Made by a program: the position numbers and the translations under genes
Notes under the pieces: model-generated
What the model saw: only the letters and a program-made list of their open reading frames with translations
Databases searched by the model: none
What the model was told of the DNA's origin: nothing
NCBI RefSeq assembly: GCF_000183745.1
Contig: NC_014761.1
Location: 2,232,001 to 2,296,000, forward strand
Length of the DNA stretch: 64,000 nt
Source: Oceanithermus profundus DSM 14977
Lineage (GTDB): Bacteria; Deinococcota; Deinococci; Deinococcales; Marinithermaceae
Direction: 5' to 3'
Part shown: one piece after another, positions 1 to 64,000 of the stretch
Layout of the letters: every line of letters starts with the position of its first letter
How positions within the stretch are numbered: the stretch's first letter is position 1

Positions 1-754
1 GCTCCATGCGGTCGAAGCCGACCAGCCCCGGGGCGACCATCACCGCCCCGGCCCCGGCGGCGCGGGCCAGGCGGGCGCGGCGCAGCGTCTCCTCGCCGGG
101 GGCGGTGACGTTGGGGGCGTAGACGGCCTTCAGGCCGCTTTCGCGTTCGGCGCGGGCGACGGCCGCGGTGACCGCCTCGAGCCGCGCCTCGAAGGGCGCG
201 AAGGCTTGGTCGGCCAGCCCGTGGTCGTCCTTGATCAGCTGCACCCCGCCCAAAGCCAGCCGGTAGGCCATCGCGGCCAGCTCCTCAGGCCCCAGCCCCA
301 GCGGCTTGAGGGCGGTGGAGAGCAGCGGGCCGGCGGGTGCGCCCAGAACCTGGCGCAGACCGGCCACCCCGTAACGGGGGCCGGGGAAGCGGCGGGCCAG
401 CTCGGGGCCGAGGCCGATGCGCAAAAGCCGCACGCTGGGCAGCAGGCTGGAGTTGCCGAAGAAGACGTTGAGGAGCTGGGTCAGCTCACCGCCCACGAGC
501 TCAGTAGCGAAGGAAAGCTCGGTGGTGTAGACGCCGGGTTCTATTTCTTCCAGACTCTCGACGCGGGCGACCACCTCGCGCGCGATCGTGCCCCCCACCA
601 GCTCGGCGGGGAACTCGATCGTCTGCTCCACCACCAGCGCCCGGGCCGCCTCCTCGGCCGCCGCCGGCGACTCGGCGGCGATGCGGTAGACGGCGGTGAA
701 GCGGGAGCCGGAAAGGGGCAGGGCGGTATCGTAGCGGGGCTCCGGTGCGTTCAT
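1..754 (-). CDS. RuBisCO-like protein (form IV type), C-terminus beyond window
   Basis: The first 251 residues of a RuBisCO large-subunit homologue, from ATG at 754 with GGAGG just upstream. Visible landmarks are the N-terminal ferredoxin-like domain (VEQTIEFP near residue 43), LKPLGL (K150) where RuBisCO has its loop-1 KPK lysine, GGVQLIKDDHGL (K175, D176, D177, H178) at the metal-binding site, and YAPNVTAP near 212. Carboxylating RuBisCO has KDDE there, so the His suggests a non-carboxylating RuBisCO-like protein. Known RLPs enolise or isomerise methylthio-pentulose phosphates, or act in acid-sugar breakdown. Last visible gene of the mtnK-mtnA-transketolase operon, so a methylthio- or deoxy-pentulose phosphate substrate is likely; the exact reaction cannot be told. 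Confidence 0.9.
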   Translation of the reverse strand, partial: MNAPEPRYDTALPLSGSRFTAVYRIAAESPAAAEEAARALVVEQTIEFPAELVGGTIAREVVARVESLEEIEPGVYTTELSFATELVGGELTQLLNVFFGNSSLLPSVRLLRIGLGPELARRFPGPRYGVAGLRQVLGAPAGPLLSTALKPLGLGPEELAAMAYRLALGGVQLIKDDHGLADQAFAPFEARLEAVTAAVARAERESGLKAVYAPNVTAPGEETLRRARLARAAGAGAVMVAPGLVGFDRME

Positions 755-782
755 GCGCACCTCCGCCGGTGCGTGGTAGGGG

Positions 783-838
783 GTACGTGGTACGTGGTAG
801 AAAGCAAAACCACGCACCACGAACCACGAACCACGTAC
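783..838. repeat. Imperfect inverted repeat between transketolase C and RLP genes
   Basis: Arms at 783-798 and 823-838 pair over 16 bases with one mismatch; they are built from CCACGAACCACG/CGTGGTACGTGG units. The hairpin fills almost all of the gap between the two genes. Related CGTGGTACGTGG text recurs near 5114-5140 and 6060-6070, so this may be a dispersed repeat that also acts as an intercistronic hairpin. Confidence 0.6.
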
Positions 839-839
839 T

Positions 840-1841
840 TCATAGCGCCTCCGCCTTGAAGTCGCCGTGCACCGGCTCCACCCGCACCGCCGCCAGGTCG
901 TCCTCGCCGATGTTCAGGTCCTCGCCCACCAGCTTCTCGATCGCGCGCACCAGCGCCAGCGCGTCGAGGCCGTAGTGGCGCATCAGGTAGGGGCGGCTGC
1001 CGCCGTGGGCGTAGGTGTCGGGGATGCCGAGCCGCACCAGCTTCTTGCCGACGCCGTGCTCGGCCATCACCTCGGCCACCTCGGTTCCCAGGCCGCCGAC
1101 GGTGGTGTGGTTTTCGAAGGTGATCACGCCGTACCTGGGCTGGCTGGCGGCCTCGAGCACCGCCGGGTCGGTGAAGGGCTTGTGGGTGGTGACGTGCAGG
1201 TGCTCGATGCTCACGCCCCGCTGCTCGAGCACCTGGGTCGCCCGCATCGCCTCCTCGGTGGTGATGCCGGCGGTGAACAGGGTCACGTCGGCGCCGCGGC
1301 GCAGCCGACGGGCGCGGCCGAGCTGCATCGGGGTGGTGAAGAGCCGGGGAATCTGCCCCCGCAGCATGCGGATGTAGACCGGCCCCTCGATGGCCTGGGC
1401 CACGTCGAGCACGCTTTCCACGTCGGCGGCGTCGCCGGTTTCGAGCACGGTCATGTTGGGGATCGCACGCATGATGGCCACGTCTTCGATCGCCTGGTGG
1501 GTCGCCCCGCCGGGGGTGGTGATGCCGGGCAGGAAGCCGACGATCCGCACCGGCAGGTTGGGGTAGGCGATCGACATCTGCACCTGGTCGAGGGCGCGGC
1601 GGTACATGAAGATGGCGAAGGTGTGGACCCAGGGGGTGAACCCCTCGCGGGCCATGCCGCCGGCGGCCGACATCATGTTCTGCTCGGTCATCCCGAAGCT
1701 GTAGAAGCGGTCGGGGTAGGTTTCGGCGAAGAGGCGGACCTCGGTCGAGCTGGTCAGGTCGGCCGAGAAGACGACCACCTCGGGCTTGTCCGCCGCCCAC
1801 CGGACCAGGTTCTTCTGGTGGACCTGGGTTTCGAGCGTCAT
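840..1841 (-). CDS. Transketolase, C-terminal subunit
   Basis: 333 residues: the pyrimidine-binding and C-terminal domains of a transketolase/DXPS-type thiamine diphosphate enzyme as a separate polypeptide. Hallmarks are the cofactor-activating Glu in SFGMTEQNMMSAAGG (about residues 48-62), PGGATHQAIEDVAIMR (about 110-125) and TFENHTTVGGLG in the last domain. The start at 1841 is chosen over an in-frame GTG at 1856 because it makes an ATGA overlap with the N-terminal subunit and has GGGGAGG seven bases upstream. Must pair with the preceding gene to form an active site. Split transketolases include specialised sugar enzymes such as the apulose-4-phosphate transketolase pair AptA/AptB, so a dedicated substrate fits; a role in general pentose phosphate metabolism is less likely in this operon. 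Confidence 0.88.
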   Translation of the reverse strand: MTLETQVHQKNLVRWAADKPEVVVFSADLTSSTEVRLFAETYPDRFYSFGMTEQNMMSAAGGMAREGFTPWVHTFAIFMYRRALDQVQMSIAYPNLPVRIVGFLPGITTPGGATHQAIEDVAIMRAIPNMTVLETGDAADVESVLDVAQAIEGPVYIRMLRGQIPRLFTTPMQLGRARRLRRGADVTLFTAGITTEEAMRATQVLEQRGVSIEHLHVTTHKPFTDPAVLEAASQPRYGVITFENHTTVGGLGTEVAEVMAEHGVGKKLVRLGIPDTYAHGGSRPYLMRHYGLDALALVRAIEKLVGEDLNIGEDDLAAVRVEPVHGDFKAEAL

Positions 1842-2746
1842 TTCCGGCCTCCCCACTTTTCGGCGTAGAAGCGCTCGAGCGCCTCCTTTTCTCCGGACCC
1901 CGTAAAGCGAATGTAGTGGAACCTGGGCGCCCGTTCCGCCAGCACCTCGACCCCGCAGTAGGGGTTGGTGCGGGCGATGACCACCAGCGGCTTGCCCTCG
2001 TGGGGCGTCTCGGCCGCCGCCGCCAGCGCCTCCACGTCGTGCCCGTCCACCTCCACCGCCACCGCGCCAAAGGCTTCCAGGCGCTCCTTCAGCGGTTCGA
2101 TGCCCATCACCTCGTCGATCTTCCCGTCGGCCGACTGACCGTTGGCGTCGACGTAGGCGATCACGTTGTCGAGCTCGTAGAAGCTCAGCGTCTCCATGGC
2201 CTCCCAGGTCTGGCCGATCATGAACTCGCCGTCGGACATGAAGACGAAGTTGCGCCCCGTCTCCCCTTTGCGCCGGCGGCCCAGGGCGATGCCGATCACC
2301 TGGCTCAGCGCCTGACCCAGCGACCCGGCCATCAGCTCGTGGCCCGGGGAGTGCTCGGCGCCGATCATCTCGACGGTGCCGCCGTCTTGGTTGAACATCG
2401 CCAGCCCCTCCTCGGCCATCCGCCCGGTCTCCACCAGCGTGGCGTAGAGGACCAGGGCGTAGTGGACCGGGCTGATGAAGAAGCGGTCGAGTTCGGGCGC
2501 GTGGGGGCCGTTGTACCCGGCGCCGGTGGCGTAGTTCGGGTTCTTGCCGGGCACGCCGCCGAAGGGCGGGGGCACCGGCGGGGCCACCGAGGGGCCCAGC
2601 TTCATGACGCGGGTGTAAAGGGTGGCCAGAATCTCGGCGCTACTGCACGCCTGGCTCAGGTAGCCTCCGCCGTTCTTGAGGGTGAAGGCGGTGACCCGGC
2701 GGCGGATGCCGTCGGCCACGCGCCGGGTTTCGTCCAGTGGGTTCAC
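1838..2746 (-). CDS. Transketolase, N-terminal subunit
   Basis: 302 residues: the thiamine-pyrophosphate-binding half of transketolase. SPGHELMAGSLGQALSQ (about 133-149) is the transketolase signature and MSDGE (170-174) with NG near 202-203 is the diphosphate/Mg motif, the usual GDG being SDG here. GTG start at 2746 with AAGGAGG six bases upstream; it overlaps mtnA by GTGA and the C-terminal subunit by ATGA, so all four genes are tightly coupled. A Pro/Gly-rich insertion at about 52-70 is atypical. The context (MtnK, MtnA, RuBisCO-like protein) suggests it moves or cleaves a two-carbon unit of a methylthio- or deoxy-pentulose phosphate; that substrate is inference. Confidence 0.88.
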   Translation of the reverse strand: MNPLDETRRVADGIRRRVTAFTLKNGGGYLSQACSSAEILATLYTRVMKLGPSVAPPVPPPFGGVPGKNPNYATGAGYNGPHAPELDRFFISPVHYALVLYATLVETGRMAEEGLAMFNQDGGTVEMIGAEHSPGHELMAGSLGQALSQVIGIALGRRRKGETGRNFVFMSDGEFMIGQTWEAMETLSFYELDNVIAYVDANGQSADGKIDEVMGIEPLKERLEAFGAVAVEVDGHDVEALAAAAETPHEGKPLVVIARTNPYCGVEVLAERAPRFHYIRFTGSGEKEALERFYAEKWGGRK

Positions 2747-3774
2747 GGGTGGCCTCCTTGGGCCTTCCGCACCAGCGCGGGCAGGCTCTTCTCGTAGGGC
2801 GGGTAGGCGATCCCCGCCTCGGTGACGATCGCGGAAATCAGCTCGGCCGGGGTGACGTCGAAGGCGGGGTTGTAGACGGGGCTGCCTTCGGGCACCACCC
2901 GGACCGGACCGCAGTGGGTCAGCTCACGGGCGTCCCGCTCCTCGATGGGGATCGCCGCGCCGCTGGGGGTCTCGAGGTCCACGGTGCTCGTGGGGGCGGC
3001 CACGTAGAAGGGCACGCCGTGGTGGCGCGCGGCGATGGCCAGGTTGTAGGTCCCGATCTTGTTGGCGGTGTCGCCACTCGCGGCGATGCGATCGGCCCCC
3101 ACCACGACCAGGTCGATGCCGAACTTCTGCATCACGTGGCCGCTGGCGCCGTCGGCGATCACGGTGTGGGGGATGCCCAGCTCGCGCAGCTCCCAGGCGG
3201 AAAGCCGCGCCCCCTGCAGCCGCGGCCGGGTCTCGTCGAGGAAGGCGTGCACCTTCTTGCCGGCCTCATGGGCGATGCGGATGATGCCGAGGGCGGTGCC
3301 GTAGTCCACCGTGGCCAGCGAGCCGGTGTTGCAGTGGTGGAGGATCCGGGCCTCGTCGGGAATCAGCTCCAGGGCGTGGCGGCCGATCGCCTTGTTGGCG
3401 GCCACGTCCTCCTCGGCGATCTTCAGGGCCTCGGCCTCGAGCGCCTGCACCAGCGCCTGCGCCGCACCCGAATACCCCTCCCAGACCCGCTTCATGCGGT
3501 CGAGCGCCCAGAACAGGTTGACCGCGGTGGGGCGCGACGCCCTGAGGAGCGCGTCGGCCTCCGCCAGCGCCTCCCCCCGGCGGGCGGCCAGGACGACGCC
3601 AAAGGCCGCCGCCGCCCCAATCGCGGGCGCGCCGCGCACGGCCATCTCGCGGATGGCCGCGGCCACCTCCTCGGGGGCGGTGAGCTCCAGAAAGACCTTG
3701 GCCTCGGGGATGCGGCGCTGGTCCAGCAGCACCAGCCGGTCCCCCTTCCATTCGATCGAGCGGAACGTGCTCAC
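2743..3774 (-). CDS. mtnA: Methylthioribose-1-phosphate isomerase
   Basis: 343 residues, usual family length. Converts 5-methylthioribose-1-phosphate to the ribulose-1-phosphate form in methionine salvage; homologues also take 5-deoxyribose-1-phosphate. RGAPAIG at 48-54, the catalytic Cys148 in HHCNTGSLAT and catalytic Asp228 in VVVGADRIA are all present, which separates it from its eIF2B-type relatives. The GTG start at 3774 gives a GTGA overlap with mtnK; a longer in-frame extension runs into mtnK and is rejected. Its product would be the substrate of the downstream RuBisCO-like protein or transketolase. Confidence 0.93.
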   Translation of the reverse strand: MSTFRSIEWKGDRLVLLDQRRIPEAKVFLELTAPEEVAAAIREMAVRGAPAIGAAAAFGVVLAARRGEALAEADALLRASRPTAVNLFWALDRMKRVWEGYSGAAQALVQALEAEALKIAEEDVAANKAIGRHALELIPDEARILHHCNTGSLATVDYGTALGIIRIAHEAGKKVHAFLDETRPRLQGARLSAWELRELGIPHTVIADGASGHVMQKFGIDLVVVGADRIAASGDTANKIGTYNLAIAARHHGVPFYVAAPTSTVDLETPSGAAIPIEERDARELTHCGPVRVVPEGSPVYNPAFDVTPAELISAIVTEAGIAYPPYEKSLPALVRKAQGGHP

Positions 3775-4988
3775 AGCAGCACCCTCCCCGCGCGCACCAG
3801 CGCAGCCAGCTCCTCGGGCCGCTCCAGCGCGCGCCAGCTGGAGATCCAGGCGCGGGCGATGTCGAGGCCCAGGCTCTCGGCGGCGGCGCGCTCGGCCTCG
3901 TCCTCGATGGACCAGAAGTCGGAAACGTGGGCCATGCCGATCAGGCGGCGAAACATCTCGGCCGCCCCGAACCCGGCGGCGTCCTGCAAGAGCCGCTTCA
4001 GGTAACGCTCGCGGTAACGGTCCGAAGCCCACTCGGCGTGCTGGGCGTCCCGCTCCCAGGCGGCCAGGAACTCGCGCTCGAAGACGCGCCAGGTCTCGGT
4101 CAGGCTCTCCAAAATCCAGTCGCGGAAGGCCCGCTTTTCCTCCTCATCGGGCGCGTGGGCCTCGTAGGCGGCGTAGGCCAACGCCAGGTTGCCCAGGTAG
4201 GTGCCCAGGTCGTGGCCCATCGGCCCGAAGAAGGCGAACTCGGGGTCGACCACCTTGGTCTCCTCGGCGTTGGCCAGGATCGAGCCGGTGTGCAGGTCGT
4301 TGTGGATCAGCGCCTGGGCCTGGGTCATGTAGCGCTCCTTGAGCTCCAGCACCTCGGCCCGCAGGGCGTCGTCGGCGTAGATCTCGCGCACCAGGGGCTC
4401 AAGCGGCTTCGAGTAGCGGTTGTTGGGGTGCCGTGCGAAGGGCTGGGTGAAGACCAGGTCCTCCTGCACCTTGCGCAGCACCGGGTTGACCAGCCGCGCC
4501 GCCCGCTCCTTCTTCTCGCCCGAGGGCAGGTAGAGGTCGGAGGTGTAGAAGAGCGTCCGCGCCATGTAGCGGCCCAGGTGCTCGGCCGCCCGCGGAAAGC
4601 GCACCCCCTCGCGCAGCGCCGCGCGCATCTCGCGGTGGCGGTTCAGGTCTTCCATCACCAGCACCGCGTCCTCGGGGCTGAAGAAGTAGACCTCGGGCAC
4701 CTGCTCGGGGGCGAACTCGCCCGCCACCCGAAGCACCTCGTGCTCGATGGCCAGCCGGTCCTTGGGCATCTTGAAGTCGGGGTAGCGCCAGGCGTAGCCG
4801 AGCGCCTGCTTGACGATCAGCGACCGCCCCGCGGCCGGGTTCTTCACCCGGAAGAGCAGGTTGACGTTGCCGTCGGTAATCGGCTCGGCCGCCCAGTCCC
4901 CGGGCCCGCCGCCCAGCAACCCCGCCAGGCCCTTCTGCGCCAGATAGTCCTTGACCGTGGTCTCGTTCAAAGCCGCAAGCTCGCCCAC
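3771..4988 (-). CDS. mtnK: 5-methylthioribose kinase
   Basis: 405 residues of the MTR kinase/aminoglycoside phosphotransferase fold. IHNDLHTGSI holds the catalytic Asp and VVDPEFAFFGPMGHDLG the metal-binding Asp; the spacing and wording match bacterial MtnK. Makes 5-methylthioribose-1-phosphate from ATP and methylthioribose, feeding MtnA. GTG start at 4988 with GAGGAGG six bases upstream; a nearby ATG is out of frame. First gene of the five-gene operon, with a candidate promoter and palindrome in the 110 bases before it. No MtnN/MtnP nucleosidase is in the window, so methylthioadenosine cleavage must be encoded elsewhere. Confidence 0.92.
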   Translation of the reverse strand: MGELAALNETTVKDYLAQKGLAGLLGGGPGDWAAEPITDGNVNLLFRVKNPAAGRSLIVKQALGYAWRYPDFKMPKDRLAIEHEVLRVAGEFAPEQVPEVYFFSPEDAVLVMEDLNRHREMRAALREGVRFPRAAEHLGRYMARTLFYTSDLYLPSGEKKERAARLVNPVLRKVQEDLVFTQPFARHPNNRYSKPLEPLVREIYADDALRAEVLELKERYMTQAQALIHNDLHTGSILANAEETKVVDPEFAFFGPMGHDLGTYLGNLALAYAAYEAHAPDEEEKRAFRDWILESLTETWRVFEREFLAAWERDAQHAEWASDRYRERYLKRLLQDAAGFGAAEMFRRLIGMAHVSDFWSIEDEAERAAAESLGLDIARAWISSWRALERPEELAALVRAGRVLL

Positions 4989-5026
4989 GGCATGCCTCCT
5001 CTCACCGGGCCCGGCCCGGTCGCGCT

Positions 5027-5038
5027 GAACATTTGTTC
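5027..5038. promoter_or_regulatory. Palindrome in mtnK leader, candidate operator
   Basis: GAACATTTGTTC is a perfect 5-2-5 inverted repeat (GAACA/TGTTC) between the candidate promoter and the mtnK start. It could bind a dimeric repressor. No regulator gene is adjacent. Confidence 0.35.
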
Positions 5039-5061
5039 GTACTTAAACATATTTTCGGCCC

Positions 5062-5091
5062 AGCATACCGCCGTGCCGCGAAGAGCCGCAA
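5062..5091 (-). promoter_or_regulatory. Candidate promoter of the mtnK operon
   Basis: On the minus strand a -35-like TTGCGG (5086-5091) and a -10-like TATGCT (5062-5067) are 18 bases apart, which gives a leader of about 65-70 bases before the GTG of mtnK. Confidence 0.4.
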
Positions 5092-5222
5092 GGGGTGCCT
5101 TATGGGTACTTAGTGCGTAGTTCGTGGTACGTGGTAGCGAGGGCTGGCTTGTAGCAAGTGGCTTGTAGCCTGTAGTGGGTCCGTCAGCGGCAAAGGAATT
5201 TCGGCTTCGTTTACAGCATGGA

Positions 5223-5260
5223 CCCCGGATCTCGGCAACCTTCGGTTGCCTCGTCCGGGG
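5223..5260. repeat. Extragenic palindrome, copy 1
   Basis: Lower stem CCCCGGA/TCCGGGG, an internal loop of four and three bases, then upper stem GGCAACC/GGTTGCC around a three-base loop. Same frame as the copy at 5987-6024 but with a different upper stem. Confidence 0.7.
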
Positions 5261-5615
5261 ATACGTTGTTGTTCAAAAAGGAAGCTGATCGTGTCCCCGG
5301 CCAAGCGGGTCGTGTTGACCCACGAGAGCCGGGCCTGCCCTGGACCTGATCCGGGGGCCCATGCCGCGGCAATACCCCGCGGTTTGGTCACCGCACGATG
5401 AAACGCCCTCCCCTTAGAGGGGGTTGGGGAGGAGGTTATTGGCGCTAACGAAGCCATCGCCCATCATTCGAATCGTGGCCAACCCACATCCCACCCCCAA
5501 CACCTTATATCCTCATAAACAACCCCCCACCGGCCTTCGGCCACCTCCCCAAGGGGGAGGTTTTCAAGAGTCGCCATCAGACAAAGCGTAGCGCTCACAA
5601 TGCTTTAAGCTCTGG

Positions 5616-5655
5616 ATTCCAGCTCGTGCAGGTCTACGACCTGCTTGGCTGGAAT
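5616..5655. repeat. Extragenic palindrome, inverted copy
   Basis: Lower stem ATTCCAGC/GCTGGAAT, internal loop of four and three bases, upper stem GCAGGTC/GACCTGC with loop TAC. Its reverse complement aligns with the copy at 5820-5855, including flanking GTCAT and ATCCAG. Confidence 0.65.
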
Positions 5656-5819
5656 GACGAGCTATTCGTAGCAGCAGAAGATTGCGGAGATTTCGCGAAA
5701 TCGGAGCCGGAAAACTTCCGATGGGCAGAACGCCCGTTCGTTCCAAGCCCAACCGCACACTAGTAACTATGTAGCGCGTTACGCTCCGACCTACACTCTA
5801 CGACGGTCTTCCACACGTC

Positions 5820-5855
5820 ATCCCAGGCAAGCGGCGAAGCCGCGCGACCTGGGAT
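5820..5855. repeat. Extragenic palindrome, copy 3
   Basis: Lower stem ATCCCAGG/CCTGGGAT, internal loop of three and four bases, upper stem GCGGC/GCCGC with loop GAA. Flanked by GTC and CCAGA as in the inverted copy at 5616-5655. Confidence 0.65.
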
Positions 5856-5986
5856 CCAGACCGGGTCACCAAGCCGTGACTGGGGATTGCGCCGGCGTTC
5901 TGGAAAAGTGGCTTGTGGTCCGTAGCCTTTGACCTGTGGCAGGCCGGTCTATGACAACGAAACGTTGGCTTCGCGTGCGGCATGGA

Positions 5987-6024
5987 CCCCGGATCTCGGC
6001 GGCGACACGCCGCCTCGTCCGGGG
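5987..6024. repeat. Extragenic palindrome, copy 2
   Basis: Same lower stem and internal loop as copy 1 (38 bases each), but the upper stem is GGCGGCG/CGCCGCC with loop ACA, so both sides of the stem changed together. Confidence 0.7.
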
Positions 6025-6220
6025 ATACGGATAAAAGCGGCTCGTAGCAAGTAACCCGTGGTTCGTGGTGGGTTAGTCAACAACAGCGGAATCTCGGGGT
6101 GCCGTGCAGCATGGACCCCGGATCAAGTCCGAGGCAGGCCCTGAATCAAGCTCAGGGCAGGCTCACGGGCCTCGCCTGCTTCGCGGCTCGTATGGAATGA
6201 CAAAGCGGGGCGCGGCGGCG

Positions 6221-7360
6221 TCAGCCGAAGCGGCGGTCCACCACCAACCCGCCTTCGAGCTCCTCGGCCGTCTCGATGCGGTCCACGCGCAGGCCGGTGG
6301 CGTGGCGCACCGCCTCGGCCAGCCCTTCGGGCACGGCCGCGGCCTTGACGCGCAGCACCAGCGCGTCGGTGCCGCCTTCCTTGGTTTCGACGACCACCTG
6401 GAAGCCGCGCGGGTCGAGGCCGAAGCCGGCCAGGATGGGCGCGAGCTCGGTGGGGTAGAGCTTGACGCCCTTCACCTTGACCATCGTGTCGGTGCGGCCG
6501 AAGACGCCGCGGGGCAGGCGCAGGCCCCGCTCGGTGCGCTCGGCGATGGCCAGGTCGCCGGTGCGGAAACGGATCATCGGCATGAGGGTGCGCGAGAGCG
6601 CCGTGACCACCAGCTCGCCGCGCTCGCCGTCGGGCGCGGGCTCGAGCGTCTGGGGGTCCAGCACCTCGAGCACCGCCATCTCGGGAATCTCCCACAGCCC
6701 GTCCTGGTCCACGGTCTCCGCCGCCACGATGCCCAGCTCGCTGGTGCCGTAGGCGTCGAGGGCGCGGCCGCCGATGGCCCGCTCCACCCGCTCGCGGTAG
6801 CCCGGCACCGAGGTGAAGGGCTCGCCCCCGGCGAGCAGCAGCTCGAAGCGCCCCCCGGCCTCGGCGATCTTGAGGGCGAAGCTGGGGTTGGAGACGAGCG
6901 CGTCGAAGCCGAACTTCTGGGCGATCTCGGCGATGCGCGCCGCCTCGCCCGGGCCGTGGGGGAAGACGGTCGCCCCCGCGCGCACCAGCGCCTCGTGGAA
7001 GAGCCAGCCCCCGGCGAAGACGTGGTAGCTGAAGGCCACGATCACCCGCTTGCCCGCCAGGCCCAGCCGCGAAAAGTAGGCGCCCAGGGCCTCGGCTTGC
7101 GCCTCCAGGTCGGCGGCGGTCAGGTACTCGGGCATCCAGCCCAGCAGCGGGCTGGGGGTGAGGTGCACGAGCGCCGTGTCCGCCGGCGGCAGCGGGTGCT
7201 CTTTTAAGAAGGCCACCCAGTCGTCGCGGGTGACGGGCTCGATCTGGGCGAGGTCCGCAGGGGTGAAGGCGCTGGGGTCCACGCCCGCCAGACGTTCGGC
7301 GTAGAGGGGGTGTTCCTTGGCCGCGCGGATGACCGCTTGGAGACGTTCGGTCCGGTTCAT
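6221..7360 (-). CDS. AMP-dependent ligase of the phenylacetate-CoA ligase (PaaK) type
   Basis: 379 residues, somewhat shorter than PaaK (about 430). Adenylating-enzyme motifs are LDAYGTSELGIVA, RFRTGDLA and a C-terminal TDTMVKVKGVKLYP; the N-terminal PLYAERL region also fits PaaK-like ligases. Expected to activate a carboxylic acid as acyl-AMP and then acyl-CoA. ATG at 7360 follows GGAGG; the gene starts 14 bases after livM ends and is the last of the importer operon, so its substrate is probably the imported acid. Aromatic acid is the family's usual substrate but this cannot be fixed from sequence. Confidence 0.8.
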   Translation of the reverse strand: MNRTERLQAVIRAAKEHPLYAERLAGVDPSAFTPADLAQIEPVTRDDWVAFLKEHPLPPADTALVHLTPSPLLGWMPEYLTAADLEAQAEALGAYFSRLGLAGKRVIVAFSYHVFAGGWLFHEALVRAGATVFPHGPGEAARIAEIAQKFGFDALVSNPSFALKIAEAGGRFELLLAGGEPFTSVPGYRERVERAIGGRALDAYGTSELGIVAAETVDQDGLWEIPEMAVLEVLDPQTLEPAPDGERGELVVTALSRTLMPMIRFRTGDLAIAERTERGLRLPRGVFGRTDTMVKVKGVKLYPTELAPILAGFGLDPRGFQVVVETKEGGTDALVLRVKAAAVPEGLAEAVRHATGLRVDRIETAEELEGGLVVDRRFG

Positions 7361-7374
7361 GGCTTCCTCCTTTG

Positions 7375-8445
7375 TTAATAGGGTAACGGCCAGGTGCGCA
7401 GGTAGGCGCGGATCCGGCCCCAAAGCCCCACGAGCCCCAGCGGCTCGAGGATCAAGAAGAGCAGGATCAACCCCCCGAAGACGACATTGCGCCAGGCCGC
7501 CAGCAGCGCCGCGTACTCGGGCCCGAACGCGCCCACGACGGCGTTGAGGAGCTCGGGGATGAGCATCACGAAGACGGCCCCCAGCACCGCGCCGAGCACG
7601 GTGCCGGCGCCGCCGACGATCACCATGGCCAGGTACTGCACCGAGATGCCGAAGAGGAAGTACTCGGGCGTGACCGAGCGGTAGAGGTTGGCGAGGAGAC
7701 CGCCGGCGATGCCGGCGTAGAAGGCCGAGAGCGCGAAGGCCGAGAGCTTGGCGAGCGTCAGGTTCACCCCGGCCACCTGGGCCGAGAGGTCGTTGTCGCG
7801 CACCGCGAACCAGGCGCGGCCCGCGCGGGTGGCGAGCAGCCGCTTGCCGTAGAAGAAGAGCGGCACCGCGAAGGCGAGCACCAGGTACCACAGCCGCTCG
7901 GCGCGGTCGAGCTCGAGCCCCAGCACCTCGGCCGGCGGCAGGTTGCGCCCGCGGATGCCGCCGGTGACCGGCTCCCAGTTGTTGAAGACCCACAGCGCCA
8001 GAAACTGGAAGGCCATGGTGGCGATGGCCAGGTAGACACCCTTGATGCGCAGCGAGGGCAGCCCCAGCACCACCCCGATGGCCGCGGCCACGACCCCGCC
8101 CAGGAGGATCCCCAGCGGCGCGAGCGGCCCCGCGAGGTGGCTGGCGGCGTAGGCGCCCACCCCCAGGAAGGCCGCCTGCCCCAGCGAGATCTGCCCCGCC
8201 CCGCCCACCAGCAGGTTGAGCCCCAGCGCCCCGATCGCGGCGATGGCCACGAGGGTGAGCACGTAGACCGGGTAACCGGGCAGCAACAGGGGCACGGCCA
8301 GCAGCGCCAGCAGCAAAATGGCCAGGCCCGCGCGCCCCAGCGGGGTGCTGGCGTAGGCCTCGTCGGCGGCGTAGCTCTCGCGCACCGCGCGCGCGAAGCG
8401 GCGGCTGTAGGCGTCGGTCAGCGTCTTGGCCAGCTCAAAGAACAT
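7375..8445 (-). CDS. livM: Branched-chain amino acid-type ABC transporter permease (LivM)
   Basis: 356 residues with about ten hydrophobic segments. LNLLVGGAGQISLGQAAFLGVGAYAA is the LivM signature region and GGAGTVLGAVLGA lies near the C-terminus. The N-terminal 40 residues are unusually charged and extended. Inner-membrane partner of LivH. It overlaps the preceding acyl-CoA ligase gene by 11 bases, so the permease genes are split by a ligase gene, which ties uptake to activation. Actual substrate unknown; HAAT-family importers also carry amides, urea and aromatic acids. Confidence 0.9.
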   Translation of the reverse strand: MFFELAKTLTDAYSRRFARAVRESYAADEAYASTPLGRAGLAILLLALLAVPLLLPGYPVYVLTLVAIAAIGALGLNLLVGGAGQISLGQAAFLGVGAYAASHLAGPLAPLGILLGGVVAAAIGVVLGLPSLRIKGVYLAIATMAFQFLALWVFNNWEPVTGGIRGRNLPPAEVLGLELDRAERLWYLVLAFAVPLFFYGKRLLATRAGRAWFAVRDNDLSAQVAGVNLTLAKLSAFALSAFYAGIAGGLLANLYRSVTPEYFLFGISVQYLAMVIVGGAGTVLGAVLGAVFVMLIPELLNAVVGAFGPEYAALLAAWRNVVFGGLILLFLILEPLGLVGLWGRIRAYLRTWPLPY

Positions 8446-10303
8446 CGGCGATCCTCACCTCCGCTTGCAGCACGTCCTCGCCGCCCTCGAAGCGGATGGG
8501 CAGCTCGAGCCGCACCCGCTCCGCGCCCCCGTAGAGGCCCTCGATGAGCGGCGCATAGCGCACCTCGACGACGTTGCGCTTGACCTTGCGGGTGCGGGTG
8601 ATCTCCTCGTCGTCGGGGTGCAGCTCCTTGGGCAGCACCGCGAAGCGCCGCGGGCGCAGGGCCTCGGGCATCTGGGCGCTTGCCGCGGCGATCTCGCGCG
8701 CGATCAGCTCGTAGACCTCGTCGCGCCCGGCCAGGCTCTGGTAGGTGGTGAAGGGGATGCGCCGGCGGCGCGCCCAGTTCTGCACGTTCTCGGGGTCGAT
8801 CTCGACGAGCAGGGCCACGAAGGGGCGGTCGTGGCCCAGCACCACCACCTCGCGGATGAAGGGCGAGTACTTGAGGCGGTTCTCGAGCAGCTGCGGCGCG
8901 AACCGGGTCCCGTCGGCCAGGTGCCCCACCTCCTTGAGCCGGCCCAGCACGATCAGGTGGCCGCGCTCGTCGAAGGTCCCGGCGTCGCCGCTCTTGAACC
9001 AGCCGTCCGGGGTGAAGGTCTCGCGGGTCGCTTCCTCGTTCTTGTAGTAACCCACGAAGACCTGGGGCCCCTTGACCAGGATCTCGCCCTCCTCGGAGAT
9101 CTTCACCTCGGTGCCCGGCAGCGGCGGGCCCACCGTCTCGGGCGGGGCGTCGCCGGCGGGGTGGGCGCAGGTGGACGCGGCCGTCTCCGACTGGCCGTAG
9201 ACCTGGCGGATGTCCAGGCCGATGGCGCGGTAGAAGGTGAAGACCTCGGGACCGAGCGGGGCGCCGCCGGTGATGGCCACGCGGGTGGCCGCGAGCCCCA
9301 TCCGCCCGCGCAGCGGCCGCGCCACCAGCGGGTAGGCCGCGGCCCGCGCCAGATCGAGACCCGGCCCCACGCCCTCGCCGCGGAAGCCCCGGCGCGCCCC
9401 CTCCAAAAGCGCGTCCAGACCCCAGCGGAAGACCCGCCGTTTGAGCCAGTCCGCCTCCTGCGCACGGCTCTGCACGAAGGCGGCGGCGTCCTCCCACAGC
9501 CGCGGCGGGGCCAGGTAGAAGTCGGGCTGCACCTCCTTCAGGTCCTCGGCCAGCGTGGCCGGCTCCGAGGGGAAGTGCACCAGGAGCCCCAGCGCCAGCG
9601 TCTGCACCACGGTGAGCATCTGCTCGCCGATCCAGGCGAGCGGCAGGTACGAGAACAGCCACTCGTCCCCCCGCAGGCCGAGCACGTCGCGCAGCGCGTG
9701 GTGGCCCGCCATCAGGTTGGCGTGGCTGAGCATGGCCAGCTTGCTGCGCCCGGTCGTGCCCGAGGTGGGCGCGAGCAGGGCCACGGTCTCGGGCGTAAGC
9801 GCCGCGAGCCCCGCGCGCACCGCCTCGCGGCGGGCGCGGCCGGCTTCCAGCACCGCCGAGTAGGGGCGGACCTTGTCCGACCAGTAGCGGCTCATCCCCG
9901 CCTCCTCCCAGACGAGGACGAAGCGCAGCCGGTCCAGGTGGGGCAGCACCTTGTCGAGCTGCTCCTCGTCGGCCACCACCACCCCGACGGCCTCGGCGTA
10001 TTCGAGGAACCAGCCCACCTCGTCGGCCATCGCGTCGGCGTAGAGGCCCAGCGGCAGCGCCCCCAGCGCCTGGGCCGCGAGCTCGGCGGTCACCCACTCG
10101 GGGGCGTTCCGCCCCAGCACCGCGAGCACGCCCCCGGCCCCCAGCCCCAGCGCCTCCAGGCCGCCCGCCAGGTCGAGGACCTCGTCCGCCCAGGCGCGCC
10201 AGCTGCGCGGCTGCCAGACACCCAGGCGCTTGACCCGGAGCGCCGGCGCCTGCGGGCGCACCTCGGCCCAGCGGAAGAGGGGCTCGAGCAGCGTCCCCTT
10301 CAC
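8435..10303 (-). CDS. Long-chain-type acyl-CoA synthetase (AMP-forming)
   Basis: 622 residues. P-loop LAPTSGTTGRSKLAMLSHANL, YGQSETAAS (adenylate-binding), SGDAGTF and GRLKEVGHLADG near the hinge identify an acyl-CoA synthetase of the FadD15/bacterial long-chain class. The GTG start at 10303 makes a GTGA overlap with livG; the longer open frame upstream is only livG in another frame. Intercalated between livG and livM, so it likely activates the substrate brought in by this importer. Chain length or aromatic nature of the substrate is not visible. Confidence 0.85.
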   Translation of the reverse strand: MKGTLLEPLFRWAEVRPQAPALRVKRLGVWQPRSWRAWADEVLDLAGGLEALGLGAGGVLAVLGRNAPEWVTAELAAQALGALPLGLYADAMADEVGWFLEYAEAVGVVVADEEQLDKVLPHLDRLRFVLVWEEAGMSRYWSDKVRPYSAVLEAGRARREAVRAGLAALTPETVALLAPTSGTTGRSKLAMLSHANLMAGHHALRDVLGLRGDEWLFSYLPLAWIGEQMLTVVQTLALGLLVHFPSEPATLAEDLKEVQPDFYLAPPRLWEDAAAFVQSRAQEADWLKRRVFRWGLDALLEGARRGFRGEGVGPGLDLARAAAYPLVARPLRGRMGLAATRVAITGGAPLGPEVFTFYRAIGLDIRQVYGQSETAASTCAHPAGDAPPETVGPPLPGTEVKISEEGEILVKGPQVFVGYYKNEEATRETFTPDGWFKSGDAGTFDERGHLIVLGRLKEVGHLADGTRFAPQLLENRLKYSPFIREVVVLGHDRPFVALLVEIDPENVQNWARRRRIPFTTYQSLAGRDEVYELIAREIAAASAQMPEALRPRRFAVLPKELHPDDEEITRTRKVKRNVVEVRYAPLIEGLYGGAERVRLELPIRFEGGEDVLQAEVRIADVL

Positions 10304-11049
10304 GCCTCCGCCCCCAGGTAGGCCTCGACGACGCGCGGGTTCTCGCGCGCCCCGGCGGGCTCGCCCTCGTAGAGCACCTCGCCGTAGGAGAGCACCAGGA
10401 CGCCGTCGGAGAGCTCCATCACCGCGCGCAGGTCGTGCTCGACCCAGACGAGGGTCACCCCCCACTCGCGGCGGGCGTCGAGCAGGTAGCGGGCCAGGTC
10501 CTGCTTCTCCTCGAGCGCCAGCCCCGCCATCGGCTCGTCGAGCAGCAGCAGCTTGGGCCGCCCCGCCAGCGCCCGCGCCACCTCCACCCGCTTCTGCAGC
10601 CCGTAGGGCAGCATCCCCGCGGGCACGTTGCGGTAGGGGGCGAGGTGCAGGTAGTCCATCACCTCTTCCGCCCAGGCGCGCGCCGCTTGTTCGCGGCGGG
10701 CCCGCGGCAAGAGCGCCGGGTAGCCGAAGCGCAGGTCGGCCCCCAGCTTGACGTTCTCGAGCGCGGTCATCCCGCGAAAGATCTCCAGGTTCTGGAAGGT
10801 GCGCCCCAGCCCCAGGCGGGTGCGCGCCTGGGGGCTGTGGCCGTCCAGGTCGCGCCCGTCGAAGCGCACGTGCCCCTGCTGGGGCCGGTAGAGGCCCGAG
10901 AGCACGTTGAGCAGGCTCGTCTTGCCCGCGCCGTTGGGCCCGATGATCGCGTAGAACGCGCCCGCGGGCACCTGGAAACTCACGTCCGCGAGGGCGAGCA
11001 CCCCCTTGAAGCGCAGCGTTACGTGTTCGACCGAGAGCAGCGGTTCCAC
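10300..11049 (-). CDS. livG: ABC transporter ATP-binding protein (LivG)
   Basis: 249 residues. Walker A GPNGAGKTSLLN, LivG-type TFQNLEIF, a weak signature (LPYGLQKRVEVARAL, lacking the usual LSGGQ), Walker B LLLLDEPMAGL and the switch His in VEHDL. GTG start at 11049 with GGAGG four bases before it. The altered signature motif is common in LivG proteins. Works with LivF as an ATPase heterodimer on the cytoplasmic side of the importer. Confidence 0.9.
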   Translation of the reverse strand: MEPLLSVEHVTLRFKGVLALADVSFQVPAGAFYAIIGPNGAGKTSLLNVLSGLYRPQQGHVRFDGRDLDGHSPQARTRLGLGRTFQNLEIFRGMTALENVKLGADLRFGYPALLPRARREQAARAWAEEVMDYLHLAPYRNVPAGMLPYGLQKRVEVARALAGRPKLLLLDEPMAGLALEEKQDLARYLLDARREWGVTLVWVEHDLRAVMELSDGVLVLSYGEVLYEGEPAGARENPRVVEAYLGAEA

Positions 11050-11057
11050 CCTACCTC

Positions 11058-11834
11058 CTAGATCCAGCGCTTGCGCCGGCGGTAACGCTTGGCGCCCAGG
11101 AAGCCGCCCGCGCCGGCGCCCAGGTAGAACTCCATCACGTCGGCGTCGCGCTCGGCCGCCTCGCGTTCGCCCTCGAAGACGACGCGGCCGTGCTCGAGCA
11201 CGTAGACGCGGTGGGCCAGCTTCATGGCCGCGCGGGCGTTCTGCTCGACGAGCAAGAGCGCCATGCCCTTTTCGCGGTGCATCCGCGCCAGCACCTCGAA
11301 CAGCTCCTCGACCAAGAGCGGCGCGAGCCCCAGCGAGGGCTCGTCGACGACCAGGACCTTCGGGTCGGTGATCAGCGCCATCCCCAGCACCAGCATCTGT
11401 TGCTCGCCGCCCGAGAGGTAGCCGCCCTGCTCGTGGCTGCGCTCGGCCAGGCGCGGAAACCAGTGGAAGACCTCGTCCATGCGCGCCGCCAACTCGCCCG
11501 CGGGCAGGCGGTGCCCGGCGGCGCGCAGGTTCTCGCGCACGGTCAGGTAACGGAAGATGGGCCGGCCCTCGAGTACCGCGGTGAGCCCCTGGCGGTGCAC
11601 CGCCAGCGCCCCGGCGGCGGTGACGTCGCGTCCGCCCAGCTCGATGCGCCCGTCGCTGACGCGCCCCTCGTAGCTGGGCAGCAGCCCCGCCAGCGCCCGC
11701 ACCAGCGTGCTCTTGCCCGCGCCGTTGGGGCCCAGCACGGCCACGGCCTCGCCCCGCGCGAGCTCGAGCGATACGCCGTCGAGCGCCAGGATGACGCCGC
11801 GGTAGAGGGCCTTCAGGTTCTCGACCTTCAGCAC
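11058..11834 (-). CDS. livF: ABC transporter ATP-binding protein (LivF)
   Basis: 258 residues. Walker A GPNGAGKSTLV, LSGGEQQML signature, Walker B VLVVDEPSLGLAP and VEQNAR at the switch position; VLEGRPIFRYLTVRENL is typical LivF text. A basic C-terminal tail (AKRYRRRKRW) extends beyond the usual end at about 235. GTG start at 11834. Lies between livH and livG in the operon. Confidence 0.9.
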   Translation of the reverse strand: MLKVENLKALYRGVILALDGVSLELARGEAVAVLGPNGAGKSTLVRALAGLLPSYEGRVSDGRIELGGRDVTAAGALAVHRQGLTAVLEGRPIFRYLTVRENLRAAGHRLPAGELAARMDEVFHWFPRLAERSHEQGGYLSGGEQQMLVLGMALITDPKVLVVDEPSLGLAPLLVEELFEVLARMHREKGMALLLVEQNARAAMKLAHRVYVLEHGRVVFEGEREAAERDADVMEFYLGAGAGGFLGAKRYRRRKRWI

Positions 11835-11835
11835 C

Positions 11836-12711
11836 TCACACCCTTTCGATGTCGCGCCGCCCGAAGAGGCCGTAGGGCCTCACCAGGACGACGATCAGGA
11901 CGATGACGAAGGGAATGGCCTCGCTGATGCCGGGCAGGTAGGCCTCGAGGTAGCCCTTGGAGAGCGCCTCGGCGACGCCCACGATCAGGCCCGCCACCAG
12001 CGCGCCCCCCACGGACTCGAGCCCGCCCAGGATGGTGACCGGGAAAACCATCAGCCCCAGCTGCACCAGGTGCGGCCCCACCCCCGACAGCCCCGCGAGC
12101 AGCGCCCCGCCCACCGCAGCCAGCGCCGCCGAGAGGCCCCAGACCGCGGTGACGATGCGCGGCGCCGGGATCCCCATGGCCAGCGCCGCCACCTCGCTCT
12201 CGCTGACCGCGCGGATGAGCACGCCCCAGCGGCTCTTCTGCAGGAAGTAGATCAGCCCCAGGGCCACCGGCAGGCTGATGGCCAGGCTCCAGAAGGCGCG
12301 CGGCGGCAGGATCAGCTCGCCGAAGGTGAGCAGCACCGGCGGCAGGCTGCCCGAGAGGTACTTCTGGTCGGGCCCCCAGACGAGCTGGGCGGCGCCGTCG
12401 AGGGTGAGGGCGAGGCCGATCGTCGCCATGATCACCGCGACGACCGAGCGCCCGATCAGGGGCCGCACGAAGGCACGCTCCACCCCCACGCCCACCAGGA
12501 AGGCGACGGGCAGCGCCCCCAGCATGGCCAGCGGCAGCGGCAGGAAGTGGGCCAGCGTGAAGGTGACGTACCCCCCGACCAACAGGAACTCGCCGATCGC
12601 GAAGTTGACCACCGAGGTGGCGCGGTAGACGAGCACGAAACCCATGCTCATGAGCGCGTAGAGCGCCCCGGTCGCCACCCCGGTGAGCAGCAGTTGCCAG
12701 AAGAACGTCAC
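11836..12711 (-). CDS. livH: Branched-chain amino acid-type ABC transporter permease (LivH)
   Basis: 291 residues with about eight membrane segments. YALMSMGFVLVYRATSVVNFAIGEF is the LivH signature and FPVTILGGLESVGGALVAGL the cytoplasmic coupling loop. The GTG start at 12711 gives a GTGA overlap with the substrate-binding protein gene; a longer frame is rejected because it lies inside that gene. Confidence 0.92.
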   Translation of the reverse strand: MTFFWQLLLTGVATGALYALMSMGFVLVYRATSVVNFAIGEFLLVGGYVTFTLAHFLPLPLAMLGALPVAFLVGVGVERAFVRPLIGRSVVAVIMATIGLALTLDGAAQLVWGPDQKYLSGSLPPVLLTFGELILPPRAFWSLAISLPVALGLIYFLQKSRWGVLIRAVSESEVAALAMGIPAPRIVTAVWGLSAALAAVGGALLAGLSGVGPHLVQLGLMVFPVTILGGLESVGGALVAGLIVGVAEALSKGYLEAYLPGISEAIPFVIVLIVVLVRPYGLFGRRDIERV

Positions 12712-13895
12712 GCCAGTTCGAGCCAGTCGGTCAGCGGTTCGTAGATGCCCTTGCCTGCGTTGGCGCGGTAGAGCCGGGTGTAGGGCAGCCGGTGGTTGAC
12801 GAAGCGCATCGAGTGGATCAGCCCCATGGCGTCGTAGTCCCACATCTTGCCGAGCGCCTTGGTGATCCCGGGCCGGGTCAGCTCACCGGCGGCGGCGGCG
12901 CGGCGCATTGCCTCGCCCACGGCCACGCCCACGAAGAAGGCGCCCATGTAGAAGGTGGTCAGGTAGCCGGGCTCCTTGCCCTTCGAGGCGCGCAACTTGT
13001 AGATCTCCTGCACCGCGGGTACGCTCTTGTCGTAGGAGTAGGCGTTGTGGTAGGTGGCGATGAAGCCGTCGGCGGCGGGGCCGGCGCGCTTCATGAGGAT
13101 GACCTCCGAGGAGTAGTAGGTGCCCATGAAGGTGGCGTTCAGGCCGTACTCGCGCGCGGTCTTGACGAGCAGCGGCTCGGCGGTGAGCACGTAGCCCTGG
13201 GTGAGGACGAAGTCGGGCTTGGCCTGGCGCAGCTTGAGGATGGTGGGGGTGGCGTCCGAGAGCACCAGCGGCGTGACCTCCTCGGCCACGATGGGCAGGC
13301 CCAGCTGCGCGGCGCGCTTCTTGACGTAGGGGATGGGGTCGCGCCCGAACTCGCTGTTCGAGTGCACCAGGGCGATGCGCGCCCCCGGCTTCTTCTCGTG
13401 GATGTAGCGCAGGAGCGCCTCCATCATGTCGGAGTAGGTGGGCCCGAAGACCCAGATCCCCGGGTACTTCTCGGGGTCGGCGAGCTCGCTCGAGTAGGAG
13501 GTGGCCGAGTAGGGCACCCCGATGCGGGCGATCTCCGGCGCCAGCGCCTTGGAAAGCCCGGTGGAGTCGCCGTAGACGAAGAGCAGCTCCTCGGGGCTCT
13601 CCTTGCCGATCACCCGGTTGAAGGCCGCCGTGCCCTTGGCGACGTCGTAGCCGGTGTCCTCGACGATCAGCTCGAGCTTGCGCCCGCCGACGCCGCCCAT
13701 CACCTCGTTGACGTAGTCGGTGGCGTCGCGGAAGGCGTCGAGCGCGGCGTTGCCCGCGAAGGCGAAGGGGCCCGTGAGCGGCAGCAGCGCCGCCAGCTTG
13801 ACCGGGCGCGCCTGCGCCCGGGCGAACCAAGGCACGCCAAAAGCGGCCGCGGTTCCGATACCGGTTTGGAGCAGTTGCCTACGTGTGATCTTCAT
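12708..13895 (-). CDS. livK: ABC transporter substrate-binding protein, Tat-exported
   Basis: 395 residues, periplasmic-binding fold type I (HAAT family). The N-terminus MKITRRQLLQTG is a twin-arginine export signal ending near ARAQA, so the protein is exported folded; the Tat genes are a few kb away. LLPLTGPFAFAGNAALDAF and VVEDTGYD-like text follow the LivK pattern. ATG at 13895 has GGGAGGG upstream; in-frame sequence before it is not coding. First gene of the seven-gene operon. The ligand is unknown; the neighbouring CoA ligases suggest a carboxylic acid. Confidence 0.9.
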   Translation of the reverse strand: MKITRRQLLQTGIGTAAAFGVPWFARAQARPVKLAALLPLTGPFAFAGNAALDAFRDATDYVNEVMGGVGGRKLELIVEDTGYDVAKGTAAFNRVIGKESPEELLFVYGDSTGLSKALAPEIARIGVPYSATSYSSELADPEKYPGIWVFGPTYSDMMEALLRYIHEKKPGARIALVHSNSEFGRDPIPYVKKRAAQLGLPIVAEEVTPLVLSDATPTILKLRQAKPDFVLTQGYVLTAEPLLVKTAREYGLNATFMGTYYSSEVILMKRAGPAADGFIATYHNAYSYDKSVPAVQEIYKLRASKGKEPGYLTTFYMGAFFVGVAVGEAMRRAAAAGELTRPGITKALGKMWDYDAMGLIHSMRFVNHRLPYTRLYRANAGKGIYEPLTDWLELA

Positions 13896-13932
13896 ACGTC
13901 CCTCCCGTCCCTGCTTGTGGTTTGGGTCCCAG

Positions 13933-13961
13933 TTTATACCAAACCTCCACCTGCTCCACAA
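13933..13961 (-). promoter_or_regulatory. Promoter of the liv operon
   Basis: TTGTGG (13956-13961) and TATAAA (13933-13938) with a 17-base spacer, about 37 bases upstream of the substrate-binding protein start. This is one of the best sigma-70-type promoters in the window. Confidence 0.65.
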
Positions 13962-14161
13962 GACCCGCCCCTGGAGCCGGTTTCTGCCCAAACTAGGGAA
14001 AAGCGTAGCCCCGGCGTATGCAACCGCCGGGAAGCGGGTCCGCCGCCTGGGGATCGCGGCCCGCGCCACGGGCCTCTCAGCTGCGATTCATTTGCAACTA
14101 GGGCCGCGGCGCGGCCAAAGCCGATGCGCTTCGGCCGTTTCGACTTCGTAAAGCTATACGT

Positions 14162-14247
14162 TTATCCACACGCTGCATATTCGGGGTTTTTGCGATGGGC
14201 ATCGCGGTTTTTCGGATCTCCACATTTATATTCACAGGTTATCCACA
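14162..14247 (+). other. Pair of perfect DnaA boxes in an AT-richer gap
   Basis: TTATCCACA occurs at 14162-14170 and again at 14239-14247; the second overlaps the stop codon of trpF. Between them are AT-rich stretches and a near match (TATTCACAG). No dnaA or dnaN gene is in the window. Could be a DnaA-titration or regulatory site, or part of an origin. Confidence 0.5.
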
Positions 14248-14850
14248 GCCCCGGCGCACCCGCTGTAGAAAAGCCCGCATCCGCGCCTCGTCTTTCACCC
14301 CCGGCGCCGACTCCACGCCGCTCGAGACGTCCACGGCGTAGGGGCAGACCCGCGTGAAGAGCTCGGGCAGGCGCTCCGGCGTAAGCCCGCCGGCCACGAT
14401 CAGGCGGGGATGGTCCGCCAGCGGCTCGAGCCAGCCCCAGTCGTAGGCCTCGCCGCTTCCGGGCCGCGGCCCGTCCACCAGCAGCGCGTCGGCGGGGTAC
14501 GCCACGAGCGCCGGGTCGGGCGGCCCCGCAAGCCGCACCGCCTTGATCACCGGCAGGTGGCGCCGCAGGGCCTCGGCCCACTCGGGCGGCTCCTCGCCGT
14601 GGAGCTGCACCGCCGAGAGGCGCGCGCGCCGCGCCACCTCCAGCACCTCGGCCGGCGGCGCGTCCACGAAGACGCCCACCCGCGCCACGAAAGGGCCCAG
14701 CCGCGCCCCGATGGCCGCCGCCTGCTCGGGGGTGACGCGCCGCTTGGAAGGGGCGAAGACGAACCCCACCGCCCAGGCCCCCAGCCGCTCGGCGGCGAGG
14801 GCGTCTTCCGCGCGGGTGAGGCCGCACACCTTGGCGCGCACCGGCTCCAT
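14239..14850 (-). CDS. trpF: Phosphoribosylanthranilate isomerase
   Basis: 203 residues, normal length for TrpF. KVCGLTRAEDA carries the catalytic Cys, VGFVFAPSKRRVT and VQLHGEEPPEWA follow, and LLVDGPRPGSGEAYDWGWL contains the catalytic Asp; AVDVSSGVESAPGVKD is the phosphate-binding end. Third step-enzyme of tryptophan synthesis from chorismate. Stands alone, away from other trp genes. The ATG at 14850 is six bases after a TAGGCT box, so the message is probably leaderless. Confidence 0.95.
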   Translation of the reverse strand: MEPVRAKVCGLTRAEDALAAERLGAWAVGFVFAPSKRRVTPEQAAAIGARLGPFVARVGVFVDAPPAEVLEVARRARLSAVQLHGEEPPEWAEALRRHLPVIKAVRLAGPPDPALVAYPADALLVDGPRPGSGEAYDWGWLEPLADHPRLIVAGGLTPERLPELFTRVCPYAVDVSSGVESAPGVKDEARMRAFLQRVRRGCG

Positions 14851-14856
14851 AGGCCC

Positions 14857-14862
14857 AGCCTA
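14857..14862 (-). promoter_or_regulatory. -10 box of leaderless trpF
   Basis: TAGGCT, six bases before the trpF ATG, without a Shine-Dalgarno site. Confidence 0.5.
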
Positions 14863-14916
14863 ATGCATTAAACCGGGCTTAACCCGTCCCACATCGCCCC
14901 CGCGCGCGGCAAGCGC

Positions 14917-14922
14917 TATCCT
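14917..14922 (+). promoter_or_regulatory. -10 box of leaderless small secreted-protein gene
   Basis: TATCCT, six bases before the ATG at 14929. Confidence 0.5.
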
Positions 14923-14928
14923 AAGGAC

Positions 14929-15330
14929 ATGGTCGGCCTCCTGCTCACCGCCGTGCTCGCCCTGGCCCCGCTGCCGGGCCTGCCGGCGCTGCCCGACGGC
15001 ACCGAGGTGCGCATCGTCTCGCCGAACCTGCGCACCGTCTACCTGTTCTGGCGCATCGAGCAGGGGGCGCTGCGGCTGAAGGCGCGCCCGATCCGCCCCC
15101 CGGAGAACGCGAGCATCCGGCTGATCGTCAAGACCGGCCGCAGCCTGCACATCTACGAAGGGCGCGTGCGCGGCGACGACATCTACCTGCTGCTCGACAC
15201 CGGCATCGTCAGCCTGCGCGAGACCTTCATACGGGTCTACCACCTGCGCACCTCCAAGGCGCTGGACTTCTGGAGGGAAAGGAGGGAGGGTGAACCCCGC
15301 ACACCCCGAACCTACCCCCGAAGACCCTAA
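14929..15330 (+). CDS. Small exported protein of unknown function, upstream of two-component system
   Basis: 133 residues with a hydrophobic N-terminus (MVGLLLTAVLALAPLPGLPA) that looks like a signal peptide, then a compact beta-rich region (VRIVSPNLRTVYLFWR, IRLIVKTGRSLHIYEG). The C-terminus is basic and Pro-rich and overlaps the response regulator start by 41 bases, so the end may be read through. I recognise no family. First in an apparent three-gene unit with the response regulator and histidine kinase, so it may be a periplasmic sensor accessory; this is inference. Confidence 0.6.
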   Translation: MVGLLLTAVLALAPLPGLPALPDGTEVRIVSPNLRTVYLFWRIEQGALRLKARPIRPPENASIRLIVKTGRSLHIYEGRVRGDDIYLLLDTGIVSLRETFIRVYHLRTSKALDFWRERREGEPRTPRTYPRRP

Positions 15331-15997
15331 ACGCATCCTGATCATCGAGGACGACCCCGAGATCGCCAGCCTGCTCCAGGCCGAGCTGGGCGAGGCCGGC
15401 TACCGGGTGGACTGGGCGCCCGGGGGGATGCAGGGCCTCGTCAAGCTGCGCGAAGATCCGCCCCACCTGATCGTCCTCGACCTGGGGCTGCCCGACCTCG
15501 ACGGCTCCGAGATCGCACGGCGCGCCAAGCAGCACGGCGACGTGCCCATCATCGTGCTCACGGCCACCGACGCGGTGGAGCGCAAGGTGCAGCTGCTGCT
15601 CGGCGGCGCCGACGACTACCTGACCAAGCCCTTCCACCCCGCCGAGCTGCTGGCGCGCATCCAGGTGCAGCTGCGCCGCGGCGAGGGCGGCGAGGTGCGG
15701 CGCGTCGGCGACCTGGAGATCGAGGTCGAGACGCGCCGGGTGCGCGCCGGCGGCCGCGAGGTGGCCCTCTCGCCCAAGGAGTTCGCGCTGCTCGAGCTGC
15801 TCTCCAGCCGACCCGGCCGCGTCTTCAGCCGCGACGAGATCGCCCGCCACATCTGGGGCAAGCCGCTGGAGACCGAGTCGAACGTCGTGGACGTGCACGT
15901 CGCCAACCTGCGCGCCAAGCTGCGCGAGGCGGGGGCCTACGGCTACCTGCGCACGGTCCGCGGCGTCGGCTACGCGCTGCGCAAGCCGGCGTCGTAG
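15290..15997 (+). CDS. OmpR/PhoB-family response regulator
   Basis: 235 residues. Receiver domain with acidic pair in LIIEDDPE, phosphoacceptor Asp64 in VLDLGLPD, Thr in VLTATD and Lys in LTKPFHP; then a winged-helix DNA-binding domain ending in TVRGVGYALRKP. GTG start at 15290, preceded by AGGAGGGAG. Paired with the histidine kinase 12 bases downstream. The target genes are unknown; the preceding secreted protein gene is a plausible one. Confidence 0.93.
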   Translation: MNPAHPEPTPEDPKRILIIEDDPEIASLLQAELGEAGYRVDWAPGGMQGLVKLREDPPHLIVLDLGLPDLDGSEIARRAKQHGDVPIIVLTATDAVERKVQLLLGGADDYLTKPFHPAELLARIQVQLRRGEGGEVRRVGDLEIEVETRRVRAGGREVALSPKEFALLELLSSRPGRVFSRDEIARHIWGKPLETESNVVDVHVANLRAKLREAGAYGYLRTVRGVGYALRKPAS

Positions 15998-16009
15998 CAG
16001 AATACGGTT

Positions 16010-17269
16010 GTGCGTTACACCACCCGGCTCACCCTGGTCTTCGGGCTGATCTGGGCGCTGATGCTGGCGCTCAGCCTGCTCGGCATCTACGGCGCCCTGC
16101 GCGCGGGGCTGGAGGGCCGAATCGTGCACCAGCTGCTCGACGACGCCGGCGCCCTGGCCGAGCTGTACAACTCGGGCACCACCGGCCAGGTGCGGCCCAC
16201 CGGGGGGACCGCGGTCGCCCTCTACGACGCTTCGGGGCTGCCGTTCCTGCTCGACGAGCCCCAGCACCGCATCCCCGCGGAGGTGCTCACCCAGGCCGAC
16301 GAAGGGCCGCAGCTCTACCGCGGGCCGGGCTTCGTGGCCGCCTACGTGGCCACCAGCATCGGGGTGCTCGCGGTCTCGCAGGACCTGGGGTTCATCGACC
16401 GGCTGCTCGAACAGGTGGCGCGGGTCGCGGTGCTCATCTTCCTGCTCACCCTGCCTTTGGGCTGGCTGCTCGTGCGCGTGGGGGTGGGCTGGGCCAACCG
16501 CCCGCTGGTGCGAGCGGCCGAGGAGGTGGCCCGGCGCAAGGGGGCGGACCTCTCGCCCATCCCCTACGACGGCCCCACCGACGAGCTGGGGCGGATCGTC
16601 GCCCGCTTCAACGACCTGCTCGCCGAGCTGCGTGAGGCGCGCGAGCGGGAGCGCGTCTTCCTGGCCGAGGTGAGCCACGAGCTGCGCACGCCGCTCACGG
16701 TGCTCGCCGGCTACCTCGAGCGCCTGCGCAAACGCCCCGGCGACACCGAGGCGCTGGCCGGGGCCGAGCGCACCGCCCGCCACCTCACCCGGCTGGTGGG
16801 CGACCTGCTGGCGCTCGCCCGCGGCGAGGCCGAGCGCACGGTCAACCCCCACATCGTCGACCTGGCCGAGCTGGCCAGCGGCGTGACGGCCGGATTCCCC
16901 GGGGTGGGGCTCGAACTGCGGGCGGCCCCCGAGGTGCTGGGCGACCCCGACCGCCTGATCCAGCTCCTGCGCAACCTGGTGGCCAACGCGGTGCGCGCCG
17001 CCGGGCGCCCCGAAGGGGTGCGGGTGACCGTGGGCGAGGACGACGGCCGCGCCTGGGTCGAGGTGGCCGACGACGGCCCGGGCATCGACCCCGAGGTGCT
17101 GCCGCACCTCTTCGAGCGCTTCGCCCGCGGCCCCGAGGGCGGCACCGGGCTGGGCCTGGCCATCGCCAAGCAGATCGCCGAGGCCCACGAGGGCACGATC
17201 ACCGTCCGCTCCCGGCCCGGCCACACGGTCTTTCGGGTGGAGCTGCCGGGGCTGGAGGGGGAGGGGTAG
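16010..17269 (+). CDS. Sensor histidine kinase
   Basis: 419 residues. Two membrane segments (about 8-30 and 140-162) enclose a roughly 110-residue periplasmic sensor; a HAMP-like linker (ANRPLVRAAEEVARR) follows. VSHELRTPLT contains the phosphorylated His223, NLVANAV is the N box, ADDGPGI and GGTGLGLAIAKQIAE the G boxes. Starts with GTG. Cognate kinase of the adjacent OmpR-type regulator. The input signal is not apparent. Confidence 0.93.
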   Translation: MRYTTRLTLVFGLIWALMLALSLLGIYGALRAGLEGRIVHQLLDDAGALAELYNSGTTGQVRPTGGTAVALYDASGLPFLLDEPQHRIPAEVLTQADEGPQLYRGPGFVAAYVATSIGVLAVSQDLGFIDRLLEQVARVAVLIFLLTLPLGWLLVRVGVGWANRPLVRAAEEVARRKGADLSPIPYDGPTDELGRIVARFNDLLAELREARERERVFLAEVSHELRTPLTVLAGYLERLRKRPGDTEALAGAERTARHLTRLVGDLLALARGEAERTVNPHIVDLAELASGVTAGFPGVGLELRAAPEVLGDPDRLIQLLRNLVANAVRAAGRPEGVRVTVGEDDGRAWVEVADDGPGIDPEVLPHLFERFARGPEGGTGLGLAIAKQIAEAHEGTITVRSRPGHTVFRVELPGLEGEG

Positions 17270-17288
17270 GCCGCAGCGCTACGGGGGG

Positions 17289-17597
17289 ATGGAAATGAGG
17301 CCGGCTGAAAACCGAACCCCTACGCACCCTGGCGAGGTTTTGCTCGAGGAGTTCCTGAAGCCATACGGGCTGACCCAAAAGGAGCTGGCCGGGCGCATCG
17401 GCGTTTCCTACCCCCGCGTCAACGAGCTGGTCCACGGCAAGCGCGGCGTGACCCCCGACACCGCGCTTCGGCTCGCCCGGCTATCAGGCACCACGCCCGA
17501 GTTCTGGCTGAACCTGCAGCAAGCCTACGACCTCTACATGGCCCGTCAGCGCGCGGACCACGAAAACATCAAACCCCTGCGCCAGGGCGTCGCCTAG
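17289..17597 (+). CDS. HigA-family antitoxin-like XRE regulator, no toxin partner beside it
   Basis: 102 residues. HPGEVLLEEFLKPYGLTQKELAGRIGVS opens the HigA/VapI family helix-turn-helix, and GTTPEFWLNLQQAYDLYMAR is the family's C-terminal hallmark. Normally a HigB RelE-type toxin gene lies directly upstream; here the 19 bases before it follow the histidine kinase and nothing HigB-like follows. Could be an orphan antitoxin, a domesticated regulator or the remnant of a module. ATG start at 17289 after GGGGG. Confidence 0.85.
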   Translation: MEMRPAENRTPTHPGEVLLEEFLKPYGLTQKELAGRIGVSYPRVNELVHGKRGVTPDTALRLARLSGTTPEFWLNLQQAYDLYMARQRADHENIKPLRQGVA

Positions 17598-17638
17598 TCC
17601 GCGCCGCGCCCGATGGCTGGATTCTGAAGCAGGGGTTT
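17571..17638. terminator. Possible shared hairpin between convergent genes
   Basis: AAACCCCTGC (17571-17580, inside the end of the HigA-like gene) and GCAGGGGTTT (17629-17638) are complementary but 48 bases apart. It might terminate both converging genes, though the loop is long. Confidence 0.25.
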
Positions 17639-17678
17639 CCCACCTCCCACCCCCGACCTCCCACGCCCTGCCTTCCCG

Positions 17679-18629
17679 CTACGACCACTCCGGCTCGCCG
17701 CGGTAGAGCTCCAGCGGCTCCTCGGCGAGCACCGCGTCCCGGCCAACCTCGATCAGCTCGATCACCTGCGGCGGGCAGCTGGCCACGCAGCCGCCGCAGC
17801 CGGTGCAGGCGGCCACCTCCAGCTCGAGCGCGTACTCCTCGCCCTCGCGCGTGCGTTTGACCGCCCCGGTGGGGCAGACGTTGGCGCAGACGGGGCAGAG
17901 GGTGCAGCCCTCGAGCACCTGGATGGCCGGCCAGCGCACCGTCCCCTGGCTGCGCGCCGCCGCCATCTTGCGCAGGCGCAGCTCGGCGGGAAGGTCGTGG
18001 TCCTCGTCGAGGCCCAGCTGTTCGGGCGGCTCGGGCAGCACCTCGGCGGCCATGCGCCTGGTGCCGCCGAGCAGCTGTTCGAAGAGCTCGCGCCGGCCCA
18101 CGACCGCCCCGGGCAGGGCCTCGGTGGTCAGGCGCACCTCCAGCTCCGGGTAGTATCGCCGGGCCTCCTCGATGACCTGTTCGAGCGCCTGGGGCACCGT
18201 GGGCCCGCCGATCCTGCAGCCCTCGCAGTCGCCCCGGGCCAGGGTGAGCGGGCCGTGGCGGCTGGCCGCCTCGGCGAGCAGACCGGGGGTGAGCCGGCCC
18301 AGGCAGAGCACCTCCTGGCCGTGGCCCTCGGCCTTCGAGCACTTGAGCTGGCCGCGGCCCTTGTCGAGTGCCTCCTGCATGGGCCCCAGCGGGAACTCGA
18401 GCGCCACCCCGGGGCAGACCTGGGTGCACAGCCCGCAACCGGTGCAGCGGGTGTCGTCGATCTGGACGGTGAAGTGGGAGAGGTCCACGGCCTCGTGGGG
18501 GCAGGCCTGCTGGCACAGGTCGCACCCCCCCACCGCGTACTTCTCCACCAAGCAGCGGCTGCCGGTGTAGCGGGGCGTGGGGTCGGTGAGCTTGAGGAAC
18601 GCCCCGAGCAGGTTGTCGAGGAAGCCCAC
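17679..18629 (-). CDS. Polyferredoxin-type 4Fe-4S protein
   Basis: 316 residues with four Cys-rich cluster motifs: CDLCQQACP (about 36-44, with an earlier Cys at about 27), CTGCGLCTQVCP (about 62), CTLCPVCANVCP (about 243) and CTGCGGCVASCP (about 273). Two ferredoxin domains flank a middle region with more Cys (CSKA, CLGR, CEGCRIGG). An electron carrier or a subunit of a larger redox enzyme, cytoplasmic. Starts GTG at 18629, 12 bases after aroG. No partner oxidoreductase is nearby; the middle CEGC region might bind another metal. Precise function not recognised. Confidence 0.75.
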   Translation of the reverse strand: MGFLDNLLGAFLKLTDPTPRYTGSRCLVEKYAVGGCDLCQQACPHEAVDLSHFTVQIDDTRCTGCGLCTQVCPGVALEFPLGPMQEALDKGRGQLKCSKAEGHGQEVLCLGRLTPGLLAEAASRHGPLTLARGDCEGCRIGGPTVPQALEQVIEEARRYYPELEVRLTTEALPGAVVGRRELFEQLLGGTRRMAAEVLPEPPEQLGLDEDHDLPAELRLRKMAAARSQGTVRWPAIQVLEGCTLCPVCANVCPTGAVKRTREGEEYALELEVAACTGCGGCVASCPPQVIELIEVGRDAVLAEEPLELYRGEPEWS

Positions 18630-18641
18630 GCCCGCCCCTTC

Positions 18642-19724
18642 CTAGCCGCGCCGCGTCCGGACGGGCTCGAGCAGGTCGCGCACCGCGTCCAAGAAGGCGT
18701 CGAACTGCGCGAAGTCCATCTGCTGGTTGTTGTCCGACATGGCCACCTTGGGGTTGGGGTGCACCTCCACGTGCACCGCGTCCACCCCCGCGGCCAGCGC
18801 CGCCCGCGCCAAAGGCGCCAGCAGGTCGATGCGGCCGGCGGCGTGGGTCACGTCCACCACGACGGGCAGGTGGGTGAGCTGCTTGGCCAGCACCGCCCCC
18901 GAGAGGTCCAGGGTGTTGCGGGTCCACTTCTCGTAGGTGCGGATGCCGCGCTCGACCAGGATGACCTGGTCGTTGCCCTGGCTGAGCACGTACTCGGCGG
19001 CGTAGAACCACTCCTCCACCGTGGCGCTGAGGCCGCGCTTGAGCAGCACCGGCTTGCCCGACGCGCCCACCTCGCGCAGGAGCGCGAAGTTCTGCATGTT
19101 GCGCGCTCCCACCTGGAGGATGTCGGCGTACTCGGAGACGACCCCCACGTCGCGGGTGTCCATCACCTCGGTCACGAAGGCCATGCCGTAGCGGTCGGCC
19201 GCGGCCCGCCCCAGCTTCAGCCCCTCGACGCCCAGGCCCTGGAAGGCGTAGGGACTGGTCCGCGGCTTGTACGCCCCGCCGCGCAGCACCTTGACGCCGC
19301 GCGAGGCCAGGAACTCGGCCGTGGCCTGCATCTGTTCTTCCGACTCGATGGCGCAGGGGCCGGCGATCAGGAGCGGCCCCGCGCCGAAAACCGCCTCGCG
19401 CACCCGCACCCGGGTGTCCTCGGGCCGGGTCTCGCGCGAGAAGAGGAACTTTTGCTTGTCCTCCTGCTCCTCGAGCGCCAGCGTGGCCTTGAAGATCTCC
19501 TTGAACAGCTTCTTGACCGTGCCGTCGGGGAAGGGGCCGGGGTTCTCGGCGGTCAGGTAGGCGAGCATCTCCTCCTCGCGCGCCGGGTCGTAGTGGCCCA
19601 GGCCGCGCTCGGTCTGGATGCGCCCGATCTCGGAGGCGATGCGCGCCCGCTCCGAGAGCAAGGTGAGCAGTTCGCGGTTGATGCGGTCGATCTCCCGCCG
19701 CAGTTCGAGGATGCGCGGTTCCAT
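18642..19724 (-). CDS. aroG: Fused chorismate mutase / DAHP synthase
   Basis: 360 residues. The N-terminal 90 residues (LRREIDRINRELLTLLSERARI) are an AroQ chorismate mutase and the rest is a KDSA-like DAHP synthase: AGPCAIES, RGGAYKPRTSPYAFQGLG, LKRGLSATVEEW and the metal-binding end (VHPNPKVAMSD). Makes DAHP from PEP and erythrose-4-P at the start of aromatic biosynthesis; the mutase domain commonly provides feedback control by chorismate or prephenate. ATG at 19724 lies six bases after TAGGAT and has no Shine-Dalgarno site. Begins a short unit with the ferredoxin gene. Confidence 0.95.
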   Translation of the reverse strand: MEPRILELRREIDRINRELLTLLSERARIASEIGRIQTERGLGHYDPAREEEMLAYLTAENPGPFPDGTVKKLFKEIFKATLALEEQEDKQKFLFSRETRPEDTRVRVREAVFGAGPLLIAGPCAIESEEQMQATAEFLASRGVKVLRGGAYKPRTSPYAFQGLGVEGLKLGRAAADRYGMAFVTEVMDTRDVGVVSEYADILQVGARNMQNFALLREVGASGKPVLLKRGLSATVEEWFYAAEYVLSQGNDQVILVERGIRTYEKWTRNTLDLSGAVLAKQLTHLPVVVDVTHAAGRIDLLAPLARAALAAGVDAVHVEVHPNPKVAMSDNNQQMDFAQFDAFLDAVRDLLEPVRTRRG

Positions 19725-19730
19725 TCGCCT

Positions 19731-19736
19731 ATCCTA
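19731..19736 (-). promoter_or_regulatory. -10 box of leaderless aroG
   Basis: TAGGAT, six bases before the aroG ATG. Confidence 0.5.
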
Positions 19737-19739
19737 ACG

Positions 19740-20489
19740 CTATTCGGCGTCCACGTCCGCACGGGTGCGGCCGCGGCCGGCGGCGCGCGAGACCCAGATG
19801 GAGACCTCGTAGAGCAGCAGGAGCGGCACCGAGAGCAGCGCCAGGTTGAAGGGGTCGGCCGTGGGCGTGATGATCGCGGCGAGGGTGACGATCACCACGA
19901 TGGCGATGCGGCGGTTCCGCGCCAAGAAGCGCCAGTCGAGCATGCCCAGCTTGGTGAAGAGGAAGCTCAGCACCGGCAGCTCGAACATCAGCCCCACCAC
20001 CGTCAGGTACATCAGGATCTGGCTCATGTACTTGTCGATGGTGAGCAGCGGGATCACCTGGTCGCTGAGGAAACCCAGCAGGAAGGGCACCGCGAAGGGC
20101 AGCAGCACGTAGTACGAAAACACGACGCCCACCGCGAAGGAGAACCCCGCACCGAGGATGAAGGGCACGGCCAGGCGGCGCTCGTGGGGGTAGAGGCCGG
20201 GGGCGATGAAGGCCCAGAGCTGGTAGACGATGAAGGGCAGCGCGATCACCAGACCGCCGAACGCGGCGATCTTGAGCGAGACGATGAAGCCTTCGGTGAT
20301 CGTCTGCTGGTAGAGGTTGGCCTCGATGCCGCGGACCTGGGTGGCCACGTCGAGGGGCCGCTTGAGGATCTTGAGCAGATCGACGCGGAAGGTCCAGGCC
20401 ACGCCCATGCCCACGAACCAGGCCAGCAGCGCCCGGATGATGCGGGCGCGCAGCTCCTCCAGGTGCTCGACGAGGGGGGCTTCCTGCAC
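19740..20489 (-). CDS. tatC: Sec-independent translocase subunit TatC
   Basis: 249 residues with six membrane spans. VEHLEELRARIIRALL is the conserved cytoplasmic start that binds twin-arginine signals, and PHERRLAVPFI and the ITPTADPFNLALLSVPLLLLYE end are typical. Receptor for folded Tat cargo such as the liv binding protein in this window. GTG start at 20489, six bases after tatA ends. Last gene of the DUF456-to-tatC operon. Confidence 0.96.
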   Translation of the reverse strand: MQEAPLVEHLEELRARIIRALLAWFVGMGVAWTFRVDLLKILKRPLDVATQVRGIEANLYQQTITEGFIVSLKIAAFGGLVIALPFIVYQLWAFIAPGLYPHERRLAVPFILGAGFSFAVGVVFSYYVLLPFAVPFLLGFLSDQVIPLLTIDKYMSQILMYLTVVGLMFELPVLSFLFTKLGMLDWRFLARNRRIAIVVIVTLAAIITPTADPFNLALLSVPLLLLYEVSIWVSRAAGRGRTRADVDAE

Positions 20490-20495
20490 GCTAGA

Positions 20496-20732
20496 CTAGG
20501 CGTCCCCGGCGGGCTTCTTTTCGGCCTCGGGCGCGGCGGACTGCTGGGGCGCGGGCTTTTCGGGTTCGAGATCCACCGCCTGCTCGAACTCCTGCTTGAT
20601 CTCGCTGGCGCCCTTCTTGAACTCGCGGATCGACTGCCCCAACCCGCGGGCCAGCTCCGGCAGCTTCTTGGGGCCGAACAGGATGAGCACGATGACCAAG
20701 ATGACGAGGATTTCAGGCATTCCCAGGTTCAT
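20496..20732 (-). CDS. tatA: Tat translocase pore subunit TatA
   Basis: 78 residues: one N-terminal membrane helix ([26 protein letters not shown]) followed by an amphipathic helix and an acidic Pro/Ala tail. The [14 protein letters not shown] motif is diagnostic. Only one TatA/B-type gene is present, pointing to a minimal TatAC system. Its ATG overlaps the glmU stop as ATGA. Confidence 0.95.
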
Positions 20733-22141
20733 GTCGTCTCCCCCTCTATTCTAGTACCCGACTCCTGAGAATTGGATGCGCGCCGCTTGCGCTCGGCCCA
20801 GCCCTCGATGTTGCGCTGACGGCCGCGCGCGATGGCGAGCGCGCCCTCGGGAACGTCGGCGTTGATCGCGCTGCCGGCGGCCACGGTGGCCTCGGCGCCG
20901 ATGCGCACGGGGGCGATGAGCACCGAGTTGGAGCCGATGAAGGCCCGCGGTCCGATGATCGTGGGGTGCTTCTTCACGCCGTCGTAGTTGGCGGTGATCG
21001 TTCCCGCGCCCACGTTGGTCTCGGCGCCCACTTCGGCGTCGCCCAGATAGGCCAGGTGCCCGGCCTTGACCCCGGGGCCCAGGCGGCTTTTCTTGACCTC
21101 GACGAAGTTGCCCACGAAGGCTCCGGCCTCGAGCACCGCCCCAGGGCGCAGCCGCGCGAAGGGGCCGGCGACCGCCCCGGGGCCCAGCCGGGCGCCCTCG
21201 AGCACACTGTGGGGGCGCACCTCGGCGCCGGGGGCCAGCTCGCTGTCGGTGAGGAGGCTGTAGGCGCCCACGAAGCCGCCCTCCCCGATCCGGGTCCGGC
21301 CCCTGAGCATCACCCCGGGCTCGAGCGTCACGTCGGGCGCGAGCTCCACGTCGGGCTCGAGGTAGACGGTCTCGGGCATCACCATGCGCACCCCGTCTTT
21401 CATCCAGCGCTCGCGAAGCCGGTCCAGCAGCACCCGCTCCACCGCGGCCAGCTGCACCCGGTCGTTCACGGCCAAAAGCTCGGTGGGGTCGTCGGCCTTG
21501 AAGGCCCGCACCGGCAGGCCGCGCTTCTGGTAGACCTCGATCAGGTCGGGCAGGTAGTACTCCCCGGCGGCGTTGTCGCGGTCAATCTCGTCGAGGAAGC
21601 CCCAAACGTTCGCGTCGAAGGCGTAGACCCCGGCGTTCACCTCGCGCACCGCCCGCTCCTCGGGGGCGGCGTCCTTGTACTCCACCACCCGCGCGACGTT
21701 GCCCGCTGCGTCGCGGATCACCCGGCCGTACTGGGCGGGGTCGTCGGGCTCGAAGGTCAGCATGGCCATGCCGCCGCCCGCGGGCACGGCCCGGGCCAGG
21801 CCGGCGAGGGTGCCCGCGGTGATGAGGGGGGCGTCGCCCATGGTGACGACGACCGGCCCCTGCCAGTCCAAAAGCGCCTCGCGGGCGCTCGCCAAGGCGT
21901 GGGCGGTGCCCAGCTGCTCGGCCTGCAGCGCGGTGCGCACGCCCAGGGGCTCGAGCGCCTCCTGCACGGCCTCCGCGCCGTGGCCGACCACCACGACGAC
22001 GCGCTCGGCCCCGGCCTGCTGCGCCGCCCGCGCGGCGTACTCCACCAGCGGCCGGCCCAAGAGCGGGTGCAGCACCTTGGGCAGGGCCGACTTCATGCGC
22101 GTGCCCTTGCCCGCGGCGAGCACGACGACGGCGAAGCTCAC
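20729..22141 (-). CDS. glmU: Bifunctional GlcNAc-1-P uridyltransferase / GlcN-1-P acetyltransferase
   Basis: 470 residues. The N-terminal pyrophosphorylase domain shows [27 protein letters not shown] and [11 protein letters not shown]; the C-terminal left-handed beta-helix has repeated hexapeptides and the acetyltransferase end ([12 protein letters not shown]). Makes UDP-GlcNAc for peptidoglycan, the substrate of MurA encoded at 52 kb. GTG start at 22141 makes a GTGA overlap with lgt; a longer frame is rejected because it lies within lgt. The stop overlaps tatA. Confidence 0.95.
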
Positions 22142-22992
22142 GCCCCGGCCTCCTCCCCGCTGCGGCCCATGCGGTAGAGCATGTAGAGCGCCAGCACGAT
22201 CAGGGGGATGGAAACGAGCTGGGTCGCCGTGAAGAAGCCGATCCCCGCCTTCTCGTTGAGGTAGACCGGCCACCACAGCGGGTTGAGCCGGAAGGGCTCT
22301 TCGACGAGGCTGCGCAGCAGGCTGTACCAGAGCACGAAGTTCCAGAACGCCCAGCCCGCGGGCCGCTTCTGCCGCCACCAGTAGAAGACCAGGCCCAGCA
22401 GCACCAGCCCGATCACCGCCCCGTAGATCTGGGTCAGGTGCACTGGGCCGCGCACCACCTCACCGCTGCAAAACCCCCAGGCCAGCTGCCCGGTGCTCGT
22501 GCAGATGCCCGGGAACCCGGTGGCCCAGGCGGGCCAGGTGTAACCGATGGCCCAGTCGGTGAGCCGGCCCACGGTGTCGGAGCCGTTCATCAGGTTGCCG
22601 ATGCGGCCGCCGATGATGCCCAGGGCCACGCCCGGGAGCGCCGCGTCGAGGTAGACGTAGGGGGGCACCCCGTTCTTGCGGGCGAAGTAGACCATGGGGA
22701 TCAGGCCGCCCAGGATGCCGCCGTGGAAGGCCAGCCCTCCCTGCCAGATGTAGAGGGCGCTGATCGGGTTGGCCGCGAAGTCGCCCCAGCTGGTCAGCAC
22801 GTAGACGAGCCGGGCCCCGATCACCCCGGCGATCACCGCCCAGAAGACGGCCTCCTCGAACTTTTCGGGGTCGTATCCCTTGGCGGCCACGTAGCGCCGC
22901 GCCAGGTAGTAACCGACGAAGATGGCCGCGGTGATCAGGAAACCGTACCAGCGCACGGTCAGCGGCCCGATCTCGATCATGATGGGATCCAT
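22138..22992 (-). CDS. lgt: Prolipoprotein diacylglyceryl transferase
   Basis: 284 residues with seven membrane segments. [18 protein letters not shown] carries the essential His, and [10 protein letters not shown] the Lgt signature (usually GRIGNFINGE, here without the Glu directly after). Attaches diacylglycerol to lipobox Cys residues, as needed by the lipoproteins at 23.8 and 57.5 kb. Starts four bases after the glutaredoxin-like gene. Confidence 0.95.
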
Positions 22993-22995
22993 GCC

Positions 22996-23211
22996 CTACC
23001 CCCTCCCCAGCGCCCGCGCCAGGTCCTCTTCGCTGAACGCGCCCTCCACCAGCACGACGCCCTCCCGGAGGACGGCGGGCAGCTGCCGCCCCTCGGCCAG
23101 CTCGGGGCGCTCGTCCACGTCGATGCGCTCGTAGGGCAGGCCCATCGCCCACAGGTAGCGTTCCTGCTGATCGCAGGCCAGGCAGTTCTTCTTGGCTAAG
23201 TAGATGTACAA
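22996..23211 (-). CDS. Glutaredoxin-like thiol protein
   Basis: 71 residues. MYIYLAKKNCLACDQQERYLWAMGLPYERIDVDE has a CxxC (CLAC) in the thioredoxin-fold position, and RQLPAVLREG supplies the cis-Pro equivalent. Short, like NrdH/glutaredoxin-type proteins. A cytoplasmic disulfide reductant by family; partner unknown. Sits in the operon between the DUF456 gene and lgt. Confidence 0.75.
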   Translation of the reverse strand: MYIYLAKKNCLACDQQERYLWAMGLPYERIDVDERPELAEGRQLPAVLREGVVLVEGAFSEEDLARALGRG

Positions 23212-23229
23212 GGGCGTCCCTCCGATTCC

Positions 23230-23709
23230 CTAGAATATCCTTTGGATCACCAGCCAGCCCATGGCCACGTGCACCAGCAGCTTGGCCAGCACCCCGCCGA
23301 GCACCCCCAGCAGGCTGCCCCAGGCCGCCCGCAACGCGTCCCGTCCGGTCTTGCCGGCGATCAGCTCGGCCACCAGCGCGCCCAGGAAGGGCCCCACCAG
23401 GATCCCCAGCGGACCCAGCACGACCGCGCCCACGAGCGCCCCGATCACCGCGCCCCAGATGCCCGCGCGCCCGGCCCCGTAGCGCTTCGCCCCCAGAGCC
23501 CCGGCCACGTTGTCGAGCGTCATGGCCAGAAGCCCCAGACCGATCAGCCAGGCCCAGTCGGTGCGCGAGAGCTCGCTGAACCCCACCAGCGCCTCGTGCA
23601 GCAGCGCCGCGCCCCAGATGACCAGGGTGGCCGGCACCATGGGCACGAAGGTGAGCACCAGCGCTGCCAGCCAGAGCAGCACGAAGAGCACGTCGGCGGT
23701 CAGGTTCAT
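23230..23709 (-). CDS. DUF456-family membrane protein
   Basis: 159 residues, about five hydrophobic segments with many small residues. FVPMVPATLVIWGAALLHEAL, LDNVAGALGAKRYGAGRAGIWGAVIGALVG and GPLGILVGPFLGALVAEL match the DUF456 family. Function unknown. First gene of the lgt-glmU-tat operon; AAAGG precedes the ATG and a TAGGAT box is eight bases upstream. Confidence 0.8.
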   Translation of the reverse strand: MNLTADVLFVLLWLAALVLTFVPMVPATLVIWGAALLHEALVGFSELSRTDWAWLIGLGLLAMTLDNVAGALGAKRYGAGRAGIWGAVIGALVGAVVLGPLGILVGPFLGALVAELIAGKTGRDALRAAWGSLLGVLGGVLAKLLVHVAMGWLVIQRIF

Positions 23710-23749
23710 CGCCTTTCATCCTACCCAGCGGCATGAGAACACCGCAGGA

Positions 23750-23789
23750 AAACACAAAGGGCCGGGGCGGCCCAAACCGCCCCGGCCCT
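23750..23789 (-). terminator. Rho-independent terminator after the nuclease-lipoprotein gene
   Basis: A perfect 13-bp stem (arms 23758-23770 and 23777-23789) with a six-base loop, followed on the minus strand by TTTGTGTTTT. It lies just after the stop at 23800 and shields the DUF456 operon. Confidence 0.85.
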
Positions 23790-23799
23790 ACCAAAACCG

Positions 23800-26700
23800 T
23801 TAAGGGCTGCCGGCCCCGCGCTGATTGAAACGCATGAAGCCGCCCGGCCATTTCTCAGGACCACGTTGCAGAACGGGCTCAGAAGCACCCAGGGGTTGCA
23901 GCTCGCCCCTCCTCAGCTCGAGCGTTTGTTGATCTGCCGATCCTACAGCCACGTCCCAGGAAGGGTAGCATTCCCATCCAAACACACCCTCGATAAGGTA
24001 AGGAACCAGCGACCCATCCCCTGCGCGATGCAATTCGATGTTTTGCGTCCAATACACGGGCGGCACGCCGTCCACGCCAAAGAAGGTTTCGTCGGAGCGG
24101 AAGAAGGCGTTGCCCTGCCCAATCCTGCAATAGCGAATCTGGTCGGGCGGAATAAACGCGTCGAAATCGTAATTCATGGTCGCAAGCAGGTTGCCCTCGT
24201 CGTCGCGCAGTTCCGCCCCTTCGAAGAAGACCTCGGCGAACGGGTGGAGGGCGAACTGCCAGGCCCGATAATCGAGCGGGATCGCTTGGTCGATATCGCC
24301 CGTCGTGCTTATCTGAACTAGGGCGTTGGCTTCCGTACAAACCTCACCTCCGTTGCCGTCGGGTACGCAGTAGCGGGCACTGTTGTACACGGCGCCAGGG
24401 AACCGGTTGTCATGGATGGTGAACGACAGGGGCGCACTCAATCGCGAAGCCATGCGCTCGACCCTGGTGTATCCTTGCTGGACCTTTGGGTGAACTAAAT
24501 AGAACGAGTTAACTTGGTGAAGGCCTTCGTCAAAGGCGCAGCTGGATGTCCACGAGAAGAAGGGCACTTCGGGAAAGCTCGACCAGTCCCAATCGTTCGC
24601 CTCGTCCGGGCGGTGCAGGTCGTGCACCCCCACCCAGGGAAACCGGTGGGACGTGTAGTTTGCATGCTCAACGATGAAATCAAACAGGGGTTCGTCGTAC
24701 TTTGTTTCGATGTAGTTACCTTCGCCGTCGTACACATCGTAGGCGTACATTTCACGTAGATGGTCGGCCCCGCGCACGGTGACGGTTCCGGTGATGCGCC
24801 CGCAGCGCTTTTCGGGCTCGACGTTCGGTAGGCCGCCGTTATAGCTTTCCGGCTCGAAACGAACGTCCAGCTCGGCGCACATTAGCCGCACCGGAACCTC
24901 GAACTCCAGCTCGGGGTTTTGTGTGCGCACCCTGATCTTTCCTTCCTTTTCCACCGCGCCGTCGCAAAAAGCTTGGGCGGATTCCACATCGATCACCTCA
25001 GTGAACCGCTGCCCGGGTTGGAGGGTGCCCGCCGCCGGCTCCAGGCGCAACCAGTCGGGCAGGACCAGCTCGTAGGTCATGCCGCTCTCCTGATCGTCCG
25101 GGTAAGGGTCGGGCAAACCCACGAAGTCGAAGTCGCCTTCGGGCACCGCACCCCAGCCCGCATCGGCGGCGAGCAGGTAGTTGATGGTGCACTGCCCGGG
25201 TTCCGCCAGCTCCACGAATACGTATTTTTCGTTGTTCTTGACCTCCGCCACCCGGCACCGGCTCAGGTCGCCCTCGGGGCAGACGAAAACTACCGGCGGC
25301 GTGGATGAGCTGGACGGGATCAGCGCGTTCGGGATAAAAACGCTGGGAATCTCGACCGCATACGTGAAGTCGTCGACCTTTTCGAAGCCGTACCAGGTGG
25401 AAGCCTCGGTGGAGGCCACCTCGAAGAGCGACGCGTCGAACCGGTAGGGTTTTCCGGGGTCGAACTTTGCCGTGAGCCCCATGCCGGCAACGAAGAGCCT
25501 TGTACCCTTGGTAAAGCTCGTGGGGATGCCGCATGTTGTTGGGACGACGTTGACCGAGCTGGTTCCAAAGTCGCGAAGCTCGCAAATAAGAGCGTTGTGG
25601 TCCATTCCAGTTAGATTTCCAGGGGAAACGGTTTTGGAGGGCCTGCCGGTGCGCGGGTCTTTGGCGTAGGCACATGATCCGTAAAATCTGTTGGACAGCG
25701 GGAAGTCGATCATGCCGTGCAACACCAGGCCGCCGGTAACTAGAAAGTCGGAGGTGGCCATGTGCAGGATGCTTGGCTTTTTCCCCTCCGCCACCTGGCT
25801 GTCCACCAGAAGCGACGGGTAGGCGTCTAGGTCATGGTCGTCGTACCACGTCGTGCCCCCAATGTCGGGGGTGTTGATTAGGGCAACCTGATCGCTGATC
25901 GCCAGATCGTCGGGTTCGGGCCGGCCCTCATGTTTCTGGCAATCGATGCACAGGTTGTGATCGCCGATCACCAGTACGCTTGCGCTTCCATTAGAGCTCC
26001 GCAGGCCGCGCAACCTGTCCGTTAGCTCGTTGATCTGCCGGGCGCGCACGAGGTTGTTCGACGCACTCGAGGGGCTGGCCAGGTGGGCGTTGTAGAGGTC
26101 CAGGGCAAACCCGTCGACGCTGCTGAGAAGCTGGGTGTACAGGTAACCCGTGTCGGCCGCTCCGCCGGTCAGGTATTGGCGCTTGTCAGGGTCGGCAAAG
26201 GTGAAAGCGGCGGTGTTGACGATGGTGCATTCGTACTGCTCGCAGTAGTAGTCGAGTTGCACCGACGGATCAAGCCTCTCCCACTCGGCGAGAATCGTGT
26301 TGATGACACGAGGTTCAACTGGCGCAAACCCGTTGTCAATTTCACAAAAATCCCCCACCCTTTTGTCCTTGTTAGGTGGTGGCCTGGCGCAGTAGGTGTC
26401 CTCGACCATCATTTCTTGGAAAGTAACGATCCCCGGTTGATTCACATAGAGCCGCCGAATGATCTTTCGGATGGTGTTTTCACTGCAGAGCTTATAAAAA
26501 CATTGTTTCGTCCTTTGTCCAACGTTCCAGGTCAACACACGTAGGCTTCTACCTCCCTGCGGTTCAACGCGCTCACCAAAAGAAAGTTTTGTCTCTTCCG
26601 GGGCCTTGAGCTCCCCGATCTGAGAAACGGTGCCGCCGGGGCGGCCGCGGCAGGCCCCGCTGAAGCTGTGGAAGTCGATGGCGGGAATGTTGGGGTTGAT

Positions 26701-27354
26701 CCGGCCTCCGGCCTCGACGCAGTTTTGGTTGGCCCACACCTTGGGGAACTGGAAGACGTAGTAGTTCTGGTGGCGGCTGTCGAGGCCGGTGATCTGCACC
26801 TCGATGTAGCCCTGCCCTTTTTCTTCCGTGCCGGGGCCGATGTCGGAGAGGTGGCAGAACCAGTAGTTCTTATCGCCTACGCTGTCGCCTTCTTCCCCTA
26901 TCCAGCTGCAGACCTCGGTGTAGTGGGTGCTGTTCTTGGCGGGGGCGACGGCTTGCTTCAGGGAGAGGCGCAGGGTGGCGGGGTAGATCAGCAGGTTCTG
27001 GAGCTCGGCGTTCTCCCCGGTGAAGGGGTTGTGGCGCCAGACCTCGGCAGCGGCGATCAGGGTGGCTTCGGGGGGGACAGGGCCGGGGGCGTCCAGGGGC
27101 AGGTCCTTGAGCGTGATCTTTGCGGGGCGGTCCCCGTAGACGGCGTTTTCGGGAATGGCCAGCTCGGCGTTTTCCGTTCGGATCGTCCCGCCGCCCCTGC
27201 CGATCTCCACCGTGGTTTCGGGAGCGGGTGGAGACGCTCCGCCTCCGGGAGGGTTGGGGTTGCCGGGCGGGCTCTGGCCGGGTTTGGGGCCGCAGGCGGC
27301 AAGCATGATAAGCAATAGTGCAGCCAATAGGGATGCGGATTTGACATTTCTCAT
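23800..27354 (-). CDS. Large lipoprotein with endonuclease/exonuclease/phosphatase domain
   Basis: 1184 residues. Signal and lipobox LLLIMLAACG give a lipidated Cys21. A ZU5-like region (GGGTIRTENAELAIPENAVYGD, about 48-75) is followed by a beta-rich module (about 89-254) that is encoded by DNA identical to part of the next gene. An EEP fold spans about 270-595: LRVLTWNVGQ (Asn277), FQEMM (metal Glu, about 312), VIGDHNLC (about 463) and MDHNALIC (catalytic His). The C-terminal half is Cys-containing and unrecognised. It could be a surface nuclease or phosphodiesterase. Start at 27354 preferred over 27405 because the signal peptide begins there. Base composition is lower in GC than the core genes, suggesting acquisition. 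Confidence 0.75.
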   Translation of the reverse strand: MRNVKSASLLAALLLIMLAACGPKPGQSPPGNPNPPGGGASPPAPETTVEIGRGGGTIRTENAELAIPENAVYGDRPAKITLKDLPLDAPGPVPPEATLIAAAEVWRHNPFTGENAELQNLLIYPATLRLSLKQAVAPAKNSTHYTEVCSWIGEEGDSVGDKNYWFCHLSDIGPGTEEKGQGYIEVQITGLDSRHQNYYVFQFPKVWANQNCVEAGGRINPNIPAIDFHSFSGACRGRPGGTVSQIGELKAPEETKLSFGERVEPQGGRSLRVLTWNVGQRTKQCFYKLCSENTIRKIIRRLYVNQPGIVTFQEMMVEDTYCARPPPNKDKRVGDFCEIDNGFAPVEPRVINTILAEWERLDPSVQLDYYCEQYECTIVNTAAFTFADPDKRQYLTGGAADTGYLYTQLLSSVDGFALDLYNAHLASPSSASNNLVRARQINELTDRLRGLRSSNGSASVLVIGDHNLCIDCQKHEGRPEPDDLAISDQVALINTPDIGGTTWYDDHDLDAYPSLLVDSQVAEGKKPSILHMATSDFLVTGGLVLHGMIDFPLSNRFYGSCAYAKDPRTGRPSKTVSPGNLTGMDHNALICELRDFGTSSVNVVPTTCGIPTSFTKGTRLFVAGMGLTAKFDPGKPYRFDASLFEVASTEASTWYGFEKVDDFTYAVEIPSVFIPNALIPSSSSTPPVVFVCPEGDLSRCRVAEVKNNEKYVFVELAEPGQCTINYLLAADAGWGAVPEGDFDFVGLPDPYPDDQESGMTYELVLPDWLRLEPAAGTLQPGQRFTEVIDVESAQAFCDGAVEKEGKIRVRTQNPELEFEVPVRLMCAELDVRFEPESYNGGLPNVEPEKRCGRITGTVTVRGADHLREMYAYDVYDGEGNYIETKYDEPLFDFIVEHANYTSHRFPWVGVHDLHRPDEANDWDWSSFPEVPFFSWTSSCAFDEGLHQVNSFYLVHPKVQQGYTRVERMASRLSAPLSFTIHDNRFPGAVYNSARYCVPDGNGGEVCTEANALVQISTTGDIDQAIPLDYRAWQFALHPFAEVFFEGAELRDDEGNLLATMNYDFDAFIPPDQIRYCRIGQGNAFFRSDETFFGVDGVPPVYWTQNIELHRAGDGSLVPYLIEGVFGWECYPSWDVAVGSADQQTLELRRGELQPLGASEPVLQRGPEKWPGGFMRFNQRGAGSP
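26593..27091 (-). repeat. 499-bp perfect duplication, copy A
   Basis: Identical base for base, by eye, to 27513-28011 (offset 920). It encodes about residues 89-254 of the nuclease lipoprotein. The flanks are unrelated on both sides. Confidence 0.95.
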
Positions 27355-27443
27355 AGCATCACCCCAAAGGTGCTTTTTGCGGCTTGATGCAGTATGCTTT
27401 CTCATTGTGCGGTAGAATTAAGGAATAGTAGCCGCTTGGAGGG

Positions 27444-27449
27444 ATTATA
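27444..27449 (-). promoter_or_regulatory. Extended -10 box upstream of the nuclease lipoprotein
   Basis: CATGCTATAAT on the minus strand: consensus TATAAT with a TG extension, about 90 bases before the start codon. The same CATGCTATAAT..CTCCAAGC text precedes the neighbouring gene at 28737. Confidence 0.6.
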
Positions 27450-27470
27450 GCATGGCCACTCCGGTCGGGG

Positions 27471-28649
27471 CTACGGGCTCTCGGGTTCCACTGGGCGGGT
27501 GAGGGGGACGAGCTCTTCCGGGGCCTTGAGCTCCCCGATCTGAGAAACGGTGCCGCCGGGGCGGCCGCGGCAGGCCCCGCTGAAGCTGTGGAAGTCGATG
27601 GCGGGAATGTTGGGGTTGATCCGGCCTCCGGCCTCGACGCAGTTTTGGTTGGCCCACACCTTGGGGAACTGGAAGACGTAGTAGTTCTGGTGGCGGCTGT
27701 CGAGGCCGGTGATCTGCACCTCGATGTAGCCCTGCCCTTTTTCTTCCGTGCCGGGGCCGATGTCGGAGAGGTGGCAGAACCAGTAGTTCTTATCGCCTAC
27801 GCTGTCGCCTTCTTCCCCTATCCAGCTGCAGACCTCGGTGTAGTGGGTGCTGTTCTTGGCGGGGGCGACGGCTTGCTTCAGGGAGAGGCGCAGGGTGGCG
27901 GGGTAGATCAGCAGGTTCTGGAGCTCGGCGTTCTCCCCGGTGAAGGGGTTGTGGCGCCAGACCTCGGCAGCGGCGATCAGGGTGGCTTCGGGGGGGACAG
28001 GGCCGGGGGCGGGAAGAGTATGGGGGATGGAGCGGAGGGTGACGAGGGCGGGCAGGGGCGGGAGGAGGCCGCCGGCGGGGATGCAGAGGGTGGCCATCCG
28101 GTCGGGGGTGGTGAGGCAGCCGCCCAGGGAGGGGAGGAAGAGCTTGGTGGCGGTGGGAATCAGGGCTTTCTGTTTGGGGTTACCGGAGGCGTGAACGCTG
28201 GGGTAGGGCAGGCCGGGGAGGTAGTAGAGGGCGAGGGCCAGGGCGGCGGTGTACAGGTAGGGGCGCAGCTCGGGACGGAAACGGGGCCGAGGCGGGCCGG
28301 GGTCGGCATGGGAGGCTTGGGGAGATCGCGAGGTTTGGACGCTGCGGTAGAGGACGCGGACCGGGTGCAGCCCAGCGGCGAACAGGAGGTGCAGCGCGGC
28401 TAGGGCGAGCAGGGGAAGGACGAGGAAGAAGGCGAAGCGGAGGTGGCCCAGGAGAACGGCGAGGGGGAGGGGAAGGGCGGGGTCGGCGAGAGGGGTGGGG
28501 ACGAGGGCGGGGAGAGTGGAGCCAAGACGGTTGGAAAGGCCGGAAAGGTCGGCGTAGTTGAAGACGAGGGCGTAGAAGAGAAGGAAGGTCAGGTAGAGGA
28601 GAAAGAGGAGGAGGGTAGGCCAGAGGAGGCGGGTCTTGCCAGGTCTCAT
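27471..28649 (-). CDS. Membrane protein sharing an identical module with the adjacent lipoprotein
   Basis: 392 residues. The N-terminal 210 have three or four hydrophobic segments (about 8-30, 60-90, 128-147) and Pro-rich linkers and resemble nothing I know. Residues about 214-379 are identical to about 89-254 of the lipoprotein at 23.8-27.4 kb; only 13 residues follow. The shared module has ENAELQNLLIYPATLRLSL, CSWIGEEG, and CVEAGGR. ATG at 28649 with AAGGA. It looks like a membrane-anchored version of the lipoprotein's extracellular domain, either a real paralogue homogenised by gene conversion or a chimera from recombination that lost its own C-terminus. Confidence 0.65.
   Translation of the reverse strand: MRPGKTRLLWPTLLLFLLYLTFLLFYALVFNYADLSGLSNRLGSTLPALVPTPLADPALPLPLAVLLGHLRFAFFLVLPLLALAALHLLFAAGLHPVRVLYRSVQTSRSPQASHADPGPPRPRFRPELRPYLYTAALALALYYLPGLPYPSVHASGNPKQKALIPTATKLFLPSLGGCLTTPDRMATLCIPAGGLLPPLPALVTLRSIPHTLPAPGPVPPEATLIAAAEVWRHNPFTGENAELQNLLIYPATLRLSLKQAVAPAKNSTHYTEVCSWIGEEGDSVGDKNYWFCHLSDIGPGTEEKGQGYIEVQITGLDSRHQNYYVFQFPKVWANQNCVEAGGRINPNIPAIDFHSFSGACRGRPGGTVSQIGELKAPEELVPLTRPVEPESP
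27513..28011 (-). repeat. 499-bp perfect duplication, copy B
   Basis: Second copy of 26593-27091 within the membrane-protein gene, same strand and same reading phase. Confidence 0.95.
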
Positions 28650-28736
28650 GGTTTCCTTCAGTGCTCATGGCGGCAGCCTCGGCAAACGGGGTTCACATAG
28701 GGTGGCTACGAAGAGCGGGGTGGGCTGCTTGGAGAA

Positions 28737-28742
28737 ATTATA
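28737..28742 (-). promoter_or_regulatory. Extended -10 box upstream of the module-sharing membrane protein
   Basis: CATGCTATAAT again, about 88 bases before the ATG at 28649, mirroring the box at 27444. Confidence 0.6.
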
Positions 28743-28861
28743 GCATGGAAGGCTGGGGTAGCGCGGGTGAACTCCCGTGCACCCCGCACGCGATGGGCGG
28801 CGTGCGGCCGCGCACGAGGCGTAGTAGGCTGATCGAGAGGCTGACCCACGGGTCAAACACC

Positions 28862-29734
28862 ATGGAGCCATCCAACACGCGCCTGACCCCGATCGACGTT
28901 TCCGCCCTGCTCACGCTGTACTTCATCTGGGGCGGGGCCTACCTGGCCAACAAGCTGGCCATCGCCACCATCGACCCCTTCATCATGCTGGCCATCCGGC
29001 TGGGGGCCAGCGGCCTGCTTCTCTTCGTGCTGCTCCGCCTGCTGGGCTGGACGCTGCCGAAGGGCCGGGAGGTGCTGGGGTCGTGGCTGATCGGCCAGCT
29101 GCTCCTGGTGGGCGGCATGGGCGCGGTCGTTTACGCGCAGCAGTGGGTGAGCTCGAGCCTGGCCGCGGTCATCGTCTCGACGATGCCTTTGTGGAACGCA
29201 TTTTTTGCCAATTTTCTGGGCCGCCGGACCCGCGGTGTGGAATGGGCGGGCATGCTCCTGGGCCTGGCGGGGGTCTACCTGCTCGCCGGAGAACCCGACC
29301 TGAAGCTGGACCCTGGTGCGCTCCTCGTCTTCGTCGGCCCGGTCAGCTGGGCCTTCGGTTCGGCGATCAGCACGCGCGTGCCCCAGGCACCGGGGCTGAT
29401 GTCGAGCGCGGTGCACATGATGGGCGCCGGGCTCAGCTTCACCGTGATCGCGCTCCTGGCGGGGGCGCGCTGGCACGAACCCAGCGTAGCTTCGCTGCTG
29501 GCGCTCGGCTACCTGGTCCTGCTGGCGGGGGTGGTGGGCTACAGCGCCTACCTGCACCTGCTGGCCCGGCCGCTCAGGCCCGCCCTGGTCACCAGCTTCG
29601 CCTACGTCAACCCGCTGGTGGCCCTGGCGCTGGGCATCGGTTTCGCCGGCGAGCGGCTCACCCAGGCGGGCCTCGCCGGCGTGGGGCTGATCGTGCTGGG
29701 GGTGGGGCTGGCCGTCAGCGGCCGCGGCCGCTGA
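28862..29734 (+). CDS. EamA-family (drug/metabolite) transporter, YedA-like
   Basis: 290 residues with ten predicted membrane helices in two EamA repeats. LYFIWGGAYLANKLAIATIDPFIMLAIR and GPVSWAFGSAISTRVPQAPGLM resemble YedA-type exporters. Likely a metabolite or amino-acid exporter. The ATG at 28862 is chosen because the first helix follows directly; no clear Shine-Dalgarno site precedes it, and a TAGGCT box lies about 38 bases upstream. Converges with the next gene. Confidence 0.85.
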   Translation: MEPSNTRLTPIDVSALLTLYFIWGGAYLANKLAIATIDPFIMLAIRLGASGLLLFVLLRLLGWTLPKGREVLGSWLIGQLLLVGGMGAVVYAQQWVSSSLAAVIVSTMPLWNAFFANFLGRRTRGVEWAGMLLGLAGVYLLAGEPDLKLDPGALLVFVGPVSWAFGSAISTRVPQAPGLMSSAVHMMGAGLSFTVIALLAGARWHEPSVASLLALGYLVLLAGVVGYSAYLHLLARPLRPALVTSFAYVNPLVALALGIGFAGERLTQAGLAGVGLIVLGVGLAVSGRGR

Positions 29735-29738
29735 CCCT

Positions 29739-30558
29739 TTACGCCCGCGCGCCGCGGTTCAGGACCACCCCCAGGGCGATGAGCGCGCCGCCCAGCAGCA
29801 CCCCCGGGGTCAGGGGCTGCCCCACCAGGAAGACCGCGAAGAGGGCGCCGGCGAAGGGCTCGATCAGGGCCACCAGCGTGGCGATGCGCGCCGGCACCCG
29901 GCGCACCCCGAGCAGGAAGAGCCCGAAGGGCAGCACGGTTCCGAAGATCACCAGGTAGCCCACGGCCAGGGCCGCACCGGCGTCGAGCGCCAGCACCTGG
30001 GCCCGCTGGGCCCAGAGCACGGGCAGCGAGAGAAAGGCCCCCACGCCGGTGGCCACGCCCAGGCTGGTGAAGGCGGGGGTGCGCAGCCCCTGGGAGCTGG
30101 CGGCGTAAAAGGCGAAGGAAAACGCCGCGAGCAACCCGTAGGCCACCCCGATGGGGCGGCCCACCCAACCCCCGGCCGAGGACGAGCAGGTAGGCCCCGG
30201 CCACCGCCAGCCCCACCCCCACGAGGCTGCGCGGCGCCAGCCGCTCGCGCCGGAACAGCGCGTAGAGCGTGAGCAGCACCGGCGCCAGGTACTGGAGGAA
30301 GATCCCGGTCGCCACCGTGGTGGCGTCGATGGCCAGGTAGTAGAAGGCCTGCGCTCCCGCGAGGGCCAGCCCGACGCCGAACAGGCGGGGGTACTCGCCG
30401 CGCTCGGGCGGCTGGCGGACCACCACGGGCAGCAGCACCAGGAAGGCCAGCCCGAAGCGCAGGGGGATCAGCACCTCGGGGGGAATCGACTGCATGAAGC
30501 GGCCGGCCAGGGCCCCGCCCAGCCCCCAGAGCAGCGCGGCCAGCACGACGTAGATCAA
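29739..30558 (-). pseudogene. EamA-family transporter split by a frameshift
   Basis: Two overlapping frames together make one normal EamA transporter of about 270 residues. The first (from TTG at 30558) gives helices 1-5 up to AYLLVLGRGLGG; the second frame continues from about 30164 with RPIGVAYGLLAAFSF to the stop at 29739. The switch needs one base to be dropped in the G-rich run near 30164-30176. It is either a real recent inactivation or a sequencing/assembly error in a homopolymer. The start codon is uncertain. Confidence 0.8.
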
Positions 30559-30601
30559 GGCCCGCCCCGCACGTTACCCATCCGGCGCCTCCACCCCGCC
30601 C

Positions 30602-32404
30602 TCAAGGGGCGCGCCGGACCTCGCGCTCCAGGAAGTCGAGCGTCTCGCGGTAGAAGTCCCGGACCGTCTCCGGCTTCTTCCAGCCGTGCCCTTCGCCCTC
30701 GTAGACCTTGTAGCGGTGGGGCACGCCGCGCTCGCGCAGGATGCGCACCAGCGCCTCGGCCTGGTTCGGGGGCACCACCCGGTCCTCGGAACCCTGGAAG
30801 ACGTAGAGGGCGTCTTGGATCCGGTGCGCGTGCGCCAGCGGCGAGCGCTCGCGGTAGCGCGCCGCCGCCTCGGGCAGGGGCCCGACCAGCCGGTCGGTGT
30901 AGCGCGACTCGAACTTGTGGGTCTCGCGGGCGAGTCCGAAAAGATCGGTCACGCCGTAGAAGCTCACCCCCGCGCGGTAGACGCCGGGGAAGCGGGCGAG
31001 GGTCATCAGCACGGTGTACCCGCCGGCGCTGCCGCCCAGGACGGCGAGCCGGCGGCCGTCGGCGCGGCCCGACTCGGCGAGGAAGCGCGCCGCCGCCGCC
31101 GCGTCGGCCACGTCCACCTCGCCCCAGCGGCCGTAGAGGGCCTCGCGGTAGCTGCGGCCGTAGCCGGTCGAACCGCGGTAGTTGAGCTCGAGGTAGGCGT
31201 AGCCGTTCGCCGCGAAGAGCTGGGCCTGGGGATTGAAGGCCAGGGTGCGCTGGCTGGTGGGGCCGCCGTGGACGCTGACGACCGCGGGCGGCCGCTCCGC
31301 CCCGCCGCTGGGCGGGTAGAAGAGGCCGTGCACCCAGGCGCCGTCCTCGGCCTGGAAGCGCACCCCCTCGGGCGCCGCGCCCCCGCCGTCCAGGCCCGCG
31401 GGCCAGCCGTAGGCGCGGGTCTGCCACGCCTCGCCGTCGTAGAAGACGACGCGCTCGCCCTGGTCGGGGCCGCTGGCGAGCGCGGCCAGGCCCGCTTCGT
31501 CGCCGCTCAGCGAAGCCAGCCAGGCCGCGCCTTCGGGCAGGGGCAGTTCTTCGGGGGCCCCACCCGTCAAACGCCAGAGGTGCGCGCGGCCCGCGCGGTT
31601 CTCGCGCAGGTAGAGCGCGCCGCCGGGGCCGAAACTCATCACCCGCTGCGCCTGGGACCAGGCGGGCTCGATGAGCGCCCGCTCCTCCATCCACACCGAC
31701 CGCTCGCCGGTTTCGAGGTCCAGGCGCACGAGCCGGTCGAACTCCGCGCCCTCGGGGTTCTCGATCCAAAAGAGCCCGCGGCCCTCGGGGTCGAAGAGCG
31801 GCTGGAAGACCGGCGTGCGCGCCCCGCCGGCGAGCTGGCGCACCTCGGCCGGCCCTCCGCCCTCCACCCGTGCGAGCATCAACCGCGCGCCGTCCCAGGG
31901 CATGTTCGGGTGGTCCCACTCCACCCAGGCCAGCCACGCGCCGTCCGGGCTCCAGGCGGGCTGCATGTAGAAGTCGGCGCCGCGGGCCCAGACCCGGGGC
32001 CAGCCGTCCGGGTCGGCGCCGGCCACGGCCAGCACGTCGCGACCCTCGTGGTGGTGCACGTAGACGACGCGCGCGCCGTCGGGGCTGGGCTGGGGATCGG
32101 CCGCTGCGCCGAAGGGCGGGGTGAGGGGGACGGGTTCCCGGCCTTCCCGCGGCAGCCTCCAGACCCGCCCCTCGGCCACGTAGAGGACCGCGTCCCCGTC
32201 CAGGTTGAAGGCGCCGCCGCCGTAGCCCACGCCCGGGCTAAGGGCGTGGTCCGGCGCGTACCGCCGCGGCGCGCCGTCCCAGCCCGTCAGCACGGTGCGC
32301 CCGCCCTCCTGTTCCGTCCAGTAGACGCGGCCGCCGCGGGCGCGCACCTCGGCGTGCGCCCCCAAACGGGCCCGCGTGAGATCCCTGGGGCTACGTACGC
32401 TCAT
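30602..32404 (-). CDS. S9-family serine peptidase (acylaminoacyl-peptidase type)
   Basis: 600 residues: an N-terminal beta-propeller (YSPDG-like repeats, e.g. QPSPDGARVVYV and AWSPDGAWLAWV) and a C-terminal alpha/beta-hydrolase. VSVHGGPTSQ is the oxyanion region, GGSAGGYTVLM holds the nucleophile Ser, GSEDRVVPPNQ the Asp and GEGHGWKK the His. No signal peptide, so a cytoplasmic oligopeptidase. ATG at 32404 sits five bases after TAGACT, pointing to leaderless expression. The start of a much longer open frame upstream is a shadow of kup. Confidence 0.92.
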   Translation of the reverse strand: MSVRSPRDLTRARLGAHAEVRARGGRVYWTEQEGGRTVLTGWDGAPRRYAPDHALSPGVGYGGGAFNLDGDAVLYVAEGRVWRLPREGREPVPLTPPFGAAADPQPSPDGARVVYVHHHEGRDVLAVAGADPDGWPRVWARGADFYMQPAWSPDGAWLAWVEWDHPNMPWDGARLMLARVEGGGPAEVRQLAGGARTPVFQPLFDPEGRGLFWIENPEGAEFDRLVRLDLETGERSVWMEERALIEPAWSQAQRVMSFGPGGALYLRENRAGRAHLWRLTGGAPEELPLPEGAAWLASLSGDEAGLAALASGPDQGERVVFYDGEAWQTRAYGWPAGLDGGGAAPEGVRFQAEDGAWVHGLFYPPSGGAERPPAVVSVHGGPTSQRTLAFNPQAQLFAANGYAYLELNYRGSTGYGRSYREALYGRWGEVDVADAAAAARFLAESGRADGRRLAVLGGSAGGYTVLMTLARFPGVYRAGVSFYGVTDLFGLARETHKFESRYTDRLVGPLPEAAARYRERSPLAHAHRIQDALYVFQGSEDRVVPPNQAEALVRILRERGVPHRYKVYEGEGHGWKKPETVRDFYRETLDFLEREVRRAP

Positions 32405-32409
32405 GCCCC

Positions 32410-32415
32410 AGTCTA
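32410..32415 (-). promoter_or_regulatory. -10 box of leaderless S9 peptidase gene
   Basis: TAGACT, five bases before the ATG. Confidence 0.45.
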
Positions 32416-32482
32416 CGCAGCCACAGGGACGCACGCCACCGCCGCGGGTGTACCCTAAAAAGGCCACAGGAGGCGTTGCGCC

Positions 32483-34378
32483 ATGGCCGACCCCGTCCAC
32501 ACCAAAACCGAACCCAACGGCCGCTACCTGATCGCCCTCTCCGTCGCCGCCCTGGGCGTCGTCTTCGGCGACATCGGCACGAGCCCGCTGTACGCGGTGC
32601 GCGAGGCCTTCGGCGAGCACTACGGCCTCGCCCTCACCGAGGCCAACGTGCTGGGCGTGCTCTCGCTCATCTTCTGGTCGCTCGTGGTGGTGATCTCGCT
32701 GAAGTACCTGACGCTGGTGATGCGCGCCGACAACCACGGCGAGGGCGGCATCATGGCGCTCACCGCGCTGGTCATGCCCAGCAAGCTGCGCCGCGGTCAC
32801 TGGCGCTACCTGGCCGTGATGCTCGGCCTCTTCGGGGCCTCGCTGCTCTACGGCGACGGCATGATCACCCCGGCCATCTCGGTGCTGAGCGCGGTCGAGG
32901 GGCTGGAGGTGGCCGCGCCCCGGCTCGAGCCCTTCGTGATCCCCGTGACCGTAGGGATCCTGCTCGCCCTCTTCCTCTTCCAAAGCCGCGGCACCCAGCG
33001 GGTGGGCGGCCTCTTCGGTCCCGTGACCCTGATCTGGTTCACCGCCATCGCCGCGCTGGGCCTGGCCCAGATCGTGCGCAACCCCTACGTGCTCACCGCG
33101 CTCAACCCCTACCACGCGGTGCACTTCTTCACCGCGAACGGCGCCACCGGCTTCTGGGTCCTGGGGTCGGTCTTCCTGGTGGTCACCGGCGGCGAAGCCC
33201 TCTACGCCGACATGGGCCACTTCGGGCGCACCCCGATCCGGCTCACCTGGTTCTTCGTGGTGCTGCCGGCGCTGCTGCTCAACTACTTCGGCCAGGGGGC
33301 GCTGCTGCTGGCCAACCCCGCGGCCGTGGAGAACCCCTTCTACCTGATGGTGCCCGGCTGGGCCACCTACCCGATGATCGCCCTGGCCACGGCGGCCACG
33401 ATCATCGCCTCGCAGGCGGTGATTTCGGGCTCGTTCTCGCTCACGCGCCAGGCGATGCGGCTGGGCTTCCTGCCCCGGATGACGGTGGTGCAGACCTCGA
33501 GCCAGGAGATCGGCCAGGTCTACATCCCCACGATCAACTGGATCCTGATGTTCGCCACCGTGGGCCTGGTCCTGGGCTTTGGCTCCTCGAGCCGCTTGGC
33601 CGCGGCCTACGGCGTGGGCGTGACCACCGACATGGTCTTCACCACCCTGCTGTTCGCGGTGGTGGCCTGGAGCCTGTGGAAGTGGCCGCGCTGGGCCGTG
33701 GCGCTGCTGACGCTGGTCCTGCTCGGCGTCGACCTCAGCTTCTGGGCGGCCAACATCGTCAAGGTGCCCCAGGGCGGCTGGTTCCCGCTCGTCGTGGGCG
33801 CGGTGATGCTGGTGGTGATGACCACCTGGCACCAGGGGCGGGCGCTGCTCTCGAGCGTGCTGCAAAAGGACGCCTTCCCGCTCGAGCGCTTCCTGGAGAC
33901 CCTGGCCGCGTCCAAGAACCCCCCGACGCGCGTCCCCGGCACCGCGGTCTACCTGACCCGCAACCCCGACGTGGTGCCGCCGGCGCTGCTCAGCAACCTG
34001 CGCTACAACCACGCGGTCCACGAGAACGTGATCGTGGTCAGCGTCGAAACCGAGGAGATCCCCCGGGTGCTGGGCTCGCTGCGCGCCGAGGTGAGGGCGC
34101 TGGACCTGGGGTTCACCCGGGTGGTGCTCCACTACGGGTTCATGGAGCACCCCAACGTGCCCGTCGCCCTCTACGACATCGCGGAGCTCGAGCTGGACCC
34201 CGACAACACCTACTTCGTCCTGGGCCGCGAGATCGTGCTGCCCGAGGGCAAGCTGGGCATGCCCCGCTGGCGGGAACAGCTCTTCGCCGTGCTGCAGCGC
34301 AACGCCCTGCCGGCCACGGCCTTCTTCGACCTGCCCCCCGCGCAGACCTTCGAGGTGGGGCACCTGATCCGGCTGTGA
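32483..34378 (+). CDS. kup: Kup-family potassium uptake protein
   Basis: 631 residues, full length. VVFGDIGTSPLYAVREAF is the Kup signature in helix 1; about twelve membrane segments follow, then a soluble C-terminal domain of about 170 residues. High-affinity potassium/proton symport by family. ATG at 32483 with AGGAGG eleven bases upstream. Divergent from the S9 peptidase gene. No terminator is obvious before the accessory island begins. Confidence 0.95.
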   Translation: MADPVHTKTEPNGRYLIALSVAALGVVFGDIGTSPLYAVREAFGEHYGLALTEANVLGVLSLIFWSLVVVISLKYLTLVMRADNHGEGGIMALTALVMPSKLRRGHWRYLAVMLGLFGASLLYGDGMITPAISVLSAVEGLEVAAPRLEPFVIPVTVGILLALFLFQSRGTQRVGGLFGPVTLIWFTAIAALGLAQIVRNPYVLTALNPYHAVHFFTANGATGFWVLGSVFLVVTGGEALYADMGHFGRTPIRLTWFFVVLPALLLNYFGQGALLLANPAAVENPFYLMVPGWATYPMIALATAATIIASQAVISGSFSLTRQAMRLGFLPRMTVVQTSSQEIGQVYIPTINWILMFATVGLVLGFGSSSRLAAAYGVGVTTDMVFTTLLFAVVAWSLWKWPRWAVALLTLVLLGVDLSFWAANIVKVPQGGWFPLVVGAVMLVVMTTWHQGRALLSSVLQKDAFPLERFLETLAASKNPPTRVPGTAVYLTRNPDVVPPALLSNLRYNHAVHENVIVVSVETEEIPRVLGSLRAEVRALDLGFTRVVLHYGFMEHPNVPVALYDIAELELDPDNTYFVLGREIVLPEGKLGMPRWREQLFAVLQRNALPATAFFDLPPAQTFEVGHLIRL

Positions 34379-34438
34379 CCAGCGGCGCAAGCTAGGTGCA
34401 ACCCGCGTCAGTGAACAGCAGTACGAAGCTGGACCGGC

Positions 34439-34444
34439 TACACT
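34439..34444 (+). promoter_or_regulatory. -10 box of the helicase gene
   Basis: TACACT, six bases before the helicase ATG at 34451; no Shine-Dalgarno site, so probably leaderless. Confidence 0.5.
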
Positions 34445-34450
34445 ATTACT

Positions 34451-37400
34451 ATGGCGTTGGCGCCCGACGAGTTGGTGCCCGGTTCCCGGATCGAGGGCCT
34501 CGTAGCCACTGGACCCGTAACGGTCCACGAGGTCAACCATCTCGACGGCGTAATCGAGATTACTTTTCGGGATGCTTCCGGCAGCATCCACCAGCGCCTG
34601 CTATACCCCAACGATCTAGAACAACTTCGTCTGCTGAGTGAGGTTCGTTGGCCCATGTCGGCCAGCGCGGACGATTTTCGCCTAGCCGCCGAGGCCCGCC
34701 GCCTGCGCCTGGCCCACCTCTTCGACCCCATGATGGCGGTGCACACTTCGCTGGTCGAGCCGCTTCCCCACCAAATCGAGGCCGTATACGGACACCTCTT
34801 ACAGCGCCGTCCCCTGCGCTTCCTCCTTGCCGATGACCCCGGCGCCGGCAAGACCATCATGACCGGCCTCTACATGCGCGAGTTGTTGTTGCGGGGCGAC
34901 TTAGAGAGAGCGCTGGTGGTAGCGCCCGGGGCACTGGTGGAACAGTGGCAGGACGAGCTCGACAGCAAGTTTCACCTCCCCTTCGAAATCTTCAGCCGTG
35001 AGCGCGTGGAACTGTCCCGCAGTGGAAACCCGTTCCTGGAGGGGCCGTACTGGATAGCGCGCCTCGACCAGGTTGCCCGCAACGAGGACTACCAGGAAAA
35101 ACTGACCGCCGTAGACTGGGACCTCATCGTCGTCGACGAGGCGCATAAACTTTCGGCAACGTTCTTCGGGCGCGAGCTGAAGAAGACCCAAAGGTACCGC
35201 CTGGGCGAAAAACTCTCGCAACATACGCGCAACTTTCTGCTGCTTACGGCCACGCCGCATCGGGGCAAACCGGAAGACTTCCGCTTGTTCATGGCGCTGC
35301 TCGACCCCGACCGCTTCGAGGGCCGTCCCAGGCCCGGAGCCCCCGAGACCGACGCCGAAGACCTGATGCTCCGGCGGGTCAAGGAAGACCTGGTCCGTTT
35401 CGACGGGACCCCCCTCTTCCCAGAGCGCAAAGCATACACCGTGGAGTACTCGCTTTCGGATACCGAACGGCAGCTGTACGAGGCGGTCACTACGTACGTG
35501 CGCGAAGAAATGAACCGCGCCGAAAAGCTCGACAAACGCCGCGGCAACACCGTGGGCTTCGCTCTGGCCATGCTGCAGCGCCGGCTGGCGAGCAGCCCTC
35601 AGGCCATTCACCGCTCACTGCAGCGCAGGCTCAAACGCCGCCGCGACCTGCTGGAACGGCTGGAGCGCGGCGAACCCATCCCCCAACCGGTTGCCCTGGA
35701 CGAAGAAGATCTGGTCGAGCGCTACGAGTACGCCTTCCCGGACGAAGAGGAGGGGCCCGAGTTCGAAGAACTGGCCACCTCAGCTAGAACAAAAAGGGAA
35801 TTGGAGCTCGAAATTGCCAGCCTGGAGCGGTTGGAGAAGCTGGCCCGGCGGGTGCTTCAAGCCGGTCAGGACCGCAAGTGGCAGGAGCTGGCAAGGCTCA
35901 TGGGCACCGAAGAAATCAAGGGGCGCAAGCTCGTAATCTTCACCGAACATCGCGACACCCTCGATTACTTGCGCAACCGGCTGCACACCTTCCTGGGAAA
36001 TGAAGATGCGTTGGTAACCATCCACGGCGGCATGCGCCGTGAAGAGCGCCACCACGCCCAGGCCGAGTTCACCAACAACAAAGATGTGCTCGTTCTCCTG
36101 GCCACAGACGCCGCCGGCGAGGGCATCAACTTACAGCAGGCCCACCTGCTCATCAACTACGACATCCCCTGGAACCCCAACCGGCTGGAGCAGCGTTTCG
36201 GTCGGATTCATCGCATTGGGCAGACCGAGGTTTGCCACATGTGGAACCTCGTCGCTCGCGGCACCCGCGAGGGAGACGTTTTTGCCTTGTTGCTCAAGAA
36301 GCTGGAAGCAGCAGCCGATGCACTTGGTGGCCGCGTTTTTGATGTACTGGGCAAGGCCTTTAGCGAAACTCCGCTCCACGAACTGCTCATCCAGGCCATC
36401 CGCTACGGCGAGAACCCCGAGGTTCGCAAGCGTCTGGAACGGGCCATCGAGGGGGTGGTCGACGTAACGCGCCTGCAGCAGCTGGTAGCACGCGATGCGC
36501 TGGCAACCGAGGTCTTGTCGCAAAGCCAACTGGCGCGGCTCAAAGAAGAAATGCAACGCGCAGAGGCCGCACGCCTCCAGCCGCACTACGTCGCCAGCTT
36601 TTTCCACAAGGCGTTCGAGCACCTTGGCGGCACCATGCAGCCGCGCGAGGCGGGGCGCTACGAGATAACCTTCGTGCCCCCGCTACTGCGACCATCCCGG
36701 GCACAAGGTCGACAGCAGGTGCTCAAGAAGTACGTGCGCATCACGTTCGACAAACGGCGTGTGGTCGTACCCGGCCGCCCGGTGGCCGAGTTCGTGGCCC
36801 CGGGGCACCCCCTTTTCGACGCCACCGTCACGGCCATCGAAGAAAAGTTGGGGGCAGCGCTGCAAAAAGGCGCCGTTCTGGTAGACCCCGAAGGAGAAGA
36901 CCCCAGGGTGCTGGGGGCCTTCGAGCACGACGTCCGAGACGGTCGCGACGAGGTCATATCCCAACGCCTGCTTTATGTGGAGGCAGAACCCAGTGGATCG
37001 CCGCGCAAAGCAGGGCCGGCGCCCTACCTCGACTACCGTGAGCCAACCCCGGAGGAACGGAAACTTGCGCTAAACGCCCTTGACCAAGCCACGGTCGAGC
37101 GCCTGTTGGCCGAGGCCGAGCGTTTCGTGCTGACCACCGAGGCCAAAGCACACGTGGACGAAGTTCGCAAGCGCCGAGAGGAGCATCTGAATAAAACCCT
37201 CAGCACCGTAAAAGAGCGCCTGCTCAGCGAAATTTACTACTGGGACGGCGAGGCGCAAAGGCTGGGGGAGCTCGCCAAAAAGGGCAAGAAAAATGCGGCC
37301 GTCAATGCCGAGAAAGCGCGTAGGCGCGCCGAAGAGCTAAGGGTGCGCCTGAGGCGGCGGGAGCAAGAAATTGAGGAGGCGCGCAAAATTTTTGCCGGCC

Positions 37401-37852
37401 GCCCCCACCTCTCGCTAGCCGCCTGGGTCGTGCCGCCGATGGCGAACGAAGGAGGGGGCACCGCCCTAGAGCGCGAGGTCATCGACCGGCTCGCTGTTCA
37501 AGCAGTACTGGCCCAAGAACGCGCCCTCGGCAACGAACCCCGCGAAATGCCTCACGGCAATCCGGGGTACGACATAGAATCGCGCACTCCCAGCGGCGAA
37601 CTCAGGTTCATCGAGGTCAAGGGCAAAGGGTCAGGAAAAGACACGGTCACCCTTTCCCGTACCCAGCTACTAACGGCCCTCAACAAACCCCAAAACTGGT
37701 GGCTGGTGGTGGTGGAAACCGACGGCAAGCGGGCCTTGCGCCTGCACTATCTACGCAACCCGGTCACGCGAGAGCCCGAGTTTGCCGTAACGAGCTTGAA
37801 CTTTGACTTAAGGCAGTTAATGCAAAAGGTGGTGGCTACATATGAGCTGTGA
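34451..37852 (+). CDS. SNF2-type helicase with C-terminal DUF3883 nuclease-like domain
   Basis: 1133 residues. Superfamily-2 motor: Walker A DDPGAGKT (128-135), motif II DEAH (229-232), LLTATPHRG (motif III), and motif VI QRFGRIHRIGQT in the second lobe (about 580). A long helical region (about 890-985) leads to a DUF3883-type end with a PD-(D/E)xK-like pattern: Asp1041 in GYDIES, Glu1055 and Lys1057 in FIEVKGKG. DNA translocase with a likely nuclease or DNA-binding tail, as in DISARM-like and other defence helicases. It starts the accessory island; the DUF1156 and DUF499 genes downstream are its probable partners. Confidence 0.88.
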   Translation: MALAPDELVPGSRIEGLVATGPVTVHEVNHLDGVIEITFRDASGSIHQRLLYPNDLEQLRLLSEVRWPMSASADDFRLAAEARRLRLAHLFDPMMAVHTSLVEPLPHQIEAVYGHLLQRRPLRFLLADDPGAGKTIMTGLYMRELLLRGDLERALVVAPGALVEQWQDELDSKFHLPFEIFSRERVELSRSGNPFLEGPYWIARLDQVARNEDYQEKLTAVDWDLIVVDEAHKLSATFFGRELKKTQRYRLGEKLSQHTRNFLLLTATPHRGKPEDFRLFMALLDPDRFEGRPRPGAPETDAEDLMLRRVKEDLVRFDGTPLFPERKAYTVEYSLSDTERQLYEAVTTYVREEMNRAEKLDKRRGNTVGFALAMLQRRLASSPQAIHRSLQRRLKRRRDLLERLERGEPIPQPVALDEEDLVERYEYAFPDEEEGPEFEELATSARTKRELELEIASLERLEKLARRVLQAGQDRKWQELARLMGTEEIKGRKLVIFTEHRDTLDYLRNRLHTFLGNEDALVTIHGGMRREERHHAQAEFTNNKDVLVLLATDAAGEGINLQQAHLLINYDIPWNPNRLEQRFGRIHRIGQTEVCHMWNLVARGTREGDVFALLLKKLEAAADALGGRVFDVLGKAFSETPLHELLIQAIRYGENPEVRKRLERAIEGVVDVTRLQQLVARDALATEVLSQSQLARLKEEMQRAEAARLQPHYVASFFHKAFEHLGGTMQPREAGRYEITFVPPLLRPSRAQGRQQVLKKYVRITFDKRRVVVPGRPVAEFVAPGHPLFDATVTAIEEKLGAALQKGAVLVDPEGEDPRVLGAFEHDVRDGRDEVISQRLLYVEAEPSGSPRKAGPAPYLDYREPTPEERKLALNALDQATVERLLAEAERFVLTTEAKAHVDEVRKRREEHLNKTLSTVKERLLSEIYYWDGEAQRLGELAKKGKKNAAVNAEKARRRAEELRVRLRRREQEIEEARKIFAGRPHLSLAAWVVPPMANEGGGTALEREVIDRLAVQAVLAQERALGNEPREMPHGNPGYDIESRTPSGELRFIEVKGKGSGKDTVTLSRTQLLTALNKPQNWWLVVVETDGKRALRLHYLRNPVTREPEFAVTSLNFDLRQLMQKVVATYEL

Positions 37853-37947
37853 GCTCGATCGACAAGTGCCCGATTACAAACCGCCCCCTACAGAGCTTGA
37901 TTTTGGCAGCGCCAGCTACCGTAGGGTAGCAAATCACTACCCGGGGG

Positions 37948-37977
37948 TTGATTATGTGATACTACCAGTAGTATCAT
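37948..37977 (+). promoter_or_regulatory. Candidate hicAB promoter
   Basis: TTGATT (37948-37953), 18-base spacer and TATCAT (37972-37977), 15 bases before the hicA GTG. The inverted repeat at 37958-37975 covers the spacer and part of the -10. Confidence 0.5.
37958..37975. promoter_or_regulatory. Operator palindrome of hicAB
   Basis: GATACTAC-CA-GTAGTATC, a perfect 8-2-8 inverted repeat overlapping the candidate promoter. HicB antitoxins autoregulate through such sites. Confidence 0.65.
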
Positions 37978-37992
37978 TCAACAGGAGGGGCG

Positions 37993-38247
37993 GTGAGTAG
38001 AAAAGAAAAGCTTCTCGCTAAAATGCGCCGGCTGCCCCCCGAGGCCAAGTTCGAGGACGTAGAAACGCTGCTTGCGATGTTTGGTTTTACCGAATCCCGC
38101 TCCAATGGTAGCCACCACGTTTTTTGGCATGAACTATGCGGTCGTCTGGTTGTTCCCAAGCGTGGCGGACAAAAGGTTAAGCGAACGTACATCAGACAAA
38201 TCTTGCAGCAGCTCGAAAACTGTGGACTGATCGAGCCAGGAGAATAA
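37993..38247 (+). CDS. hicA: HicA-family mRNA interferase toxin
   Basis: 84 residues, a double-stranded-RNA-binding-like fold. The catalytic His lies in SNGSHHVFWH, and GRLVVPKRG and YIRQILQQLE follow the family. HicA cleaves mRNA and tmRNA when free of HicB. GTG start at 37993 with AGGAGG. One base separates its stop from hicB. May act as an addiction or second-line module for the island. Confidence 0.88.
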   Translation: MSRKEKLLAKMRRLPPEAKFEDVETLLAMFGFTESRSNGSHHVFWHELCGRLVVPKRGGQKVKRTYIRQILQQLENCGLIEPGE

Positions 38248-38248
38248 A

Positions 38249-38677
38249 ATGGCACACGAAAGAAAACCCCTCGACTATTACCTCTCTTTGCGTTATCCAA
38301 TTACGTTGGCCCCTGAAGAAGAAGGTGGCTATACCGCCATCGTGCCCGACCTGCCTGGTTGCGTTACCGTGGGCGAAACCGCGGAAGAGGCCATGGCCAT
38401 GGCCGAAGACGCCAAGCGCCTTTGGATCGAAGACGCCTACGAGCGGGGCGAGGCCATTCCCGTTCCCAGCACAGAACGCGAATACAGCGGCCGCATTCTC
38501 TTACGTATGCCCAAATCGCTCCATCGGCGACTGGCCGAAGACGCCGAACGCGAAGGGGTTAGCTTGAATCAGTACGTGGTGGCTCTTTTGCAAGAGCGAT
38601 CGGCGTTGAGACAAGTGCTTGCGGCGCTCGACGACGGCATAGTCAAGCCGGTGCGGAGACCAAAGCAGACGGCGTAG
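38249..38677 (+). CDS. hicB: HicB-family antitoxin
   Basis: 142 residues. The N-terminal degenerate RNase-H-like HicB domain reads YTAIVPDLPGCVTVGETAEEAMAMAEDA; the C-terminal part (RILLRMPKSLHRRLAEDAEREGVSLNQYVVALL) is a ribbon-helix-helix DNA-binding domain. Neutralises HicA and probably binds the palindrome upstream of hicA. Confidence 0.9.
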   Translation: MAHERKPLDYYLSLRYPITLAPEEEGGYTAIVPDLPGCVTVGETAEEAMAMAEDAKRLWIEDAYERGEAIPVPSTEREYSGRILLRMPKSLHRRLAEDAEREGVSLNQYVVALLQERSALRQVLAALDDGIVKPVRRPKQTA

Positions 38678-38699
38678 GTTTTTGAGAGTAAACCGGCTG

Positions 38700-38832
38700 A
38701 ACAACCCCCCTCCGGCCTGCGGCCACCTCCCCCAAGGGGGAGGCTCGTTTTTGCGTCAAAGCCCACGTCCGCCGTAGTAGGCGGCAATCATTTTTCTCCC
38801 TCCCAACAGGGAGGGCCGGGGTGGGGGTTGTT
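38700..38832. mobile_element. MITE-like repeat with AACAACCCCC/GGGGGTTGTT ends, copy 1
   Basis: 133 bp with 10-bp terminal inverted repeats, inner hairpins GGCCTGCGGCC and CTCCC..GGGAGG, and a core (AAAGCCCACGTCC...GCGGCAATCATTT) shared with the copy at 40137-40336. No open reading frame. It probably moves by a transposase elsewhere. Confidence 0.6.
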
Positions 38833-39056
38833 GGTGATACCCAAGCCAAACGTCCGGCTCCAATTCGAATCCCCGGACAAGCGGACCTTGCGGCCGAGCG
38901 AGCCGGGGCCCATGCCGTGCCCAAGCCCCACGGCTCAGCAGCCGCCGTAAACAAAACCCCCCTCCCTGGAGAGGGCTTTGGTGGAAAACTCCGAAGCCAA
39001 ACGCGGGTAGGTGAGTTGTTCGCCGTATAACAGTCGTTAATAAAAGGTTGATATAT

Positions 39057-39073
39057 GTTGTTGATATAACAAC
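39057..39073. promoter_or_regulatory. Inverted repeat in the NYN gene promoter region
   Basis: GTTGTT-GATAT-AACAAC, a perfect 6-5-6 repeat. TTGTTG (39058-39063) and TATTAT (39082-39087), 18 bases apart, form a possible promoter that overlaps it. Confidence 0.45.
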
Positions 39074-39100
39074 GGTTGTGGTATTATGTCAGTACATCCC

Positions 39101-39146
39101 CCTGCTGCGCTCGCAGCAGGTGCAGGGCCGCCTCAAAAGCGGCCCT
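39101..39146 (+). other. Two adjacent hairpins in the NYN gene leader
   Basis: Stem CCTGCTGC/GCAGCAGG (39101-39120, loop GCTC) is followed by AGGGCCGC/GCGGCCCT (39124-39146, loop CTCAAAA) and then TGCGTTGTTAT. Both lie between the candidate promoter and the GTG start. Could be an attenuator or an RNA-processing site. Confidence 0.5.
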
Positions 39147-39166
39147 TGCGTTGTTATACTGATTCC

Positions 39167-39814
39167 GTGTCCAGGTTAATCGTTTACGTAGACGGGTTCA
39201 ATTTTTACTATGGCGCAGTTAAACAAACGCCGTATAAGTGGCTAAATTTCAATAAACTCTTCAAGATTTTGTTTCCCAAAGATGACCTGGTATTGGTTCG
39301 GTATTTTACTGCTAGAGTCAAAAACAACCCGCTCAACCCGGGCCAGAGGGAGCGTCAGGGGACGTATCTAAGAGCATTGAGGACGCTGCCTGATTTTGAA
39401 ATCCACGAAGGATTCTTTCTTTCGCACCCCGTAAATATGCCTGTGGCGCCTCCCGGAACCGGCTTCGCGCGGGTGCTCAAGTTCGAAGAAAAGGGGTCCG
39501 ATGTCAACCTGGCCACCTATTTGATGCTCGATGCCATTGAAGATCGCTTCGACACAGCCGTTGTGGTGAGTCACGATAGCGACCTGGCGTTGCCGATACA
39601 AATCGTGAATGAGCGCTTAGGTAAACCCGTTGGCGTGGTGGGCTATGATCCCCGATTTCAAAGGAAGTATGGGAAGAGGCCAAGAACGAGCAAGAGTTTG
39701 CGCAAAGTCGCCGCCTTTTATAAAACTTTGAGGGAGTCGGCGTTCAAACGGGCCCAGTTCCCGGATGTCGTTCAATCTCAGGACGGTCCACTACATAAAC
39801 CAAGTGGATGGTAA
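39167..39814 (+). CDS. NYN-domain (PIN-like) RNase candidate
   Basis: 215 residues of the NYN/DUF88 family. Conserved acidic residues of the PIN-like active site are Asp9 in VYVDGFNFYYG, Asp112 in KGSDVNLATYLMLD and Asp137/Asp139 in VSHDSDL. A Lys/Arg-rich stretch (about 165-185) could bind RNA. Family members are RNases. GTG at 39167 is chosen because the conserved strand starts there; the in-frame sequence before it encodes the leader hairpins. Clearly richer in A and T than core genes, so probably acquired with the island. It may be an effector of the defence system or independent of it. Confidence 0.8.
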   Translation: MSRLIVYVDGFNFYYGAVKQTPYKWLNFNKLFKILFPKDDLVLVRYFTARVKNNPLNPGQRERQGTYLRALRTLPDFEIHEGFFLSHPVNMPVAPPGTGFARVLKFEEKGSDVNLATYLMLDAIEDRFDTAVVVSHDSDLALPIQIVNERLGKPVGVVGYDPRFQRKYGKRPRTSKSLRKVAAFYKTLRESAFKRAQFPDVVQSQDGPLHKPSGW

Positions 39815-40136
39815 GGCGGCACACCCGCTTCGATGTTGAGCCCTCCAAGTGTGAACTTTCTTCTCGCGGCTTTACTGCTACCTCCCCCGAAGGCATAGAG
39901 CAATGCGTAGTGCACAGTTCGTGATACGCGGCGAACGAGGGGCTTCGAGCCAATGGCTTGTGACTCGTAGCTTGTGGCTTTTAGTTCCCTGGTGGCGGCT
40001 AAAAGCCTTCGACCCGGTTGCAGCAAAACAAAAGTGCCCTCCCCTTGGGAAGGGTTGGGGGATTGTTGGTGATGCAAGGCCCATAAGTTCAGTCTTCTAA
40101 TTGTCGACCCACCTAATTTTTACTCTCATCCAGCTA

Positions 40137-40336
40137 AACAACCCCCCCTCTGGCGGCTGCGCCGCCATCTCCCCCAAGGGGGAGGCTTGTTCTTGCGCCA
40201 AAGCCCACGTCCACCTCTTAGTAAGCGGCCATCATTTCGTTCCCTTCCCTTGGGGGCTCGGCGACTCGTTGGCGCAGTGTTCGCAGGCGTGATGTTTCCT
40301 CCCTCCCCTGGGGGAGGGCTGGGTGGGGGGGTTGTT
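40137..40336. mobile_element. MITE-like repeat, copy 2
   Basis: 200 bp with the same terminal repeats and core as 38700-38832, but about 67 bp longer in the right half. Its GGCGGCTGCGCCGCC hairpin replaces GGCCTGCGGCC of copy 1 at the same place. Confidence 0.6.
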
Positions 40337-40420
40337 GGTGATGCATAAGCCAAAAGTCCGTCGCCTCTACATGGCCAACCCACATCCCACCCCCTACACC
40401 CCACATCCTGCATTCCGGCA

Positions 40421-40470
40421 AACAACCCCCTCCGGCCTGCGGCCACCTCCCCCGAGGGGGAGGTTTGTTG
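40421..40470. repeat. Left-end fragment of the MITE-like repeat
   Basis: Starts AACAACCCCC, has GGCCTGCGGCC and CTCCCCC..GGGGGAG as in the complete copies, and stops after GGTTTGTTG. Confidence 0.55.
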
Positions 40471-40615
40471 TTTGCGCGATGTCGGAAACGGGCAGGGAAT
40501 GCCGTTGCGCGCTGGTAGAATTTGCTGGACGCATGAGCTTTAGGGGCTCGGGGTGGCTATGAAGACGAGCCCGCGAACAAATGTGGGCTATGAAATGGCT
40601 GGTTGGGGGTAGAGA

Positions 40616-43558
40616 ATGGAAGGCATGGTTGAGGCTCCCGCTCGGAAAAAGCTAATCGAGGTGGCGCTGCCGCTGGAGGACATAAACGAAGCGGCCAGGC
40701 GCGAAAAGTCCATTCGCCACGGGCACCCGTCTACCCTTCACCTCTGGTGGGCGCGGCGGCCGCTGGCGGCCGCCCGGGCGGTCATTTTTGCCCAGATGGT
40801 GGACGACCCTTCGAGCTGGCCCGAGCTGTTCGATACCGAAGAAAAGCAACACCAGGAGCGCGAGAGGTTGTTCGGCATAATCCGCGAGCTGGTCAAGTGG
40901 GAAAACACCACCAACGAAGAAGTGCTGGAAGACGCGCGAGCGGAAATTTGGCGCTCCTGGCAGCGCACTGCAAATGAGTGGCGCAAACACATCGAGGCCA
41001 AGAAGAGCGAGATAAGCGAAGAAGAGTACCAGCGGCTGTGGGAGCTGTTCGACCCCAGCAAGCTGCCCGCCTTTCACGACCCCTTCGCCGGCGGCGGTGC
41101 TTTGCCGCTAGAGGCTCAGCGGCTGGGGCTGGAGGCCTACGCCTCCGACCTGAACCCGGTGGCGGTGCTCATTAACAAAGCGATGATCGAGATACCGCCC
41201 AAGTTTGCCGGGCGGCCGCCGGTAAACCCAAAAGCGCGCGAAGACGCGGGCCTTTTTGGCAAAGACTGGAGCGGCGCCAAGGGGCTGGCCGAAGACGTGC
41301 GCTACTACGGCCAGTGGATGCGCGACGAAGCGGAAAAGCGCATTGGCTACCTCTACCCCAAGGTGAAGATAACCCCCGAGATGGTGGCCAAGCGGCCAGA
41401 CCTGAAACCCTACGAAAACCAGGAGCTAACGGTAATTGCCTGGCTGTGGGCGCGAACCGTTAAGAGCCCTAACCCGGCCTTTGCCCACGTGGAAGTGCCG
41501 CTGGTATCGAGCTTTGTGCTTTCCAGCAAGAAGGGCAAAGAAGCCTGGGTGGAGCCGGTAATCGAGGGTGACAGCTACCGCTTTGAGGTGCGGGTGGGGG
41601 AACCGCCGGAAGAGGCGAAGAAGGGGACGAAGCTTGGCAGGGGAGCGCACTTTAAATGTTTACTTTCGGGTAGTCCTATTGAGCCGGATTATATCAAATC
41701 AGAAGGGCGCGCCGGCCGTATGGGCGCAAGGCTGCTGGCCATTGTTGTTGAAGGTAACCGCGAACGGGTATATATTTCCCCATTGAACGAACATGAAGCA
41801 GTGGCCAAAGATGCCAAGCCGGGCTGGAAACCAGACGTTCCAATTCCACCCGACCCGAGAGCGCTTTGGACTCCTCCTTACGGCCTAACAACATTTGGTG
41901 ACCTTTTTACCCCACGCCAGCTCGTTGCCCTCACCACTTTTTCCGACCTGGTGCAGGAGGCCCGGGCCAAGGCTATAGAAGACGCGCGCAAGGCGGGGCT
42001 GGCGGACGACAGCAAGGGCTTGAACGATGGTGGAACCGGGGCAACGGCGTATGGAGATGCTATTTCTATATTTTTAGCCTTTGCATTAGATAAATGCGCA
42101 AATTTATGCACTTCGCTTACATCCTGGATGAGCGATAGAGGGGCATTCAGAGAAACTTTTGCACGCCAAGCGATACCCATGGTTTGGGATTATGCGGAAG
42201 CGAATCCCTTTAGCAATTCGGGCGGCAATTTTATTTCGGCAATTACTAAAGGAAGCAAAGTGATAGCTTTTTTGCCAGCGACAGTACCAGGGATAGCACT
42301 ACAAAAAGACGCGAGTATACAGAACTTAAGCTTTAATAAAACGATATCTACAGACCCACCTTACTTTGACAACATCGGCTATGCTGACCTTTCCGACTTC
42401 TTTTACGTTTGGCTAAGACGCAGCCTCAAGGGCATTTACCCAGGCTTATTCGCCACCGTGGCCACGCCCAAGGCCGAAGAGCTGGTGGCCACACCTTACC
42501 GCCACGGGGGTAAGGATGCGGCCGAAAAGTTCTTTTTGGAAGGCATGAAAAAGGCCCTGCACAACCTGGCGGAGCAGGCTCACCCGGCGTTTCCCATTAC
42601 CATTTACTACGCTTTCAAACAGTCGAAAACACAGGGCGGCGATACCAGCAGCACGGGGTGGGAAACGTTCTTGGAGGCGGTCATGCAGGCGGGGCTGTCT
42701 ATTGACGGCACCTGGCCTTTGAATACGGAAGGTGCGGGGAGAATTGTTGCAAGAGATACAAACGCTTTGGCGTCATCAATCGTTCTTGTTTGCCGCCGGC
42801 GGCCCGCGAACGCTGCGGCGGCTACCCGCCAGGAGTTCTTGCGAGCGCTGCGGAGTGAGCTACCCGCAGCGTTGCGCGCTTTGCAGGCAGGCAACATTGC
42901 CCCGGTGGACCTGGCCCAGGCTTCGATTGGGCCGGGAATGGCGGTGTATACCCGCTACCGCGAGGTGCTAGCCGCCGACGGCAGCCGGGTGAGCGTGCGC
43001 GACGCGCTGGCGCTCATCAACCAGGTGCTCGACGAGGTACTGGCCGAGCAGGAGGGCGAGTACGACGCCGCCACCCGCTGGGCGGTGGCCTGGTTCGAGC
43101 AAAGCGGTTTTGGCGAGGGTGAGTTTGGCACCGCCGAAACGCTTTCCAAGGCCAAGAACATAGACCTCGACCAGCTGGTGCAGGCGGGCCTGCTAAAAGC
43201 CGAGCGGGGTAAGGTGCGGCTCTTGCGGCCAGACGAGCTGCCAGAAGAAGTTTCGGCGGAGCCGACCGCCTGGGAGATGCTGCACCGGCTGATTTACCGG
43301 CTAAGCACCGCTGGCGAGAAAGGGGCCGGGGAGCTGCTGGCCCAGCTGGGAGGCCGCGCCGAGGCCTCGCGCGAGCTGGCCTACCGCCTCTACCAGATCG
43401 CCGAGCGCAAGGGCTGGGCCCAGGACGCGCTGGGTTACAACGCCCTGGTGCAGAGCTGGCCCGAGGTGGTAAAAGCGGCGCAAACGCAAAAGGCGCAGGC
43501 CGCGGCTCCGAAACAAGAAGGCCTATATAAAGACGGTGCAACTCAAAACGATGAATAA
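40616..43558 (+). CDS. DUF1156 adenine-type DNA methyltransferase
   Basis: 980 residues. The DUF1156 start reads [39 protein letters not shown] (about 11-49). Methyltransferase motif I-like DPFAGGG is at 155-161 and catalytic DPPY at 580-583 ([23 protein letters not shown]). The 400-residue gap between them is typical of this large family (COG1743) and probably includes target recognition. Such enzymes recur in predicted defence loci next to DUF499 ATPases, as here. By eye two stretches (about 41.64-41.82 and 42.03-42.42 kb) are much more AT-rich than the rest, which hints at a recombinant gene. Expected to mark self DNA. Confidence 0.88.
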
Positions 43559-43578
43559 CGCGGTAGCCTGGAGGCAGT

Positions 43579-46500
43579 ATGGCAATTACCAACCACGAGC
43601 GCGTAGGTAGAACCCTGCAAGCGCTGCGCGACGGCCTGGCCCCGTACGTGGCGCGCGAAGCCGAAGAAGCATTAGCCGATCAACGAATTAGCAAACAGAC
43701 GCTGGATAAATTTCTCTCCGACCCTAACCTGCGTGAGCGGCCAATAGCCGAGTGGGATGCCTCGGCCCTGCTACGCTTCATGTGGGATGCCTGGAATAGT
43801 GTCTTTCGCGACTCGCTGGGCCACACCGACCGCAGCCTGGTTTCGGAGCTGCGCGAGTGGCGCAATAGGTGGGCACACCAAAAAGCATTTTCGAGTGATG
43901 ACGTGTTACGCGTCATGGACTCGGCCGAGCGGCTGCTCAAGTCGGTGGGCGGCACCGAGCAGGCGGCGCAGATTGAGCGCGAGCGTAAGGAGCTTTTGCG
44001 CCTCATCTTTGACGAACAGTTACGGAGCGAGCAGCGCAAGGCCAAAACCAAACTGCCCGAAAGCGCCGCGGCCAGTCTGACGCCCTGGCGCGAGGTGATA
44101 GAGCCACACGACGACGTGGCCAGCGGCCACTACCAGCTGGCCGAGTTTGCCGCCGACTTGTGGCAGGTCTACAAGGGTGAGGGGGGCGACGAATACCGCG
44201 ATCCGGTGGAGTTTTTCAGGCGCACCTACCTAACCGAAAGCCTGAGCCAGCTGCTGGTGCGGGCGGCGGAGCGGGCCCAGGGCAAGGGTGGCGACCCGGT
44301 AATTCAGCTGCAAACCAACTTTGGCGGCGGCAAGACCCACTCGATGCTGGCCCTCTACCACATGTTTTCGGGCAAGCGCCCGGCCGACCTGCCGGGGGTG
44401 GAGCAGCTGCTGGCCAAGGCTGGCATAAACGAACTGCCAAAGATGAACCGGGTGGTGCTGGTGGGCAACCGGATGAAGCCCGGCAGCCCCAGCAAGAAAG
44501 AAGACGGCACCGAGGTGCACACCCTCTGGGGCGAGCTGGCCTGGCAGCTGGGGATGGCCGCGGGCGGCCTGGAAGAGGCCCGGCGGGCCTACGAGCTGGT
44601 TCGCAAAGACGACGAAAACGCCACCAATCCGGGCGAGGCGTTGCAGGAGCTACTGCAGCGCTACGCGCCGGCGCTGATTCTGATTGACGAGTGGGTGGCC
44701 TACGCCCGCCAGTTGTTGGAAGAACAACGGCTGCCCGGGGGCGATTTCGAAACCCAGTTTACTTTCGCTCAGGCGCTAACCGAGGCGGTCAAGGCGGTGC
44801 CGCGGACGCTGCTGGTGGTTTCGTTGCCGGCCTCGGACGACGCCGACGAGGTGAACGACATAGAGGTGGGCGGCCGTCGTGGCCGTGAGGCGTTGCGCCG
44901 CTTGCAGAACGTGATTGGCCGTATTGAGTCACCCTGGCGGCCGGCGACCCAGGAAGAAAGCTTTGAGATTGTGCGGCGGCGGCTCTTCAAGCCCATCCGC
45001 GACAACGAGGCGTTCAAGAAGCGCGACTTGACGGCGCGCGCCTTTGCCGACATGTACCGCGAGCAGGCCTCGGAGTTTCCGCCCGACACCCGCGAGGCCG
45101 ACTACGAAAAGCGGATCAGGGCCTCGTACCCCATTCATCCCGAGGTCTTCGACCGGCTCTACAACGACTGGTCGAGCCTGGCCCGCTTCCAGCGAACCCG
45201 CGGCGTGCTGCGGCTGATGGCGGCGGTCATTCACGTGCTCTGGGAAAACGGCGACAAGAGCCCGCTGATTATGCCCGCCTCGCTGCCGCTCGACACCGAC
45301 GAGGTGCAGCGCGAGCTGGTGCGGCACCTGCCCGACAACTGGACCCCGATTATCGACAAAGACATAGACGGCCCCAATTCGCTGCCGGTGGAACTCGACA
45401 ACACCCTGCCCAACCTGGGCCGTTACCAGGCGACGCGGCGGGTGGCGCGAACCATCTTTTTGGGCTCGGCGCCCAACGTGGGGGCAGCGCAACGGGGTCT
45501 GGAGGCGCGGCGCATAAAGCTAGGAGCGGTGATGCCCGGGGAGCAGCCGGCGGCCTTTGGCGACGCCCTGCGCCACCTGGCGAGCCGGGCAACCTATTTG
45601 TATCAGGATGGCGACCGCTACTGGTACGACACCCAGCCGACGGTGGGCAAGCTGGTGGAAGACCGGGCCGAGCAGCTAAAGCGCCAGCCCGAGCGGGTTT
45701 ATGAAGAGCTGGAGCGCCGCCTGCGCAAGGCGCTGGGCAGCAAGGGGGAGTTTGCCGCCGTGCACGCACTGCCGCGCAGCGCGGCCGACGTGCCCGACGA
45801 GATGGAGACGCGGCTGGTGGTGCTGCCGCCAGATAAGCAGTACCGTAGCGGCAACGGCGAGAGCGCGGCCATGAAGCTGGCCCGGGAGATACTGGAAAGC
45901 CGGGGTTCGGCCCCGCGTCACTTCCGCAACGCGCTGGTCTTTTTGGCGGCCGACGAAAACGACTACCACGACCTCGACGAGGCGGCGCGCCGCTACCTGG
46001 CCTGGAAGAGCGTTCTGGACGACAAGGAGCAGCTAAACCTAACCCCCTTCCAGGTGCGTCAGGCCGAGGCGCAGCTGGCCGAGGCCGAGGAGGCGCTGAA
46101 GGCGCGGATACCGCAAACCTACCGCTGGCTTTTGGTTCCTGAGCAGGCCGGGCCGCAAAGCGAAATTGAGATTCGGCCGCTCAACCTGCGCGGCCAGGGT
46201 GAGCTGGCGCCGCGGGCCGCCAAGCGGCTGCTCAAGGAAGAACAGCTGGTGCTGCAGCTGGCGCCCAACGTGTTGCGCAAACACCTGGACGAGGTGCCCC
46301 TTTGGAAAGACGGCCGCCACGTAGAGCTGGAACAGCTGGCGGCTTACTTTGCCAGCTACCCCTATTTGCAACGGCTGCAGAGCCCGCGGGTGCTGCTGGA
46401 GAGCGTGGAGCGAGGTGTGGCTCTGCTGACCTGGTACGTGGACAGCTTTGCCTACGCCGAGGGCTACGACGCGGAAAAGGGGCGTTACGTGGGCCTGGTA

Positions 46501-46941
46501 GCCGGGCAGCAACCGCCCAAGCTGCGGCAGCCGGCCGGGCTGGTGGTGCACCCCGATGTGGCCCAGGAGCAGTTGCAGCGGGAGGTTGCCACCAGCAAGC
46601 CCGGGGCGGCCGAGCCAGCCGCTGCCGGCGGCACAGGGTCGGTGACCGCCGACAAAACGGCCAGCGTGGCCGACGTGGCGGGTGAAAGAAGCGAGGCCGA
46701 CGAGCCCAAGCCGCGGCGCTTTTACGTGAAACGGCGGGTGGACCCGGCCGACCTGACCAAGGCCACCCAGGAGCTGGCCGAAGAGCTGGTGGTGCACCTG
46801 GCCAAGCTGCCGGGCGGCCGGGTAGAAATTACCATTGAAGTAGCAGCTGAAGTGGCCGACGGCATACCGGCCGAGGTGGTGCGGATCGTGCGGGAGAACG
46901 CCACGGCGCTAGGAATGGAGCCGCAGTTTGAGGAGGAGTGA
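43579..46941 (+). CDS. HEPN (Swt1-type)-DUF499 AAA ATPase
   Basis: 1120 residues. The first 120 form a Swt1-like HEPN domain with the R-x4-H motif RNRWAH (Arg95, His100). The DUF499 ATPase has Walker A FGGGKTHS (248-255) and Walker B LILIDEW (Asp370, Glu371). The C-terminal end (about 1050-1120) has an ASK/EVE-like beta-alpha domain. HEPN domains are often RNases in defence and toxin-antitoxin systems; the ATPase probably senses or remodels DNA-protein complexes. It begins 20 bases after the methyltransferase gene, so they are co-transcribed. Probably the commanding or effector component of the system. Confidence 0.86.
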   Translation: MAITNHERVGRTLQALRDGLAPYVAREAEEALADQRISKQTLDKFLSDPNLRERPIAEWDASALLRFMWDAWNSVFRDSLGHTDRSLVSELREWRNRWAHQKAFSSDDVLRVMDSAERLLKSVGGTEQAAQIERERKELLRLIFDEQLRSEQRKAKTKLPESAAASLTPWREVIEPHDDVASGHYQLAEFAADLWQVYKGEGGDEYRDPVEFFRRTYLTESLSQLLVRAAERAQGKGGDPVIQLQTNFGGGKTHSMLALYHMFSGKRPADLPGVEQLLAKAGINELPKMNRVVLVGNRMKPGSPSKKEDGTEVHTLWGELAWQLGMAAGGLEEARRAYELVRKDDENATNPGEALQELLQRYAPALILIDEWVAYARQLLEEQRLPGGDFETQFTFAQALTEAVKAVPRTLLVVSLPASDDADEVNDIEVGGRRGREALRRLQNVIGRIESPWRPATQEESFEIVRRRLFKPIRDNEAFKKRDLTARAFADMYREQASEFPPDTREADYEKRIRASYPIHPEVFDRLYNDWSSLARFQRTRGVLRLMAAVIHVLWENGDKSPLIMPASLPLDTDEVQRELVRHLPDNWTPIIDKDIDGPNSLPVELDNTLPNLGRYQATRRVARTIFLGSAPNVGAAQRGLEARRIKLGAVMPGEQPAAFGDALRHLASRATYLYQDGDRYWYDTQPTVGKLVEDRAEQLKRQPERVYEELERRLRKALGSKGEFAAVHALPRSAADVPDEMETRLVVLPPDKQYRSGNGESAAMKLAREILESRGSAPRHFRNALVFLAADENDYHDLDEAARRYLAWKSVLDDKEQLNLTPFQVRQAEAQLAEAEEALKARIPQTYRWLLVPEQAGPQSEIEIRPLNLRGQGELAPRAAKRLLKEEQLVLQLAPNVLRKHLDEVPLWKDGRHVELEQLAAYFASYPYLQRLQSPRVLLESVERGVALLTWYVDSFAYAEGYDAEKGRYVGLVAGQQPPKLRQPAGLVVHPDVAQEQLQREVATSKPGAAEPAAAGGTGSVTADKTASVADVAGERSEADEPKPRRFYVKRRVDPADLTKATQELAEELVVHLAKLPGGRVEITIEVAAEVADGIPAEVVRIVRENATALGMEPQFEEE

Positions 46942-46961
46942 CGCACGGAGGGGATGCGCGC

Positions 46962-47936
46962 ATGGCCAAACCTTCGCTGTGTAAGGACTTCCTTCGTGCC
47001 AGTTGGTGGACGTGGCACTTCATGAAGCATGGCTACAATCTACGCCTTTTGCCCGGCGAAGAAACGATAACGGACAACCTGCTCATTTACTTGGTCCACA
47101 GGCACCAAAAACAGCTGCGGATTTACAGGTTAAACAAGAGCGAGGAGAGCGAATACGGCGCCGATTGGGAGTGGTGGTTCCATACCCGCCGAACCAAAGA
47201 AGCCGATGTTTGGGTTGGGATGCGAGTACAGGCGAAAAAGCTAAATCCGTGTACTTTGCGCTACGAAAGCCTTGGGAAAGGAGAACAAGCCGACAACTTG
47301 ATTGAGCAAGTACATGAACCGCTCGACAAGTTCATACGGGATATTGCAGAAAAAAAGAAATTTATGGCGCCAATTTATGTATTTTATAACTATTGGTGCT
47401 TGGAAGCGGCCTGTCAAGAAAAGACATTACAGAAGCACGGCGAGCAGACGTGCAGCGATAATACTGTTTTTGACCATGCCGATCATCCATGCAAGAAACA
47501 CCCACCTGGATGCACAATGGCCGACGCCCGCAAGGTCCGCGAATTGATCCGCGGAAAGAAGCCAAGCCACGCTCTGAACTTTTGGAATCTTCACCAAGAA
47601 ATGTTCTGCTGGGCGGACCTTGTGTGCTGCAAAGGCGAGCGCAACCACATGAGTGGTAATGGAACCGTTGGCATCGCGGAACACGTCGAAGAGGTCTTGC
47701 GGTCGCACGGCATCGAAACCAGACATCGCGACCGAGGCCGCAACAATGACGGATACCGTAGTTTTTTAATTGAGTCCCCGCCAACTTACGTTCAAAAAAT
47801 CCTTCAGGGCGAGGAGCTGAGTGAAAGAGAGGCGCTAGAAGTTGACGCCGGTTTCGTTTGGGTGATTTCCGGAGACGACGTGCAGCAGGACGCCGCGTAC
47901 TGCTGTCTCGATTCGCTATACAAGCCGACGGTATGA
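46962..47936 (+). CDS. Putative nuclease-like protein of the island (DUF6615-like)
   Basis: 324 residues. The N-terminal third reads GEETITDNLL, then GADWEWWF (Asp68, Glu70) and VGMRVQAKKL (Gln90, Lys92), a pattern like PD-(D/E)xK nucleases with Gln for the second acid; I recall DUF6615 looking like this, without certainty. A Cys/His-rich stretch (about 150-190: CQEKT, CSDN, HADHPCKKHPPGC) may bind zinc. ATG at 46962 with GGAGGGG; an upstream GTG at 46938 overlaps the ATPase stop and is possible. Lower in GC than its neighbours. It follows the ATPase directly, so it is a likely effector. Confidence 0.65.
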   Translation: MAKPSLCKDFLRASWWTWHFMKHGYNLRLLPGEETITDNLLIYLVHRHQKQLRIYRLNKSEESEYGADWEWWFHTRRTKEADVWVGMRVQAKKLNPCTLRYESLGKGEQADNLIEQVHEPLDKFIRDIAEKKKFMAPIYVFYNYWCLEAACQEKTLQKHGEQTCSDNTVFDHADHPCKKHPPGCTMADARKVRELIRGKKPSHALNFWNLHQEMFCWADLVCCKGERNHMSGNGTVGIAEHVEEVLRSHGIETRHRDRGRNNDGYRSFLIESPPTYVQKILQGEELSEREALEVDAGFVWVISGDDVQQDAAYCCLDSLYKPTV

Positions 47937-47994
47937 CCCTTTGGGCCTGTATGGACGGCGAGGGGCGATTTTCCACCCAACCTTCGGTAGGTTG

Positions 47995-49749
47995 CTACGC
48001 CGGCTGGGCGGCGAAGCTTTCCAGCTCTTCCTTCCAGGGCCCCAGGCCCAGCTCCTCGAGCCGCTCAAGGTAGTAGCGCGCCCCGGCGGCCAGGTTGACG
48101 CGGAAGGCGGCCACCGCCTCGGGGGTGCGGTCGCGGTCGGTGCCGAACTCGCCGGCGACGACCCGCCGCAGGTAGTCGGCGTAGAGGCGCAGCTCCTTGA
48201 CGAAGACGTGGGGCCGGTTCGCCTCGAGCGCCAGCGGGCGGCGGCCGTAGATGTGGTCCACCATCTCCTCGAGCGTCCGCTCGCCCGAGAAGTAGGCCAG
48301 GTTGGGCCCGGGGCAGACGGAGACGCCGGTCTCCTTCATCTGGGGCGGGAAGCGGTACTCCAGGTGGGCGGGCTCGGCCAGGCCGGTGCAGAGGCACTGC
48401 TTCTCGAGCAGCTTTTCGATCTCGCGCCGGTAGGCGTCTTCGGAAAGGCCCAGCGCCTTCAGCTGCTGAATCTTGCGGTGCTGGTAGTTGCGGCTGGCGG
48501 TGCAGATGGGCCGCTCGGTGAACTCGGTGTTGAACTCGAGGTGGCCCTTGGGGCAGGGGCTGCCGGGGTGGCCCTCCTCGTACCACTTGCGGTTCAGGGC
48601 TTCGATCGAGGCCCCGCGCATCACGTTGAAAGGCACCCCCAGCGGCGAGGCGCCGGAGAGGTAGAGGTCCTCTTCGCCCGCGGCCGAGAGGTCCCGGCGG
48701 GTGCGCTCGTCGACCACCGTCACCTCGGGCACGAGCAGGAAGGGCGAGCCCCAGCCCACGGTGTCGAGGCCGTAGCGTTCGCGCAGCATCGCGTGCTCCT
48801 CGGCGGTGCCGACGCCCCCCTGGGCGGTGAAGCGCACCTCGGGCGGCCCCGAGGGCACCGGCCGGCCCAGCTTCTGGAGGGCTTTCTTGTAGATCTCGAA
48901 GAGCGAGGCCACGATCTCGTCGCGCTTGCTCTTCAGCTCCTCGAGGATCGGCCCCATCAGGTACCCCTGCGAGGCGAAGGCGTGGCCGCCGCAGTTGAGG
49001 CCGCTCTCGACCCGGTACTCGCTCACCCACAGCCCCTTCTTGGCCAGGAACTTGCCCTGGGTGAGGGCGCTGCGGGCGTCGGAGACCTTGAGCGCGATCT
49101 GCTTCCGGATCCGGCCCGCTTCGTCGGCGAAGAAGCCGGCGAAGTTCGCCATGTAGCTGTAGAGGCGGGCGTTGAACCCCGCCGAGAGCACGAGCACGCC
49201 CTCGAGGGTGCTCTCGGCGAAGCCGCGCAGGGCGGCGTGGGCGTCGTTGTACTCCACCGGGAGCGGCTCGCGGCCGACGAAGTTGGGCTTGTCGACCTTG
49301 GTCATGACGTTGACCTCGACGCGGCCGGGGGCCAGGCCGGCGCGGATCTCGCGCTCGAGCGCCGCGCGCTCGGCCCCCTCGGCCTCCTGCCAGCGCTCCC
49401 AGGCGCGGCGCAGCGGGCTGGCGTCCGGCAGCAGCGCCAGGTAGCGCCACAGCTCGCTGCCCGGCTCGAGCGGCGCGGTGCGCAGGGCTTCGAAGTCCTC
49501 GCGCACGAGCTCGTCCACCAGGTCCAGATAGGCGGCGGTGCGGCGGGCGCGCGAGTCGGCCTTCAGGTCCTTTTCGATGGGGGCGTAGGCCCGCCCGCGG
49601 CGGCGCGCCCAGTAGGCGCGCATGCGCTCGAGCAGGTCGTCGTCGACGATCGAGATGACCGAGGCGATGCCGTATTTGGCGATCTTCAAGGGCGTGTCCA
49701 CGGTGAACGCGGTGCCCATGACGGGGATGTGAAAGGTGTGCTGTGCCAT
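47995..49749 (-). CDS. Conserved protein of unknown function, cysteine-containing
   Basis: 584 residues, no signal or membrane segments. Glycine-rich segments ESGLNCGGHAFASQGYLMGPILEEL, FTAQGGVGTAEEHAMLRERYGLDTVGWGSPFLLVPE and YLSGASPLGVPFNVMRG resemble phosphate- or flavin-binding barrel loops. Cys residues cluster towards the C-terminus: SPCPKGHL, RPICTAS, KQCLCTG and SVCPGPN, so it might hold a metal or Fe-S cluster. ATG at 49749 with AGGAG. High GC like core genes, thus a host gene bordering the island. I cannot name a family. Confidence 0.7.
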   Translation of the reverse strand: MAQHTFHIPVMGTAFTVDTPLKIAKYGIASVISIVDDDLLERMRAYWARRRGRAYAPIEKDLKADSRARRTAAYLDLVDELVREDFEALRTAPLEPGSELWRYLALLPDASPLRRAWERWQEAEGAERAALEREIRAGLAPGRVEVNVMTKVDKPNFVGREPLPVEYNDAHAALRGFAESTLEGVLVLSAGFNARLYSYMANFAGFFADEAGRIRKQIALKVSDARSALTQGKFLAKKGLWVSEYRVESGLNCGGHAFASQGYLMGPILEELKSKRDEIVASLFEIYKKALQKLGRPVPSGPPEVRFTAQGGVGTAEEHAMLRERYGLDTVGWGSPFLLVPEVTVVDERTRRDLSAAGEEDLYLSGASPLGVPFNVMRGASIEALNRKWYEEGHPGSPCPKGHLEFNTEFTERPICTASRNYQHRKIQQLKALGLSEDAYRREIEKLLEKQCLCTGLAEPAHLEYRFPPQMKETGVSVCPGPNLAYFSGERTLEEMVDHIYGRRPLALEANRPHVFVKELRLYADYLRRVVAGEFGTDRDRTPEAVAAFRVNLAAGARYYLERLEELGLGPWKEELESFAAQPA

Positions 49750-49814
49750 GCAAACTCCTGAGCCGAACCTCGCTCCAGCCTACCGGATTTCCCGTGAGAA
49801 AGGGCGGACCCGGT

Positions 49815-51656
49815 TCAGCCCCCCTTGAACTCGAGCAGACGGCCCTCGAGCGTGGCCACGTAGAGGCGGCCCGCATGCGGCAGCGGCGCGGCCTGGACCT
49901 CGCCCAGCCCCTCGGCGCGCCACAGCTCGCGGCCGCTGGCGGCGTCGAGCGCCCGCACCTCGCCCGCCTCGGTGGCCAGGTAGAGCACCCCGCCGGCGAG
50001 GCTGAGCCCGGCGGTGACCCGGCCCACCTCGGCCGTCCAGGCCTCGTCGCCCGTCTTCAGGTCGAGGGCGTAGAGGACGCCGCTCCAGCCGGCCACGTAG
50101 ACGCGCCCCTCGCCGACCGCGGGGCTGCCCCAGAGCTCGCCTTCGACGTCGTAGGTCCACAGCACCTCGCGCGCCAGCGGGTCGAAGGCGTGCACCTCGC
50201 CGGCCCAGGTGGGCAGCACCAGCACCCCCCCGGCCGCGGGGATGTGGGCGTGGATGGGGCCGGCCTCGACCTTGTAGACGAGCTTTCCGCTCGCCGGCTC
50301 GAGCGCGAAGAGCCAGCCCGATTCGCTGGCGGCGAAGAGCATCCCGCGGTAGAGGGTGGGCCCCGCCGAAAGGTGCCCCCCGGCCTCGAAGGCCCACTCG
50401 AGCTCCCCTTCGGGGGTGAGGGCGTAGAGGTAGCCGTCGCGCCCCGCCAGGTAGACGCGCCGCGCGGTCACGAGCGGGCTCGCGGTCACCTCGGCGCGGG
50501 TCTTGTGTTCGAAGAGGCGGGCCCCGCCCAGGCCGCGGGCGCGAAGCACCCCCTCCCAGTCGGCGAAGTAGACGCGGTCCTCGGTGAGCGCGGGGGCGGC
50601 GGTCACCTCGTCGCTGGCGGGGAAGGGCGAAGCGGGCTCGAGCCCCGGCACCCGGAAGAGGTGCAGCGCCGCGCCCCCGCCCACGGCCAGCCGCCCGGCG
50701 CGGGCCACCGGCTCCATGGGCCAGACGGCCTCGCCCTCGAAGGCCGCCCGGGCGCTTGGCTCGAGCCGCTCGGGCCGCACCGGCCCCGAGGGGTAGTGGC
50801 CGCTGCGGGCCAGGCCCGCGCGCGCGGTGCCCGAGAGCTCGGCCCGCACCGCCTCCAGCACCGCCGCGAGCTCGCGCCGCGCCTGGGCCGCCGAAGGCGG
50901 CCGGTCGGCGGGCTCCTTTTCCAGCATGCGCAAGAGCCAGGCCGAAAGTGCGGCGGGCAGCGCGGGGTTGAGCTCGAGCGGGTCGCGCGGCGGCTCGTAG
51001 ACGTGCTGGTAGAGGACGGCCTGGTCGTGCTCGCCCTCGAAGGGCGGGCGGCCGGTGAGGGTGCGGTAGAGGACGGCCCCGAAGGCGTAGAGGTCGGCCG
51101 CGGGGGTGAGGGCCACCCCCTTGGCCTGCTCCGGGGCCATGTACTGGGGCGTTCCCAGGGTGTAGCCGGTGCGGGTGAAGTGGCGGGTGGCCTCGGCCAG
51201 GTAGGCGAGGCCGAAGTCCATCAGCTTGGGGCGGCCCTCCTCGGTGAGGAGGATGTTCTTGGGCGTCAGGTCGCGGTGCAGGATGCCGCGCGCGTGCAGG
51301 TGGCCGAGCGCCGCCAGCACCTCGAGCGCCGCCTCCAGGATGACGAGCCCCTCGGGCCCCGACTCGAACGGCCCCAGCCGGTCGAAGGTGCCGCCCTTCA
51401 CCAGCTCCATCACGAAGTAGGTGCGGCCCTCCTCCTCGCCCAGGTCGTAGATGGCCACCACGCCCGGGTGGCTGAGCGCGGCCAGCGCCCGCACCTCCTG
51501 GGCGAAGCGTTCGCGCTCGAGCGGGTGCACGTGGGCGTGCAGCAGCTTTACGGCCACCTCGCGGCCCACGCGCTCGTCGCGGGCGCGCCAAACCTCGGCC
51601 ATGCCCCCGGAGCCGATGGGCTCGATGAGCCGGTAGCGGCCGGCGAGAACGTCCAC
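49815..51656 (-). CDS. Ser/Thr protein kinase with PQQ-like beta-propeller domain
   Basis: 613 residues. Kinase domain about 1-270: Gly-rich IGSGGMAEV, Lys37 in VAVKLL, HRDLTPKN with catalytic Asp129, and DFG with Asp147. No obvious membrane helix. From about 330 come PQQ-type blades (VYLAGRDGYLYALTPEGELEW, VYVAGWSGVLYALDLKTG), which here would be an intracellular scaffold or ligand sensor. Hanks-type kinases usually carry such domains outside the cell, so the lack of a membrane anchor is notable. GTG at 51656 is six bases after TACAAT, so the message is probably leaderless. Confidence 0.9.
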   Translation of the reverse strand: MDVLAGRYRLIEPIGSGGMAEVWRARDERVGREVAVKLLHAHVHPLERERFAQEVRALAALSHPGVVAIYDLGEEEGRTYFVMELVKGGTFDRLGPFESGPEGLVILEAALEVLAALGHLHARGILHRDLTPKNILLTEEGRPKLMDFGLAYLAEATRHFTRTGYTLGTPQYMAPEQAKGVALTPAADLYAFGAVLYRTLTGRPPFEGEHDQAVLYQHVYEPPRDPLELNPALPAALSAWLLRMLEKEPADRPPSAAQARRELAAVLEAVRAELSGTARAGLARSGHYPSGPVRPERLEPSARAAFEGEAVWPMEPVARAGRLAVGGGAALHLFRVPGLEPASPFPASDEVTAAPALTEDRVYFADWEGVLRARGLGGARLFEHKTRAEVTASPLVTARRVYLAGRDGYLYALTPEGELEWAFEAGGHLSAGPTLYRGMLFAASESGWLFALEPASGKLVYKVEAGPIHAHIPAAGGVLVLPTWAGEVHAFDPLAREVLWTYDVEGELWGSPAVGEGRVYVAGWSGVLYALDLKTGDEAWTAEVGRVTAGLSLAGGVLYLATEAGEVRALDAASGRELWRAEGLGEVQAAPLPHAGRLYVATLEGRLLEFKGG

Positions 51657-51662
51657 CTACGT

Positions 51663-51668
51663 ATTGTA
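51663..51668 (-). promoter_or_regulatory. -10 box of leaderless kinase gene
   Basis: TACAAT, six bases before the kinase GTG. Confidence 0.5.
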
Positions 51669-51679
51669 TCGGGGCGGGG

Positions 51680-51895
51680 TCAGTCTTCTTCTTCGGCGAG
51701 CTTGGCCTTCAGCTCCTCGACGCTCATCTTGCCCTCTTCCAGCTCGCGGGCGATCTTCTGGATCGCCAGCCGCACGACCTCCGACTTGCTCACCAGCCGC
51801 TCGGGGCTGGAAAGCTCGTAGGCCGCCTTGGTGAGCAGGGCGTCTTGGTCTTCGCTGATGACCACTTGCAGGCGTTTCTTCTCTTTCTTCGGCAT
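51680..51895 (-). CDS. Small ribbon-helix-helix-like protein
   Basis: 71 residues. KRLQVVISEDQDALLTKAAYELSSPERLVSKSEVVRLAIQKIARE fits a ribbon-helix-helix DNA-binding protein, followed by a charged tail (EELKAKLAEEED). The ATG at 51895 has GGAGG three bases upstream; an earlier in-frame start would extend it by 12 residues. Divergent from murA across 119 bases with a strong murA promoter and a palindrome, so it may control murA or itself. Could also be a lone antitoxin. Confidence 0.7.
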   Translation of the reverse strand: MPKKEKKRLQVVISEDQDALLTKAAYELSSPERLVSKSEVVRLAIQKIARELEEGKMSVEELKAKLAEEED

Positions 51896-51934
51896 AGGCC
51901 TCCGGACCCTCACTATACCACGATGAGGCAATGC

Positions 51935-51963
51935 TTGACAATGCGCTGGAGTTGTTATATCAT
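51935..51963 (+). promoter_or_regulatory. murA promoter
   Basis: TTGACA (51935-51940), 17-base spacer and TATCAT (51958-51963): a near-consensus sigma-70-type promoter about 50 bases upstream of the murA ATG. Confidence 0.75.
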
Positions 51964-51971
51964 CACCTTAC

Positions 51972-51989
51972 GCATGATGTGTATCATGC
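51972..51989. promoter_or_regulatory. Operator-like palindrome at the murA transcript start
   Basis: GCATGAT-GTGT-ATCATGC, a perfect 7-4-7 inverted repeat just downstream of the -10 box, positioned to block transcription. The adjacent RHH protein is a candidate binder. Confidence 0.6.
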
Positions 51990-52014
51990 TCATCGTAGGG
52001 ACCGGGGGTCCGAC

Positions 52015-53289
52015 ATGCAGCAACCGTTGATCATCCAAGGAGGCACGCCCCTGCGGGGCGAACTGCGGGTCAACCCCGCCAAGAACGCGGCGTTGCCCAT
52101 CCTCGTGGGCAGCCTGCTCACGCGCGAGCCCGTCACCCTGGAAGAGGTGCCGCGGCTGCGCGACATCGAGGTCCTGCTCGAGCTGCTCGCCCACCTGGGC
52201 ACCCGCTACGCCTGGGAGGGCCGCACCCTCCACCTGCACACCCCCGAGATCACCCGTACCCAGGCCCCCTACGAACTCGTCAGCAAGATGCGCGCCAGCT
52301 TCATCGTGCTGGGCGCGCTCCTCGCCCGCGAGGGCGAGGGCGAGGTGAGCATGCCCGGCGGCTGCGCCTTCGGCCCCCGCCCGGTGGACCTGCACATCAA
52401 GGCGCTGCGGGACCTGGGCGTCGAGATCCACGAGGAAAGCGGCACCTTCACCGCCCGCCGCGCCGGCTGGCCCGAAGGCGAGGTCGTCTTCGACCGCCCC
52501 ACCGTGGGCGGCACCGAGCAGGTGATGCTGGCCGCGGCCCTGGGCCCCACCGAGGTGACCATCGTCAACGCCGCGCTCGAGCCCGAGATCGTCGACTTCG
52601 CCAACTTCCTGCAGATGCTCGGCGTCCAGATCGAGGGCGCCGGCACCGCCAAGATGACGATCCGCGGCGCCGATGCGCTGGGCGGCGGCCGCTACAGGAT
52701 CATCCCCGACCGCATCGAGGCCGGCACCTACCTGCTGGCCGTGGCCGCCACCCGCGGCGAGGTGCTGCTCGAGGGCGCCCGCCCCGAGCACATGGACGCG
52801 CTGCTCTCGAAATTGAAGAACGCCGGCCACACCGTCGTCACCGGCACCGACTGGGTGCGCCTGAAGAGCACCGCGAACCCGGAGCCCTTCGACGTGGACG
52901 CCCGCGAATACCCCGGCTTCCCCACCGACCTGCAGCCGCCGGTGACCGCCTACCTGGCCACCGTGCCCGGCGTCAGCCTGGTGCGCGACCTCGTCTACCC
53001 CGACCGCTTCACCCACGTGGGCGAGCTCGCCCGCCTGGGCGCGGAGCTGCACCTCAAGGAGCGGGTGCTGGCGGTGCACGGGCGCGGCCTCACCGGCGCG
53101 CGCATCAAGGCCTTCGACATCCGCGGCGGCGGGGCCATGGTCATCGCCGCGCTGGCCGCCGAGGGCGAGACGGTGATCGAGGGCATGCAGCACGTGGGCC
53201 GCGGCTACGAAGACCTCGAAGACCGCCTGCGCCAGCTGGGCGCGGTCGTCTACGGCGAGCCGGTGCGGCTCGAGCAGGCGGCGGACTGA
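52015..53289 (+). CDS. murA: UDP-N-acetylglucosamine 1-carboxyvinyltransferase
   Basis: 424 residues, normal length. Lys23-Asn24 in NPAKNAALPIL and Cys117 in MPGGCAFGPRP are the catalytic residues; the Cys is the fosfomycin target. AAxx barrel repeats run to GRGYEDLEDRLRQLGA at the end. First committed step of peptidoglycan synthesis, using UDP-GlcNAc from GlmU. The ATG at 52015 is preferred over an in-frame extension because the promoter and operator lie in that extension. Confidence 0.96.
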   Translation: MQQPLIIQGGTPLRGELRVNPAKNAALPILVGSLLTREPVTLEEVPRLRDIEVLLELLAHLGTRYAWEGRTLHLHTPEITRTQAPYELVSKMRASFIVLGALLAREGEGEVSMPGGCAFGPRPVDLHIKALRDLGVEIHEESGTFTARRAGWPEGEVVFDRPTVGGTEQVMLAAALGPTEVTIVNAALEPEIVDFANFLQMLGVQIEGAGTAKMTIRGADALGGGRYRIIPDRIEAGTYLLAVAATRGEVLLEGARPEHMDALLSKLKNAGHTVVTGTDWVRLKSTANPEPFDVDAREYPGFPTDLQPPVTAYLATVPGVSLVRDLVYPDRFTHVGELARLGAELHLKERVLAVHGRGLTGARIKAFDIRGGGAMVIAALAAEGETVIEGMQHVGRGYEDLEDRLRQLGAVVYGEPVRLEQAAD

Positions 53290-53302
53290 ACGTCCGCGCC
53301 CC

Positions 53303-53328
53303 GGCCCGTGGGCCTGCCGGGCCTTTCG
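53303..53328 (+). terminator. Possible murA terminator
   Basis: GGCCCG and CGGGCC pair across a nine-base loop and are followed by TTTCGT; the T tract is weak. Confidence 0.35.
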
Positions 53329-53343
53329 TACCTGGCGGTACGA
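53326..53343. promoter_or_regulatory. Inverted repeat before the protease-methyltransferase gene
   Basis: TCGTACC-TGGC-GGTACGA, a perfect 7-4-7 repeat about 13 bases before a CATAAT box (53356-53361). Possible operator. Confidence 0.4.
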
Positions 53344-53366
53344 GACCAGGAAATTCATAATGTAGT

Positions 53367-54767
53367 TTGGTTGTGAAACGCGGTGCGCCCATGGGGTCGG
53401 GCCCCTGGCCCTTCTTTCTGCTGGCGCTCGGCCTTTCTTGGCTGTTTTGGGTACCCCTCGCCGTTCTCCAGGTCAACGTGTGGGGGTGGCCCGCCGTCGC
53501 CTTCGGCGCCCTCGGCCTGTTCGGGCCCGCGCTTGCGGAAACGCTGCTGCTGGCGCGCCGCAGCGACCCCGCGCTTTGGCGCGACTACCGCAGCCGGCTG
53601 TTCGACCCCCGCAGAATCCGGGCCCCGGTCTGGGCCGTGATCGCGCTGGGCTTCCCCCTCATCAACGCGGCCGCGCTGGCCCTCTACGTGTCGGGCGGGG
53701 GGTCGTGGCCGGCCTTCGAAACGGCCCGGCAGCTCTGGGCCGAACCCTGGAGGCTGCTTCCGTACGCGGCCTTCATGCTCCTGTTCGGCCCGCTGCCCGA
53801 AGAGCTCGGCTGGCGGGGCTACGCGCTGGACCGGCTGCAGCGGTACCGCAGCGCGCTGGCCTCGAGCCTGATCCTGGGCGCCGTCTGGGGGCTGTGGCAC
53901 CTGCCGCTGTTCTTCCTTCCGGGAACGTACCAGCACGACCGCCTGGGCTTCCTGAGCGCGGGTTTCTGGTCGTTCCTGTTCGGCACCCTGACGGCCTCCG
54001 TCCTCTTCACCTGGATCTACAACCGCGCCAACCGCAGCACGCTCGCGGCCGTGCTCTTTCACTTCTCCATCAATTTCAGCGGCGAGCTCTTCGACCTGCC
54101 GCAGGGCGCCCAGCTTTACAGGACGGCGCTCGTCGCCCTTTGGACCGTCGCCGTGGTGGCCTTCGAAGGCCCGCGCACCCTCCGGGGCGGCGCGGCCTGG
54201 GCGCGTTTCTTCGGCCGCGGCGCCTTCGCCCCCGACCTTTCCTTCGTTCTCCTCTCCCCGCTGCGGCGGCTGGTGCTGCCCCCGGAACGCCTGGCCGAGC
54301 GCCTGCACCTGAACGAGGACGCGCGCGTCCTCGAGCTGGGCCCGGGCCCGGGCTACTTCAGCGTGGCGGTGGCGCGGCGCCTGCCCCGGGGGCGGCTCGA
54401 GCTCCTCGACCTGCAGCCGCAGATGCTGGAGCGGGCCCGCCGCCGCCTCGCGCGCGCCGGCCTCGAGTCCCGCGCGGGCTTCACGGTGGGCGCGGCGGAC
54501 GCGCCGCTCCCCTGGGGCGACGGCAGCTTCGACGTCGCCTTCCTCGTCGCGGTGCTGGGCGAGCTGAACGACCCCCTGGCCTGCCTGCGGGAGGTCCGGC
54601 GCGTGCTCAAACCCGGCGGGCTGCTCTCGATCACCGAGCAGCCCGGCGACCCCGACTTCGTACCCGCGGAGCGCGTGCGGGAGCTCGCGGCCCGGGCGGG
54701 GTTCGCGCCCTGCGAGTCCTACGGATCCGGGCGCAACTTCACGCTCAACTTCCGGAGCCCCGCCTAG
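53367..54767 (+). CDS. CPBP (Rce1/ABI-type) membrane protease fused to SAM methyltransferase
   Basis: 466 residues. Residues about 10-270 form an eight-helix CPBP glutamic protease: EELGWR (Glu145, Glu146, Arg150), WHLP (His178) and FHFSIN (His232, Asn236). From about 295 comes a class I methyltransferase: VLELGPGPGYFS (motif I, about 321-332), LLDLQPQML and VLKPGGLLSITEQ. The two reading frames are continuous with no stop, so it is a true fusion in this sequence. CPBP proteases cleave prenylated or small membrane peptides. The TTG at 53367 lies five bases after CATAAT (leaderless pattern); GTG 53373 and ATG 53391 are alternative starts. Confidence 0.82.
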   Translation: MVVKRGAPMGSGPWPFFLLALGLSWLFWVPLAVLQVNVWGWPAVAFGALGLFGPALAETLLLARRSDPALWRDYRSRLFDPRRIRAPVWAVIALGFPLINAAALALYVSGGGSWPAFETARQLWAEPWRLLPYAAFMLLFGPLPEELGWRGYALDRLQRYRSALASSLILGAVWGLWHLPLFFLPGTYQHDRLGFLSAGFWSFLFGTLTASVLFTWIYNRANRSTLAAVLFHFSINFSGELFDLPQGAQLYRTALVALWTVAVVAFEGPRTLRGGAAWARFFGRGAFAPDLSFVLLSPLRRLVLPPERLAERLHLNEDARVLELGPGPGYFSVAVARRLPRGRLELLDLQPQMLERARRRLARAGLESRAGFTVGAADAPLPWGDGSFDVAFLVAVLGELNDPLACLREVRRVLKPGGLLSITEQPGDPDFVPAERVRELAARAGFAPCESYGSGRNFTLNFRSPA

Positions 54768-54806
54768 GCCGCCGGGCCTGCCCGGGCGCTCGATTGGAAA
54801 CCCGCC

Positions 54807-55409
54807 TTACGTTTCCGTGCCGCGCGGGGCCGCGCCCCTTTCGCCACCGGCCGCCGGGTTCTCCCGGTCCAGGTGCCAGCGCAGCGGGTTGGTGGCGATG
54901 TACGCGCGCAGGCGATCCAGTTCGGTTTCGTTGCGGACGATGCGGTCGTGGTAGCTGCGTTGCCAGAGGCGGCCTTCGAAGCGGGGCCAGCCCTCGTCGC
55001 GCACGCCGCGGATATAGGCGTTGGTGGTCATCGTCTTGAACCAGCTCATGACCTCGGGAAGGGAGGTGGGTTTTCTTCGTAGGGGCGCACCCGTGTGTGC
55101 GCCCGATTTTTCCGGGCCGACACGTGGGTCGGCCCCTACCGAGAAATCGGCGTTGAGGACGAGCAAGCCGTGGAAGTGGTTGGGCATGACCACGAAGGCG
55201 TCCAGCAACGCGCCCGCGAACTTCCCGGGCAAGGAAAGCCACCATTCCTCGACCATCCGGCCGGCGGCGTTCGTGACCATCACGCCCTCGTCAACCTCCC
55301 CAAACAAACACGCCCGCCCCTGCGTCACCAGCGTGACGAAGTACGCCCCCGGGCTGCGGTAGTCGTAACCCGCAAGTCGGGTGCGCCTGCGGCGGGGGCG
55401 CTCCTCCAT
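54807..55409 (-). CDS. REP-associated tyrosine transposase (RAYT, Y1 type)
   Basis: 200 residues. MPNHFHGLLVL (His78, His80) is the HUH metal site and the catalytic Tyr probably lies in SWFKTMTTNAY or RSYHDRIVR; the end YIATNPLRWHLD is typical of the family. These domesticated IS200-like enzymes process REP palindromes. Residues about 91-111 are encoded by a GTAGGGGC-ended palindrome that looks like its own substrate inserted in frame. ATG at 55409. Last in line after the serine hydrolase gene, eight bases apart. Copy appears intact. Confidence 0.88.
   Translation of the reverse strand: MEERPRRRRTRLAGYDYRSPGAYFVTLVTQGRACLFGEVDEGVMVTNAAGRMVEEWWLSLPGKFAGALLDAFVVMPNHFHGLLVLNADFSVGADPRVGPEKSGAHTGAPLRRKPTSLPEVMSWFKTMTTNAYIRGVRDEGWPRFEGRLWQRSYHDRIVRNETELDRLRAYIATNPLRWHLDRENPAAGGERGAAPRGTET
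55079..55139. repeat. REPIN-like double palindrome inside the RAYT gene
   Basis: 61 bp with outer ends GTAGGGGC/GCCCCTAC, containing two back-to-back hairpins (GGGCGCAC..GTGTGCGCCC and GGGCCGAC..GTCGGCCC) around a GATTTTTCC centre. With partly matching flanks the unit is 55074-55145, 72 bp, which keeps the reading frame. Confidence 0.7.
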
Positions 55410-55417
55410 GGCCGCAC

Positions 55418-56590
55418 CTAAGGCCGCTTTTGCGCCAGCAGCTCGAGCACCGCCCCGTAGAGCCCGAAGAGCGCGTTTTCGTCCAGGTCCTCGGCGTTCC
55501 AGGTGGCCACCACGCAGTAGCGCGCGCCCGCGTCGTCCTCCAACCAGGTGGTCAGGTTGAGCACGCCCGGCTCGCTGCCGCCCTTGTAGACGACCTGCTT
55601 CCAGGCCTCCCGGCGCGCCAGGCCGGGGTTGATGCCGGAAAGCGGGGTGGCGGCGGCGCGCTCCGCCAGCTCGCAGAGCTCGCGCGCCGAGTAGAACCAC
55701 TCGACCTCGGGGGCCGGGGGCGCGGCGAAGAGCCGCTGCACCGTGGGCAGTGGCCGCGCCTCGCCCTCCGCGATCAGCTTGCGGCGCTCGTCCGCGCCCG
55801 CCTCGCGCCAGCGCCGGGCCAGCTCGGGGTCGGCCTTGATCACGAAGGCGGCGCGGGTGCTGAGCAGCGGCACGTTGCCGTAGGCGTAGGCCTCCACCCG
55901 CTCACGCCCAAGCAGGTGGATCAGGTGGTCGGTGGCGGTGTTATCGCTCTCGCTCAGCATCCGCCCCGCCAGGTCCGCGAGCGTCAACGGCGTGCCCGCG
56001 GGCCAGTCGGCGAGGGCGCCGCTGGGCAGGCTCCGGTAGGCGGCCTCGAGCGGCCGCGTGTCCTCCCAGGCGAGCCCCCCGGCCCCGACCCGCTCGAGCA
56101 GCGCCGCCAGCACCGAGAGCTTGAAGGTCGAGCCCACGGCCAGACGGGCGTCGGGGTCGAGGGCGGCCAGCACCTCGCCGTTCTTCAGCACCAGGAAGCT
56201 CTTTTTTCCCGCCAGCGCGGCCATGCGTTTTTCGGCCTCGGCCAGCGAGGCGAGCCGCGGCCGGGGCGGCTTGAAGAAGAGACCAACGATCCGCCCCTGG
56301 GCGTCGAGGGTAAGGCTCACCGGCACCTCGCCCTTCTCGAAGACGGCCACGTACCCCGCGCCCTCGGGGCGCACCCCCTCGAACGCCCCCAGCTGGCCGC
56401 CGAGCTGGCGCACGATCGCCGCCACCTGGGCCGCGGGCACCTGCTTCAAAAACGACGGGGCGAACCAGCGGCTTTCGATCTTCTGGGTGAACAGCGCCGC
56501 CACCCGCGCCGCGGCGGCGTCCTGGGCCGCGGCGGGCACGGCCAGCGCGAGCGCCAGGGCCAGGGCGAGCCCCCACGCGCCCCGCCTCAC
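55418..56590 (-). CDS. Secreted serine hydrolase of the class A beta-lactamase family
   Basis: 390 residues. Signal peptide RRGAWGLALALALALAVPAAAQ, a 100-residue N-terminal DUF3887-like/cystatin-like region, then the penicillin-binding fold: STFK (Ser154, Lys157), SDN (about 229) and KGG in YKGGSEPG replacing KTG. Could be a beta-lactamase or a DD-peptidase-like esterase; activity on beta-lactams is not assured. The GTG at 56590 makes a GTGA overlap with the SdpI-like gene, so it is expressed from the ArsR promoter. Confidence 0.85.
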   Translation of the reverse strand: MRRGAWGLALALALALAVPAAAQDAAAARVAALFTQKIESRWFAPSFLKQVPAAQVAAIVRQLGGQLGAFEGVRPEGAGYVAVFEKGEVPVSLTLDAQGRIVGLFFKPPRPRLASLAEAEKRMAALAGKKSFLVLKNGEVLAALDPDARLAVGSTFKLSVLAALLERVGAGGLAWEDTRPLEAAYRSLPSGALADWPAGTPLTLADLAGRMLSESDNTATDHLIHLLGRERVEAYAYGNVPLLSTRAAFVIKADPELARRWREAGADERRKLIAEGEARPLPTVQRLFAAPPAPEVEWFYSARELCELAERAAATPLSGINPGLARREAWKQVVYKGGSEPGVLNLTTWLEDDAGARYCVVATWNAEDLDENALFGLYGAVLELLAQKRP

Positions 56591-57240
56591 GAGCGGGCCT
56601 CCTCCTGCCGCCACACCGCCCACGAGAGCCAGACCAGGTACGCGGTCGCGAGCAGCAGCGCCGCCATCATCCCCCACAGCACCCACTCCGGAGGCCACCA
56701 CCAGGCGGCGACGACGACGGCCAGCCCCAGGGCGATGAAGATCCAGCCCCCCACCCGGTTCGCCACCTGCCAGGCGCGCGGGCTCGAGAGCGTCCAGGGG
56801 GTGCGCACCCCGAAGAGCCAGTTCTGCGGGGCCTTGGGCAGGTAGTTGCCGGTGATGACGAAGGTCAGCCCCAGGACCACGAGCAGCGCCCGCAGGCCGC
56901 CCTCGGCGTTCAGGCCCGCGCCTTGCAGGGTGGTCCAGGTCAGGTAGAGCACCCCCAGCTGCAGCAGGGCGAGCCCCCAGGCGGTGGCGGCGACGAGGAG
57001 CGGCCAGGCGCGCCAGGGGCCGCGGCGGCTGGGGTCGAAGCGCGGCCAGACCGCGAGCGCGGCCACGACGAGGAGCTGCACCGCCGGCAGGATCAGGACC
57101 TCGAACTTCGAGCCCCAGCGGTCCACCTCGCCGGCGGCGTTCCAGTGGGCGGGTATGCGGTCGGGGAAGACCGCGAGGGCCGCGAGCGTCGCCCCCCAGC
57201 TAACGATCAAGGCCAAGACGGCCAGCGCGTGGCGTTTCAT
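56587..57240 (-). CDS. SdpI/DUF1648-family membrane protein
   Basis: 217 residues, six membrane segments. FPDRIPAHWNAAGEVDRWGSK is the DUF1648 motif and LPKAPQNWLFGVRTPWTLSSPRAW the SdpI motif. Bacillus SdpI gives immunity to the SdpC peptide and sequesters the ArsR-type repressor SdpR. Here an ArsR-type gene overlaps its start by 41 bases, the same arrangement as sdpRI. Confidence 0.9.
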   Translation of the reverse strand: MKRHALAVLALIVSWGATLAALAVFPDRIPAHWNAAGEVDRWGSKFEVLILPAVQLLVVAALAVWPRFDPSRRGPWRAWPLLVAATAWGLALLQLGVLYLTWTTLQGAGLNAEGGLRALLVVLGLTFVITGNYLPKAPQNWLFGVRTPWTLSSPRAWQVANRVGGWIFIALGLAVVVAAWWWPPEWVLWGMMAALLLATAYLVWLSWAVWRQEEARS

Positions 57241-57508
57241 CCTCCGCTCCTTTCCCCAGCTCCATCAGGAAGGCCAGCGCCTCCTCCATCACCGAGGCGG
57301 CCAGGCGGTAGACCCGGCGGTTGCCGCGCACCTCGACCTCCACCAGCCCCGCCTCGCGCAGCACCCGCAGGTGCTGGCTGAGCGTGCTGCGGGCCAGCGG
57401 GAAGGCCTCGGCCAGCTCGCCGGCGCTGCGCTCGCCCGTGCGCAGGGCGCGCAGCACCTCGCGCCGCGTGGGGTCGGCCAGGGCCTTGAAGAGCCGGTTC
57501 AGTGGCAC
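57200..57508 (-). CDS. ArsR-family repressor (SdpR-like)
   Basis: 102 residues. LFKALADPTRREVLRALRTGERSAGELAEAFPLARSTLSQHLRVLREAGLVEVEVRGNRRVYRL is the winged helix; no metal-binding Cys is present, as in SdpR. GTG at 57508 is seven bases after TACAAT (57516-57521). The region just upstream has GTAAC..GTTAC half-sites overlapping the promoter, which suggests autoregulation. First gene of a three-gene operon with the SdpI-like protein and the serine hydrolase. Confidence 0.9.
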   Translation of the reverse strand: MPLNRLFKALADPTRREVLRALRTGERSAGELAEAFPLARSTLSQHLRVLREAGLVEVEVRGNRRVYRLAASVMEEALAFLMELGKGAEDETPRAGRLGLDR

Positions 57509-57515
57509 GGGTACA

Positions 57516-57521
57516 TTGTAA
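57516..57521 (-). promoter_or_regulatory. -10 box of the ArsR operon
   Basis: TACAAT seven bases before the GTG; GTAAC at 57519-57523 and GTTAC at 57540-57544 flank it as possible operator half-sites. Confidence 0.45.
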
Positions 57522-57551
57522 CACGTTTTATTACGTAAGTTACCGAAACGG

Positions 57552-59327
57552 CTACCGGGGGCCGTAGACCGGCGTCGGAAGGCCGCGCTCGTAGGGGCCC
57601 AGGTCGGGGGCGGCGCCGGCGTAGGCGCCGGTGAGGTTGGGCAGGACGAGGCCGGCGTCGACCGCAGGGCAGCCGGCCTTCAGGCTCATGGCCGCGAGCG
57701 GCACCGGCTCGGGCGGGCGGGCGACGGGCCAAGCGGTGAAGCAGTCCGCGCGGTCGAAGACCCGGCCGTGGGGCTCGAGCCCGGTCGCGGCCTGGAAACC
57801 CGCCAGGTCGGGGTAGCGGCGGTCGGACCCCCACTTGAAGGCCATGGGCGCGCCGCCCCAGTCGAAACCGTCGTGGTCGAGCCGCCCCCACGCCGGCCCG
57901 CCGTCGTACTGCTCCCAGATGTAGCGGCCCGAGGCCGAGACGTAGAGGTTGTTCAGCGAGTCGACGCGCCGCATCCCCTCGCCGCTGTAGGCGCTCACAG
58001 CGTTGCTCCAGCCCACGAGCAGGTTGTGGGCCAGCAGCACCCGGCTCAGCTCGCGCAGCTTGAGGGTGGACTCGCGCGGCGCGGCCACCTGGTTGCGGAC
58101 GAAGTACCAGGGGCCGCCGTTCATCGGCTGGAAGCTGAGGCCGTTGTGGCGGGGCCCGGTGATGCGGTTGCCCCAGACCCGGACGTTGGCGTAGCCGTAG
58201 TCGGCTTCGATGCCGTCGTCGGTCACCTCGAAGATCTCGTTGCCGAAGACGTCGACGTTCTCGAGCGGGTAGGAGATCCCGTCGGCGACGCGCGATATGC
58301 GGTTGTGGGCCACGGTGTGACCGGCGGTGTGGTTCAGCTCGATCCCCTCGCCGCCGTAGCTGAGCCCCGGGCAGCCGCCGCCGCTCACCTCGTCGCCGTT
58401 GGCGTCCAGGCAGACGTAGGGGTCCTGGTCGCCGACGATCACGTTGTCGCGGATCACCCAGGCCGTACCGCCGTGGTTGAGGGCGATCGCGTAGTGGAAG
58501 TCGGTGAAGGTGTTGCGCTGAACGACGACCCGCCGCGGGTTGTTGTAGGTGCGCAGCCCCCACTCGTCGGCCACGTCCGGGCGACCGCGCACGTGCACCC
58601 CCTCAAGCCAGACGTAGTCGGCGGCGACGCGCACCGGGGCGGCGAAGACCACGCCGTCCTCGGCCGCCTTCCAGACCACCCAGCGCCCCTCCTCGCCGGC
58701 TGCGCTGAACCGTATTTCGCCATCGGAAAAGCCCGCGTACTCGCCCGCGCGCAGCAGGAAGACGTCGCCGGGCCGGGCGTGCCGCTGCGCTTCGGCGATG
58801 CCCCGGTAGGGGTCGGCGGCCGTGCCCGCGCCGCCGCCGGAGCCGGGGACGACGTAGAACACGGGCGCGTCCGCCGGCACCGCCGGCTCGCTGTAGGTGC
58901 GCACCGTGACCACGCCCTCGCCTGAAGGACCGTCGGGGTCTTCGAGTTTCAGCCAGAGCTCGTAGGCCGTGCCGGGCTCGAGAAAGAGGACCGAGCCGGC
59001 GCAGCCGTCGAAAGCCCCGGTCCTGCCCGCCACCGGGCTGGGCGGGGCGTGGCGGATGCGGTAGGGCGGCCAGGCCTCCCGCCACGGGCCCGCACCGGCC
59101 TCGCGGTAGCGCAGCGTGCAGGCGGCGTTGCCCTCGGGGTCGACGTCGAAGCGCCACTCGAAGCCGACCGCGTTCAAGGTGGCGTAGCTGCGCAGCTCGC
59201 CCAGGGCGGGCGGCCGCGTCGGCGCCGCCTCCGGGGGCGCGCCCCCCGGCGCGGGCGGCTGCGCCCGGCAGCCGAGGAGCAGGAGCAGGGTCGCAAGCGG
59301 CAGGCCCAGCCGGTGCAGGTCAGGCAC
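57552..59327 (-). CDS. Right-handed beta-helix lipoprotein
   Basis: 591 residues. The signal LPLATLLLLLGC gives a lipidated Cys at about 20. A Fn3-like segment (about 45-150) precedes a parallel beta-helix of polysaccharide-lyase/pectate-lyase type with repeats such as GNRITGPRHNG, RNTFTDFHYAI and HNLLVGWSNAVSAYSG. PSG-type terminal domain VDAGLVLPNLTGAYAGAAPDLGPYERG is a common beta-helix ending. Likely binds or cleaves polysaccharide at the cell surface; no catalytic residues are certain. GTG at 59327 with AAGGAG. Confidence 0.85.
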   Translation of the reverse strand: MPDLHRLGLPLATLLLLLGCRAQPPAPGGAPPEAAPTRPPALGELRSYATLNAVGFEWRFDVDPEGNAACTLRYREAGAGPWREAWPPYRIRHAPPSPVAGRTGAFDGCAGSVLFLEPGTAYELWLKLEDPDGPSGEGVVTVRTYSEPAVPADAPVFYVVPGSGGGAGTAADPYRGIAEAQRHARPGDVFLLRAGEYAGFSDGEIRFSAAGEEGRWVVWKAAEDGVVFAAPVRVAADYVWLEGVHVRGRPDVADEWGLRTYNNPRRVVVQRNTFTDFHYAIALNHGGTAWVIRDNVIVGDQDPYVCLDANGDEVSGGGCPGLSYGGEGIELNHTAGHTVAHNRISRVADGISYPLENVDVFGNEIFEVTDDGIEADYGYANVRVWGNRITGPRHNGLSFQPMNGGPWYFVRNQVAAPRESTLKLRELSRVLLAHNLLVGWSNAVSAYSGEGMRRVDSLNNLYVSASGRYIWEQYDGGPAWGRLDHDGFDWGGAPMAFKWGSDRRYPDLAGFQAATGLEPHGRVFDRADCFTAWPVARPPEPVPLAAMSLKAGCPAVDAGLVLPNLTGAYAGAAPDLGPYERGLPTPVYGPR

Positions 59328-59391
59328 GGGAGGCTCCTTCCTTGAACGGCATCCAACCGCATTGTAACCGGAGCGGGTATAGATTGGAGGC

Positions 59392-59577
59392 GTGACCCCC
59401 CGCGTGCGCGCCCTCCTCACCCTGCTGGGCCTCTCCGGAGGGCTGGCCTTCGTGGTGGGGAGCGTCCTCTTCCTGAACCCCGACCGCTACACCGAGGGGG
59501 TCTACCTCTTCATCTACGGCAGCACGGCGATGCTGCTCGAGCGCCTGGGGCGGCTCTGGCTGGACCGCGAGGGTTGA
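59392..59577 (+). CDS. Small two-helix membrane protein
   Basis: 61 residues, YrhK-like: VRALLTLLGLSGGLAFVVGSVLFLNPDRYTEGVYLFIYGSTAMLLERLGRL. The GTG at 59392 has GGAGG only one base away and a TATAGA box eight bases upstream, so it may be leaderless. Function unknown. Confidence 0.6.
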   Translation: MTPRVRALLTLLGLSGGLAFVVGSVLFLNPDRYTEGVYLFIYGSTAMLLERLGRLWLDREG

Positions 59578-59584
59578 AGCCGGC

Positions 59585-60763
59585 TCAGCGGTCGAGCTCG
59601 AAGTAGCGCCGCAGCGCCTCGGCGGCGCCGGGGGGCAGCGGCGCGTCCTGCAGGTAGCGCTCCGCGGCGCGGCGCACCGCTTCGGGCGGCGTCCCCTGCT
59701 CCCAGGGGGAGGGCAGCTCCGCCGGCGGGCCCTCGGGTGCGTCGGCGGCCGCGGGCGGCACGGGCTCGAACCCGTCCCCAGCGGCGCCGGGGGCGCTCCC
59801 GCGGTCTTCGCCCGTCCCCGCGCCGGCGGCCCCCTCGGCTCCGTCCTCGGGCGATCCGGGGGCGGCCGTCCCCTCGCGCAGACCCTCGGCCGCAGCAGCG
59901 TCCGTGGCGTCCGCGGGCGGCCCTTCAACCGCCTGGGGGGCGCGCGCCTGCGGGGCCGCGTCCTCCGCTGCCCCCGCCTGCGGGCGGTCTGCGCCGGGGG
60001 CCTCTTCGCCGCGGCCGTTGGCCGTTTCGGCGGCGCGGTCCACCGCCCCTCCGTCCCCCTGCGCCTGCGGCCGCTCGGCCGGGGCGGCCCGCTCCTCCCC
60101 GTCGGCTTCGCGCGCGCCGGTCGCGGTCTCCTGCGGGACCGCCTCCGTGGGCGGGGGTTCGTCGCCCGCCTGCGGCTCCGGAGCCCCGGCCTCCTCCGGC
60201 GGCCGCGCCGCGGGGCCGGTGGCCCCGGGTTCGGGGGCGGGCGCCTCCTCCGCGGCGGGCGGGGCGTCCGCGGCGGGCGGGGATGCGGGGACGGTCCGCT
60301 CCCGCGCCGCTTCGGGGGCGGGTTCGCTGGTCGCCGGAAGCCGCTCCGCCGGCGCGCCCGCGACCGCTTCCGCCGGCGGCGGGCCCCCCGGCCGCGCCGG
60401 GACGGGAAGGGCCGCGGCCAGCCCCCACAGCGCCAGCGCCAGCGCCGTTTCGGCGAGCGGCGGCCGCGGCGGCCGCGCCGCGCGCGCGGCGCGCTTGGCT
60501 TCGGCGCGGAGCTGCGGGTAGGCGGGGTCCGTGGGGGGCGTTTCCAGGGCGGTGCGGTAGGCGAGGCCGAGCCGGCGGTCGATCTCGGCAAGGGCCCCGG
60601 CGAGCTCGCGCCGTACCGGGTAGAGCAGGGCGGCCAGCGGCAGGGCCAGCGCCCAGGGGCCGAGCGCCGGCTTCAGCGCCCAGGCCGCCAGGGCGAGGAT
60701 CGCCGCCAGGGCCGCGCGCACGCGCCAGGCCCGGCGGGCCGCCCAGCGCCGGTGCAGGTCCAT
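59585..60763 (-). CDS. Membrane-anchored, largely disordered Ala/Pro/Glu-rich protein
   Basis: 392 residues. Two membrane segments near the start (about 18-50), a short charged region (ALAEIDRRLGLAYRTALETPP), a third helix near 105-120, then about 220 residues of low-complexity Ala, Pro, Glu and Gly, and a folded C-terminus PEAVRRAAERYLQDAPLPPGAAEALRRYF. No family recognised. ATG at 60763 is six bases after TAGGCT. Might be a scaffold in the cell envelope. Confidence 0.7.
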   Translation of the reverse strand: MDLHRRWAARRAWRVRAALAAILALAAWALKPALGPWALALPLAALLYPVRRELAGALAEIDRRLGLAYRTALETPPTDPAYPQLRAEAKRAARAARPPRPPLAETALALALWGLAAALPVPARPGGPPPAEAVAGAPAERLPATSEPAPEAARERTVPASPPAADAPPAAEEAPAPEPGATGPAARPPEEAGAPEPQAGDEPPPTEAVPQETATGAREADGEERAAPAERPQAQGDGGAVDRAAETANGRGEEAPGADRPQAGAAEDAAPQARAPQAVEGPPADATDAAAAEGLREGTAAPGSPEDGAEGAAGAGTGEDRGSAPGAAGDGFEPVPPAAADAPEGPPAELPSPWEQGTPPEAVRRAAERYLQDAPLPPGAAEALRRYFELDR

Positions 60764-60769
60764 GGCCCC

Positions 60770-60775
60770 AGCCTA
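60770..60775 (-). promoter_or_regulatory. -10 box of leaderless disordered-protein gene
   Basis: TAGGCT, six bases before the ATG at 60763. Confidence 0.45.
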
Positions 60776-60804
60776 GCCCGGCGGGCGGTGAACCGGGTGA
60801 AGGG

Positions 60805-61338
60805 TCAGGCGCCTTCCCGGTAGCGCTTCATGCAGGCTTCCACCTCGGCCACGGCGGCGTCGCGGCCGCCCCAGCCGGTGACCTTGACCCACTTGCCCTT
60901 CTTGGCCTCGAGCGCCTTGTAGGTCTCGAAGAAGTTGGCGATCTCGTCGCGCTTGCCCGGGGGCACGTCGGCCAGGTCCTGGATCGCGTCGAGCCGCGGG
61001 TCCTCGGCCACCACCGCGAGCACCTTGGAGTCGGGGCCCTTCTCGTCCTCCATGTGCAACAGCCCGACGACCCGGGTCTCGACGAGGACGCCGGGGAGGA
61101 GCGGGTAGCTGGAGAGGATGATCCCGTCCAGGGGGTCGCCGTCCTCGGCGAGGGTCTGGGGGATGAAGCCGTAGTCCCCCGGGTAGAACTGGGCCCCGGG
61201 GAGGACGCGGTCGAGCTTGACCATGCCGGTGGCCTCGTCGAACTCGTACTTGTTCGCCGACCCGTGGGGCACCTCGATGATCATGTGCACCGTCTGGGGT
61301 GCGCCGTCGCCGATGGGAATGTCGTGCAGGTTGGCCAT
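60805..61338 (-). CDS. ppa: Inorganic pyrophosphatase (family I)
   Basis: 177 residues, usual length. EIPHGS-like EVPHGSANKYEFD, YPGDYGFIPQT and the metal-binding DGDPLDGI (three Asp) are conserved. Soluble enzyme that drives biosynthesis by removing pyrophosphate. ATG at 61338 follows TATCCT by six bases. Confidence 0.96.
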   Translation of the reverse strand: MANLHDIPIGDGAPQTVHMIIEVPHGSANKYEFDEATGMVKLDRVLPGAQFYPGDYGFIPQTLAEDGDPLDGIILSSYPLLPGVLVETRVVGLLHMEDEKGPDSKVLAVVAEDPRLDAIQDLADVPPGKRDEIANFFETYKALEAKKGKWVKVTGWGGRDAAVAEVEACMKRYREGA

Positions 61339-61344
61339 GGCCCC

Positions 61345-61350
61345 AGGATA
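61345..61350 (-). promoter_or_regulatory. -10 box of leaderless ppa
   Basis: TATCCT, six bases before the ppa ATG. Confidence 0.5.
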
Positions 61351-61371
61351 CGGCGGAGGGCGCGCGCGACG

Positions 61372-62361
61372 CTAGCGCTCGCGCCAGACCAGCGCGGCCA
61401 GGAGGTCGAGCGCCTCGCGGGCGGCCTCCCGTCCGGGCAGGGGCGCGAAGGCGCGCTCCAGCTCGGCGAGGGCCGGCTCGGCCATCCGCCGGGCGCGCTC
61501 GCGGGCGCGCGCCACCGCCCCCGACGCGAGCAGGCGTTCGTGCAACCAGGCCACCTCGGCCGGATCCTTCTCGGCCCGCGGCCGGCGCAGGAGCGCCTCG
61601 GCGCGGGCGCGCTCTTCGGGTGCGGCGGAGGCCAGCCAGTCGAGCAGGATCAGGGTGCGCTTCCCCTCCCAGAGGTCGCCCGCGGCCTCCTTGCCGTAGG
61701 CCGCGGGGTCGCCCTCGAGGTTGAGCACGTCGTCGACGATCTGGAAGGCGACGCCCAGCTCGAGCCCGGCGCGGGCGAAGGCGGGGTCGGGCATCCGGCC
61801 GGCGACTAGCGCCCCCAGCCGCAGTGGGGCCACGGCGGTGTAGTAGGCGGCCTTGCGCCGCACCATCTCGAGGTAGTCGTCCGGGGTGAGGTCGAAGCGG
61901 CCCTCGAGCGTCCAGCTGAGGTCGAGGTGCTGCCCGCTGGCCGTCGTCTCGACGAGCTCGGCGAACTCGAGCAGTACCTTGCGGCGCGCCCCCGCCTCGG
62001 CGAGCAGGCGCCACATCGCCGCGTGCAGGGCGTCGCCGGCGTTGAGGGCAAGCGGCATGGGCACGAGCCGGTGCAGCGCCGGGCGGCCGCGGCGTTCGTC
62101 GGAGTCGTCCTCGATGTCGTCGTGGACCAGCACCCAGTTCTGGAAGAGCTCGAGCGCCGCCGCCACCCCCAGCGCCGCGGTGTCGTCGCCGTAGGCGCGC
62201 GCGGTGAGAACGACGAGGCGGCCGCGCAGCATCTTGCCCCCCCGCTCGGGGTAGTCGCGCAGAAGCCGCGCGTAGGCGGCCAGTTCGGGCCGCGGCGCGG
62301 CTTCGGGATCGGGCAGGGCGGCGAGCAGGGTGCGCTGGATCTGCCGGGCGAGCGGGGTCAC
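61372..62361 (-). CDS. Polyprenyl diphosphate synthase
   Basis: 329 residues. First Asp-rich motif in LVHDDIEDDSDERRG (about 79-93) and second in FQIVDDVLNLEG (about 212-223, DDxxN rather than DDxxD). GKMLRG near 42 is the substrate-binding part. Geranylgeranyl or longer product; chain length cannot be told with confidence. GTG at 62361 six bases after TAGAAT. Confidence 0.92.
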   Translation of the reverse strand: MTPLARQIQRTLLAALPDPEAAPRPELAAYARLLRDYPERGGKMLRGRLVVLTARAYGDDTAALGVAAALELFQNWVLVHDDIEDDSDERRGRPALHRLVPMPLALNAGDALHAAMWRLLAEAGARRKVLLEFAELVETTASGQHLDLSWTLEGRFDLTPDDYLEMVRRKAAYYTAVAPLRLGALVAGRMPDPAFARAGLELGVAFQIVDDVLNLEGDPAAYGKEAAGDLWEGKRTLILLDWLASAAPEERARAEALLRRPRAEKDPAEVAWLHERLLASGAVARARERARRMAEPALAELERAFAPLPGREAAREALDLLAALVWRER

Positions 62362-62367
62362 GGGGCC

Positions 62368-62373
62368 ATTCTA
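62368..62373 (-). promoter_or_regulatory. -10 box of leaderless prenyl synthase gene
   Basis: TAGAAT, six bases before the GTG. Confidence 0.5.
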
Positions 62374-62385
62374 GCCCCCGCGCGC

Positions 62386-63264
62386 CTAGGCCTCCAAGCG
62401 GCGCGCGCGCCGGCGCGCGAGGGCGAAGCTCACCGCGAGCAGCAACAGGTAGGCGGCCTGGGAGCCCAGGGTCTCGAGGGTGCCGCGCAGCCCCGCCCAG
62501 CTCAGCAGCGCGCGGTCGAAGACGCCCGCCCACCAGGCGGTCTCGGGCAGCCAGCCGGCCTCCTGGAGTTCGTGCACCCCGTTGCCCACGAAGCTGATCG
62601 CCAGCAGCAGGAGCAGCCAGCCGGAAACCTGGAAGGCCCGGCGCAGCGGCAGCCGCCGCCCGCTCCTGGCCAGGGCCGCCACGACCAGCGCGGTCACGCC
62701 CACGCCGGCGAGGAAGCCCGCCCCCGCGGCGCTCGCGGGGACCTGGGCGAGCAGCGCCCGGAAGAAGAGCACGGTCTCGAACCCCTCGCGGAAGACGACC
62801 AGGAAACCCAGGACCGCGAGCCCCAGCGCCGAGCCGCGGGCCACGGCCGCGCGCGCCCGCGTGCGCATGCGCTCGGTCCAGTCCACCACGTAGGCCTGGT
62901 GGAAGAGCCAGTTGATCACGAAGAAGAGCACCCCCGCCGCCAGCAGGGCGGTGACGCCCTCGAGCACCTCGCGGCCGGCCTCGCTCATCCCCAGGAGCAG
63001 GCTCGAGGCCCACCAGGCCGCGGCGCTCGCCAGCAGCGCGGCGGCGACGCCGCCCCAGAGGCCCCGCAGCAGGCGCGCGCCCGCGCCCGCGGCGCGCAGG
63101 TAGACGAGGACGGCGCCCAGCACCAGCGCGGCCTCGAGCCCCTCCCGGAGCACGATCGTCGCGGCGCTCGTCATCCCCCAGGTCCAGCCCGCCGTCTGGG
63201 CCAGGGCCGCGCCCGAAAGCCCCGCCCAGGCCAGGGCAACGTGGAAGACACGCGAACCGTTCAT
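62386..63264 (-). CDS. FTR1-family iron permease
   Basis: 292 residues, seven membrane segments after a possible signal (AWAGLSGAALA). Both REGxE motifs are present: REGLEAAL (about 40) and REGFETVL (about 159). Imports ferric or ferrous iron with a partner such as EfeO/EfeB, not seen here. ATG at 63264 is six bases after TAGGGT; the promoter has a consensus TTGACA. Confidence 0.92.
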   Translation of the reverse strand: MNGSRVFHVALAWAGLSGAALAQTAGWTWGMTSAATIVLREGLEAALVLGAVLVYLRAAGAGARLLRGLWGGVAAALLASAAAWWASSLLLGMSEAGREVLEGVTALLAAGVLFFVINWLFHQAYVVDWTERMRTRARAAVARGSALGLAVLGFLVVFREGFETVLFFRALLAQVPASAAGAGFLAGVGVTALVVAALARSGRRLPLRRAFQVSGWLLLLLAISFVGNGVHELQEAGWLPETAWWAGVFDRALLSWAGLRGTLETLGSQAAYLLLLAVSFALARRRARRLEA

Positions 63265-63270
63265 GCCGCA

Positions 63271-63300
63271 ACCCTACACGGGCCGCCCGGCTAATGTCAA
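63271..63300 (-). promoter_or_regulatory. FTR1 promoter
   Basis: TTGACA (63295-63300), 18-base spacer and TAGGGT (63271-63276); start codon six bases on. Confidence 0.65.
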
Positions 63301-63302
63301 GT

Positions 63303-63316
63303 ATTCCGGTCGGAAT
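63303..63316. promoter_or_regulatory. Palindrome beside the FTR1 -35 box
   Basis: ATTCCG-GT-CGGAAT, a perfect 6-2-6 repeat two bases upstream of TTGACA; candidate operator. It does not look like a Fur box. Confidence 0.45.
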
Positions 63317-63354
63317 TGTAGGTTATTAGCAACGGTAACCGTTCGCGTTTGCGT

Positions 63355-64000
63355 TTACGCCTCCGCCAGCTCCTCGAGCCGCCGCTGCCAGGGGGCGTGG
63401 CCCGCCTCGGCCGCCTCGCGCCGCGCCATCTCCGCGTACCCCGCCTCGCCGGTGGCCCGGAAGAGGGCCCAAAGCGCCCGGCTCGCGGCGTAGGGGTCGC
63501 GCTGGGCGCGGGCCTCCTTGAAGGCCTTCTCGGCGAGCTCGCGCGCCTTGTCCGCGTAGCCCCAGGCCGCGTGGGCCTCGGCGAGCAGCGCGAGCACCAC
63601 CGGGGAGAAGCTGCGCCCCATCACCTCGTGGATGCCCAGGGCCTCCCCCAGGGCGTGCGTCGCCTCCTTGGGGCGGCCCAGCGCGGTCAGCGCCTCGCCC
63701 TTGAGCATCAGCGCGGCGATGGCCAGCTCCCCGTCGGTGGCCTCCTCGGCGGCGGCGAAGGCCTCCTCGGCGAGGCGCAGCGCCAGCTCCGCGTCGCCGG
63801 TGAGCACCGCGTGGCTGCCGCGGTGCACCCCGGCCCAGACGCCCAGCTCGCCCCCCTCGGCCTCGAGCGCCCGCAGCTCGGCCTGGGCCGCGGCCTCGTC
63901 GCCGGCGCGCAGCCGGGCGGCGGCCAGGTTCAGCCGGGCGCGGTCCCGGAACTTCTCGGGGATGGCCTCGAGCACGGCCTCGATGACCCGCGCGGTGTCG
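63355..64000 (-). CDS. TPR-containing protein, N-terminus beyond window
   Basis: The last 214 residues of a longer protein, running off the window end. Helical repeats spaced about 35-40 residues (ARLNLAAARLRAGDEAAAQAEL, LMLKGEALTALGRPKEATHALGEAL, ALLAEAHAAWGYADKARELAEKAF) are tetratricopeptide-like. Such arrays end many Deinococcota transcriptional regulators and signalling proteins; the N-terminal domain is not visible, so the function stays open. Confidence 0.75.
   Translation of the reverse strand, partial: DTARVIEAVLEAIPEKFRDRARLNLAAARLRAGDEAAAQAELRALEAEGGELGVWAGVHRGSHAVLTGDAELALRLAEEAFAAAEEATDGELAIAALMLKGEALTALGRPKEATHALGEALGIHEVMGRSFSPVVLALLAEAHAAWGYADKARELAEKAFKEARAQRDPYAASRALWALFRATGEAGYAEMARREAAEAGHAPWQRRLEELAEA

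Follow-up and report, generated by a model that had tools for sequence, protein, structure and literature searches.

The analysed window, a 64-kb stretch of the Oceanithermus profundus DSM 14977 genome, contains two neighbouring genes on the minus strand, referred to here as P1 and P2. P1 (23800–27354) encodes a 1184-aa lipoprotein in which the lipobox (LAAC) is followed by a ZU5/GAIN-like module, an EEP-like region and a C-terminus common to Amidase_3-like proteins of relatives. P2 (27471–28649) encodes a 392-aa protein with a hydrophobic N-terminal membrane region and a C-terminal module, a plan also found in relatives (L031, L032 and L037). The modules of both proteins probably face outside the cytoplasm.

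The EEP (DNase-I-like) catalytic motif set comprises N, E, H, GDxN and DH. All of these motifs were present in P1 residues 258–640, with N20, E57, H167, D208–N210 and D328–H329 invariant in an alignment of three homologues (A2). The lipoprotein had earlier been called a nuclease; its DNase-I-like motif set is indeed complete, but the region gave no match in Pfam, NCBIfam or PDB sequences, and the label is therefore one of motifs. AF2 gave no usable model of the region (pLDDT 35.5). A PADLOC search returned no match to a defence family. P1 may be a lipoprotein of the cell surface or periplasm whose DNase-I-like (EEP) region is a hydrolase.

Positions 26593–27091 and 27513–28011 (both minus strand) are identical over 499 bp, with an offset of 920 and 0 mismatches. 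The tract covers codons 88–253 of P1 and begins at codon 213 of P2; its reading phase is identical in the two genes, which bears out the claim of the earlier note that a perfect 499-bp module is shared in phase by two neighbouring proteins. A match of this length is far beyond chance, and no second direct repeat of about 499 bp was found in the 64-kb window. Directly outside the tract, DNA identity at offset 920 was 20–41% per 100 bp at both edges, which is the background level. The two copies are therefore more alike within a bounded tract (100% over 499 bp) than outside it.

The domain to which the tract belongs starts about 45 residues before it in both P1 and P2. These N-terminal flanks (27092–27225 in P1 and 28012–28169 in P2, both minus strand) had no detectable similarity at the DNA level. 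As proteins, they aligned with a local score of 49, a value reached by 0/5000 shuffles, the best of which scored 44. Homology of the P1 flank was clear to P2 only and weak to other relatives, and the P2 flank was 34–36% identical to the same part of membrane-type relatives. On the C-terminal side, past the tract, neither DNA similarity nor homology between P1 and P2 was found; paralogy beyond the tract was thus detected on the N-terminal side and not on the C-terminal side. The earlier description of the flanks as unrelated holds for their DNA but fails for the N-terminal side at the protein level. The tract edges are sharp because the sequence beyond them had diverged long before. Rather than being a freshly shuffled module, the tract represents a homogenised patch within a domain that the two genes have shared for longer.

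The AF2 model of the P1 module, which includes the N-terminal flank, had a mean pLDDT of 80, with strands in the flank at pLDDT 86–94. According to Foldseek, its best PDB matches were the GAIN domain of CD97 and ankyrin-G, with a probability of 1.00. The predicted beta fold is similar to that of ZU5/GAIN domains, but the TM-score was only 0.40–0.43 at 15% identity, and the module gave no match in Pfam and no sequence-profile match. We therefore call the modelled module ZU5/GAIN-like with caution, the likeness being one of predicted fold. The HLS of P1 and P2 was not conserved across the module family. A literature search on ZU5/GAIN domains in bacteria found no paper joining these subjects.

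CCATGCTATAATNNCTCCAAGCNGC precedes both P1 and P2, and a genome search allowing up to 3 mismatches found the 21-base core of this element at no other site. The 25-bp element, which carries an extended −10 motif (TGCTATAAT), lies at 27431–27455 before P1 and at 28724–28748 before P2 (minus strand), so that the extended −10 similarity reported earlier is real and longer than claimed. A common element of 25 bp is consistent with descent of the 5′ regions from one ancestor or with another small conversion event. The 5.1-kb block containing P1 and P2 (about 23718–28840) is absent between the same neighbours in relatives: its left and right neighbours are adjacent in four of them (G001, G002, G003 and G005), and in two others (G004 and G007) the left-hand homology also ends at the edge of the block. 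Elsewhere in the window, at 5145–6129, a 92-bp sequence that includes GGACCCCGGATC is present as three diverged direct copies (68–71% to the reference).

A second locus with members of the same family lies 1.05 Mb from the window locus in the same genome (G000:C2, about 1.2074–1.2121 Mb). It comprises a lipoprotein gene, the module-only ORF1, the lipoprotein-module-EEP gene ORF2 and a third module gene, ORF3. The modules of ORF1 and ORF2 are identical at 593/597 bp, leaving four base differences, and their flanks are diverged (L028:3406–6348; G000:C2 about 1208405–1211347). The downstream module of ORF3 is only 69% identical to those of ORF1 and ORF2. Here the family shows an event of the same type as in the window and independent of it.

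Modules in relatives also showed mosaic structure. A module fragment in G003 combines ORF1/2-like and ORF3-like parts (permutation p = 0.0005), and a module in G004 matches ORF1 at 98.4% identity over 245 bp, with identity falling to 84% beyond that point (p = 0.001). Within the phylum, members of the module family were detected in 8 of 111 genomes, namely six Oceanithermus genomes, one of the same family and one with a weak partial match elsewhere in the order; of two scans of further genome contigs, one gave no match and the other matches in Thermaceae MAGs only, which appear to be drafts already among the relatives examined. The protein family is apparently undescribed and nearly restricted to Oceanithermus.

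In G001 and G002, genes of the P2 plan that encode their own complete module adjoin dnaE, and one more such gene was found in G009. In O. profundus and in G003, the dnaE-adjacent P2-type gene is a shortened remnant. The O. profundus remnant is truncated and frameshifted (L082:1543–1880; G000:C2 about 1875042–1875379), and the G003 remnant (L083) ends at nearly the same domain position.

Contig breaks within modules of the draft relatives (5 of 11, expected 1.1, P = 0.0014) were considered as a sign of repeated modules elsewhere and kept only as weak support: the G001 contig across the gap ends in transposase-like sequence, and several of the drafts are MAGs. No second copy of the start of G004:C54 was found in G004. 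Beside the module cluster site of G001, contig C6 ends (L092) in an apparent transposase gene, which might explain the assembly gap.

Recent gene conversion between the neighbouring paralogues P1 and P2 is the best explanation of the tract, with a probability of about 0.8. It is supported by the perfect tract, the older domain shared on the N-terminal side, the second homogenised pair and the mosaic modules in relatives. A gene conversion caught very recently had also been proposed in the earlier note, and the perfect tract with background identity outside it agrees with that proposal. P1 and P2 are adjacent paralogues with one common ZU5/GAIN-like domain and with different anchors and C-termini, between which non-reciprocal recombination would have copied about 499 bp of the domain. 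The membrane protein P2 would probably be the donor and the lipoprotein P1 the recipient, and the process was presumably ordinary homologous recombination. Polyploidy as in Thermus thermophilus was considered as a conversion engine and dropped; the study concerned excluded gene conversion as the cause of what it had observed (PMC6469415). The module may serve in binding or packing and tolerate being exchanged between paralogues.

Transfer from P2 to P1 appears likely from sequence affinity and composition. The tract was 35–41% identical to membrane-type modules versus 21–25% to EEP-type modules. Outside the tract, P2 keeps 34–36% identity to membrane-type relatives, whereas P1 drops to 22–28%. 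The GC3 of the tract (0.89) fits P2 (0.85, p = 0.23) and not P1 (0.73, p = 2.5e-6). Tract affinity and GC3 thus favour P2 as the donor, an argument weakened by the high GC3 of the P1 N-terminal flank itself (0.84 over 44 codons). With 0 differences in 499 bp, divergence since the event is bounded at about 0.6% (95%); flanking sequence diverges from the nearest relatives, G001 and G002, by about 4–9%. The comparison covered one genome of the species and relatives that are without the gene pair at this site, and no pre-conversion allele was seen among them.

A selective cause may be added to gene conversion if the module mediates recognition between the EEP-like lipoprotein and its neighbour, so that selection keeps the modules identical and conversion re-matches them. 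The two readings are not exclusive, and the confidences placed in the rivals therefore overlap. At two unconnected loci, a module protein lies upstream of a lipoprotein-module-EEP gene and both modules are homogenised, while the third, downstream module at the second locus has stayed at 69% identity. However, there are two cases only, plain proximity explains both, and no defence family was matched; we consider such recognition unlikely. It would imply a surface system almost confined to the genus, whose EEP-type lipoprotein would have to share one ZU5/GAIN-like module with its neighbour, either a module-only or a membrane protein, and conversion would re-match the two again and again. This broader proposal is likewise unlikely.

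Recent domain shuffling, in which a module of 166 residues was inserted into a gene without such a domain, had been suggested by the earlier note and is quite unlikely. In its favour, the edges of the tract are sharp at the DNA level and P1 is mosaic elsewhere. Its C-terminal region (about residues 716–1138) sits on an Amidase_3-like lipoprotein in relatives, other Thermaceae (L029:5632–8850 and L030:3126–6161), whose Amidase_3 match (E = 0.017) is below the cutoff for that family; P1 is thus a mosaic at a deeper level too. For the tract itself, however, both genes already had the domain. It reaches about 45 residues past the tract in each protein, a lipoprotein-module-EEP paralogue exists at the second locus, and the membrane-type plan occurs in relatives with a module of its own.

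An assembly artefact would mean that co-assembly of short 454 and Illumina reads across the repeat produced one copy of the tract or its perfect identity. Such reads are short relative to a 499-bp repeat, and a few true differences could have been smoothed out (PMC3111992). The genome, analysed here at 2,439,291 bp in total, nevertheless agrees in size and replicons (contig C2, 2,303,940 bp) with the finished DSM 14977 genome (2,303,940 + 135,351 bp), which was obtained from 454 and Illumina data at 282.8x coverage with 17-kb paired ends and a repeat-finishing step (PMC3111992). Both copies belong to complete, in-frame genes whose plan is known in the family, and the similar second pair retains four differences. 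An invented copy of the tract is unlikely, and an artefact of either kind was judged very improbable overall.

Least probable is a programmed or phase-variable system that moves the module between two anchors, as had also been suggested. A crossover between the direct repeats would remove 920 bp and yield an in-frame 1310-aa fusion of the P2 anchor and the P1 C-terminus, and modules do recombine repeatedly within the genus. The deletion would be irreversible, however, and among the family members detected in O. profundus and its relatives there was no such fused or switched form and no silent array of donor cassettes.

Gene conversion as a mechanism is already known, and here the same kind of event is seen at a second, unconnected locus. 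In the release factors RF1 and RF2, conversion is confined to domain 3 (PMC4530459). As with P1 and P2, these are paralogous bacterial genes in which conversion was limited to one shared domain, functionally different parts were spared and direction was inferred from sequence affinity (PMC4530459). The RF1–RF2 events are old and concern essential genes, whereas the P1–P2 tract retains full identity, and its two genes lie side by side and occur almost only in one genus. Conversion among related genes, including a duplicated pair, is likewise described in the available text on PE_PGRS and other repeat families of Mycobacterium tuberculosis (PMC1762029, PMC12046097). As presented there, PE_PGRS is a large repetitive family of a pathogen, in contrast to the handful of copies in a vent bacterium.

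The P1–P2 tract represents a clear and very fresh case of gene conversion restricted to a single domain of adjacent bacterial proteins that otherwise differ, and the genome provides an independent replicate. The case serves as a warning that identity of this module tells little about shared function or recent duplication of whole genes. The pair offers a tractable system for measuring ectopic conversion in Thermaceae, and it points to a family of Oceanithermus surface proteins that appears to be undescribed.

Follow-up and report, generated by a model that had tools for sequence, protein, structure and literature searches.

The gene cluster studied here, which lies in a 64-kb stretch of DNA (the whole stretch analyzed, hereafter the window), is probably an antiviral island of the Hma (Type-1 BR) type that carries additional cargo and works by the mechanism proposed below. 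The island belongs to this system, its motifs are intact, it has been inserted, and the cargo among the core genes varies between loci. The Hma system itself is already known: it was outlined by Anantharaman in 2013, recorded from 1,638 loci in 26 phyla (Payne 2021, PMC8565338), and is the "Type-1 BR" of Rakesh and Krishnan 2026 (PMC12839542), who give 2,446 taxa. The island is a further example of this widespread system, well delimited and matched by five empty sites. The new lead is the two-hairpin leader of its NYN gene, and this matters more than the island as one more Hma example.

A preliminary description had called the cluster a candidate undescribed defence system; "undescribed" was wrong because the core trio is that of the already reported Hma or Type-1 BR system (1,366, 1,507, and 1,081 bits in PADLOC). 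Its inventory of parts held: the helicase-DUF3883, HicAB, NYN, DUF1156 methylase, HEPN-DUF499 ATPase, and fourth genes were all found on the + strand with Pfam support far above chance.

Table 1. Features of the island, in window coordinates
Feature	Position	Strand	Basis
Inserted island, ~13.6 kb	34381..47989	.	flank comparison with five congeners
hmaA, SNF2 helicase with C-terminal NOV_C/DUF3883 PD-(D/E)XK nuclease domain	34451..37852	+	PADLOC HmaA, 1365.8 bits; Pfam
hicA, toxin gene	37993..38247	+	Pfam HicA_toxin, 46.6 bits, 3.8e-12
hicB, antitoxin gene	38249..38677	+	Pfam HicB_lk_antitox, 59.1 bits (HicB-like 6.3e-16); HicB, 56.7 bits
MITE/REP-like repeat, copy 1	38680..38860	.	direct-repeat families D1, D2, D5
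Two-hairpin RNA leader of NYN gene	39096..39152	+	fold z; covarying stems in homologues
NYN-domain predicted RNase (HEC-09)	39167..39814	+	GTG start; PADLOC HEC-09; Pfam NYN
Further MITE-like repeat copies	40047..40493	.	families D1, D2, D5, D8
hmaB, DUF1156 DNA amino-methyltransferase	40616..43558	+	PADLOC HmaB, 1506.7 bits; Pfam PF06634
hmaC, Swt1-like HEPN with DUF499 AAA+ ATPase	43579..46941	+	PADLOC HmaC, 1081.3 bits; Pfam
DUF6615 PD-(D/E)XK nuclease-like gene	46938..47936	+	Pfam DUF6615; 4-bp overlap with hmaC

Core genes and insertion of the island

Homologues of HmaA, HmaB, and HmaC share one locus and, judged from their protein sequences, make the cluster a member of the Hma system. 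The hmaA product matches SNF2, Helicase_C (2.6e-24), and NOV_C (2.9e-18) in Pfam; it is a helicase fused to a C-terminal PD-(D/E)XK nuclease, as Type-1 BR requires, and is predicted to be active. In homologue sets that include the window's protein, the DEAH motif was kept in 22/22 sequences and the nuclease residues D, E, and K in 29/29, 28/29, and 29/29. The hmaB product carries the DUF1156 domain (1.3e-32) expected of the Type-1 BR methyltransferase, with every residue of the DPPY motif present in 44/44 sequences. The hmaC product has the DUF499 (4.7e-36) and HEPN_Swt1 (1.1e-31) domains expected of the ATPase; across the homologues, again with the window's protein among them, the HEPN R and H were kept in 55/57 and 56/57, Walker A GGGKT in 70/70, and the Walker B D in 72/72. 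In genome G024, the core homologues were likewise ordered A-B-C, with spacings of 46 and 21 nt. A DPPY motif is compatible with N6A or N4C methylation and not with m5C. The base modified by HmaB-type enzymes is disputed, being given as m5C in Payne 2021 (PMC8565338) and as N6A in PMC12839542; the latter also includes an N-terminal TUDOR domain among its helicase criteria.

Two other assignments were considered and rejected. For BREX, the seven island proteins gave no PglZ among their listed matches, the list for the helicase covering the best 25 of 60 PADLOC families. For DISARM, the Drm matches listed (DrmD and DrmA) fell on the helicase only, where DrmD reached 377.5 bits, short of its cut-off of 610, and the helicase scores far higher as HmaA.

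The inserted island is flanked by kup and a convergent gene. Similarity to five congeners ended at 34362–34383 on the kup side and resumed at 47990–48000 on the opposite flank, and the congeners had only 83 to 707 bp between the flanks, an empty site beside kup in 5/5. In 2-kb windows, GC was 0.55–0.67 in the island, compared with mostly 0.70–0.75 in the near flanks, in agreement with the lower GC noted earlier. The MITE-like repeats of the preliminary description are likewise present; they are not particular to the island, as one copy has 46 matches in its own genome (itself counted), all on the window's contig. The low-GC DNA and the several repeat copies between hmaA and hmaB might indicate a decaying, inactive defence island, and in one related locus, L129, hmaB is interrupted by an inserted gene. 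We consider decay unlikely for this island, since all seven of its frames are open and the active-site residues examined are kept.

The DUF6615 gene

The fourth gene, described earlier as large, encodes only 332 aa and matches Pfam DUF6615 at 2.6e-10; a literature search for DUF6615 found no paper. The motifs E41, T45, GADWEWW (GAD76), and QAK (QAK100) were present in 35/35 sequences, GADWEWW itself being a search pattern. A structure model (pLDDT 81.2, pTM 0.83) contained the alpha-beta-beta-beta-alpha-beta core order and aligned with RecU at Z 6.7 over 136 residues (3.8 A) and with the Hjc rows at Z 4.5–5.8, values below the Z of 8 under which, by the caution of VIA, a match may reflect a common arrangement. 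The top row for the model, both in Foldseek (E 1.9e-4) and by VIA (Z 7.7), was human Rep15. Weighing the motifs and the RecU and Hjc rows jointly, we classify the modeled protein as PD-(D/E)XK nuclease-like.

The preliminary description had treated the four genes as one system, and the gene's position would fit an obligatory partner of the hmaABC trio: it overlaps hmaC, lies within the inserted unit, and adjoins Hma genes in two further loci (L049 and L092), and both genomes of the phylum with DUF6615 also carry HmaC. The neighborhood check spoke against co-conservation of the four families. These two loci were the only ones among 80 others in which DUF6615 adjoins Hma genes, the gene was present in 2/111 genomes, and among 61 relatives it was missing from 13 of the 15 that bear HmaC; in G024, DUF6615 and HmaC lie on different contigs. 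Because DUF6615 so rarely co-occurs with Hma genes, we rejected the four-gene unit, and a new system of this composition is highly improbable. Same-strand neighbors lay within 100 nt in 48/59 cases with no dominant partner, and among individual neighbors there were matches to type I REase and specificity models; on a Vibrio plasmid, a type I R gene precedes DUF6615. The DUF6615 product is a nuclease-like part that accompanies restriction systems of more than one kind.

Cargo and the leader of the NYN gene

The cargo stretch between hmaA and hmaB is 2.77 kb long and contains a toxin–antitoxin pair, with HicA and HicB domains in neighboring genes (Pfam), and the NYN gene. We surveyed 72 loci with HmaC matches of at least 800 bits; three further matches at this level were not taken (one in G1114, an additional copy in G683, and that of G051, whose contig is short), and weaker matches and L137–L139 were omitted. 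The loci are partly nonindependent because of near copies (L141/L142, L156/L157, and L175/L176) and the overlap of L160 with L049. Ten of the 72 had HmaC alone and hence no junction. The 62 other Hma loci gave 98 A-B or B-C junctions, of which 62 were at least 200 nt wide, as measured between tblastn edges with the window's proteins, which may take in diverged ends of core genes; 56 of these wide junctions had a called ORF of at least 60 aa. In total, 132 embedded ORFs were called, some of which were removed or corrected by eye as spurious antisense frames, and 116 embedded proteins, three of them from the window, were scanned. Among the matches listed (the first 25 Pfam/PADLOC families), they include PIN, Fic, NYN, OLD/AriA-type ATPases, and GmrSD. 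Both HicAB and NYN resemble exchangeable cargo rather than core parts and, by analogy with other contexts, would work independently of Hma.

The NYN open reading frame spans 39086–39814, with the GTG at 39167 as the likelier start. Its product matches PADLOC HEC-09 (2.1e-44) and Pfam NYN (3.8e-10), and its place between hmaA and hmaB suits the name, as HEC stands for "Hma-embedded candidate." Residues D9, D112, D137, and D139 were kept in 22/22 proteins. HEC-09-like genes matched 449 plasmid records. Searches with the NYN protein turned up no relative in viral contigs, and none of the solved structures matched it in sequence at E ≤ 0.01. A study of Pseudomonas strains linked HEC-09 to phage susceptibility and not resistance (PMC12447246), which counts against a defensive role of the NYN gene in them.

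The 150-nt region upstream of the window's NYN gene folds with a z of –5.35. We compared 22 such leaders (the window, L126, L128, two more Hma-embedded loci, and 17 loci from plasmids or phages, with L142 excluded as a near copy of L141) with 17 controls; the upstream stretches end where the tblastn or HMM match begins, not always at a start codon. A fold z below –2 was found in 14/22 leaders and 2/17 controls (Mann–Whitney p 0.003), and at least one strong hairpin in 18/22 and 7/17 (Fisher p 0.017); the difference for at least two strong hairpins, 10/22 and 4/17, was not significant (p 0.19). Five leaders (the window, L126, L128, L212, and L227) share a layout of two hairpins joined by a short GC linker, and their stems differ. 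Stems were out of register in MAFFT alignments, so in place of a covariance model the comparison relied on a descriptor made by hand and on hand-aligned stems. In the latter, 55/55 cells were paired, with double changes in 9/11 pairs. The window leader was the sole match to the descriptor in 64 kb on both strands, the descriptor having been made after that leader had been viewed (hence not blind) and missing L128. A Salmonella plasmid homologue, L220, has 33-nt tandem hairpin repeats ahead of its NYN gene; such arrays occurred in 1/22 leaders and 0/17 controls, and none was found in the window leader, which lacks the repeats of a type III toxin–antitoxin system. Rfam gave no match to the window leader; in the loci of eight homologues, the one hit above its cut-off was the plasmid control RNA RNAI.

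The hairpins could simply be terminators or attenuators, insulating the embedded gene without any RNA-antitoxin role, a reading to which we give a little less than an even chance. Several homologues, such as L219, L222, and L226, have a hairpin and T-run right ahead of the NYN gene, and terminator-like hairpins were found in 3 of 22 leaders and 0 of 17 controls. In the window, 5 of the 9 bases after the second hairpin are T, and a looser script scores this hairpin as terminator-like, whereas a consensus scan of 38950–39300 found no + strand terminator and no promoter-like site. The fold is not significant in 8/22 leaders (L182, L141, L211, L216, L217, L218, L223, and L225, the first two Hma-embedded). 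On the other side stand the layout shared by five leaders, the tandem repeats of L220, and the divergent orientation of the annotated upstream gene in L212, L222, L226, and L227, from which it follows that the hairpins there belong to the NYN gene's own leader.

The recurring layout with differing stems, together with the L220 repeats, suggests an NYN toxin under RNA control, by analogy with type III toxin–antitoxin systems or AbiF. We tentatively propose, as a possibility rather than an expectation, that part of the HEC-09 family is a two-part module and not a one-gene defence: an NYN-fold RNase toxin with an inhibitory structured leader RNA, resembling type III toxin–antitoxin or AbiF-RCd22 modules with another enzyme fold, and serving in this Hma operon as a back-up that would fire once phage takeover halts RNA renewal. 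Literature searches found no paper for Hma together with NYN; those for an NYN-plus-RNA module returned, apart from one review, only papers that lack the word NYN. Should some or all HEC-09 leaders act as RNA antitoxins, a defence regarded as common and "single-gene" would be an RNA-controlled toxin.

Proposed mechanism and comparison with known systems

In the favored reading of the island as an Hma system with cargo, HmaB would methylate one host DNA motif, and HmaC, an ORC/Cdc6-like AAA+ protein, would inspect DNA together with the HmaA motor. Unmodified DNA would permit the NOV_C nuclease of HmaA to cut, and the HEPN RNase of HmaC may cut RNA as a last resort. DUF6615 would be an auxiliary nuclease, probably cotranslated with hmaC, HicAB a type II toxin–antitoxin pair, and the NYN gene a separate RNase-type cargo gene. 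For the order of sensing and cutting we follow the literature, on the analogy of BREX, and the model outlined for Type-1 BR (PMC12839542) agrees with the proposed mechanism. Of the earlier reading as methylase, helicase-ATPase, and effectors, the restriction-modification-like scheme accords with that proposal, while the NYN part looks like cargo.

The NYN gene and its leader resemble AbiF with the ncRNA RCd22 (PMC12373285), where a toxic Abi protein lies beside a structured two-motif RNA; there, as described, the protein is Abi_2 and the RNA was experimentally tested, whereas in the island the protein is NYN and the RNA predicted from sequence alone. ToxIN-type type III systems are approached in L220 only, where tandem RNA repeats and a terminator-like hairpin precede an RNase-like gene; NYN replaces ToxN, and the window has one two-hairpin unit, no tandem array, and a doubtful terminator. 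The NYN protein, placed between hmaA and hmaB, is like HEC-09 of PADLOC-DB and differs in its gene's two-hairpin RNA leader, which is common to some homologues. With Type-1 BR (PMC12839542), the island shares the DUF499 ATPase with HEPN, the DUF1156 methylase, and the SNF2 helicase-nuclease fusion; it differs in HicAB, NYN, and DUF6615, names absent from the main text of that paper. As for Hma as defined in PADLOC (Payne 2021, PMC8565338), its HmaC model begins past the HEPN part, so that the island's HmaC match excludes HEPN. The three core proteins match near full length, on one strand and in the order A-B-C, and the island departs from Hma in its cargo between A and B and in the overlapping DUF6615 gene after C.

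Identity of the locus and its core genes

The source genome comprises 2,439,291 bases in two contigs, and the window corresponds to C2:2232001-2296000. Gene calls, GC content and Pfam matches recovered all the features named in the preliminary description, which had proposed the cluster as a candidate undescribed defense system. The proteins of the three large genes matched the PADLOC models HmaA, HmaB and HmaC with 1365.8, 1506.7 and 1081.3 bits, respectively. The runner-up on the HmaA protein was DrmD with 400.7 bits, and the NCBIfam DrmD model gave 377.5 on the helicase against a cut-off of 610. The NYN protein matched the PADLOC family HEC-09 (2.1e-44), and the sole match of the fourth gene in PADLOC, NCBIfam and Pfam was Pfam DUF6615.

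According to the accessible portions of the cited papers, HEPN-DUF499, an SNF2-DUF3883 helicase and restriction-modification components were placed in one operon by Anantharaman and colleagues in 2013 (PMC3710099), and a COG1743-DUF499-helicase operon was reported by Bell and colleagues in 2020 (PMC7641849). Hma was named in 2021 by Payne and colleagues, with 1,638 instances in 26 phyla (PMC8565338), and renamed Type-1 BR in 2026 by Rakesh and Krishnan, with 2,446 taxa and three parts: a DUF499 ATPase (often HEPN-fused), a DUF1156 methylase and an SNF2 helicase whose C terminus carries an active nuclease (PMC12839542). Because these systems and like operons were published between 2013 and 2026, the label "undescribed" fails, while the mechanism sketched under it comes near the published one. 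The locus is Hma, with an ordinary core and one interesting piece of cargo.

Across homologues drawn from the surveyed loci, with the window counted, the expected residues were nearly invariant and all are present in the window: the helicase DEAH (22/22), the NOV_C nuclease D (29/29), E (28/29) and K (29/29), the Walker residues of the ATPase (70/70, 72/72) and, counted where the HEPN part exists, its R (55/57) and H (56/57). The methylase DPPY, a sign of amino-methyltransferases (N6A or N4C), was kept in 44/44. Judged by this motif, HmaB agrees with the available text of the 2026 paper (PMC12839542) but disagrees with the 2021 text (PMC8565338), which gives "m5c". In the fetched loci L140-L150, from the same phylum as locus L067, HmaC alignments begin at about residue 165 and the N-terminal HEPN part is seemingly missing, unlike in L151 and L152, where it is present. 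In L129, a related Hma locus, an inserted opposite-strand gene, by reading only a candidate IS200-like transposase, splits hmaB.

The inserted island and its fourth gene

Searching the genus with a flank gene located five congeners. In all five, similarity on the kup side ends, and that of the far flank picks up again, within the ranges given in the table, with 101, 83, 707, 586 and 136 bp between the flanks (L204, L205, L206, L208 and L210, respectively). HmaC was found in 0/5, three of these genomes being <90% complete. The insert thus delimited spans 13.6 kb, from shortly 5' of hmaA to shortly 3' of the DUF6615 gene; a tRNA search of the window was negative. Another low-GC patch of the window (0.60-0.63) holds a 1201-aa reading frame, and neither this frame nor its two neighbors matched Pfam at 1e-4.

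Coordinates of the features (window positions unless a locus is named)
Feature	Position	Strand
Neighboring frame, low-GC patch	22460-23851	
1201-aa frame, low-GC patch	23800-27405	-
Neighboring frame, low-GC patch	27471-28649	
End of kup-side similarity	34362-34383	
hmaA	34451-37852	+
hicA	37993-38247	+
hicB	38249-38677	+
drz-agam-1 match	38695-38815	
Leader hairpins	39096-39152	
NYN gene	39167-39814 (probable start)	+
hmaB	40616-43558	+
hmaC	43579-46941	+
DUF6615 gene	46938-47936	+
Resumption of far flank	47990-48000	
Inserted gene in hmaB	L129:13049-13477	
Gene abutting NYN gene	L216:2483-2995	
Gene abutting NYN gene	L223:1139-1501	
Second NYN paralogue	G000:C2:306607-307008	

The DUF6615 gene overlaps hmaC by 4 bp. 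Its AlphaFold model (pLDDT 81.2, pTM 0.83) has the PD-(D/E)XK core order and aligned with RecU (Z 6.5-6.7) and Hjc resolvases (Z 4.5-5.8), human Rep15 scoring higher (Z 7.5-7.7). E41, T45, GADWEWW and QAK are common to 35 homologues, the invariance of GADWEWW being partly by construction because it was one of two search patterns used to collect them. The four genes had been proposed as one set; among the best 80 of 102 confirmed loci, however, DUF6615 lay by Hma genes in only two (L049 and L092), a third (L107) having a helicase hit only. On a Vibrio plasmid, the gene immediately preceding DUF6615 is a type I R gene. We read DUF6615 as a loosely associated, predicted auxiliary nuclease rather than a fourth Hma subunit.

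Cargo between the core genes

HmaC had matches (E <= 0.001) in 15/61 genomes of the order, own genome counted, and in 22/398, 50/292, 30/345 and 35/346 genomes of the phyla of loci L067, L055, L049 and L105, respectively; the weak ones may be other DUF499 types. We surveyed 72 fetched loci with HmaC hits of at least 800 bits, 62 of them with at least two core genes. With widths taken from tblastn edges and the window left out, junctions reached at least 200 nt in 29/38 A-B, 33/60 B-C and 2/3 A-C cases. Pooling A-B and B-C gives 62 wide junctions, and 56 of them contained a called ORF of at least 60 aa. Among the matches listed for 116 embedded proteins were, in Pfam, PIN (7), Fic (3), NYN (4), AAA_21/OLD-like ATPase (9) and GmrSD (3) and, in PADLOC, AriA (9) and HEC-01A (up to 8). 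Therefore, HicAB and NYN between hmaA and hmaB are one filling of a slot used by many Hma loci. That defense genes can sit embedded in Hma is already published, HEC denoting Hma-embedded candidate (PMC12111858, accessible part). The available part of a Pseudomonas study correlates HEC-09 with phage susceptibility (PMC12447246), which stands against HEC-09 as defense.

Three Hma loci of the order (L129, L130 and L132) hold a Fic protein and toxin-antitoxin-like pairs between core genes, named by reading as Phd + PIN, AbrB-like + PIN and RelE-like + XRE.

The leader of the NYN gene

The acidic residues D9, D112, D137 and D139 were kept in 22/22 HEC-09 proteins. A second, weaker NYN paralogue in the source genome (58 bits) looks like a housekeeping gene; most of the 61 genomes searched have a counterpart. 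Upstream of the window NYN gene stand two strong hairpins with a short GC linker, a layout that also precedes the HEC-09 genes of L126, L128, L212 and L227. In these five leaders, selected for resemblance and aligned by hand, 55/55 cells in 11 stem pairs were Watson-Crick, with a double change in 9/11. A layout descriptor, composed after the window leader was seen and missing L128, had a single match when both strands of the 64 kb window were scanned, and it fell on this leader. In 5.68 Mb of other sequence, both strands, it gave 19 matches: 14 background (about 0.3 per window-size) and five HEC-09 leaders, of which two are copies fetched a second time, one of these being the window's own. A fold z < -2 was reached by 14/22 HEC-09 leaders versus 2/17 control leaders of the order's common NYN paralogue (Mann-Whitney p 0.003); the difference in leaders with at least two strong hairpins was not significant. 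A weak Rfam drz-agam-1 ribozyme match on a MITE-like repeat (22.2 bits, cut-off 37) is probably chance, arising from the repeat's hairpins.

A consensus scan of the window leader found no promoter and no plus-strand terminator; a looser script scored the second hairpin as terminator-like. Tandem repeats occurred in 1/22 HEC-09 leaders, and 8/22, including the other Hma-embedded homologues tested (L141 and L182), showed no significant fold. At L216 and L223, where folding of the leader is not apparent, the NYN gene directly adjoins a gene for a small protein, as though a protein partner took the place of the RNA. For these reasons, we do not file the window leader as a type III toxin-antitoxin system. 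We consider RNA control of the NYN protein possible but less likely than not. The leader of the HEC-09 homologue L220, on a Salmonella plasmid, contains a single array of a 33-nt hairpin repeat (2.6 copies) and then, immediately 5' of the gene, a hairpin with A and T runs on its flanks; array then hairpin is the layout by which ToxIN is recognized in the accessible text of PMC8860590. The NYN leader may work like a type III toxin-antitoxin system, or like AbiF with RCd22 as presented in the available part of PMC12373285.
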